From NCBI GenBank assembly GCA_027451445.1, contig DAIDJG010000325.1:1-32911 (forward strand): a DNA stretch of 32,911 nucleotides, written 5' to 3'. Positions 1-32,911 of this stretch are shown here, piece after piece (positions within the stretch are counted from its first letter, which is position 1; each line of letters begins with the position of its first letter). Both the position numbers and the translations under genes were made by a program. The DNA is from Singulisphaera sp. (GTDB taxonomy: Bacteria > Planctomycetota > Planctomycetia > Isosphaerales > Isosphaeraceae). Below the pieces are notes generated by a model. That model made no database searches. It worked only from the letters and a program-made list of their open reading frames with translations, and had not been told where the DNA came from.

Positions 1-1
1 C

Positions 2-853
2 GAGTCGCCCAAGCGGCGGTTGAAGGCGATCCAGCGGCGTCTGCTTCACGACTTGCTCGACGTCATCCCACCCCACGACGCCGCCCATGGGTTTCGCGCG
101 GGGCGATCGGTCACTACGTTCGTGGCGCCGCATGTGGGTCAACACGTCGTCTTGAAGATGGACCTGCGCGACTTCTTCCCCTCGATCAGCTCCGCGAGGG
201 TTGCCGCCCTGTTCCGCACGGCCGGTTATCCCGAGCCCATCGCGCAGTTGCTGACCGGCCTGTGCACGAACCGCGTTCCTGCCGACGTTTGGAAGTTCGC
301 CGAAGCCCCCGTGCCGGGTGTCGAATGCTGGCGGATGCAGCGCCTCTACAGCCACCCGCACTTACCTCAGGGCTCGCCGACCTCACCCGCGTTGGCAAAC
401 CTCGCCGCCTTCCGACTCGACAGCCGCCTGGCCGGTCTCGCCCGCGCCGCCGGCGCCTCGTACACGCGCTACGCCGACGACCTCGTCTTCTCGGGTGGCG
501 AGGATTTTGCGCGTACGCTTCCCCGGTTCCCGATCCACGTCGGCGCGATCGCGCTGGAAGAGGGCTTCGCGATCCAGCCGAGGAAGACCCGCGTACTCCG
601 CCAAGGCGTCCGGCAACAGGTCGCGGGCGTCGTCGTGAACGAGCGGCCGAACCTCGGTCGCGCCGAGTACGACGCGCTGAAAGCGCAGTTGTTCAACTGC
701 GTCCGTTTCGGACCCGAGCAGCAAGATCGCGCCGGTCATGCGGATTTCCGGGCGCACCTGGCGGGCCGTGTGGCGTACGTCGCGATGCTGAATCCTGCGC
801 GCGGGGAGCGGCTGAGGGCACTCTTTGCGCGAATCGTGTGGCCGGGGGGATAA
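2..853 (+). CDS. Retron-like reverse transcriptase (5' end outside window)
   Basis: RNA-directed DNA polymerase, probably of the retron-type branch. The frame is open from base 2, so the N-terminus lies outside the window; the TTG at 20 is internal because the preceding codons (ESPKRR) continue a normal RT start region. Motifs in order: HGFRAGRS, then a conserved His in FVAPH, MDLRDFFPSI with the first catalytic Asp, LPQGSPTSPALANL, and the polymerase box TRYADDLVFSG with the YADD aspartates. Near the end, QQVAGVVVNERPN matches the retron-type VTGLVVN region. The palm, fingers and C-terminal region are present to a normal stop. No maturase or HNH domain follows, which argues against a group II intron protein. 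The template RNA (msr-msd), if any, would lie upstream outside the window. RT identity is secure; the retron assignment is inference. Confidence 0.88.
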   Translation, partial: ESPKRRLKAIQRRLLHDLLDVIPPHDAAHGFRAGRSVTTFVAPHVGQHVVLKMDLRDFFPSISSARVAALFRTAGYPEPIAQLLTGLCTNRVPADVWKFAEAPVPGVECWRMQRLYSHPHLPQGSPTSPALANLAAFRLDSRLAGLARAAGASYTRYADDLVFSGGEDFARTLPRFPIHVGAIALEEGFAIQPRKTRVLRQGVRQQVAGVVVNERPNLGRAEYDALKAQLFNCVRFGPEQQDRAGHADFRAHLAGRVAYVAMLNPARGERLRALFARIVWPGG

Positions 854-878
854 GTGCCGATAGCAAGGGACCCTTCGC

Positions 879-887
879 TGATATACT
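879..887 (+). promoter_or_regulatory. Candidate extended -10 promoter
   Basis: TGATATACT fits an extended -10 box (TGn plus TATACT). It lies about 80 bases upstream of the GTG start at 971. No clear -35 hexamer is seen at the expected distance. It would drive the small hypothetical gene that follows. Confidence 0.3.
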
Positions 888-970
888 CAGAACGAACCGT
901 CGAGAAATTCCGGATTCCAGAACTGGCGTAATCGGTTCGCTTCGACAACGTTTCGCTTGATACAAGGTCG

Positions 971-1375
971 GTGTGTGCCTTGCCGGTTTATCGTTCTAGC
1001 TATTGGGCGATCGATGTAAGCGACTGGGCCGTTGATGCGGACGGCGGGTGTGTTCTCTTTACGTCGCCAGATGAGTCCGCCGACTTGCGAATCACCACCT
1101 GCGACTTCGACGATGGCCTGACCTATCAGAAGTTGCGCGCCTGGGCGGACGAGCGAGCACCGGTCGGCACACCAATCCGGGAATGGGAAGGTGGTCGGTT
1201 TTCCGGGGTCCATTACGAGTTTTTCGACGGAGAAGCAACCTATTGGCGGGAGTGGCTGTTAACGCTGGCTGAACTGGTACTCGTGGTGAATTACTGCTCT
1301 GAAGAGGGAGACCACGAGCGGCACCGTGACGCGGTTGATCGCATGCTTTCGACGCTGGTAGACAATCGCCCCTGA
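971..1375 (+). CDS. Hypothetical protein, 134 aa
   Basis: Small soluble acidic protein with no signal peptide or membrane segment. I cannot assign a family. Pattern of note: VYRSSYWAIDVSDW at the start, a central GRFSGVHYEFFDGEATYWREW segment and a C-terminal helix ending DRMLSTLVDNRP, the layout of a compact alpha/beta fold. The start is uncertain: GTG at 971 has an AAGG only three bases upstream, and TTG at 980 is an in-frame alternative. It follows the reverse transcriptase by 117 bases on the same strand and is convergent with the next gene. Coding is supported by an uninterrupted frame with codon usage like its neighbours. Confidence 0.6.
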   Translation: MCALPVYRSSYWAIDVSDWAVDADGGCVLFTSPDESADLRITTCDFDDGLTYQKLRAWADERAPVGTPIREWEGGRFSGVHYEFFDGEATYWREWLLTLAELVLVVNYCSEEGDHERHRDAVDRMLSTLVDNRP

Positions 1376-1403
1376 CCTGGTTCACAATCAGTGAGTACGC
1401 GGA

Positions 1404-1880
1404 TCAATCGGAAACCCCTAGATGGAGCAAGAATCTTTCCTCAGGCGAGTCGAAAACAAGATCATCCCAGGCGCACTCATAGAACCAGGTGGTAACGACC
1501 GCGATGCTCCAAACCATCGTTGGCCGAACCGCCTTGTCCAGCGTTGCTATCAGCCAGTCGAGAATCGCATTCCGTCCGGAATCGTCGCTAAGTGAAAACG
1601 ACCGACGAGGATCGGCAAGGTGATCAGAACGCAGATCTTGAAACTGGAACAACCAACGTCCGAAGAGGCCTCTGACGATCGCCTGCCAGTCTTCGACGGC
1701 TGTCGCCGTGACCTCGATTTCATTGCCGCCGAACCACGCCTTCACGGACTCGGCGACACTTTCGGCATGCGGGAGAGTGAAGAAATTAAACGAGTACACG
1801 TGGTTCGTTTTGTCGTTGAACCGAGCGAACGCCTCGAGGAACCCACGCAGCTCGCCGCAAGCGATAGTCTTCTCATCCAT
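1404..1880 (-). CDS. Hypothetical protein, 158 aa
   Basis: Soluble protein of no recognised family, starting MDEKTIACGELRGFLEAF from an ATG at 1880. It is rich in aromatic residues (FFTLPHAESV, FGRWLFQFQDL, TTWFYECAWDDLVF) and acidic at the C-terminus, with no signal peptide or transmembrane helix. Size and composition resemble the small immunity-like or SMI1-type proteins common in genomes of this kind, but I see no diagnostic motif, so that is only a suggestion. It is convergent with the gene ending at 1375, with a 28-base gap. The ribosome binding site is weak (CAGGTTGG about 5 bases upstream). The region is somewhat less GC-rich than the rest of the window, which may hint at acquisition. 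Confidence 0.55.
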   Translation of the reverse strand: MDEKTIACGELRGFLEAFARFNDKTNHVYSFNFFTLPHAESVAESVKAWFGGNEIEVTATAVEDWQAIVRGLFGRWLFQFQDLRSDHLADPRRSFSLSDDSGRNAILDWLIATLDKAVRPTMVWSIAVVTTWFYECAWDDLVFDSPEERFLLHLGVSD

Positions 1881-2227
1881 GGAGCCAACCTGAGAACAGG
1901 GAATGATCCTGATTTGTCCTTACCATGCAACGGGTTTGAGAATTCCTCATTCCGGGCCTCGAACGCGATCGAACGTTCCGTCTCCAAGCAAAGACTACCG
2001 GATGAGTCGATGAGATGCGACTGAGCAAAGGACGGATCAGGCAGAGAGCTGTCCAAGTCCAACATTCCATTCTGATTTTATTCTGAATCCCCGATTCATT
2101 CCCGTGTGCCGTTTCTCCAGTCTCGGACCGATCCAATCTGCGATTGTACAACCACAACTCCAGCGCGGCGCGGGCCGGCGACCGATATCACCGGCCCGCG
2201 GCGCGAGCTTTTTGCCGCCGTAAGCGT
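1881..2227. other. Intergenic region, no gene supported
   Basis: This stretch of about 350 bases lies between two minus-strand genes. It is visibly more AT-rich than its surroundings (for example around 2068-2100). Reading frames crossing it lack a ribosome binding site and family signal, so none is called. The only structured element is the GC-rich hairpin at 2169-2200. Confidence 0.5.
2169..2200. terminator. GC-rich hairpin downstream of the DUF899 gene
   Basis: Perfect 10-base arms CGCGGGCCGG (2169-2178) and CCGGCCCGCG (2191-2200) enclose a 12-base loop. It begins 27 bases after the minus-strand stop at 2228, so it probably ends the ArsR operon. The T-run (2209-2213) is on the plus-strand side, so it is not a textbook terminator for the minus strand. 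Confidence 0.45.
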
Positions 2228-3034
2228 TTACGCGTGCGCCTCGGCCTCCTGACAACACAAACCGCCGATTTGAACGAGCGCCTCATATTCATCGTGCCGG
2301 CGCCACCAGACACCCGTCTCATTGCGTCCCCTGGGGGCACGATCGAGCCACTGGTACATACCCCACAGCCCATCCAGACCGCGAGCATAGGTAGAATACG
2401 TGTGGTAGACGACGCCGTCCTCGAGCACAAACGCGCTCAATCCCGGCCGATCGCGTGTGAACGTGTCCGGATCGGTTCCGCACATGGCCGCGAACTGGGC
2501 GACGGGCTCGGGGACAGGTTTCGCGTCCATCACGAAACCGCCGCGATGGTAGTTGTACTCGACGGGCCCCTGGAGCTGCTGTTCCTCGGTGAACGAGACA
2601 TTGAAGTCGAAGTTGAAATCGCCGTCGAGCGACGACGCCCAGGGGAACGTCCACCCCATGCGCCGCTTGTAGGCTTGCAGGGTCGCGAGCGGTGCCCGCG
2701 ACACCGCCGAAAGCGTGACGTCATGGTTCGCCAGATGGACGACGAAGCCATTGAACCCATCGGCGATCATCGAGCAGGAGGGACACCCCGCCTTGTAGTC
2801 GGGCCCGAACATGAAGTGGTAGACGAGGAGCTGCGAACGTCCCTGGAAGAGGTCGGCCAGTGAGGCAGTCCCGTCCTCGGTCTCGAACGCGTACTCCTTA
2901 TCGACCCGGACCCACGGCAACTCCTGACGCCAATGCGCCAGCGAATCGCTGCGCCGGGTGAGCTCCTTCTCCGCGTTGAGCAGCTCGAGCCGGGCGGCAA
3001 GCCACTCCTCTCGGCTTACGACGGGATGTCGCAC
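2228..3034 (-). CDS. DUF899 family thioredoxin-like protein
   Basis: Cytoplasmic protein of the DUF899 family, a thioredoxin-fold group of unknown substrate. The start is the GTG at 3034: it is preceded by GAAAGGAG at 8-base spacing and gives the usual family beginning RHPVVSREEWLAAR. Following features match the family: ELPWVRVDKEYAF, a LADLF-RSQLLVYHFMFGPDY strand, the CxxC-type motif GCPSC (Cys84 and Cys87), HLANHDVTLSAVSRAPL, and GWTFPWASS. Length (268 aa) is normal. It is the last gene of a four-gene minus-strand operon and overlaps the preceding membrane-protein gene by 19 bases, which suggests translational coupling. The open frame extends to 3322, but that part overlaps the neighbour and lacks family similarity. 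Confidence 0.88.
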   Translation of the reverse strand: MRHPVVSREEWLAARLELLNAEKELTRRSDSLAHWRQELPWVRVDKEYAFETEDGTASLADLFQGRSQLLVYHFMFGPDYKAGCPSCSMIADGFNGFVVHLANHDVTLSAVSRAPLATLQAYKRRMGWTFPWASSLDGDFNFDFNVSFTEEQQLQGPVEYNYHRGGFVMDAKPVPEPVAQFAAMCGTDPDTFTRDRPGLSAFVLEDGVVYHTYSTYARGLDGLWGMYQWLDRAPRGRNETGVWWRRHDEYEALVQIGGLCCQEAEAHA

Positions 3035-3330
3035 GATTCGGTCTCCTTTCTGAAATGGCGAAAGACGGCCCCAATGCGATTCAGACGTTTCCCAACCCGA
3101 AAGAGCAACGACGCTGCGCCGAGGGACAGCAGCCCCCAGCGCAGATAGGTTGCCGAAGTGAGCGAAAGGCCGAGTCCGGTCCAAAGCGCCAGGTACGCGG
3201 CCAGACACGCAGGACACTTGGGCAGCGACACCAGGACGACACTCGGGACGACCCATGCAAAAACCGCTTGGACTCGTCGTACCCATGCTGGCGCTTTGCG
3301 GTCGGTGGCGGCGCTGCAGCATGCGATCAT
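3016..3330 (-). CDS. Small membrane protein with CPAC motif
   Basis: A 104-residue integral membrane protein with about three hydrophobic segments (near 22-37, 41-58 and 62-78). Between the first two lies PKCPAC (Cys39, Cys42), and two more cysteines sit at 4-5. The paired cysteines next to a membrane helix recall MerC/MerT-type small thiol proteins, but I cannot place it in a named family. The start ATG has AGGAG about 8 bases upstream. The gene lies between the AHSA1 gene (11-base gap) and the DUF899 gene (19-base overlap), so it belongs to the ArsR operon. A thiol or metal-related job beside the CPSC-bearing DUF899 protein is inference. Confidence 0.72.
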   Translation of the reverse strand: MIACCSAATDRKAPAWVRRVQAVFAWVVPSVVLVSLPKCPACLAAYLALWTGLGLSLTSATYLRWGLLSLGAASLLFRVGKRLNRIGAVFRHFRKETESCDIPS

Positions 3331-3341
3331 CGATTCATCTC

Positions 3342-3800
3342 CTATCGAGTCCTGCGCTCGGCCAGCTCACGAATGCGATCCAGCCAGTAACCCCAGCCCT
3401 GAGCCATACCTTCGCGATGGTCGGGCTGGATCAGTCCGCAAGCGCGATGGAGGAACGCCAGCCGAGTCACGGCCCCATCGGCCTTGAAGCGGTACTGCAC
3501 GTGATTGATCGCGGGATACGACATCATCAAAGGCCCGGAGATCTCCAGGAGCGTCGGCGGCTTGATGACCTGCACATGGCCCCAAAGGTGGCCCGTATTG
3601 TTGCCGAGATCGCGGTACCAGCGTCCGCCTGGCCAGGCCTCGAGCATGAAGGGGAACGGTGTGCCGTCGGGCTTCTCCCCTCCTGGCCCAAGCTGCTCCA
3701 GCATGGATTCGAAGGCGATCTCGATCGGCGCTGCGATTTCGAGCTCCCTGGCGATCTCGAACGTTTCCACCGTCTCTTGTTCACGAATGGCCGTTGTCAT
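3342..3800 (-). CDS. SRPBCC / AHSA1 family protein
   Basis: Single-domain protein of the Activator of Hsp90 ATPase homolog 1-like group of the START/SRPBCC superfamily, which form a hydrophobic ligand pocket. Sequence marks are EIARELEIAAPIEIAFESML at the N-terminus, PGGRWYRDLGNNTGHLWGHV, a LLEISGPLMMSYP strand and the long C-terminal helix GWGYWLDRIRELAE. Length (152 aa) is typical. Its ATG overlaps the stop of the upstream arsR-family gene as ATGA (3797-3800), a translational-coupling arrangement. ArsR-AHSA1 gene pairs are common in bacteria; the ligand is unknown in most, and no reaction can be assigned here. Confidence 0.88.
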   Translation of the reverse strand: MTTAIREQETVETFEIARELEIAAPIEIAFESMLEQLGPGGEKPDGTPFPFMLEAWPGGRWYRDLGNNTGHLWGHVQVIKPPTLLEISGPLMMSYPAINHVQYRFKADGAVTRLAFLHRACGLIQPDHREGMAQGWGYWLDRIRELAERRTR

Positions 3801-4174
3801 GCTTGCCCTTTCCGGGGTTCGAGGGATGTTGGCGACTCCGTCTCTGCATGCGCTCGCTGCTCAGCGCGCTCCTTGATGCGGTCGAGTTGATGGCCCCAGA
3901 GCTCTTCAAAGCCCTTGGCCCAATCGTGCACCGGCTTCAGCGTTTCGGCTTCTGGGTTGTACACGGGGCAATTGCCTTGTTCGATCACCGCGACCACACC
4001 CACCTTGCGCAGCACGCCAAGGTGCTTCGAGACCGCCGGCTGTGGAAGCCCCAATGCTACGACCAGCACCCCAGCAGCCATCGGTTCCTGCCACGCAAGC
4101 CACTCGACAATCGCTCGCCGGCGGCGTTCAGCGATGGCGTTGAACACGTCGACGGTCGTCGGTACACGCAACAT
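3797..4174 (-). CDS. ArsR family winged-helix repressor
   Basis: DNA-binding repressor of the ArsR/SmtB fold, 125 residues. The winged helix covers about residues 5-85: VFNAIAERRRRAIVEWLAW, then the recognition helix region LPQPAVSKHLGVLRKVGVV, then a wing strand. The C-terminus (KPVHDWAKGFEELWGHQLDRIKERAE) is the helical tail usual in ArsR proteins paired with AHSA1 partners. No CxC or other classical metal-site motif is seen, so metal sensing is not implied. It is the first gene of a four-gene operon and sits directly behind a promoter with a palindromic operator, so autorepression is likely. The ATG at 4174 lies only 6 bases from the -10 hexamer. Confidence 0.9.
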   Translation of the reverse strand: MLRVPTTVDVFNAIAERRRRAIVEWLAWQEPMAAGVLVVALGLPQPAVSKHLGVLRKVGVVAVIEQGNCPVYNPEAETLKPVHDWAKGFEELWGHQLDRIKERAEQRAHAETESPTSLEPRKGQA

Positions 4175-4180
4175 GTCTCC

Positions 4181-4208
4181 ATTGTATTCCCGTAAGGGAA
4201 TATGTCAA
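4181..4208 (-). promoter_or_regulatory. Promoter of the ArsR operon with operator in the spacer
   Basis: On the minus strand a perfect -35 TTGACA (4208-4203) and a near-consensus -10 TACAAT (4186-4181) are 16 bases apart. The expected transcription start is about 7 bases beyond the -10, at or beside the ATG at 4174, so the message is leaderless or nearly so. The spacer is largely occupied by the palindrome annotated separately. Confidence 0.75.
4185..4202. promoter_or_regulatory. Palindromic operator, probable ArsR-family binding site
   Basis: TATTCCCGTAAGGGAATA has perfect 7-base arms around a 4-base centre. It fills the spacer between -35 and -10, so a bound repressor would block RNA polymerase. 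Assignment to the adjacent ArsR protein is inferred from position. Confidence 0.7.
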
Positions 4209-4502
4209 GCGGCAACCCGACGACGCGGCGCGAATTGGTGATAGAGATCGTCCCCAGCGGTTCATGATCGCGTTGCACCCGTTTCCACGCCCAATCCTTA
4301 ATACTAACCCGAAGCGCGAGCGAAGGCATTATATAATCATTCCTCTCTCGGTCTTCGGATTAGTGTAAGCGACTCGGTCCCACGACGGGGGCAACCGAAT
4401 CGTCTCGCCGTTTCTCGTCCCCGCACCGTTGGACGGGCCTCTCCGTGGACTTGCCTGGTTTCGCAGTGAAGACACGGCTATTCTGGGTGTCAGGAGGGTA
4501 CT
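4209..4502. other. Intergenic region upstream of the DUF4058 gene
   Basis: About 290 bases without a gene. It holds a candidate interspersed repeat (4300-4327) and an AT-rich stretch ATTATATAATCATT (4328-4341) that could supply a -10 box (TATAAT, 4332-4337) for the downstream plus-strand gene. No clear -35 is seen. Confidence 0.4.
4300..4327. repeat. Candidate planctomycete interspersed repeat
   Basis: The core ACTAACCCGAAGCGCGAGCG looks like a short intergenic repeat I associate with planctomycete genomes. Only one copy is in this window, so repeat status rests on recollection rather than on the sequence. Confidence 0.3.
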
Positions 4503-5243
4503 ATGCCGCTACGCGATCATTTCCGTCCGCCGGTCTCGAAACATTCTTCGTGGGAGGGCTTTCACGGCGGCTGGCCGATGACAATCGTTCAGGAATTGGC
4601 TCCCCGATTGCCGGACGGCTTCGTGGCGGAACCGCGCGTGCATCTCGGCAGTTTTTACGAAATCGACTTCTGTACCTTCGAGCAATATGGGGAGGATGAG
4701 CCCGACTTCAGCTCGACCTGGCAATCGAGCGGAGCTGGTGTCGCCACTGCGCTTCAAGCACCCTCCGAGCCAATGCTCATCCTGGATGCCGAATTCCCGG
4801 AACAGTACGCCTACGAGGTCTTGATCTTTGATCTCGAACGAGAGCGCCAACTGGTCGCGGCTGTCGAGATCGTTAGCCCGGCGAACAAGGATCGGCCCGC
4901 AAGCCGTCAGTTATTTGTCGCCAAGTGCTACAACCTACTGCGCCAGGACGTCTGCGTGTCAATCATCGATCTGGTCACCATTCGCCAGTTCAACCTGTAT
5001 ACCGAGTTGCTGAGTCTCTTGAGACGCGCCGACCCGAGGTTCACGCCGCCGCCTCCGATCTACGCTGTCACCTGTCGCAAACGTGAGGCTGACCGGCAGG
5101 CGAAGCTCGAGACCTGGTCCTTTCCGTTGGCAGTTGGACAGCCGCTCCCGGCGCTTCCGATCTGGTTGTCGGAGACGCAAAGCGTGATGCTCGACCTGGA
5201 AACGAGCTATGAGGAGACCTGCCGCGCGTTACGCATTCGGTGA
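4503..5243 (+). CDS. DUF4058 family protein
   Basis: Soluble protein of 246 residues in the DUF4058 family, whose function is unknown. The beginning MPLRDHFRPPVSKHSSWEGFHGGWP is the typical family start. The middle contains RQLVAAVEIVSPANKD, whose acidic residue and following SPANK recall the core of PD-(D/E)xK-like nucleases such as Uma2, although no nuclease activity can be claimed. LRQDVCVSIIDLVTIR and the C-terminal PLPALPIWL segment complete the family pattern. The ATG at 4503 has a strong AGGAGG (4492-4497). It is a single-gene unit convergent with the GH81 gene, with a 55-base gap. Confidence 0.88.
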   Translation: MPLRDHFRPPVSKHSSWEGFHGGWPMTIVQELAPRLPDGFVAEPRVHLGSFYEIDFCTFEQYGEDEPDFSSTWQSSGAGVATALQAPSEPMLILDAEFPEQYAYEVLIFDLERERQLVAAVEIVSPANKDRPASRQLFVAKCYNLLRQDVCVSIIDLVTIRQFNLYTELLSLLRRADPRFTPPPPIYAVTCRKREADRQAKLETWSFPLAVGQPLPALPIWLSETQSVMLDLETSYEETCRALRIR

Positions 5244-5298
5244 AAGAATCGATTGCGACCGGGACCTCGGTTCGAAGCCCCGGCCCCATTCCCCTGCC

Positions 5299-8200
5299 TT
5301 ATACGAACACGTTGAGTTCCGCAATACTCCACCAGTACGAAGCCGAACCCGTCTGCACGATCCGAATGTAGCGGGCCTTGACCGGGGTGCTGAGCGACAC
5401 GTCGATCAGCGATCCGGTCCCGGTGCCGCTGGCGATCGCTGGATCCGTCGACCAATCCGTGCCGTTGTCCGAGACCAGGATCTCGTAACCGCGGGCGAAG
5501 TCGTTGACCGAATTGCCCGCGTCGAACGCGATCCGGTCAAACGCCTGAACCGAGCCCAAGTCGATCTGGAACCACTGGCCAGCCGTCTGTGCGGTCCCGC
5601 TGCTCCAGCGCGAGTCGAAGCTCCCATCAATAGCGTTGGCCGCCGAGCCGCCTCCCTCGGTGCTGCTCGCGGATGCGGCCCAGGCCGACCGGTCCAGAGG
5701 CGTCACGCCCAGGGTCGTCCCGGTGCCGTAGACGTTGAAATCAAAGAGCGAGTACCCCCACTGGGTGTCGCGGGCGGTGCCGAGGATCCGGACGTAGCGG
5801 CCTGTGCCTGACAGGCCCGTGTAGTCGTGCGCGCCCGAGGTCGTGTTGCCGGTGACCGACACAACGGTCGTCCAGGTGTTCGCGTCGTTGCTCACCTGGA
5901 TCTGGTAGTCCTTGCCGGCGGCGTTCTCCCAGTTGAGTTTCACCTCGCTGATGTTGTAATCAAAGCCGAGATCGACGTAGATCCACTGTGGGTCGCTGAA
6001 CGCGCTGCTCCAGCGCGTGCCGCTGTTGCCATCGACCGCGTTGGAGGCAGGGAAGGCGTCGCACTCGACCGAGGAGGCGAATACGGGCCGGTTCAGAGCC
6101 AGGTCGGAGCTGGCCACGGCCGGGGTCGTCGCGCTCGCCTCGTTGGAGGTGACGCTGGAGCCAGCGGTGTTCACGGCTTCGACGACATAGAAGTACGTAT
6201 TGCTGGGGATGACCGTGGTGTCCTGGAAGGTGGTGCCGGTGACCGGCGTGGCGTTGATCGGCGTGGTCGACTCGCCGCCGGCCGTGGTGCCGCGGTAGAT
6301 GTTGTAGCCGGATACGGTGCCCGACGGGGCGGTCCAGGACAGGTCGATCGCGTAGGCGAAGTTATCGGTTGCGGTCAGTCCGCTCGGCGCGGTCGCGGCC
6401 TGGCTGCCGTAAACGCTGAAGTCGAAGAGGGAGTAGCCGTACTGCGTGGTCCGCGCGGTGCCGTACACACGCACATACTGACCCGAGGTGTCGAGGTCCG
6501 AATAGTCGTGCCACCCCGACGCGGTGTTGCCGGTGATGGTCACCGCCTTACTCCAGTTGATTCCGTCGGTGGAGACCTGGATCAGGTAGTCCTTGCCGGC
6601 GGCGGTTTCCCAGTTGAGTTTCACCTCGCTGATGTTGTACACGGCCCCGAGGTCGACGGCGATCCATTGCGGATCGCTGAACTCGCTGCTCCAGCGCGTG
6701 GTGCTGTTGCCGTCGACCGCATTGGCCGGGCCAACACCGCCGTTCTCGTCCGACGACGACATCGCCACGGCGTTCAGGGCGAGGTCCGGCGCTGTGGTGG
6801 CACTCGCTTCGTTCGATGCGGCGCTGGCGCCACCGACGTTGACCGCCTTGACCGTGTAAAAGTAGCTCGTCTGCGAAGCGACGGTGGTGTCGACGAAGCT
6901 CGTGCCGGTGATCGGCGAGGCGTTCAGCGGCGTCGCCGATTCGTCGCCGGGAGCGGTGCCACGGTAGACGTAGTAACCGGTCACTGACCCGCTCGGAGTG
7001 GTCCACGACAGATCAACCTGGGTGTAATCATTCTCCACGGTGGCGGACAGGCCGGTCGGCGAGGGCAACTGGTTCAGCACGTTGACGGCTGCCGAGGCGC
7101 TCACGGCACCGTCCGTCGCGATGACGACGGCGCTTCCCGGTGCGCCGGGGGCCCAGTAGTAGCCGGTGTTGCTGATCGCGCCCGGGCCGACGACGCTCCA
7201 GGTGACGCCCGGATTGCCGACGACGGCGCCAAACTGGTCGATGCCGCTGACGCTGAACTGCTGGGCGGAGTTGGTGAAGAGACTCGTTGTGCTCGGTGTC
7301 AGGACGAGCGTACTGAGACTTGGCAACACGTCGACTGCAACCGTGCTGGTTGTGCTGAGGCCGTTGGTATCGGTGACGTTAACCTCGAGCGTGTAAGTGC
7401 CGGTCGCCGTGAAGATGACTGTCGTGGACTGTGCGGCGTTCGTGCCGTTGGCCGAGAAGGTCGCCTGCGCTCCGGGCGGGCCGCTGATGAGAGCCCACGT
7501 GTAGGTCAGGTTGGTCTCGTCTTGCTCCTCGTCGGTGCCGAGGACGCTGAGCTGCGTGCTCGTGCCGGTGACGGTCGCCGGGTTCGCGGCCGGCTCTTGT
7601 GTGATGATTGGCGGCGCCTGGCCGCCGGTTGCGGAACGTGTCACGACGTTGAAGCCGGGCTGGGCGAGAAAGCTGTCGAGCACGTTGTTGTGGCTGTCGA
7701 GCACCTGTACGGTTTCCGGCGTCGTGGCCGGATTGTAGGCCATGTAGGTGATTGTGTTGGACACCGTCGTACTGTCACTACCGTGTGAGTACACGCCGCC
7801 GAGCGGAACGGACAGGTGATCGTCCCAATCGCGATTGCCGTAAGTCTGATACGAGTGGTCCTGCCAGTAGTACAACCCCGTCGTGCCCTGGGTCGCCGCA
7901 CCGCCCCCTTGCGCGATGTCCTGGGCATAAGCGTTCGCGGTGGCCTGCGGATCGTACTCGGCCTGGAAGCCGAGGGTGATGTTCAGCCAGTCGGCGCCGC
8001 CGAAGCCGCCGGGATCGTCGAATGAGGCGAACGTGTTGTACGTACCCGGATCGGCTGGGTTGTAGTTGGGATTGGTGGCCGTTTGGTTGTAGTAAACGTT
8101 GCGCTCGGCGAGCATGTTCTGAATTGCCGCCGAGGCCGCCACCGGATCACGGCCCAGGTAGTCAAGGTCCGGCCAGATGGGGAGCGCCTGGATACCCAGG

Positions 8201-11200
8201 ATGTATTCGGGGCTCGTGCCGAAATAGGTGGCGTAGACCTTGGCGCCGTCGAAGTTGATGCCGACGTTGGAATTCGGGATTCCCTGGTTCGTGGAGAAGG
8301 TGCTGGGGAACGCTGTGCCGTCGGCATTCGTCGAGCCCGGGGCGTTGTTGAAATACTGTTGCTCGACGGCTTTCGACTCCATCGTATAGCCCATGATGCC
8401 TGCGGAGGTCATGGCCGGATCGTTGAGGGCCTGACCCAGCAGCACCAGCCCGAGCCAGGACTGCATCGCCTCGCTGGAGGATTCCTGGTTGTTGCCGGCG
8501 CCGGAACCGGTGCCACCGGCATAGCTGTGGCCGACCCACGGTTCGAAGGTCCGCAGGAACGGCAAGCTCATCGCGTTGGGGTCTGTCAGATCGGGTGTGC
8601 CGCCGGGATGCACCCAGTTGGCGTACTCCATGGCCACCATCTTGGCCATGGCGCCATATTCCAAGGCCCAGGTTGGGTCGAGCATGCTCAGAACGCCGGC
8701 CGCAGCGGTGAAATAGCCATACTGCAATTGATTGTCGGTGAAGTCCTCAGAACCGTAGCCGCAACTGAAGCCGATCAAACCGTGCATGCCCGGATAGTAG
8801 ACGAAGTAGTGGCTGGTCGTGTCCGTGCCGGGTGTGTAGGTGAACCAGTCGGTCATCGCCCGCTCGAGACTGTTCAGGAAAATGGTGTAGTCGGCCGTGT
8901 CACCCATCTGCCGGGCGATCAGGGCATATTCGGCGTACTCCTGAAGGGGCTTGGCGCCCCAGTAGGTATCGTTGCCGTACACCAGGAGCGTCTGGCCGGC
9001 CGCCTTTGAGGCGGCGGTGTCGATGTGCTGCTGGATGTAGGTTTCGAGGAACGTGCGCATTTGTTGCGGATCGAAGTCGGTCGAGACAGCGGCGGCGCTG
9101 GGGTCGTACGTGAACGCCGGGGCGCCGATGACCTGCGGCAGCGCCAGTTCGAAGTTGATCCCGTCGGTCTGCTGACTGACCGCGAAACTCGTCCCGGCCG
9201 TGAGCCGGATGTCACCGTTGAGTGACGGAAATTGCAGGTACTGGCCGGCCGAATTGGTGAGCAGGTTCAGGCCGCTGGCGCCGTTGTCGTAGTCGATCGG
9301 CAAGAAGCCCTGAAGCGTCGCGAGGTTCCCCTGGGCGGCCTGCGACGCTGTGGGCGCATTGGGGTCAATCGCCACGGTGTTGAGGTTCCAGAGCGTGGTG
9401 ATCTGGCCGGAGGCCGCGCTGTAGGGTTCCCAGTTGTACGTGCTGCTCTGCGTGCTGCCGACCTGGCGAGGGACGGCGTAGGCATACTGGTAAAAGAGGT
9501 TGAGCGTGGCGGCACTGGCATCAGGCATGTCGGCCACGACCAGGTACGGTTTGGCCCCCGCGGCGAAAGTCACCGTCCAGGCGTTCCCGTTCAGGGTGAA
9601 CGTTGTGCCCGTCGGCGCGAACACGCCCATGGGCTGGCCGCCCGTCTCGACGAGGAAATGGTCGGTCGAGAAGCTCGTCCCCAGGGCGTTGCCATTGCCG
9701 TCGTAGGCCGTGAACTGAGCCTGGCTGGCGTCGCCACCCGAATGCATCGTGAGCGTGGGCGTGATGCCGTTGAACTCGAACCAGGTGTAGGGCAGGCCTC
9801 GTCCGGTGGTGACATCCACCGAGCTCCCCGAGGGTCCTTCCATGCGGTAGTGCAGCGTCCAGTCGCCGTAGTCGAGCAGAGCATCTTGCCCGAACGTGAT
9901 CCCGGCACCGCCCACCACGAGGCTCTCCTGGCCGGTCCCCAGAATGGCTCCGCCGTCGCCGTTGGTGCCGACGCCCGAGTACGTGCTCACCGCGATGCCC
10001 GCGGCCGAGTCGTTCAGTTTCTGCGGGTACGCGTACAGATCGCCCGCGAATTGGGACACCAGCAGGTTCGTCCACCAGTCATTCGTTGGGACGGTGGCGT
10101 TAGGGGGCGGATTGATCCACTTGTAATCAGTGTTATAAACGACCGTAAACAGGTCGGGGATGGAGTTCAGCAACGCATTCGGCGGCTCAGCCGCGTACGA
10201 GCCCTGCTCGTTGGGGTCGGGTTTGGCGGACGACGGGGGCGCGACGACCGCGGACAGTTGCGCCCAGTGGTCGTTGACCGTCCCGGAGACCACTTGAACC
10301 GTCATCTTCTGCGGACCCCAGGGGATTTCGACCCACGGGTTGGTGGTGTTCGGGACGGCCGAGATGTTCGTGGCCGTCGTCAGGGTCTGGTAGCCCACTG
10401 CGGCCGGCACGCTGAACGTGAAGATCACCGGTGCGGCCGGCTGGTTGTTGGTGCCGAGGGTGCCGAACGGAGCCCCGGCATCGAAGGTGACTTGCAACTC
10501 GGCGGGCGTCGAACCGGTGTTCTCGACGCGCAGCGCGAGGGTGTACTTGCTGGTCAACTCGGCCATGATCGTGTACGTCAGCGAGTCGCCGGTGCCGAGC
10601 CCTTGCACGTCATTGCCACCGTCGGAGTCGGCCGTCGGCACCACGACCGGGGCCGTCCCCGTCGGGGAGGAGTCGCCGTCCGGCGCCGCGTCGTAGTTGT
10701 TCGCCGCGATCTGCGTGCTCGCCCCGGATGCGGGGATGTCCCAGGGAGCGCTGTTGTTGCCGGAGGTACGGGAGTTGATGAGGCGGAAATCGTCGATATC
10801 GACGCCGCTGCTGGTTCCCGCAGGGTCGGCATCGGTGAAGCGCAGGGTGTTGAGGCCGACACCCGGCAAGGTGATCAGGGCCGTGGCCGTCTCATAGGTC
10901 CAGATGCTGCCTGTCGGCGCAAACGACACCGTGCCCACGGGGACCAGGCTGGTGACCCCGGTCGCCGGGTCGGTATAGGTCGAGCTGATATCGAAGGTGG
11001 AGGTCTGTGTTCCCGAGTTGGCATAGCTCACCAGCAACTGGTATTGCAAGCTGGGGCTGACCGGCTGATACGCGGGCTGCGTCACAGCGGGGCTGAGGGG
11101 AACCACGTTCGTTGGGACCAGGACGCTGTACTGAGTCCAGTCGCCGCCCTGCCAGTTGGTGGTCACAAGCCCTGTGCCCCGGTTGGCCAGGTCGACGTAC

Positions 11201-12081
11201 TCCCCAGGTCGGAACGGCGTCGAGCTGTAGGGATAGGTGCCCGGGTCCAGTGATTGATCGAGCCAGTAGTAACCGGCGCTCTGCACGCCGGTCGACCCTG
11301 CAGCCTGTCCACCGAGGTCGTAGTTTTCCGATTGAATCTGCGCCGCGCCAAACGCAGGGAGAACCGGCGGAGCGCCGCGCAGACCCACGCCGGGAGCCGT
11401 GCCCTCGGGGGCGTAGGCCGATTCGGACGCGCTCGCATCTGCGCCGGGTGTGAGACTGATGTAGTCCAGGTTGTAGCCGCCGCTATCTTCCCAGACGGTC
11501 ATGACTTGCGTGCCGGACGAGAGGGTGACGCTTGTGGTGAAGTCCTGATAGTCGCCCCAGCCGCCGGTGTTGGTAATGGCGACCTCACCCGAGGTGGCGC
11601 TCGGTGGAACGGTGCGGGCGCCGCCGTCGCCGAAGCTCGCATGAACCGCGCCGCCGTTCGCCGCGCTGGAGGCGTGGAAATCCACCACGTAAGTGCCGGG
11701 TTGGTCCACGTGGATGGTGTAGTTCATCCAGTCGCCAGTGTCGAGATAGCCCACATCGTACGTGTTGCCGTCGCTGGCAAAGGGGCCCTCCACGCCCATG
11801 CCCTCGTTCGGCCGATACGCGCCGCCGGGGTTCCTGGCGAAGTTGCTGTGATACGCAACCCCCTCGCCGCCGTAGTCGAAATTCTCGGCCTCGATCACCG
11901 AGGGACCATACGGCAAGACTTCCCAGGGCTGTCCGTCGGCTGTGAACGGCGTGCTGGCGGAAAGTACGAGGCGAGGTTCAAGTGCTTCCATCGTCAGCCG
12001 GACCCTGGACGCCCGGCACTTCGCCGGGGCACAGTAGATCGGACGGGATGAGCGCGCAGACAGACCCTTGAGCCAACGCAT
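5299..12081 (-). CDS. Secreted multidomain GH81 endo-beta-1,3-glucanase
   Basis: Giant exported enzyme of 2260 residues, expected to cleave beta-1,3-glucan (laminarin, callose, fungal wall glucan). The ATG at 12081 is chosen because AAAGGAG lies just upstream; an in-frame ATG at 12123 lacks this. Order: LEPR-XLL export motif LEPRLVLSA (34-42); CBM6-like domain (62-212, AENFDYGGEGVAYH); a second such domain (246-436); a beta-sandwich (455-612); GH81 catalytic region (about 645-1480) with PTNDWWTNLL, the probable acid Asp1116 in FTDNQLQYGYF, and Glu1200/Glu1204 in NNQESSSEA; PKD-like and Ig-like domains (1490-1670); FN3 (1672-1763); F5/8 type C (1766-1892); FN3 (1897-1986); F5/8 type C (1993-2119); F5/8 type C (2127-2260). 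No C-terminal anchor is seen. GH81 and domain calls are by motif; Asp1116 is assigned by analogy. Confidence 0.9.
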   Translation of the reverse strand: MRWLKGLSARSSRPIYCAPAKCRASRVRLTMEALEPRLVLSASTPFTADGQPWEVLPYGPSVIEAENFDYGGEGVAYHSNFARNPGGAYRPNEGMGVEGPFASDGNTYDVGYLDTGDWMNYTIHVDQPGTYVVDFHASSAANGGAVHASFGDGGARTVPPSATSGEVAITNTGGWGDYQDFTTSVTLSSGTQVMTVWEDSGGYNLDYISLTPGADASASESAYAPEGTAPGVGLRGAPPVLPAFGAAQIQSENYDLGGQAAGSTGVQSAGYYWLDQSLDPGTYPYSSTPFRPGEYVDLANRGTGLVTTNWQGGDWTQYSVLVPTNVVPLSPAVTQPAYQPVSPSLQYQLLVSYANSGTQTSTFDISSTYTDPATGVTSLVPVGTVSFAPTGSIWTYETATALITLPGVGLNTLRFTDADPAGTSSGVDIDDFRLINSRTSGNNSAPWDIPASGASTQIAANNYDAAPDGDSSPTGTAPVVVPTADSDGGNDVQGLGTGDSLTYTIMAELTSKYTLALRVENTGSTPAELQVTFDAGAPFGTLGTNNQPAAPVIFTFSVPAAVGYQTLTTATNISAVPNTTNPWVEIPWGPQKMTVQVVSGTVNDHWAQLSAVVAPPSSAKPDPNEQGSYAAEPPNALLNSIPDLFTVVYNTDYKWINPPPNATVPTNDWWTNLLVSQFAGDLYAYPQKLNDSAAGIAVSTYSGVGTNGDGGAILGTGQESLVVGGAGITFGQDALLDYGDWTLHYRMEGPSGSSVDVTTGRGLPYTWFEFNGITPTLTMHSGGDASQAQFTAYDGNGNALGTSFSTDHFLVETGGQPMGVFAPTGTTFTLNGNAWTVTFAAGAKPYLVVADMPDASAATLNLFYQYAYAVPRQVGSTQSSTYNWEPYSAASGQITTLWNLNTVAIDPNAPTASQAAQGNLATLQGFLPIDYDNGASGLNLLTNSAGQYLQFPSLNGDIRLTAGTSFAVSQQTDGINFELALPQVIGAPAFTYDPSAAAVSTDFDPQQMRTFLETYIQQHIDTAASKAAGQTLLVYGNDTYWGAKPLQEYAEYALIARQMGDTADYTIFLNSLERAMTDWFTYTPGTDTTSHYFVYYPGMHGLIGFSCGYGSEDFTDNQLQYGYFTAAAGVLSMLDPTWALEYGAMAKMVAMEYANWVHPGGTPDLTDPNAMSLPFLRTFEPWVGHSYAGGTGSGAGNNQESSSEAMQSWLGLVLLGQALNDPAMTSAGIMGYTMESKAVEQQYFNNAPGSTNADGTAFPSTFSTNQGIPNSNVGINFDGAKVYATYFGTSPEYILGIQALPIWPDLDYLGRDPVAASAAIQNMLAERNVYYNQTATNPNYNPADPGTYNTFASFDDPGGFGGADWLNITLGFQAEYDPQATANAYAQDIAQGGGAATQGTTGLYYWQDHSYQTYGNRDWDDHLSVPLGGVYSHGSDSTTVSNTITYMAYNPATTPETVQVLDSHNNVLDSFLAQPGFNVVTRSATGGQAPPIITQEPAANPATVTGTSTQLSVLGTDEEQDETNLTYTWALISGPPGAQATFSANGTNAAQSTTVIFTATGTYTLEVNVTDTNGLSTTSTVAVDVLPSLSTLVLTPSTTSLFTNSAQQFSVSGIDQFGAVVGNPGVTWSVVGPGAISNTGYYWAPGAPGSAVVIATDGAVSASAAVNVLNQLPSPTGLSATVENDYTQVDLSWTTPSGSVTGYYVYRGTAPGDESATPLNASPITGTSFVDTTVASQTSYFYTVKAVNVGGASAASNEASATTAPDLALNAVAMSSSDENGGVGPANAVDGNSTTRWSSEFSDPQWIAVDLGAVYNISEVKLNWETAAGKDYLIQVSTDGINWSKAVTITGNTASGWHDYSDLDTSGQYVRVYGTARTTQYGYSLFDFSVYGSQAATAPSGLTATDNFAYAIDLSWTAPSGTVSGYNIYRGTTAGGESTTPINATPVTGTTFQDTTVIPSNTYFYVVEAVNTAGSSVTSNEASATTPAVASSDLALNRPVFASSVECDAFPASNAVDGNSGTRWSSAFSDPQWIYVDLGFDYNISEVKLNWENAAGKDYQIQVSNDANTWTTVVSVTGNTTSGAHDYTGLSGTGRYVRILGTARDTQWGYSLFDFNVYGTGTTLGVTPLDRSAWAASASSTEGGGSAANAIDGSFDSRWSSGTAQTAGQWFQIDLGSVQAFDRIAFDAGNSVNDFARGYEILVSDNGTDWSTDPAIASGTGTGSLIDVSLSTPVKARYIRIVQTGSASYWWSIAELNVFV
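5725..6393 (-). repeat. Intragenic FN3-F5/8C module, copy 2
   Basis: Encodes residues 1897-2119 of the GH81 protein, an FN3 domain followed by a discoidin-type F5/8 C domain. It is the tandem partner of 6406-7068. The two share a perfect 32-base stretch (5927-5958 here), within KLNWE-AAGKDY and NISEV coding sequence. Confidence 0.8.
6406..7068 (-). repeat. Intragenic FN3-F5/8C module, copy 1
   Basis: Encodes residues 1672-1892. It shares with copy 2 the motifs SGxYxYRGT, NAVDGNSxTRWSS, FSDPQWI, NISEVKLNWE, GTARxTQ and GYSLFDFxVYG, and at DNA level a perfect 32-base match (6608-6639). This indicates tandem duplication of a two-domain unit. Confidence 0.8.
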
Positions 12082-12542
12082 GGGGGCTCCTTTGGTGAGC
12101 AAAGAGTTAATGTTGGCCGTCAATCAGAATGAGGGGCGAGCCGAAAGGTGCTCCTCACCGGACGTGTTCGATTGAGACGCGTTGGGGGCGGTTGAGGACG
12201 GTTTCGCGGGGCAGACTCATCAGGCTCCGGCCTGGTTTCGTAACAATGCCGGTGTGCTCTTGGCATGTGACGTCGCGGCCAAGTGCCACGTTGAGAGCGT
12301 TTTCGATGCTCATGATTCTGCCCCTGAGAGCGGGATCGCTCGAGGCCGTTCGCGACACCGCATGGGTTCGCGGCGAACCGGTCGACGTCTCCGCTGTCAC
12401 ATTCCTAGGCGTTGGGCAAGGACACACGCACGGTCGCATGACGAAGATGATGCTTTTGCGCTGCAATGGAGGTGAGTCGAGAGCGAAATCATTCCGCGTG
12501 TCCCGTTTTGTTGGTCAGTCACCGTACGCATGGAGTAGACCG
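12082..12542. other. Divergent intergenic region
   Basis: About 460 bases between the GH81 gene (minus) and a small membrane-protein gene (plus). Open frames run through it on both strands but have no family signal, no convincing ribosome binding site and odd composition, so none is called. It presumably holds the promoters of both flanking genes; I could not pick out a convincing -35/-10 pair. Confidence 0.45.
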
Positions 12543-12953
12543 GTGGAAACGCGTGATCTCGCGGCCTTCGCCGCGTTCGCGGCGTGGATCGGCTTCTGGG
12601 CCGTATGGAATTATCGCCGGCGCCGAAAGGCCCTGCGGTTCCTGCGGAGGTGGGCCGAGGAAGCCCGCGTCACGTTGATGAGCACGGCCCCTTGGCAAAC
12701 GTGGAAGAACTACATCCTGATAATTGACAAACCGCCTTTCTGGCGGTGGGGAGCTTACCCGTTCCACGTCCAGGTTCGGACCGAAAGGGGCGAGATCGAA
12801 GAAGGCTGGGTCCTCTGCGACGCACGGCGAGCCCTTGCCGTATGGGGTTCTGGACGCATTCACCAAACGGAGTGGATCGAGTCCGAGAAGACACCTGAAT
12901 CGATTCCACCCACCGGCCTGTGGGATCAGGAACACGACGGACCTTCAGAATAG
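12543..12953 (+). CDS. Small membrane-anchored hypothetical protein
   Basis: Protein of 136 residues, start GTG at 12543, chosen because GGAG (12532-12535) lies 7 bases upstream and the protein then begins with a sensible membrane anchor. The longer upstream frame to 12129 lacks such a signal. Residues 5-21 (LAAFAAFAAWIGFWAVW) form one transmembrane helix followed by the basic stop-transfer run NYRRRRKALRFLRRW, predicting an N-out, C-in single-pass protein. The cytoplasmic part contains WQTWKNYILIIDKPPFWRWGAYPFHVQV and a strand-rich EIEEGWVLCDARRALAVW segment. No known family recognised. It is convergent with the beta-helix gene. Confidence 0.62.
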   Translation: METRDLAAFAAFAAWIGFWAVWNYRRRRKALRFLRRWAEEARVTLMSTAPWQTWKNYILIIDKPPFWRWGAYPFHVQVRTERGEIEEGWVLCDARRALAVWGSGRIHQTEWIESEKTPESIPPTGLWDQEHDGPSE

Positions 12954-13049
12954 CTGGACGATGGAACGGAGGGAGCAATAGAGGTCATCGAACCGCGCAC
13001 AATCGGTCGATGCCGTGCGCACAGCCCACTGCCTCAACAAATAATCGTG

Positions 13050-13069
13050 CGTTTAATTTTAAGTAAACG
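13050..13069. terminator. Weak AT-rich hairpin between convergent genes
   Basis: CGTTTA and TAAACG arms flank an 8-base A/T-rich loop, midway between the convergent genes ending at 12953 and 13162. It could act in both directions; the stem is only 6 base pairs. Confidence 0.25.
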
Positions 13070-13161
13070 GCGACACCCGAGTCTACTTCCCCTGCGCGAT
13101 TGAGCCGTGAGACACTCCAAGATGCTTATGGACCAGGGCTCGGTACGTCGACTTCCCGTTT

Positions 13162-14463
13162 TCACGGATTCAGTTCTGTGTTCGCGACACCGCCGGAGCC
13201 GGCTGGGAAGAGGTTATTGGAAAAGTGGAGGCCGCGGGGGGCGTTCGGTTCACCTTCGACGCGGACGGCGTAGCGATAGCGCGGGGTGCCGCTGCTGGAC
13301 AACACGTTGCCCTGCACGATCACGTCGGCTAGGGGTGGATCATCGGGTTCCTGACCGTGGTCGAATCGGAAGGGGGAACGCTCCAATCCCCAGATCCAGT
13401 GTGCGTCGCCGTGGCCAAAGTCGGAGACGATGTTGTTCGCAATGATGGAACCGCCGTCCGTATTTTTCGTATGCGAGGCGACGCCGGGCATCAAGCCGAT
13501 CGCCCAAAGGCTGTTCTTCACGAACTGATTGCCCGTGATGAGGATATTGCGCGAACCGTGCATGGCCTTCATGCCCATGAACGAGTTCACGACGACATTG
13601 TTCGAGACGATCGCGTGATCGCAGTGCAGATCAATGCCCTGTGCGGCGTTTTCAATGTGATTCCCGAGAATGCGGGTTAGGTCGCTCTGCTCCGGAGAGG
13701 TGACGATGATCGCGGAACCCTGTTGCCAGTTATCCGTGTACGCAGCGTCCCAGGCCTGCTGGTTCATGAGCCGGCCCTTCTCCGGATTCTTCTTCACCCA
13801 ATCGCCCAGTTTATGCCTGGCCTTGATCTCCGGTGTGGGACGCAGGTTGTCTTCGATGATGCGGTTCGCTTCGATCAGCGTTCCCGACGAGCTCCGGACG
13901 CTGATCCCCGTTCCATCGGTGCAGTTGAAGGCATAACCCCAGTTGAGGTCTGCCGTCCGGTCATCGATCGTCACGCGCATGTAGTTTCGCACAAGGCAAT
14001 GGCTTATGCGTGCTCCGTGGCAGTCGCGCAGGGCGATGGCGGCGGATCGGGTTTGGTTGTCGATCACGCGAACGTTTTCGACGACCAAGTCGCGGGCGTT
14101 GATCGCCAGTACTCCTTCGTTCGAAGTCTCTTGTTTCCCCTCGGGTCGTGTTAGCGTCACGTCGCGCAGCTCCACACCGGCGGCCCGCTCGATTTCGATG
14201 ATCGGTTGTTCCGCAACGCGCTGAATGATGCGGCCGGGGCCATACAGACCGGACCGATCGGTGTGAATTCGAATCTTGGTGGAGATTGGATGGTCGCCGG
14301 CGGGGACATACACCATCCGGCCGGGATTCGCGTCGATCGCGGCCTGGATCGAAGGATACGCCGTGACCGACGGATCGAGCCCCGGAGGCGGATCGGCACT
14401 CGCCGCTTCACGAGCGAGGGCGAAAACCAGTACGACGCTCCAAACCTTTGATAAATGGCTCAT
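13162..14463 (-). CDS. Secreted right-handed beta-helix protein
   Basis: Exported protein of 433 residues with a signal peptide (MSHLSKVWSVVLVFALAREAAS, cleavage near 22). The mature part begins TAYPSIQAAIDANPGRMVYVPAGDHPI, the classic first turn of pectate-lyase-like parallel beta-helices. Parallel beta-helix repeats follow: ELRDVTLTR, DLVVENVRVIDNQTRSA, ARISHCLVRNY, LIEANRIIEDN, RILGNHIENAAQGIDLHCDHAIVSNNVVVNSF, ILITGNQFVKNS and SIIANNIVSDFGHG. Members cleave or bind polysaccharides (polysaccharide lyases, glycoside hydrolases, NosD-like proteins); I see no catalytic signature that fixes the activity. It lies 32 bases downstream of the amidohydrolase gene on the same strand, so the two are probably cotranscribed. 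Confidence 0.85.
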   Translation of the reverse strand: MSHLSKVWSVVLVFALAREAASADPPPGLDPSVTAYPSIQAAIDANPGRMVYVPAGDHPISTKIRIHTDRSGLYGPGRIIQRVAEQPIIEIERAAGVELRDVTLTRPEGKQETSNEGVLAINARDLVVENVRVIDNQTRSAAIALRDCHGARISHCLVRNYMRVTIDDRTADLNWGYAFNCTDGTGISVRSSSGTLIEANRIIEDNLRPTPEIKARHKLGDWVKKNPEKGRLMNQQAWDAAYTDNWQQGSAIIVTSPEQSDLTRILGNHIENAAQGIDLHCDHAIVSNNVVVNSFMGMKAMHGSRNILITGNQFVKNSLWAIGLMPGVASHTKNTDGGSIIANNIVSDFGHGDAHWIWGLERSPFRFDHGQEPDDPPLADVIVQGNVLSSSGTPRYRYAVRVEGEPNAPRGLHFSNNLFPAGSGGVANTELNP

Positions 14464-14495
14464 GTTTCCGTTCGTGGTAAGCGTGCAGGCGAGGA

Positions 14496-15554
14496 TCAGA
14501 TCTGGAACAGCGATCGGGCGTTTGTGCTGAGGATCTTCGCTTCCGTGGTGGTGGCAAGCTTCAAGCTGCGCAGCGGGTCGAGGATCTCTTGCGGTTGGAC
14601 CCAGGGGTGGTCGCTCGAAAAGAGGAGCCGGTCCTCGCCGCTGAAATCGAGCGCGAAGCGCAACGCTTCGGGGAGCGGCGACACGATGTCCATATAAATG
14701 GCACGAAGATACTCACTCGGCTTGCGCTCGAGATTCTGGGGACCGCGTTTGAGCACGGCAAGCTGGTGGTCCATCCGGCCGCAAATGTAAGGGAGCGTGC
14801 CGCCGAGGTGGGGACAAACCAGCTTGAGCCGTGGATGCTTGTCGAGCAGACCGCTGGCAATGATCCGGGCGATGGCAATCGTGTTTTCGAACATGTTGCC
14901 AAGCGTGCTGGTGAGTTCATAGCCCTTGACCTGTTCGGTCGTTAGCGGCTTGGCAGGGTGCAGGAGGATCGGTACCCCTAATTCCTCGGCGCGTGCGTAG
15001 AGCCAGCGGAATTGCGGCTCGTCGCACCACGCGCCGGCGAGGTTGGTATAGAGCAGTATGCCCTTGAATCCGAGCTTGTTCACGCAACGGTCGAGCTCCG
15101 CCGCGGACGCCTTTTCGTCTTGCAGCGGCAGCGTGCAGAGCCCACGAAACCGGGATGGGTGCCTGGCCATCACGGCCGCCAGCGAATCGTGGATCAACTG
15201 CGCGACCGCGGGACCGTCGTCGCCGAACCACTCGGGCCCGGGGTCGTTATTGCTGAGCAGGGTGATCTCGATACCGTTGGCATCCATCGCGGCGAGCTTC
15301 GCATCGATGTCGAGGTATGACGGAGGGACCTTGCGCAGCCAGTCTCCCATTTTGAGGTAGACCGTCCCACCTTGGTCATACACGAGCGGCTCGACTTTTC
15401 GCCGGCGCATCATGTTGAGGACATCGGACAAGAACAGATGACTCTGGCAATCGATAATCCGGTTTGTGGCAACGCGAAGCGAAGCTCCGGATGCGGTGTC
15501 AGCGAGCACGACCCCGCTCATCAACGATGCCGAGAGAAAGCTGCGGCGGTCCAT
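14496..15554 (-). CDS. Tat-exported amidohydrolase of the ACMSD-like group
   Basis: Protein of 352 residues with a twin-arginine signal (MDRRSFLSASLMSGVVLADTASGA), so it is exported folded. The rest is an amidohydrolase_2 (TIM-barrel) domain related to aminocarboxymuconate-semialdehyde decarboxylase. Visible ligand positions: D35-x-Q37-x-H39 (CQSHLF, where the usual HxH is QxH), His199 in ILLHPAKP, His249 in VCPHLGG and Asp315 in SSDHPW. LSNNDPGPEWFG and LLYTNLAG are further marks of this subfamily. Members decarboxylate or hydrolyse carboxylated aromatic or lactone compounds; the substrate here is unknown. The ATG at 15554 has AGGA 5 bases upstream. It heads a likely two-gene operon with the beta-helix gene and is divergent from the propeller gene at 15759. 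Confidence 0.87.
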   Translation of the reverse strand: MDRRSFLSASLMSGVVLADTASGASLRVATNRIIDCQSHLFLSDVLNMMRRRKVEPLVYDQGGTVYLKMGDWLRKVPPSYLDIDAKLAAMDANGIEITLLSNNDPGPEWFGDDGPAVAQLIHDSLAAVMARHPSRFRGLCTLPLQDEKASAAELDRCVNKLGFKGILLYTNLAGAWCDEPQFRWLYARAEELGVPILLHPAKPLTTEQVKGYELTSTLGNMFENTIAIARIIASGLLDKHPRLKLVCPHLGGTLPYICGRMDHQLAVLKRGPQNLERKPSEYLRAIYMDIVSPLPEALRFALDFSGEDRLLFSSDHPWVQPQEILDPLRSLKLATTTEAKILSTNARSLFQI

Positions 15555-15758
15555 AGGAATCCTGCTCCCAGGGAGAATCGGTCACCCGGGACAACATAAG
15601 ACGTTTCCTGGCGACCAGCAAGCCGCGCGACCCAAAGCAGGAGAATGCTTCTGCGCGATCCCCCCACGCTCGGCTGTTGCAGGCCAGCCTCGGCTGGTCT
15701 ACCATCCACCCATCAAGAATCCCTATCTCATCCTGACCCTATTCTGCAAGGAACTCCG

Positions 15759-17255
15759 ATGTGCCGTGCTGTTCTCCTCGCGCTCGCGCTGGCTCCTCTC
15801 TCGGTCCTCCGCGCTGAGGAACCTTCCCGGCCGGCCCTGGGCGTCTTCGACCAGGCGACCGATGTCGGCGTCGTCGAGTTGAAAGGCACCTCCGCGTACG
15901 ACGCCACCACGCGTGTCTACCGCGTCACCGGCAGCGGGTACAACATCTGGTTCGATCACGATGCGTTTCAGTTCCTCTCGAAAAAGACGGCCGGCGACCT
16001 GGTCTTTCAGATGGACGCGGCCTGGGTCGGTGAAGGCAAGGATCCCCATCGTAAGGCCTGCGCGATGGTTCGGCAGAGCCTTGATGCCGACTCGCCCTAC
16101 GTGGACATCGCGGTGCACGGCGACGGCCTCATCGAGATGCAGTTCCGCACCCAGAAAGGGGGCACCACCTCCGGCGCACGCACACCGGTCAAGGCGCCGG
16201 CGACGGTGAAGCTCGAGCGCGATGGCGACATCTTCACCGCCTCCGTCTCCAAGGACGGCGGCCCGTTCCAACCGATCGGGGCCTGGTCGGTCCCGATGCC
16301 GGACCCCGTCTACACAGGAATCGCTGTCAGTGCGCACAACGCCAAGACCCTCGAGACAGCGCTCGTCTCCAACCTGTCGCTGACCGAGCGGCCGGTCGCC
16401 CAGGGGACGAAACGGGTCCAGGAGACCACTCTGGAGACCCTGACCGTCGCGACCGGCGAGCGGAAGGTCGTCTACCGTAACAAGAGCCGGTTCGAGGCCC
16501 CCAACTGGTCGCCCGATGGCCGCCTGTTCTACATCAACGGCGACGGCCGCATCTGGACGCTGCCCACGGCCGGCGGCGAGCTCTCAGCGCTCAACACCGG
16601 AGTCGCCACCCGTTGCAACAACGACCACGGCCTCACGGCCGATGGCAAGTGGCTGGCAATCAGCTCCGGCGGCGGCCGGGAAGGCTCGCGAATCTACGTT
16701 GCGCCCGCCGCTGGCGGCGATGCCCGGCTGGTAACCCCGGAGGGCCCATCGTACTGGCACGGCTGGTCGCCCGACAGCAAAACCCTTGTCTACTGTGCTC
16801 AGCGGAACGGGAACTTCGATATCTACACGATCCCCGCCGACGGCGGCGACGAGACGCGCCTTACCGACGCCGAAGGCCTCGACGACGGCCCGGAATACAC
16901 CCCAGACGGTGGCCTGATCTACTTCCATTCCGAGCGCACCGACGTGCCCAAGATCTGGCGCATGAAGCCCGACGGCACCGGCCAGGAGCAACTCACCTTC
17001 GATGAGGCGTACGCCGACTGGTTCCCCCACCCGTCCCCCGACGGGCAGTGGGTCGTGTTCCTTTCCTATGAAAAAAGTGTCAAAGGGCATCCGGCGAACC
17101 AGAACGTGGTCCTTCGCCTGATGCCGCTCGCTGGCGGCAAGCCGAAGGTCATCGCCACCCTCTTTGGAGGACAAGGGACGCTGAACGTGCCGTCGTGGTC
17201 GCCGGACAGCAAACAGATCGCGTTCGTGTCGTATCGACACGTCCAGGCGCCGTGA
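15759..17255 (+). CDS. Secreted TolB-like beta-propeller protein
   Basis: Exported protein of 498 residues. The ATG at 15759 is preferred over upstream codons because AAGGA lies just before it and the protein then begins with a signal peptide (MCRAVLLALALAPLSVLRAEE). Residues 20-215 form a concanavalin/DUF1349-like beta-sandwich (VTGSGYNIWFDHDAFQF, VFQMDAAWVG). Residues 240-490 hold about five WD40-like PD40 repeats typical of TolB: APNWSPDGRLFYINGDGRIW, HGWSPDSKTLVYC, GPEYTPDGGLIYFHSER, HPSPDGQWVVFLSYEK and VPSWSPDSKQIAFVS. Such proteins are periplasmic or surface-located and may bind ligands or glycans; no enzymatic residues are seen. Transcribed alone, divergent from the amidohydrolase gene. 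Confidence 0.86.
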   Translation: MCRAVLLALALAPLSVLRAEEPSRPALGVFDQATDVGVVELKGTSAYDATTRVYRVTGSGYNIWFDHDAFQFLSKKTAGDLVFQMDAAWVGEGKDPHRKACAMVRQSLDADSPYVDIAVHGDGLIEMQFRTQKGGTTSGARTPVKAPATVKLERDGDIFTASVSKDGGPFQPIGAWSVPMPDPVYTGIAVSAHNAKTLETALVSNLSLTERPVAQGTKRVQETTLETLTVATGERKVVYRNKSRFEAPNWSPDGRLFYINGDGRIWTLPTAGGELSALNTGVATRCNNDHGLTADGKWLAISSGGGREGSRIYVAPAAGGDARLVTPEGPSYWHGWSPDSKTLVYCAQRNGNFDIYTIPADGGDETRLTDAEGLDDGPEYTPDGGLIYFHSERTDVPKIWRMKPDGTGQEQLTFDEAYADWFPHPSPDGQWVVFLSYEKSVKGHPANQNVVLRLMPLAGGKPKVIATLFGGQGTLNVPSWSPDSKQIAFVSYRHVQAP

Positions 17256-17294
17256 GGCGAGACGTACTCGAAAAGGCGCGCTATTGGGAGTGGC

Positions 17295-17300
17295 TATAAT
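17295..17300 (+). promoter_or_regulatory. Candidate -10 box
   Basis: A consensus TATAAT, preceded by TGGC, lies about 145 bases upstream of the small membrane-protein gene at 17447. No good -35 is found 16-18 bases upstream. Confidence 0.35.
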
Positions 17301-17446
17301 GGGGTGAACGCGTCGTCGTCCGAAAGGCATTCGTCCGATGTCCCCGCGACGGGTCAATAATCTGCCGCCGGTAGCGAAGACCGAACAGGGACCGTCTGGC
17401 TCGAACAGCGGGAATCGAGCGACACCATAATTCTGGGAGCGCCGTG

Positions 17447-17731
17447 ATGATCCTCTACAAGACCGAATACCAATCGGGCAGACGGGTTCGGATCGGACGG
17501 AATTACGCCGGTCTCCGGGCACTCGTTGGCATTCTGCTCGACCTTGCCGTCGCCCTTGTCTTCGGGATCGTCGGGCTCGCCATCCGGCTCGTTCGGTGGG
17601 TCCTGGTGACGGCCTGCCGATTCGTTGTGGGCTTACTCGCCCTGCCGTTTCGGGTCGCCCGTGCTGTCTCCGATGGCTTCAGACGCAGGGCCGTCGCCAA
17701 ACCAGCCTGGGTGTTGGCCGACGAATTGTGA
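17447..17731 (+). CDS. Small two-helix membrane protein
   Basis: Protein of 94 residues. Start ATG at 17447, preceded by GGGAG (17435-17439) at 7-base spacing; a GTG one codon earlier is possible. The sequence has a basic N-terminal segment (SGRRVRIGRNYAGLR), a hydrophobic stretch of about 48 residues (LVGILLDLAVALVFGIVGLAIRL then VRWVLVTACRFVVGLLALPF) that would form two helices, and a basic amphipathic end (RVARAVSDGFRRRAVAKP). No family recognised and no neighbour on the same strand close enough to suggest an operon. Confidence 0.55.
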   Translation: MILYKTEYQSGRRVRIGRNYAGLRALVGILLDLAVALVFGIVGLAIRLVRWVLVTACRFVVGLLALPFRVARAVSDGFRRRAVAKPAWVLADEL

Positions 17732-17766
17732 CGCCCAGTAAGCCTGGCGCGCGGGAACGCTCGGTT

Positions 17767-18330
17767 TTAGGAAAGGTCGGTGTCGACTGACCGAAGTCCG
17801 ATAACTCCATCGATGCTCGTCCGGTTCTTCTGAGCCCTGTAGGCAGCCACGGCCTCCGGCCCTTTGTGCTCGACCCAGTCCACCAGTTGCGTCCGTTCTC
17901 CCTTGTACTCGTAACGCGGCACCGCGTAGCCGCACGAATCCGCGATCCTGTCCACATCCACGATGATCAGCGAGCGCGCACCCGGGTGTTCCGTGAACGG
18001 AGCGATGAGATCGTCCCAACCCGGCTCGCCCACCTCGACGACGCGACCCCGACCGTAGAGCCGCAAAATGAGCGGTCGTCCGTCGAAGGCACAGAACATG
18101 ATCGTGATCCGGCCGTTTTGCCGGAGATGGGCCACGGTCTCGATGCCGCTGCCTGTCAAATCGAGATAGGCCACCGTGTTCGGTCCGAGGACACGGAACG
18201 TGTCCAGCCCCTTCGGTGAGACATTGAGGTGGCCGTCCGGTGAGTCGGGAGCGGTTCCGACGAAAAAGACGTGCTGCCGCTTGATGAACGCCAACAGATG
18301 GTCATCCAACCGCTCGTAAATCTTGCCCAT
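17767..18330 (-). CDS. Pyridoxamine 5'-phosphate oxidase (PPOX) family protein
   Basis: Flavin-binding split-barrel protein of 187 residues. The ATG at 18330 is preceded by GAGAGAGG at suitable spacing and starts the family pattern MGKIYERLDDHLLAFIKRQHVFFVGTA. Further marks are DGHLNVSPKGLD, TVAYLDLTGSGIETVAHLRQNGRITIMFCAFDG (the beta-barrel with the FMN-phosphate contacts) and RLYGRGRVV. The extended C-terminus (SCGYAVPRYEYKGERTQLVDW) is typical of the general-stress or FMN-binding PPOX subgroup rather than of true PdxH. The substrate is unknown; an FMN- or heme-linked redox role is likely. It is a single-gene unit, convergent with the small membrane-protein gene. Confidence 0.87.
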   Translation of the reverse strand: MGKIYERLDDHLLAFIKRQHVFFVGTAPDSPDGHLNVSPKGLDTFRVLGPNTVAYLDLTGSGIETVAHLRQNGRITIMFCAFDGRPLILRLYGRGRVVEVGEPGWDDLIAPFTEHPGARSLIIVDVDRIADSCGYAVPRYEYKGERTQLVDWVEHKGPEAVAAYRAQKNRTSIDGVIGLRSVDTDLS

Positions 18331-18648
18331 CGCCACCTCTCTCCCTTTACCGATCCGACGATGAGGGCGCGGCAACCCCAATTCGGGCCACAGGGGTCAA
18401 CGCCGATTCAGAGGACGTCATCTTGGCAAAGGGTCGCGCGGATGTCGAACCGGTTCCTCAAACTTCATGCCTGTGCGAGTCGAAAGTCGCCCCCAGGGAA
18501 TCTTTACGCACACCGTCGAGCGCCCCAGTCAGTCATGGCCGCAACGCGCCGGCTGCGATAAACTCAAGTCATTGTCGCCGCGACGATTCCAGGATGAAGC
18601 GACATGCTGTTGGGACGCCGGCGCGGCGATCGATCTCAGGAGCCAGTG
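18331..18648. other. Divergent intergenic region
   Basis: About 320 bases between the PPOX gene (minus) and the antitoxin gene (plus). Short open frames cross it without ribosome binding sites or family signal. GATAAACT (18559-18566) could be a -10 for the toxin-antitoxin operon; otherwise nothing is recognised. Confidence 0.4.
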
Positions 18649-18891
18649 ATGACGAAAACGCTTTACGGCAAAGTCCACGGGAAAACGATCGAGCTAGACG
18701 AGGATCTCGGCGTCGCGGAGGGTCAGGCGGTCGCGGTGCAGATCACGATCGTGGAACCAGCCCTGAAGTGGGGTGATGGTATCCTTCGCTCAGCGGGCGG
18801 CTGGGTGGATTATCCAGAAATGGATGCCATTATGGAGACGATTTACCAAGACCGGAAACTGGAGCGGCGGCCGCAGTTGGAGAACGAATGA
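18649..18891 (+). CDS. Antitoxin of a VapBC-type pair
   Basis: Protein of 80 residues upstream of and overlapping a PIN-domain toxin gene. The ATG at 18649 follows AGGAG (18638-18642) by 6 bases. The N-terminal half, [22 protein letters not shown] then [11 protein letters not shown], has the short beta-strand pattern of AbrB-like or AF2212-like antitoxins that bind DNA as dimers. The C-terminal part ([25 protein letters not shown]) is the helical, charged tail that would neutralise the toxin. In toxin-antitoxin pairs of this sort the complex represses its own promoter. Assignment rests on gene context more than on sequence. Confidence 0.75.
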
Positions 18892-19286
18892 GTCACTTGC
18901 TCGACACCAACATCTGCGTGGCTCATTTTCGACGTCCTGGCGGGTTGGCGCACCGATTCATGCAATACGGCGGCGGTCTCTTCGTTCCCACCATCGTGTT
19001 AGGCGAACTCTATGCCGGAGCGTATCACACCACGTCCCCAGGACCCTTGCACCAGAAAATTACCGATCTCCTCAACGATGTTCATGTCTTGGACTTCGAC
19101 CTTTCCTGCGCGGAGCAGTTCGGAAGGATCCGCGGTAGCTTGCTCCAACGAGGCATTTCGGTGCCAATTCCAGACTTAATGATTGCCGCGGTGGCTCTAG
19201 TTCATAACTTGACCCTCGTAACCCACAATACGGCGGACTTTCACAACGTCCCCGGCCTTCGACTGGTGGATTGGCTCGCTCGTTGA
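18888..19286 (+). CDS. vapC: PIN-domain toxin, VapC-like ribonuclease
   Basis: Ribonuclease toxin of 132 residues. The PIN-domain metal ligands are all present: Asp6 (SHLLDTNIC), Glu40 (VLGELYAG), Asp96 (PIPDLMIAA) and Asp117 ([10 protein letters not shown]). VapC toxins cut tRNA or rRNA with magnesium or manganese and stop translation until bound by the antitoxin. Its ATG overlaps the antitoxin stop as ATGA (18888-18891), the normal order and coupling for such pairs. Length is usual and no key residue is missing, so it is probably active. Next downstream is the P-type ATPase fusion, 25 bases away. Confidence 0.92.
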
Positions 19287-19311
19287 GCCCGACGGAGATT
19301 CTTCCAAGACC

Positions 19312-22300
19312 ATGCACCGCGAATACCACCCCGATCAGATGGGCCTTGGCCCTCCCTCCCACGGGGACCACCACCATGATGACCACCACGATCACGACCA
19401 CGCAGCCGAGCTGCGCACATTGATCGCGACCACCGTCGTGGTGGGGCTCCTGCTCGCGGCTGACCAGTTCCTGGCATTCACGATGCCCGCGTCGCGGTAT
19501 CCGTTCGGAATCTCGCTTGCGCTGCTCGCGGCGGTGATCGGCGGCGGCCGGATCGTGTTTCTGGCCCTGGCGGCGCTGTTCGAAGGCCGGATCGGGGCCG
19601 ATATCGCGCTGGCGGTCGCGTGCGTGGCGGCAGCGCTGCTGCGCGAATACTTCGTCGCGGCCGAGGTGGTGTTCATCGCGCTGGTTGGCGAATGCCTCGA
19701 GGCGTTCACGTTCGGCCGAGCCCAGAGGGCGATCCAGAAGCTGCTCGAATATCGACCCCGCACAGCACGCGTCCTGCGCGACGGTGAAGAGGTTGAGATC
19801 CCGGCCGAAGGCGTCGCGGTGGGCGACTTTCTTGTCGTCCGACCGGGCGAGCGGATCGCGGCTGACGGCACCGTGAGCGCGGGGCGGTCGGCGGTCGACC
19901 AGGCGATCCTGACGGGTGAGAGCCTCCCCGTCGATAAAGGGGAAGGCGACCCGGTCTCCGCGGGCACGATTAATCAGTTTGGCCGGCTGGAAGTCCGCGT
20001 CGAGAAGGTCGGTGCCCAGACGACGATGGGCCGCGTGATCCGCCTGCTGACGGACGCGCAGAAGCAGAAGGCCCCCCTGGAGCGAACCGCCGACCGCTAC
20101 GCCCGGCTGTTTCTGCCCGCCGTCCTGACGGCCGCGACCGTCGTATTCCTGTTCACCAACGCCACCGGCCTCTGGACCTGGGTCCGAGGCGGTGCGCGGC
20201 CGATTGTGGATGTGATGCCGAGTCTCGCCGTGCTGGTCGTCGCCTGCCCTTGCGCCCTGGTGCTCGCGACCCCCGCCGCCGTGCTCGCTGCGACGGCCCG
20301 CCTCGCCCGACGTGGGGTGCTTGTCAAGGGAGGCGCCGCACTCGAACTGCTCGCGCATATTGATACCATCGCCTTCGACAAGACCGGCACCCTCACCGAA
20401 GGCCAGCCCGAGCTGGCCGACCGTGTTCCCTTCAACGGCATCAGCCAGGATGACCTGCTGCGCCTCGCCGCAGCCGCCGAGCGGCCGAGCGAGCATCCAC
20501 TGGCGCGGCTGCTCGTGCGCGAGGCGAATTCACTCAACCTCGCGCTCCCCGAGGTCGCCGACTTCCAGGCGCAGCCCGGGGCCGGAATTGCCACGACGCT
20601 CCGCGACGGGGACACCGTTCGCCACGTCCTGGTCGGTAACCTGCGCCTGTTTCGCGAGCGCGGAGTGCCGACACCTCCGGAAGTCGAGGCAACTCTCGGC
20701 GCGCTCGATGCGGCGGGTCAGACGGCCTTGCTCGTGGCCGTCGACGGCAAGATCGCGGGTGTCATCGGTGCCCGCGACCGAGTGCGACCCGAAGCCTTCG
20801 ACATCATCCACGACCTCAAACAGCTCGGTCTGAAAGATTTGACCATCCTTACCGGCGATCGCGCCGCTCCGGCCGGAGTGGTGGCCCGGAAGGTCCAGAT
20901 CCAGAACGTGGAGACCGAGCTCACGCCGGCGGACAAGGCCGGGTGGATCCGCCGGCGCAAGGACGAAGGCCGCATCGTGGCGATGGTCGGCGACGGTATC
21001 AACGACGCCCCTGCCCTTGCCCTGGCCGACGTGGGGGTCGCGGTCGCCGCTGCCGGGGCCGACGTCTCGGCCGAGGCCGGCTCGGTTGTGCTGATGAGCG
21101 AGCCGCTGGAGCCGTTGCCGGGCGCAATCACCCTGGCGCGGCAGGCCGTGCGGGTGATCCGCCAGAACATCCTCCTCTTCGCGTTCGGGCTCAACGGCCT
21201 CGCGATCGCGCTGGCGGGACTCCGCGTGCTCGGACCGGTCGCGGCGGCGATCTTCCACCAGGTCGGCTCGCTGCTCGTGCTGTTGAATGCGATGCGCCTG
21301 CTCGGCTTCGAACGTTGGCGCGAGTCGAGGCTCGCCCACGCGTTCGACCGGATCACCACGACCTGCCGGCGCTGCTGGCCGAGCGATCCGGTCGGCTGGT
21401 CCTGGACGCATCGCCGCCGGTTGATCCAGTGGAGTTTGGGGATTCTGCTCCTGGCCTATCTCAGCTCGGGTGTGGTGGTGGTGGGCCCCGAGCAGGTCGG
21501 CGTCCTGAAGCGCTCGGGACGCTACCAGGCCCCCCTGCTCTGCCCCGGTCTGCACGTGCGGCTGCCGTACCCCTGGGAGTCGGTGACCCAGGTCGAGCCC
21601 GACACCATGCGCGTGGCCCGGATCGGATCGACGGGGCCGGCCACAAATCCACGCGGGCCGATCGCCTGGAGCGCGACGCACGGAACCCGTCGCGACGAGT
21701 CGTCACTCTTCTTCACGGGGGACGAGAACCTCGTCGAACTATCGGGCGTGGTCGAATACCACTACTCCGAGGACGGTGTGCCCGACCTGCTCTTCGGCGT
21801 GGCGAGGATTGAGGACGGTGTGAGCGCCGCGGCCGAAGGCGTGTTTCGCGAGGCCGTGGGCCGGGCGCCGCTGGAGGCGATCCTGGTCGGACCCCGCCGG
21901 GACTTCGAGGCCGACGTCGAGCGTCAGTTGCGCACGAGGCTCGCCGCGACTGGCCTGCGCGTGGTGGTCGACCGCGTACGCGTAATCGACGCCCACCCCC
22001 CGCGCGAGGTGGTCCCGGCCTATCGCGATGTCTCCGCGGCCGTCTCCGACGTCGCCCGGCTCAAGAACGACGCCGAGGCCTTCGCCGCCGAACGCCACTG
22101 GTCGGGCCTCGCCGACGCCCAGGGGCGCCGCGACGTTGCCCAGGCCACACGCGACCGGTTGAAGCTTCGCGCCGAGGGCGAAAGCAAGGCGTTCGCCGCC
22201 CGCCAGTCGGCTCACACAGCCCGACCTGACCTGACCGAGTTCCGGCTCCTGTGGAACACCCTGGCTACCGCGTTCGCCGGTCGTCCGAAGTTGATCCTCG

Positions 22301-22413
22301 ACCCCCGCGCCGCGGGGCGCCGGCATATCTGGCTCGCCGATCCGGAGAAGATGGGGCTGGGGAAGTTGCTGGCGCCGGAGATGTCGGGGGTGCCATTGGA
22401 GCCAGAGGATTGA
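19312..22413 (+). CDS. P1B-type heavy-metal ATPase fused to an HflK-like SPFH domain
   Basis: Membrane protein of 1033 residues joining two systems. Residues 17-30 are a His/Asp cluster (HGDHHHDDHHDHDH), a likely metal-binding tail in place of an HMA domain. The pump follows: helices from about 34, actuator loop TGES (201-204), metal-path CPC (312-314), phosphorylation site DKTGT (356-360), HP motif (395-396), hinge GDGINDAP (560-567), and last helices to about 665. After a basic linker, a helix at about 706-724 leads to an SPFH domain with PEQVGVL, PGLHVRLPYPWESV and the HflK mark FTGDENLVELSGVVEYHY, then a charged coiled coil with PPREVVPAYRDV. HflK normally acts with HflC to modulate the FtsH protease. 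Both halves look intact in one frame. Start: ATG at 19312. Likely zinc or related divalent export; substrate unproven. Confidence 0.93.
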   Translation: MHREYHPDQMGLGPPSHGDHHHDDHHDHDHAAELRTLIATTVVVGLLLAADQFLAFTMPASRYPFGISLALLAAVIGGGRIVFLALAALFEGRIGADIALAVACVAAALLREYFVAAEVVFIALVGECLEAFTFGRAQRAIQKLLEYRPRTARVLRDGEEVEIPAEGVAVGDFLVVRPGERIAADGTVSAGRSAVDQAILTGESLPVDKGEGDPVSAGTINQFGRLEVRVEKVGAQTTMGRVIRLLTDAQKQKAPLERTADRYARLFLPAVLTAATVVFLFTNATGLWTWVRGGARPIVDVMPSLAVLVVACPCALVLATPAAVLAATARLARRGVLVKGGAALELLAHIDTIAFDKTGTLTEGQPELADRVPFNGISQDDLLRLAAAAERPSEHPLARLLVREANSLNLALPEVADFQAQPGAGIATTLRDGDTVRHVLVGNLRLFRERGVPTPPEVEATLGALDAAGQTALLVAVDGKIAGVIGARDRVRPEAFDIIHDLKQLGLKDLTILTGDRAAPAGVVARKVQIQNVETELTPADKAGWIRRRKDEGRIVAMVGDGINDAPALALADVGVAVAAAGADVSAEAGSVVLMSEPLEPLPGAITLARQAVRVIRQNILLFAFGLNGLAIALAGLRVLGPVAAAIFHQVGSLLVLLNAMRLLGFERWRESRLAHAFDRITTTCRRCWPSDPVGWSWTHRRRLIQWSLGILLLAYLSSGVVVVGPEQVGVLKRSGRYQAPLLCPGLHVRLPYPWESVTQVEPDTMRVARIGSTGPATNPRGPIAWSATHGTRRDESSLFFTGDENLVELSGVVEYHYSEDGVPDLLFGVARIEDGVSAAAEGVFREAVGRAPLEAILVGPRRDFEADVERQLRTRLAATGLRVVVDRVRVIDAHPPREVVPAYRDVSAAVSDVARLKNDAEAFAAERHWSGLADAQGRRDVAQATRDRLKLRAEGESKAFAARQSAHTARPDLTEFRLLWNTLATAFAGRPKLILDPRAAGRRHIWLADPEKMGLGKLLAPEMSGVPLEPED
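22370..22413 (+). repeat. Direct repeat, left copy (3' end of the ATPase-HflK gene)
   Basis: The last 44 bases of the ATPase-HflK gene, coding LAPEMSGVPLEPED and stop. They recur at 23202-23245 with 38 of 44 bases identical and no gaps. Confidence 0.85.
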
Positions 22414-22434
22414 ATGGGCCGCCCTGAGCCCATT
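22413..22434. terminator. Hairpin between convergent genes
   Basis: AATGGGC (22413-22419) and GCCCATT (22428-22434) pair perfectly around an 8-base loop. The hairpin begins in the TGA of the plus-strand ATPase fusion and runs into the stop codon of the minus-strand DUF5615 gene, so it could end both transcripts. No T-run follows. Confidence 0.45.
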
Positions 22435-22806
22435 ACGGAGTTCCAGGCGAGTCGATGCCTCGAATGCGGACTTGCGACTCGTCCACAACCCAGAGGCATC
22501 CCGACAACGGCTCGATAGCAAGCAAAGGCAGGATACGGCTCACTAGGCGCGTCAGGCTGGTGATCGTCTGAAGTACGGGCCGCAGGACGATAATGCCATG
22601 ATAATTCGCAGGCGGATATGTGCGAATGTCCGCAAAATCAAGATCGAGTGTGATGATTATGCGGCCCTCCGCTAGGCAAACACTGGCGATGTGCCCGTCA
22701 GGCCTCCCTGCCATCTTTTGTTCGGGAACGGTGAGAGCGTCGTGGCCGTGTTGTCGCAGTAGGTCCGCCACTTCCACGGGAAGGTTCTCATCGACCTTGA
22801 ACAACA

Positions 22807-22807
<1 letters not shown>
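22433..22807 (-). CDS. DUF5615 family PIN-like toxin
   Basis: Protein of 124 residues of the DUF5615 (Mut7-C/PIN-like) family, the presumed toxin of DUF433-DUF5615 pairs. The N-terminal MLFKVDENLPVEVADLLRQHGHDALTV carries the first acidic pair (Asp6, Glu7). GRPDGHIASVCLAEGRIIITLDLDFADI supplies Asp37, Asp55 and Asp57, matching the PIN-type acidic cluster of the family. An RNase role is inferred from the fold; substrates are not known to me. Its ATG overlaps the stop of the upstream DUF433 gene by one base (TGATG), so it is translationally coupled. It is convergent with the ATPase fusion. Confidence 0.85.
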
Positions 22808-23196
<389 letters not shown>

Positions 23197-23201
23197 TTAG
23201 T

Positions 23202-23245
23202 TGGCGCCGGAGATGTCAGCGGTGGCGTCGGAGCCGGAGGATTGA
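23202..23245 (+). pseudogene. Remnant of a second ATPase-HflK 3' end (right copy of the direct repeat)
   Basis: Reads LAPEMSAVASEPED plus TGA in one frame, against LAPEMSGVPLEPED plus TGA at the end of the ATPase-HflK protein. 38 of 44 bases match without gaps. Just before it the frame has an in-frame TAG and no further similarity, so only the last 15 codons survive. It is separated from the intact gene end by the DUF433-DUF5615 pair. Confidence 0.8.
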
Positions 23246-23291
23246 TGGAGATAGTCACAGTTGATCTGTTTGTTCATGGGAGGTGTCTCTG

Positions 23292-23975
23292 ATGGCAACC
23301 GTCTTCGAACCCCGCGCGGCTGCGAAAGAGGATGAATCGCGTCTGCTCTTCCACAACGTGAGCTGGGACGAGTATGAGGCGATCCTACGCATCGTGGGCA
23401 CCCGTCACGTGCGCGTGACCTACGACCGGGGAGACCTTGAAATCATGACGAAGTCGCAGGGTCACGAGCGCTACAAGAAGCTCATCGGCTGGATGATCGA
23501 GAGCCTAACCGCCGTGCTGGAAATTCCGTGCGAGGCGGCGGGTGAGACCACCTGGCGCAAGAAGGCCAAGGAACGGGGACTAGAGGCGGATGAATCGTAT
23601 TACACTTTGAATGCCGAACTTGTCGAATGCCGCGACGTTGACCTTGAGGTTGATCCACCCCCCGACCTGACGATCGAAGTCGAAATCTCGCAGAGCGTTC
23701 TCGACCGGATTGCCATCTACGCCGCGCTCGGCGTTCCCGAGATCTGGCGGTATGACGGCGAGACCCTCCACGTGGAATGCCTTTCGGAGGATGGCAAGTA
23801 CTTAACGGTCCCAACGAGCCCGAGCTTCCCGTTCCTTCCCATGGAGGAGGTCGCTGCCTGGCTCCAACGCTCTGATCACCTTGGCCAGAGCCTGTTGCGC
23901 CGGCAGTTCCTGCACTGGGTACGCGAGACACTGGTGCCTCTGTACCAAGTATGGCGCGCGGCGAATTCCCATTAA
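23292..23975 (+). CDS. Uma2 family restriction endonuclease-like protein, copy 1
   Basis: Protein of 227 residues in the Uma2 (DUF820) family, PD-(D/E)xK nuclease-like, strongly expanded in cyanobacteria and planctomycetes, with function largely unknown. ATG at 23292 is preferred over the GTG at 23283 because GGGAGG precedes it. Marks in order: NVSWDEYEAILRIVG, RVTYDRGDLEIMTKSQGHERYKKLIGWMIE, and the core PPDLTIEVEIS with Asp125, Glu129 and Glu131, then AIYAALGVPEIWRYDG. The lysine of the canonical motif is not obvious, as often in these groups. It is followed 39 bases later by a paralog. Confidence 0.87.
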   Translation: MATVFEPRAAAKEDESRLLFHNVSWDEYEAILRIVGTRHVRVTYDRGDLEIMTKSQGHERYKKLIGWMIESLTAVLEIPCEAAGETTWRKKAKERGLEADESYYTLNAELVECRDVDLEVDPPPDLTIEVEISQSVLDRIAIYAALGVPEIWRYDGETLHVECLSEDGKYLTVPTSPSFPFLPMEEVAAWLQRSDHLGQSLLRRQFLHWVRETLVPLYQVWRAANSH

Positions 23976-24014
23976 CGCAATCGCTCGGGCTTACTCGATC
24001 AGGAGCGTTCCCTC

Positions 24015-24683
24015 ATGGCGACCGCCAAACCCGCCGCGACCACTCGATCAGCGACCGTGCGCTACGTATTCGGAAACGTAAGCTGGGACGATTACCAGGC
24101 CATGGTTCGGATCGCGGGCAACAGCCATACGCGAGTGACTTATAACCAAGGAACGCTGGAGATCATGGCGAACACCTACGAACATAACGCCAGTAGTTAT
24201 CTCCTCGGCCGCCTTGTGGACACGTTGGCGGAGGAGTTGGAGGTTCCCGCCGAAGGCGGAGACACGACCACGTTTCAGCGCAAAGATCTTGCACGAGGGA
24301 CCGAAGCGAACAAATCTTACTTCTTTCACGCGAATGCAACACGAGTCCGCGGCAAGATACAACTTGATCTCAACGTGGACCCCCCACCCGATCTAGTGAT
24401 CGACGTGCGGACTAGTGGGGCCGCACTCGACACGTTGCCGGTTTACGCCGCTCTCGGCATTCCCGAGGTCTGGCGCTGCGACGGCAAAGCGATTGAGTTC
24501 CTCCACCGCCAGGACGACGGCCATTACCTCGCTCAGGATGCCAGCCGGAACTTCCCCTCCTTGAAACCAGCCGACATCGCGGCGTTCCTCGCGCAGGCAG
24601 AGTCGGTAGATAAGACGCAATTGATCCGGGAATTCCGCAGCTTCGTCAGGGAGAATCTCGCACAACGACGGAGTGGGCAGTAA
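24015..24683 (+). CDS. Uma2 family restriction endonuclease-like protein, copy 2
   Basis: Second Uma2 protein, 222 residues, from an ATG with AGGAG 9 bases upstream. It aligns with copy 1 over its whole length (NVSWDDYQAMVRIAGNSHTRVTYNQGTLEIMANTYEHN; VDPPPDLVIDV; VYAALGIPEVWRCDG). The core differs: where copy 1 has PDLTIEVEIS this copy has PDLVIDVRTS, so the acidic position is Asp130 rather than Glu and the second acidic residue is Arg. Activity may be reduced or altered. The two look like an old tandem duplication, and the gene ends 3 bases before the next start, so it may be cotranscribed with the membrane-protein and hflC genes. Confidence 0.87.
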   Translation: MATAKPAATTRSATVRYVFGNVSWDDYQAMVRIAGNSHTRVTYNQGTLEIMANTYEHNASSYLLGRLVDTLAEELEVPAEGGDTTTFQRKDLARGTEANKSYFFHANATRVRGKIQLDLNVDPPPDLVIDVRTSGAALDTLPVYAALGIPEVWRCDGKAIEFLHRQDDGHYLAQDASRNFPSLKPADIAAFLAQAESVDKTQLIREFRSFVRENLAQRRSGQ

Positions 24684-24686
24684 AGC

Positions 24687-25247
24687 ATGGACGAACCCCA
24701 ACCACCCACCGACGCCGAACCTTCCGCATCTGTCCCCCCGCGCCGGTTCCGTTTCTCGCTGGGCTCCCTGATGGTCTTCATCCTGACCGCAGCGGCGGCC
24801 TCAGCGCTCTACGCCAAAATCATTGAGCTCCTGAACGGTACGGCCAACCCGATCTCGGCCTATGACGTCGCCAACGTCGTCTTGATCGCCCTTTTGCTTT
24901 CCTCGACGATCGTTGTCTGCATCCGTCGTGAAACCGTGAACCAGGGCATGTTTCAGGTTACACTCAGTTGCGTGGTCATCCTGGCGACCCTCGCCCTGAT
25001 TGAAGAGAACCTGGTCCGGTTGCTGCTTTACTGGGCTCAGCTCTGCTTCGCCGTTCTGCTCGTCCTGCCGCTGGTCCTGCGCCGGCTCGCATTGGACGGG
25101 GAAGAAACGGAGTCGCGACGCGCCTGGCTGGTTTGGGTGGCGGAGGTCCTCCTTGGATCCTTCGCCAATATCATCCTCGTCCTCCTGGGTATCTTGATCC
25201 AGTGCTCGCCGTTCCTGATCGAGATCCTACTGGAGCTCCTGTCGTGA
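24687..25247 (+). CDS. Four-helix membrane protein of unknown function
   Basis: Membrane protein of 186 residues. A proline-rich soluble start (MDEPQPPTDAEPSASVPPRR) leads into FRFSLGSLMVFILTAAAASALYAKI, a first-helix pattern frequent in planctomycete membrane proteins. Further hydrophobic segments lie near 62-78 (VANVVLIALLLSSTIVV), 90-105, 112-132 and 150-185, the last being very leucine/isoleucine-rich. No family recognised. It starts 3 bases after the Uma2 gene and ends 28 bases before hflC; by position it may be an accessory of the SPFH proteins, though this is inference. Confidence 0.62.
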   Translation: MDEPQPPTDAEPSASVPPRRFRFSLGSLMVFILTAAAASALYAKIIELLNGTANPISAYDVANVVLIALLLSSTIVVCIRRETVNQGMFQVTLSCVVILATLALIEENLVRLLLYWAQLCFAVLLVLPLVLRRLALDGEETESRRAWLVWVAEVLLGSFANIILVLLGILIQCSPFLIEILLELLS

Positions 25248-25275
25248 ACGCCCCCGGGTTTTGGAGACTCTGACA

Positions 25276-26274
25276 ATGCATCAGCCAATCGAACCACCCC
25301 CGCGCACTCCAACCCGGAAGCTCCCCTGGATCCTCGCGGCCCTGAGCGTCCTCGCGATCGTGGCACTCGTGCGCTCGGTCGTAATCGTCGACCAGACCGA
25401 AGCCGTTTACATCACCGAGTTCGGCCGACCGGTGCGACTGATCGAGGAACCGGGCCTGCATATCAAGTGGCCCTACCAGAGCCGTCGAGGGTTCGACAAG
25501 CGCTTGCAGCTCGATGCGCCCCCGCCGCGCGAGATGCTCACGAAGGACAAGAAGAACCTTGAAGTCGCCTGGTACGTGAGCTGGCGGATCGGCGACGTCG
25601 ACCGGTTCCTGAAAGCCGTACGCACCTTGCCCGACGCCTCGGCCCGGCTCGAAGACATGGCGGCTTCGGTCCTCGCGGCCGAGCTCGGCGGGCATGACTT
25701 GATCGACCTCGTCAAGGTCGGAACCGACTCCCAGCTCGGCACCATGCTTGACGGGGCCACAGTCCGCATCGGCGAACAGGCTGAGAAGGAATACGGCCTG
25801 AAGGTCGTCGACGTTCGCCTCCGGCGCATGAATTATCCCGAGGAGGTGCGGTCGGCCGTGTTCGAGCAGATCCGTAGCGAGCGCCGGCGGGTCGCGGCGA
25901 AGACCCGAGCCGAGGGCGAGAGTGAGGCTCGCACGATCCGAAGCGCCGCCGACCGGGAACGCGCTCGCATGATCGCCGAGGCCGACGCCGACGCCGCCCG
26001 GCTCATCGGCGAGGGCGAAGCCCAGGCCACTCGCATCGCCAACGACGCCCACGCGGCCGATCCGGCGTTCTTCCAGTTCCTCAAGACGCTCGAAACCTAC
26101 CGAGGCGCACTCGACGGCAAGACCACCCTGGTCCTCTCCGCCGAAAGCGAATTCCTCCGCTTGCTCACCCAGGGCATCGAGCCGTCGAAGTCGTCGCCCG
26201 TCGCGGCGCGTGAGAACGCGAACAAGCTCCCCATGAACACGCAAACGAGCCCTGGTGGCGGAGGCCAGCCATGA
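25276..26274 (+). CDS. hflC: HflC-like SPFH membrane protein
   Basis: Membrane protein of 332 residues. The ATG at 25276 has GGAG (25263-25266) upstream; a TTG at 25261 is less likely. A short proline-rich cytoplasmic start is followed by one helix (18-37) and the SPFH/Band 7 domain: VDQTEAVYITEFGRPVRLIEEPGLHIKWPYQ, the HflC patterns KNLEVAWYVSWRIGDVDRFL and GLKVVDVRLRRMNYPEEVRSAVFEQIRSERRRVAAKTRAEGE, then a long charged coiled coil (about 200-260) and AFFQFLKTLETYRGAL. HflC forms large membrane assemblies with HflK around the FtsH protease. It overlaps the next gene as ATGA, consistent with the usual HflC-HflK partnership, here in reverse of the common hflK-hflC order. Confidence 0.87.
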   Translation: MHQPIEPPPRTPTRKLPWILAALSVLAIVALVRSVVIVDQTEAVYITEFGRPVRLIEEPGLHIKWPYQSRRGFDKRLQLDAPPPREMLTKDKKNLEVAWYVSWRIGDVDRFLKAVRTLPDASARLEDMAASVLAAELGGHDLIDLVKVGTDSQLGTMLDGATVRIGEQAEKEYGLKVVDVRLRRMNYPEEVRSAVFEQIRSERRRVAAKTRAEGESEARTIRSAADRERARMIAEADADAARLIGEGEAQATRIANDAHAADPAFFQFLKTLETYRGALDGKTTLVLSAESEFLRLLTQGIEPSKSSPVAARENANKLPMNTQTSPGGGGQP

Positions 26275-27269
26275 AATGGGCCGTACTTGCCGCCGGCCTG
26301 CTCGTCGTCACGCTGGCCACCAGTCTGACCGTGGTCCAGCAAGACGAGGTCGCCGTCGTCCGACGCTTCGGTGCGGCCCTGCGCGAACCCTGGGGCCCAG
26401 GCCTGCACTGGGGCTTGCCCTGGGGAATCGACCGGGTCGACCGCGTCAAGACCGGCCAGACTCGCACGCTCACGATCGGCGCTCGGGACCTCCAAAGCGC
26501 TCCGCTGACCCGCGCCCCGAGCCCTGACTCCGACGACTTCCTCACCGGCGACCTCAACCTCGTCACCGCGCAGGCCATCGTGCAGTACCGGGTCAGTGAC
26601 CCCGTGGCGTTCCTGTTCAGGTCCGCCTCCGTGGACGCCGCCCTCGGTACCTCGGCCGAGGCGGCCCTGACCCGCGCCCTCGCCGCGCGCGGGATCGACG
26701 ATGTGCTCACTGTCGGCCGCGCCGAGGTCGCCGACGGCATGCTCCGCGCTGTGCAGGAACAGGCCGACCGCCAGGGCCTCGGCGTCTCGATCCGCGCAAT
26801 CCGCCTGGGTCGCGTCACGCCCCCCGTGGCCGTCGCCCCGGCCTTCGCCGACGCCGCCCGCGCACGGAGTGACCGCCGGCAGTCCGTCACCACGGCCGAG
26901 GAGTACCGCGACCGCGCCCTCGCCGACGCGAAGAGCACCGCCCAGGAGACCGCCGACCGGGCCTCCGCCCGATTCGAACGCGAGGTCCAGACCGCCCGAG
27001 GCGAGGCCGACCGCTTCACCAAAGTCGTCGTCGAGGCGCGCAAGGCACCCCTGCCCACCCGGCGCCGGCTCTACCTCGAAGCGCTCGCTGAACTGCTCCC
27101 CCGCTTCGCGCGCAAGGTCGTCGTGGCGCCGGGCCAGGACGTAGACATCAGCATGATCGCAAACGAAGGCAAGAAAGAACCCGTCACGGAGAACATCGAC
27201 AGCACGGAGGCCAGGCCCGACAAAGAGAAGAGCGTTCCCAAGAACGCGGAAACGGGAGCGGGACGATGA
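26271..27269 (+). CDS. hflK: HflK-like SPFH membrane protein
   Basis: Membrane protein of 332 residues beginning directly with a transmembrane helix (residues 3-21). SPFH marks: VVQQDEVAVVRRFGAALRE, PGLHWGLPWGIDRV, then the HflK signature FLTGDLNLVTAQAIVQYRVSDPVAFLF (about 90-116) and PPVAVAPAFADAARARSDR, followed by an Ala/Arg/Glu-rich coiled coil (200-258) and RRRLYLEALAELLPRFARKVVV. The last 40 residues are hydrophilic and Lys/Glu-rich. It is a stand-alone HflK, in addition to the HflK domain fused to the ATPase. Both junctions are ATGA overlaps (with hflC at 26271 and the next gene at 27266), showing a compact translationally coupled operon. Confidence 0.85.
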   Translation: MKWAVLAAGLLVVTLATSLTVVQQDEVAVVRRFGAALREPWGPGLHWGLPWGIDRVDRVKTGQTRTLTIGARDLQSAPLTRAPSPDSDDFLTGDLNLVTAQAIVQYRVSDPVAFLFRSASVDAALGTSAEAALTRALAARGIDDVLTVGRAEVADGMLRAVQEQADRQGLGVSIRAIRLGRVTPPVAVAPAFADAARARSDRRQSVTTAEEYRDRALADAKSTAQETADRASARFEREVQTARGEADRFTKVVVEARKAPLPTRRRLYLEALAELLPRFARKVVVAPGQDVDISMIANEGKKEPVTENIDSTEARPDKEKSVPKNAETGAGR

Positions 27270-27832
27270 AGCGCATCTTGGCCGGCGCCCTGACGGTGCT
27301 GCTGATGGGATTGCTCCTCTGGGCGGGCGCCGGGCGCCCCACCGCGTCACCCTCGGAGCCAGGCGCCCCTCCCCCGACGACCGAAGCCCCCAATCCCGCC
27401 AGCGGCGCTGAGGCGAGGCTCCAGACGCTGCTCGAAAACTCCGCCCAGGGGGACGTCTCGGGCTACCTCGCCTGCTTCGGCGGCCCGCTCCGCGATCGCC
27501 TCGAACGCGAGCTGACCGAACGGGGTCGCGACACCTTCGCCGCCGACCTCCGCCAGGCCGCCAGGGCCCGCAAGAGCCACGCCACCTTCGCCCCCGAGCC
27601 CGACGGCCCCGACAGCGCACGGATCACGGTCGAAACCGTCTACCCCGACCGCAACGAACGCCAAACCTTCCGCCTCGAACAAGGTCCCACGGGCTGGCTC
27701 GTCACCGGCGTCGAAACCGTCCGCAGCCACCAGCCCAAAGCCAAGTACGGCTCACAGGCCAGCTACCAGGAACCGGAAGGCCCGCCCGTTCCAAGTACAG
27801 GCTTGACGGTCGAAACGGGCGATGATAATTGA
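27266..27832 (+). CDS. Exported NTF2-like protein of the SPFH operon
   Basis: Protein of 188 residues with an N-terminal hydrophobic segment (MKRILAGALTVLLMGLLLWAG), either signal peptide or anchor, then a proline-rich linker (residues 24-46). Residues 48-135 (EARLQTLLENSAQGDVSGYLACFGGPLRDRLERELTER, TVETVYPDRNERQTFRLEQGPTGWLVTGVE) have the helix-then-curved-sheet pattern of NTF2-like/SnoaL folds often found as periplasmic accessory domains. No cysteine is placed for lipidation. It overlaps hflK as ATGA, so it is part of the same operon; a periplasmic partner of the SPFH complex is inference. Confidence 0.65.
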   Translation: MKRILAGALTVLLMGLLLWAGAGRPTASPSEPGAPPPTTEAPNPASGAEARLQTLLENSAQGDVSGYLACFGGPLRDRLERELTERGRDTFAADLRQAARARKSHATFAPEPDGPDSARITVETVYPDRNERQTFRLEQGPTGWLVTGVETVRSHQPKAKYGSQASYQEPEGPPVPSTGLTVETGDDN

Positions 27833-27867
27833 AACGAACCCACCGGGTAGAAAACAAGGAAAGGCGA

Positions 27868-27982
27868 TCTATCCGCAGATGGCGCAGATTAACGCAGATA
27901 GTAAGACTAAAATCGCATCAAAATATATTGAATTCGTTCATACTTAATTTATCTGCGTTAATCTGCGTCATCTGCGGATAGA
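27868..27982. repeat. MITE-like palindromic intergenic repeat
   Basis: Inverted arms of 33 bases (27868-27900 and 27950-27982) match at 32 of 33 positions around a 49-base AT-rich centre. The arms contain CGCAGATTAACGCAGATA and its complement, built from a degenerate CGCAGAT(T/G) unit. This unit looks like a widely scattered intergenic repeat; no transposase is present, so a non-autonomous element is the simplest reading. It lies 36 bases after the SPFH operon and 34 bases before the next gene. Confidence 0.75.
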
Positions 27983-28016
27983 ATCTCTTCGTATTCCTCT
28001 TTGCAAGGAGCGTGTG

Positions 28017-31004
28017 ATGCGGGGTCGCTGGCTTGCCTTCGTTGTGACGGCTCTGGGTGTGATCGGAGTTTCGGCCGTGCAGGCGCAGAAGCAGGAGGCG
28101 TCGACCAGCCAGGCGCTCGATCCCGACGTGACCGTCGTGCGACTGCTCCTGGGCATCGGCGATGCTCAGACCAGGACCTGGAGTGGGAAGGTCCGGCTCG
28201 ATCAGGGCGAGGTGCTCGGCGTCGAGGGCTATCGGTTCCGCAAGGGGGACAAGGTGGTCGGCCGCGACGCGTGGGAGGCGCAGAGCCGGCTCATTCGCAA
28301 GGCGCCGCCCAAGAAGGCCGTCATGAAGGCGCAGGCCCCGCAGAAGGCAAGTGGACCGAGCACCTTCGGGGCGCAAGTCACGGCGAACGGCGTGCTCGTC
28401 AGCCTGAAGGCGCCCAAGGACGCCACGTTGACGGTGAGCACCGAGCGCGGGGAGTTCCGCGTCCCGCTCGCGGAGCTGACCGATGGCCGCCCGCGCTCCT
28501 ACCTCGAAGGCGCTGCGCAGGCCCAGCGAGTGCCGGCGTACGCCGCCCTGGTCGAGGGTGAGTTCCAGCAGGATTTCCCCGCGGCCTCGGCCGACGGTAA
28601 GGGGAACGTCTGGGTCGTCTACGTCGAGCACAAGCCCCGAGGGCCCGAGGTGCTGGAGGCATTTACCACGCGTCCGAAGAACCTCGCCGCGTCGGTTCCG
28701 AGCGGCGGTGGCGACCAGATCCGCCTCGTTCGCTTCGCCGACGGCAAGGCGGGTGAGCCGATCAACGTCACCACCGAAGGGGTCGACGTCTGGCGGCCCG
28801 CGGTGACCGTGGATCCCCAGGGACGTGTCATGGTCGTCTGGTCCGAGAACATCGGCGGGAACTGGGACCTCTATGGCCGTGTCTATCACCCGATCAATCA
28901 GAATTGGAGCGAAATCCGGCGTCTGACTACAGACCCCGGCGCGGACGTTGACGTGTCGCTGGCCGTGGCGGGCGAGAAAGGCACATGGATGGCCTGGCAA
29001 GGCTGGCGCAATGGCAAGGCGCAGATCTTCCTCGCCCTGGCCAGCGGCGGCGGTGCTCCCGAGACGATCACCGCACCGGGCTCCAACGCGTGGTCGCCCT
29101 CGCTCGCGTTCGACAAGGAAGGGCGAGCCTACATCGGCTACGACACGTACGAGGCCGGCAACTACGACGTCATGCTCCACCGCCACCCACCCGTCGGCGA
29201 CGACCAACCGCGCGAGAAGTCGGCGGTGATTCCAATCGCGAATTCACCCAGGTATGAGGTGCGTCCGAGCGTCACCGTCGACCCCAAGGGCCGCGTCTGG
29301 GTCGCTTACGAAGAGCGCACGGAAAACTGGGGCAAGGACGCCGAAAACCTGCTGGAAGGGAAAGGCTCGACCTTGTACCGCGAGGCCGCCGTGCGCATCC
29401 GCTGCGTCGATGGCGACCGCGTGCTCGACGCTCCCAATCCCGTGGCCGACGCCCCGAACGGCCTCCGCACGATGAACAGCTTCCCTCGTCTCGCCTGCGA
29501 TCCGACCGGCCGCGTCTGGCTCGCCTTCCGCCACAAGCAGGAAGCAATCTGGGGGAACCAGGCCGTGCTCGTCGCCGGCGGCGTGTGGGTCGAATACGTC
29601 TCGGCGCTCTCGGGCAAAGGGTGGTCCGCCCCCGCGCCGCTCTCCCGGAGCGATGGTCTGCTCGACAACCGCCCTGCCCTGGTTCCGCAGTCCGATGGTC
29701 CGCTCCTCGTGTTCTACAACACCGACGGCCGCCTCCGCAGGGAAGTTGAAGGGACGCCTGAGTTAATGTGGAAGTATTACTCGCACTCGGGAACGCCGCC
29801 GGGGGTCGTCAACAACGACATCGAGGTGTCCGCCGTCAAGCCGGTGGGCACCCCGGGGGAAACGGCGCTCGCGGCGGTCGCCAAATCGAATGAAACCGCG
29901 CCGGTGGTCCACCCCAATGAAAACGCCGACGTCGCCCGGATGCGCAACTACCGGATCAACGCCGGAGGCAAAACGTACCGCTTCCTGCGCGGGGATTTCC
30001 ACCGCCACACCGAGGTTTCGCAGGACGGCGGGGCCGACGGTGCACTCGAGGAGCTCTGGCGCTACTCCATCGACGCCGCCCAGTTCGACTGGATGGGGGA
30101 CGGCGACCACGACAACGGCGGCGGCAAGGAATACACCTGGTGGCTCGTCCAGAAGACGACCGACATTTACAACAGCCCCAAGCTCACCACCATGTTCACG
30201 TATGAGCGCAGCGTGAGCTACCCCCACGGCCACCGCAACGTGATGTTTCCCAAACGAGGCGTGCGCACCTTGCCCCGCCTGGTGGACGCCACGAAAGGTT
30301 CGGTCGTCGATGATGACACGGCCATGCTCTACGACTACCTCAAGGAGCACGGCGGCATCACCGCCTCGCACACCTCGGCCACGGGAATGGGGACCGACTG
30401 GCGCGATGTGAACCCCAAGTTCGAGCCGTTCGTCGAGATCTTCCAGGGCCACCGCAACTCCTACGAGCACTACGGCGCCCCTCGCGTCGCCCGCCGCCCG
30501 GGCGAGTCGATCGGCGGCTGGCAGCCGCTGGGGATGGTCTGGAACGCCCTCGCGATGCAGTACCGCATCGGCTTCCAGGCGTCGAGCGACCACATCTCGA
30601 CCCACATCAGCTATGCCATAGCCGTCGCCGAGGACACGACGCGTGACTCCGTACTCGACGCCTTCAGCCGCCGCCACTGCTACGGCGCCACCGACAACAT
30701 CGTCCTCGACGTCCGCTCCGGCCCCCACATCATGGGCGACGAGTTCAACGCCGACGGCCCCCTGCGGCTTCAGATCTTCGCCCACGGCACCCGTCCCATC
30801 GCCAAGGTCGATATCATCAAGGATTTCGTCTACGTCTACTCGACCGAACCGAATAAGGAGGAGGTCCGCTTCGAGTGGACCGACGCCGAGAAGCGCCCCG
30901 GCGGCCTGAGCTGGTACTACGTTCGCGTTCTCCAGGACAACGGCGAAATCGCCTGGGGCAGCCCCCTCTGGGTCCACTTCCCCGCCAGGGCCGCCGGTGG
31001 TTGA
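28017..31004 (+). CDS. Secreted beta-propeller protein with PHP-type phosphoesterase domain
   Basis: Exported protein of 995 residues. The ATG at 28017 is chosen because AAGGAG lies 6 bases upstream; the protein then begins MRGRWLAFVVTALGVIGVSAVQAQ, a signal peptide. Residues 175-570 hold sialidase/WD-like propeller blades: DFPAASADGKGNVWVVYVEHK, RPAVTVDPQGRVMVVWSEN, SPSLAFDKEGRAYIGYDTYE, RPSVTVDPKGRVWVAYEE and FPRLACDPTGRVWLAFRHKQ. The C-terminal domain (about 650-900) is PHP-like: GDFHRHTEVSQDGG (His662, His664), GDGDHD (Asp695, Asp697, His698, Asp699), and later ASHTSATGMG, a metal-dependent phosphoesterase layout resembling the DUF3604 group. The natural substrate is unknown. The propeller may bind polymer or cell surface while the PHP domain hydrolyses; this is inference. 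Confidence 0.82.
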   Translation: MRGRWLAFVVTALGVIGVSAVQAQKQEASTSQALDPDVTVVRLLLGIGDAQTRTWSGKVRLDQGEVLGVEGYRFRKGDKVVGRDAWEAQSRLIRKAPPKKAVMKAQAPQKASGPSTFGAQVTANGVLVSLKAPKDATLTVSTERGEFRVPLAELTDGRPRSYLEGAAQAQRVPAYAALVEGEFQQDFPAASADGKGNVWVVYVEHKPRGPEVLEAFTTRPKNLAASVPSGGGDQIRLVRFADGKAGEPINVTTEGVDVWRPAVTVDPQGRVMVVWSENIGGNWDLYGRVYHPINQNWSEIRRLTTDPGADVDVSLAVAGEKGTWMAWQGWRNGKAQIFLALASGGGAPETITAPGSNAWSPSLAFDKEGRAYIGYDTYEAGNYDVMLHRHPPVGDDQPREKSAVIPIANSPRYEVRPSVTVDPKGRVWVAYEERTENWGKDAENLLEGKGSTLYREAAVRIRCVDGDRVLDAPNPVADAPNGLRTMNSFPRLACDPTGRVWLAFRHKQEAIWGNQAVLVAGGVWVEYVSALSGKGWSAPAPLSRSDGLLDNRPALVPQSDGPLLVFYNTDGRLRREVEGTPELMWKYYSHSGTPPGVVNNDIEVSAVKPVGTPGETALAAVAKSNETAPVVHPNENADVARMRNYRINAGGKTYRFLRGDFHRHTEVSQDGGADGALEELWRYSIDAAQFDWMGDGDHDNGGGKEYTWWLVQKTTDIYNSPKLTTMFTYERSVSYPHGHRNVMFPKRGVRTLPRLVDATKGSVVDDDTAMLYDYLKEHGGITASHTSATGMGTDWRDVNPKFEPFVEIFQGHRNSYEHYGAPRVARRPGESIGGWQPLGMVWNALAMQYRIGFQASSDHISTHISYAIAVAEDTTRDSVLDAFSRRHCYGATDNIVLDVRSGPHIMGDEFNADGPLRLQIFAHGTRPIAKVDIIKDFVYVYSTEPNKEEVRFEWTDAEKRPGGLSWYYVRVLQDNGEIAWGSPLWVHFPARAAGG

Positions 31005-31028
31005 ACGTTCGACTGCGCAGCCGGGGAC

Positions 31029-31052
31029 GCCTCAGAGTGAGTGCTCTGAGGC
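31029..31052 (+). terminator. Strong hairpin downstream of the propeller-PHP gene
   Basis: Perfect 9-base arms GCCTCAGAG and CTCTGAGGC with a 6-base loop begin 25 bases after the stop codon at 31004. The T-run expected of an intrinsic terminator is weak, but position and stem strength support transcription termination or mRNA protection. Confidence 0.55.
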
Positions 31053-31075
31053 AATCCTGCTGCTTCCGGAGTCGA

Positions 31076-31257
31076 TGGCAGATGACGAATGGCAGATGGC
31101 AGACGACATAGGGCATATGACAGATGCAAGAAAGGATCCGCTAAGCTGCCCGCTGTGTTCGCCATCCGCCATCCCGCATCTTGCATCTGACATCTTGTAT
31201 TTGACATGTGACATCTTGCATTTTGCATCTGAAATCCCGCATACCCCACATCTCTAA
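31076..31257. repeat. Degenerate short-unit intergenic repeat, partly inverted
   Basis: The left part has repeated GGCAGATG-type units; the right part has repeated CATCTTGCAT and CATCTGACAT-type units, the approximate reverse complement. One 15-base pair matches at 14 positions (31117-31131 against 31179-31193). No gene is supported here. Confidence 0.5.
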
Positions 31258-31272
31258 CAAGTGAGCATCTCA

Positions 31273-32286
31273 ATGCCCTCCTACCTGCTAGCCGCCGCCT
31301 GGGAGAAGATGACCAAGGATCATCAGCCCGCTTCCGACGCGGGGCCGTTGACGAGACTGCTGAAAGACTACGGCAAGCTACACGATGAAAAGAACGCGGA
31401 AGACCAGATCCCTGCCTTGCGTCAAATCAACGAGATGGCGATCTCGGCCAAGCGCAAGTTCAAGGAACCGGAGATTGCGAAGTATCTCGACGAGATGCGG
31501 AAGGAGGCCGAGTCGAAGAAAAAGGAAGTCGAGGCGTACCTGAAGAAAGAGGCGGCGACCAAGAAGAAGGGGCTCAACAAGATCGAAAAGGGAAAGGTTC
31601 CGTCTCGGAAACTGCGCAAGGACCTGGTGCTTGCACGAATCCTTACGAGGGTGCGGACGACGCCGGCCAAGTCGCCGTTGTACTTCGCCCTGGCGCTGGG
31701 GCGACCGTATTGCGGGCTGGTGATCGCGAGATCGATCTCAGGCAGTCAAAGGGGTGCGGCTATCGACGCCCGTACTCTCAACAACGGCCGGAGCGGCGGC
31801 AGTGGAATCAAGCTCGGTCGTTGCTACGGCGAGGGGGGTAAGGTCGTCTTCGATATGGGACTCAAACCCTCGAACAGCACCAAGCCCCCGGCCAGCCTGG
31901 CTCTGCTCATCAAGAGTACGATCAAGGTCCAAACGCAGGGCGCCGCGGGATCGGTCAAGGTCATCTGCCGCGGTGGTCCTCGGCTCACCGAGCAGGAAAT
32001 GGCGAAGCTACTCGAGGTTGCGAACGCGACTCTCAAGAAGAGCGCGGTGCTGCTCGCCAAAGGGGACAAGGCGAAGGTCGCCAAGCTCAAGGAGCTCGAA
32101 GAGCGCTGTGAGCAGATTCTCAAACACCTCCCGGACACGAAGGGAGGCAGCAACTCAACGCTACCGCCCCTTCCGCCCAAAGCCAAGAAAGCCCGCGCGC
32201 ACATGCTGGTGCTCCTCGAGAAGCTTCAGTCGGCGATCGAGACGGCCGAGAAGACCGAGAAAGAGAACAAGAAGGACAAGAAATAG
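31273..32286 (+). CDS. Lysine-rich coiled-coil protein of unknown function
   Basis: Protein of 337 residues, no signal peptide, cytoplasmic. The start is uncertain: ATG at 31273 is given; GTG at 31261 is in frame; neither has a strong ribosome binding site. Residues 20-115 are helical and charged (EMRKEAESKKKEVEAYLKK; EAATKKKGLNKIEKGKVPSRKLRKD), a likely coiled coil. Residues 120-235 look like a beta domain (PLYFALALGRPYCGLVIARS, GKVVFDMGL, LALLIKSTIKVQ, GSVKVICRGG). The end is helical and Lys-rich (KAKKARAHMLVLLEKLQ, then EKTEKENKKDKK). I recognise no family. The basic tails would suit nucleic-acid binding, but there is no motif to prove it. Frame, length and codon usage support coding. Confidence 0.6.
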   Translation: MPSYLLAAAWEKMTKDHQPASDAGPLTRLLKDYGKLHDEKNAEDQIPALRQINEMAISAKRKFKEPEIAKYLDEMRKEAESKKKEVEAYLKKEAATKKKGLNKIEKGKVPSRKLRKDLVLARILTRVRTTPAKSPLYFALALGRPYCGLVIARSISGSQRGAAIDARTLNNGRSGGSGIKLGRCYGEGGKVVFDMGLKPSNSTKPPASLALLIKSTIKVQTQGAAGSVKVICRGGPRLTEQEMAKLLEVANATLKKSAVLLAKGDKAKVAKLKELEERCEQILKHLPDTKGGSNSTLPPLPPKAKKARAHMLVLLEKLQSAIETAEKTEKENKKDKK

Positions 32287-32374
32287 CCCGGCGCGTTGCG
32301 GAAGGGATAGCGCGATCCGCTACCGGACGACGTGAAACGAACCACGCTCTCGTTGACACCGAAGGAATTCAGAC

Positions 32375-32911
32375 GTGACCATGCAACCGAAGCGAATAGC
32401 CCGTGTGATCACGATCCTTGTTGTAGGCATCGCGACGAACCGATCGTTCGCGGAAGATTGGGGCGCCTACGCGCTGATCCCGGCGAGCGCCCAGGGCCTG
32501 GTGCTCGAAGCCGTCGGTTCGGGGACGACCGAGGGAACGGTGGTTTCGATCGGCAAACCCGCCGGGTCGGCCAACCAGAAATGGCTCGTAATGCCCCAGG
32601 AAGACAACCTGTACGCGATCAAACCCTCGTACAGTTCGAACCTGGTGCTGGCCGTCGCCAGGGGCGGCCAGCGCAACGGCACGCCGATCGTGCTCGAAAC
32701 CGACAGCCGCAAACCCTGGCAGCGCTGGGCGCTCAAGAAGCACGAGAACGGCTTCTACAGTCTGCTCCCCAAGCACGTCAGCGGCCAGGGTCTGGATCAC
32801 CTCGGCGGCAAACCGACCCCAGGGGCACAGATCGACCTGTGGACGTACATTCCTACGGATCAGCATCTCCAGTGGATCATCAAGCCCCTCGCCGGCACAA
32901 CGGGAGCCACG
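32375..32911 (+). CDS. Secreted ricin-type beta-trefoil lectin domain protein (3' end outside window)
   Basis: Open frame running off the right edge. Start GTG at 32375 is favoured by AAGGA (32362-32366) at 8-base spacing; ATG at 32381 is two codons later. A signal peptide follows (QPKRIARVITILVVGIATNRSFA). The mature part is a ricin-B-like trefoil with the characteristic QxW repeats: NQKWLV, WQRWAL and LQWII, and repeat pattern YALIPASAQGLVLEAVG, YAIKPSYSSNLVLAVARGG and YSLLPKHVSGQGLDHLGG. Such domains bind glycans and are often attached to hydrolases. What follows the first trefoil is not in the window, so a catalytic domain may lie beyond. Confidence 0.8.
   Translation, partial: MTMQPKRIARVITILVVGIATNRSFAEDWGAYALIPASAQGLVLEAVGSGTTEGTVVSIGKPAGSANQKWLVMPQEDNLYAIKPSYSSNLVLAVARGGQRNGTPIVLETDSRKPWQRWALKKHENGFYSLLPKHVSGQGLDHLGGKPTPGAQIDLWTYIPTDQHLQWIIKPLAGTTGAT

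Follow-up and report, generated by a model that had tools for sequence, protein, structure and literature searches.

A probable two-component retron of RNA and reverse transcriptase, split over two contigs of a Singulisphaera assembly

We analysed a 32,911-nt stretch of DNA from Singulisphaera sp. (the window), which is an entire contig (G000:C325). At its left end lies part of a reverse transcriptase (RT) gene that very probably belongs to a two-component retron split by the assembly over two contigs, composed of a promoter-like site, an RNA, the RT and its putative msDNA, with no linked effector. By every sequence test available here the system appears to be a genuine retron, and its best reading is a free-standing two-component retron from an untyped clade that PADLOC calls RT_other or RT_outgroup. 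The clade is already recognised at the RT level by family libraries; what we add is the complete RNA with cross-phylum covariation, RNA plus RT as the whole conserved unit, and a split arrangement in one genus.

Much of retron biology has been accounted for by a toxic effector that RT and msDNA restrain. The clade described here spans Planctomycetota, Pseudomonadota, Myxococcota and Actinomycetota, with RNA structure and RT under selection and no linked effector, which raises the question of whether msDNA has a role alone or which host protein is recruited. The analysis also yields a compact RNA-RT cassette and a covariance model for which Rfam has no equivalent, and names places where retron RNA may act in trans.

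The reverse transcriptase gene and its missing half

The ORF at the left end encodes 283 amino acids, the final 283 residues of an RT cut by the contig end, and as the window is the entire contig, the 5′ end of this gene is an assembly edge. The features of this region are as follows.

Window 1–141 (+): overlap of contigs C309 and C325, identical to the C309 end, joining both gene halves
Window 2–853 (+): ORF open at the contig start, C-terminal part of the RT (residues 164–446 of 446)
Window 86–109 (+): HGF-RAGRS motif (HGF at nt 86–94, GRS at nt 101–109)
Window 125–133 (+): APH of region X (VAPH, with V for the N of the NAXXH found in most validated retrons)
Window 470–481 (+): YADD catalytic box
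Window 620–640 (+): VAGVVVN, start of region Y (VAG for the VTG of most validated retrons)

The first-pass annotation, made from the window alone, had read this ORF as a retron-like RT with YADD, HGF-GRS and VAGVVVN motifs and no maturase domain. All three motifs were located in the ORF, and a Pfam scan of the window RT returned RVT_1 only (E 4e-17). NAXXH and VTG are each present in 14 of 16 validated retrons by the account in PMC6868368, and the absence of the N from region X and VAG in place of VTG in region Y are points against a retron.

With a full-length RT from the same genus (P0004, genome G001) as query against the genome, we traced the missing N-terminus to the end of contig C309. 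The 141-nt overlap was found at only two places in the genome, the C309 end and the window start, and a C309 position p corresponds to window coordinate 142 − p. The minus strand of C309 supplies residues 1–163 and a TTG start codon at C309:629, giving a joined RT of 446 amino acids whose frame is continuous and aligns to the unbroken RT of the same-genus relative. The upstream sequence that the first-pass annotation had called for was thus obtained, and carries both the RT N-terminus and an msr-msd-like RNA. The gene just upstream of the retron on C309 (L120:919–2208, minus strand) encodes a type III polyketide synthase with chalcone/stilbene synthase domains.

An msr-msd-like RNA precedes the reverse transcriptase

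The first-pass annotation had also proposed a search for an msr-msd RNA with a priming guanosine, and an RNA with an AAGC motif was found directly before the RT start on C309.

C309:628–801 (minus): msr-msd-like RNA, 174 nt, ending at the RT start
C309:801–784 (minus): a1 arm, pairing with a2
C309:645–628 (minus): a2 arm, pairing with a1

The ends form a perfect 18-bp a1/a2 stem (AACGGCGGGGTACTCCAA / TTGGAGTACCCCGCCGTT), which encloses CCAAGC, two msr hairpins (P2 and P3), a linker and one msd hairpin (P4), with a predicted fold energy of −100 kcal/mol. The stretch from P3 to a2 measures 77 nt; GGAG lies inside a2, and the RT start codon overlaps the a2 end. A sigma70-like, promoter-like sequence (TTGACC-18-TACGCT) ends 7 nt before a1, and similar promoter-like sites were seen by eye before many relatives' RNAs.

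According to PMC6868368, msr-msd RNAs stand before the RT with complementary ends of 8–30 nt, and the priming G lies in or just after the 5′ arm, mostly within TAGC and also within CAGC or GAGC. The RNA found here shows this anatomy, being 5′ of the RT with a1/a2 arms within the 8–30 nt range. CCAAGC is immediately 3′ of a1, its A-A-G is invariant in the 22 rows of the covariance model described below, and the G after a1, in its AGC context (AAGC), is the putative priming guanosine. Rfam gave no match for the RNA in its own locus, in 13 relatives or in five loci of other phyla, and the Rfam matches elsewhere in these loci were RNase P and small RNAs. PADLOC also includes msr-msd covariance models (PMC9252829); the comparison of our RNA was with Rfam only.

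Covariation and distribution of the RNA

Aligning 28 upstream regions with plain MAFFT yielded 34 consensus pairs, 27 of which showed two-sided compensating changes with pairing kept in at least one sequence each. In this alignment, 95.8% of paired cells kept pairing, against a mean of 82.5% after shuffling and 41–48% in slid versions, a comparison in which the structure is favoured over slid versions by being derived from the same alignment. The 27 pairs with two-sided changes compare with a shuffled mean of 12.4, and none of 500 shuffles, which ignore relatedness, reached the observed value on any of five measures. In one row, L034, the a1 arm is out of register.

From this alignment we built a covariance model, R1, leaving out L033, L034, L035, L060, L061 and L065; kinship or title assigns each of its 22 rows to Planctomycetota. 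At E ≤ 1e-4, R1 matched 52 of 76 sources (the window and 75 of the loci collected), nine of which were model sequences or came from the same genomes. The other matched sources include Burkholderia, Myxococcus, Dechloromonas, Rhodococcus and further Actinomycetota. A model built from planctomycete rows alone thereby detects the RNA before homologous RTs in Pseudomonadota, Myxococcota and Actinomycetota. The 24 sources without a match at this threshold are the window, L075 (E 0.023), type XIII-like and other distant RTs, other Myxococcus and Burkholderia RT loci, and L014, where the RNA lies beyond the fetched stretch and another locus of the same genome (L041) has it. In L041, from Singulisphaera sp. 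GP187, a gene lies between the retron RNA and the RT (L041:4303–5499, plus strand), which we take from its resemblance to be TnpB-like.

Across 198 relatives, R1 gave at least 58 matches in 53 genomes, a lower bound set by stricter filters. Compared by eye, 53 of the 58 lie upstream of a same-strand RT; these include our own copy, the only one in its genome, counted across the contig break, and one in G010 whose RNA is 1.8 kb from the RT. Of the other five, L159 is beside a frameshifted RT and L160 beside a truncated one, and no RT was present within the fetched 5 kb in L161, L162 and L163. We regard L159, L160 and L161 as decaying copies. A clade-type RT occurs in 13 of 27 Myxococcus genomes.

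RNA and RT form the whole conserved unit

The first-pass annotation had noted that retron RTs usually come with an effector and had pointed to two small neighbouring proteins of no known function, which do exist and gave no PADLOC, Pfam or NCBIfam match at the limits used.

Window 971–1375 (+): ORF P0002, 118 nt downstream of the RT
Window 1404–1880 (−): ORF P0003

An effector next door found no support. When the locus was compared with that of the same-genus relative by blastn, a single similar stretch was found, running from a1 to the RT end (joined 19200–20700); the two loci have RNA and RT in common, but neither P0002 nor P0003. Similarity was confined to the unit, give or take ~55 nt, in 8 of 22 locus pairs (L066/L069, L076/L077, L076/L080, L053/L047, L053/L072, L055/L072, L054/L047 and L072/L047), and the other 14 share flanks as well, as expected of copies at one site. 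In a search for a mobile vehicle, phage records gave two weak, distant matches; of the six matches in plasmid records, three are to Burkholderia replicons measuring 0.9–1.3 Mb.

This occurrence of the same cassette at unrelated sites in close relatives, together with varied flanking genes and the broken or orphan copies L159, L160 and L161, would also fit a selfish or domesticated retroelement, that is, a mobile, compact RNA-RT cassette persisting without a defence role. We consider this unlikely, although it is the strongest of the alternatives: copy number is low (the R1 matches hardly outnumber their genomes), the RNA structure is held by compensating changes, and the clade loci examined have an uninterrupted RT reading frame.

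Gene order around 36 units likewise gave no recurrent neighbour. In 18 of 34 loci the first gene after the RT shares its strand, and in 6 of 34 a same-strand ORF starts within 60 nt downstream; with these six close ORFs, partners in single lineages are conceivable. We then scanned 71 flanking ORFs (68 of 135 chosen, plus our own upstream gene, P0002 and P0003): no Pfam family occurred in more than two, and PADLOC matched four families with one member each. Among the largest listed clusters from an all-against-all ORF comparison of long-flank loci were frames overlapping the RT and Burkholderia loci at one site, and the other listed clusters comprised 4–6 loci in which distance (up to ~5 kb) and strand varied. 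A constant upstream gene pair appeared, among listed clusters, only in type XIII-like loci. Partners that evolve fast or are very small would escape BLAST at 1e-6 and crude ORF calling, and an unlinked effector is invisible to flank comparison.

We regard a tripartite retron of the ordinary kind, with a nearby gene such as P0002 or P0003 as its effector, as very improbable. Most studied retrons have a linked effector by the account in PMC12548924, and P0002 is close by on the same strand, but neither neighbour matches any family or accompanies the cassette in the same-genus relative, and the clade shows no recurrent neighbour and no shared Pfam family. Because similarity is limited to RNA and RT, the neighbours vary and no family recurs, the proteins at 971–1375 and 1404–1880 are judged, from these comparisons, to lie outside the retron unit. 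Some retrons without clear proximal effectors are noted in PMC8867640, and so the absence here is not unheard of.

Placement of the RT

PADLOC matched the window RT far beyond chance with RT_other (2e-128), RT_outgroup (2e-122) and RT_XIII (2e-85). In the full-length relative P0004, including its N-terminal extension, the scores were 4.8e-160 for RT_other and 8.7e-152 for RT_outgroup. These two models (PDLC02949 and PDLC03740) are the best ones, cover P0004 in full and represent untyped classes. Three NCBIfam retron models matched the partial window RT without reaching their cut-offs, the highest score being 158 of 235 bits.

In a 67-row tree, which was midpoint-rooted, contained three long-branch rows and had 22 of 64 inner branches firmly supported, the window RT fell in group 1 (32 rows, support 92/93). 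Its sister, group 2 (15 rows, 100/99), joins it with support 91/98; type XIII-like RTs, group II RTs and the remaining Myxococcus RTs fall outside the pair. By pattern search, NAxxH was present in 5 of 32 group 1 rows and 14 of 15 group 2 rows. The AlphaFold2 model of a relative (L039; pLDDT 88.7) matched retron RTs in PDB rows 1–14 (Z 20.5–26.2), the best being Ec86 (Z 26.2, rmsd 3.8, 293 aligned residues), followed by G2L4 (19.5), group II (18.8), DGR (18.6) and DRT2 (18.0); one further retron chain ranked lower (row 23, Z 16.5). The retron reading of the first-pass annotation is supported by family models, tree and predicted structure, and above all by the msr-msd-like RNA. As it had proposed, the RT was placed in a phylogeny, where it groups with the RTs that follow an R1 RNA, apart from group II. 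A group II intron, which it had named as a refuting case, found no backing: besides the missing maturase domain, model TIGR04416 gave 38 of 300 bits on the partial RT, and no Rfam intron was found in window 1–6000 or L120 1–2000. A type XIII retron was rejected, as RT_other scores better and the two upstream partner genes are absent.

A defence RT of the DRT/UG type, in which RT and RNA make long or repeated cDNA and not msDNA, is marginally less probable than even a neighbouring effector. Two-component RT-plus-RNA systems of this kind, DRT2 and DRT9, do exist (as described in PMC12039810 and PMC12489045), but retron profiles score far above Drt profiles on the partial window RT, on which Drt2 reached 32.8 of 390 bits and Drt3a 14.7 of 200, far under the equivalog cut-offs, and both RNA anatomy and best structural matches are those of retrons. 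A wrong join of C309 and C325, with the RNA belonging to a different RT gene, can practically be dismissed: the overlap is a single stretch, probably of the assembly k-mer length, but this stretch occurs nowhere else in the genome, the same-genus relative has an unbroken RT to which the joined protein aligns, and the genome holds only one R1 RNA at E ≤ 0.01.

The 446-residue RT comprises a helical N-terminal domain of ~100 residues and a retron RT core. Folded alone, this domain was predicted as five helices (pLDDT 85.8), and Foldseek found no PDB match at E ≤ 0.001 (best 2.7), which is no proof of a new fold. A fused effector in the extension is conceivable, but an enzyme seems unlikely, because the columns of the extension include no invariant and four nearly invariant positions, one of them the start Met. 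The RNA also occurs with group 2 RTs, whose N-terminus is different: it is present in cis in 20 of 20 fetched loci, 11 of which are additional to the R1 scan of 198 relatives. In many group 2 RTs (L168–L187), an MGLFDFL-like hydrophobic start and a basic linker replace the helical domain; membrane contact by this start is possible. The Singulisphaera genome also carries a second, type XIII-like retron RT (L003, G000:C540; PADLOC RT_XIII 9.9e-152).

RNA and RT on different contigs in one genus

In genus g45 (family f2; RT group 2), the RNA and RT were on different contigs in all three species examined, each genome having one R1-type RNA and one clade RT.

L162:2126–2285 (+), L163:2674–2834 (−) and L194:1261–1420 (+): g45 RNAs, R1 matches
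L164, L165 and L195: g45 RTs, the only clade RT per genome, with no R1 match upstream

In G143, the RT occupies 61.8–63.0 kb on a contig of 147 kb and the RNA lies at 34.7 kb on one of 131 kb, which puts at least 96 kb between them; for the remaining two species the contigs set a minimum of only ~8 and ~23 kb. Both loci are conserved between species. The RNAs keep group 2 features; a promoter-like site precedes them and a T-run follows a2. Most of the differences among them are in the msd hairpin, where pairing is kept. In L162 and L163 the RNA precedes what is presumably an Nramp-like transporter gene.

Upstream of the g45 RT lies a ~200-nt non-coding stretch (L165:436–640, plus strand, with matching stretches in L164 and L195) that is 88–100% identical among them, was found in three of 120 genomes of the family, each of them g45, and matches neither R1 nor Rfam. 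Its fold shows covariation in 5 of 94 pairs, from three rows only. This stretch could be a replacement template, which would speak against a split retron. We give slightly less than an even chance to the suggestion that in this clade, as a free-standing two-component retron, the RT can work on its RNA when the two are encoded far from each other, and g45 possibly has a naturally trans-acting retron. If true, the RNA would be free to evolve as a separate gene. We found no report of a naturally split retron in the portions available of the literature on effector-less or trans-acting retrons, which is weak evidence.

Proposed mechanism and comparison with known systems

In the two-component retron that we propose, the RNA would begin at a1, after the promoter-like site, and run into the RT gene. 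It would fold with its ends paired, two hairpins forming the msr and one the msd. By analogy with known retrons, the RT would bind this RNA, prime from the 2′-OH of the G directly after a1 (CCAAGC), and copy from next to a2 back through the third, msd hairpin. The product would be a branched msDNA of up to ~77 nt, with the P3-to-a2 length as the upper limit. In our own copy, with GGAG in a2 and the start codon overlapping it, RNA folding may limit RT translation. As no effector gene travels with the unit, the working product would be the RT-msDNA particle itself, either alone or through an unlinked host protein. A candidate for a docking surface is the helical N-terminal domain of the group 1 RTs. 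Tentatively, the most likely role of the particle would be that of a phage sensor, and an antiphage role is possible.

Among known systems, Retron-Eco1 (Ec86) shares the RNA-before-RT layout, the a1/a2 stem and the priming G, as described in PMC6868368, and has the closest solved fold. In contrast to our system, it has a dedicated effector, going by the title of 7v9x, and no helical N-terminal domain of this kind. Type XIII-like RTs (RT_XIII), the next best PADLOC model, are likewise retron RTs with an N-terminal extension, but they are separate in the tree, most of their loci have two upstream genes, and none of those searched has an R1 RNA. DRT2 and DRT9, as far as described in the sources cited above, are alike in being two-component RT and RNA systems with no separate effector gene, but belong to other RT families with other cDNA products. 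The myxococcal retrons Mx162 and Mx65 have an extended N-terminus and CAGC or GAGC at the priming G, and Mx65 also lacks the N of NAXXH; these likenesses rest on the description in PMC6868368 and not on sequence comparison, and by that description Mx65 could be a member of the clade.

Other genes in the window

A 2274-aa protein encoded at 5299–12123 (−) contains a GH81 C-terminal domain, CBM6 and F5/8 type C domains. A protein in which E1-E2 ATPase and HAD hydrolase domains are joined to a Band_7 domain, with two more Band_7 proteins nearby, is encoded in the region of 19312–22413 (+) and 25261–27269 (+). A 996-aa ORF at 28014–31004 (+) has no Pfam match at E ≤ 1e-6.
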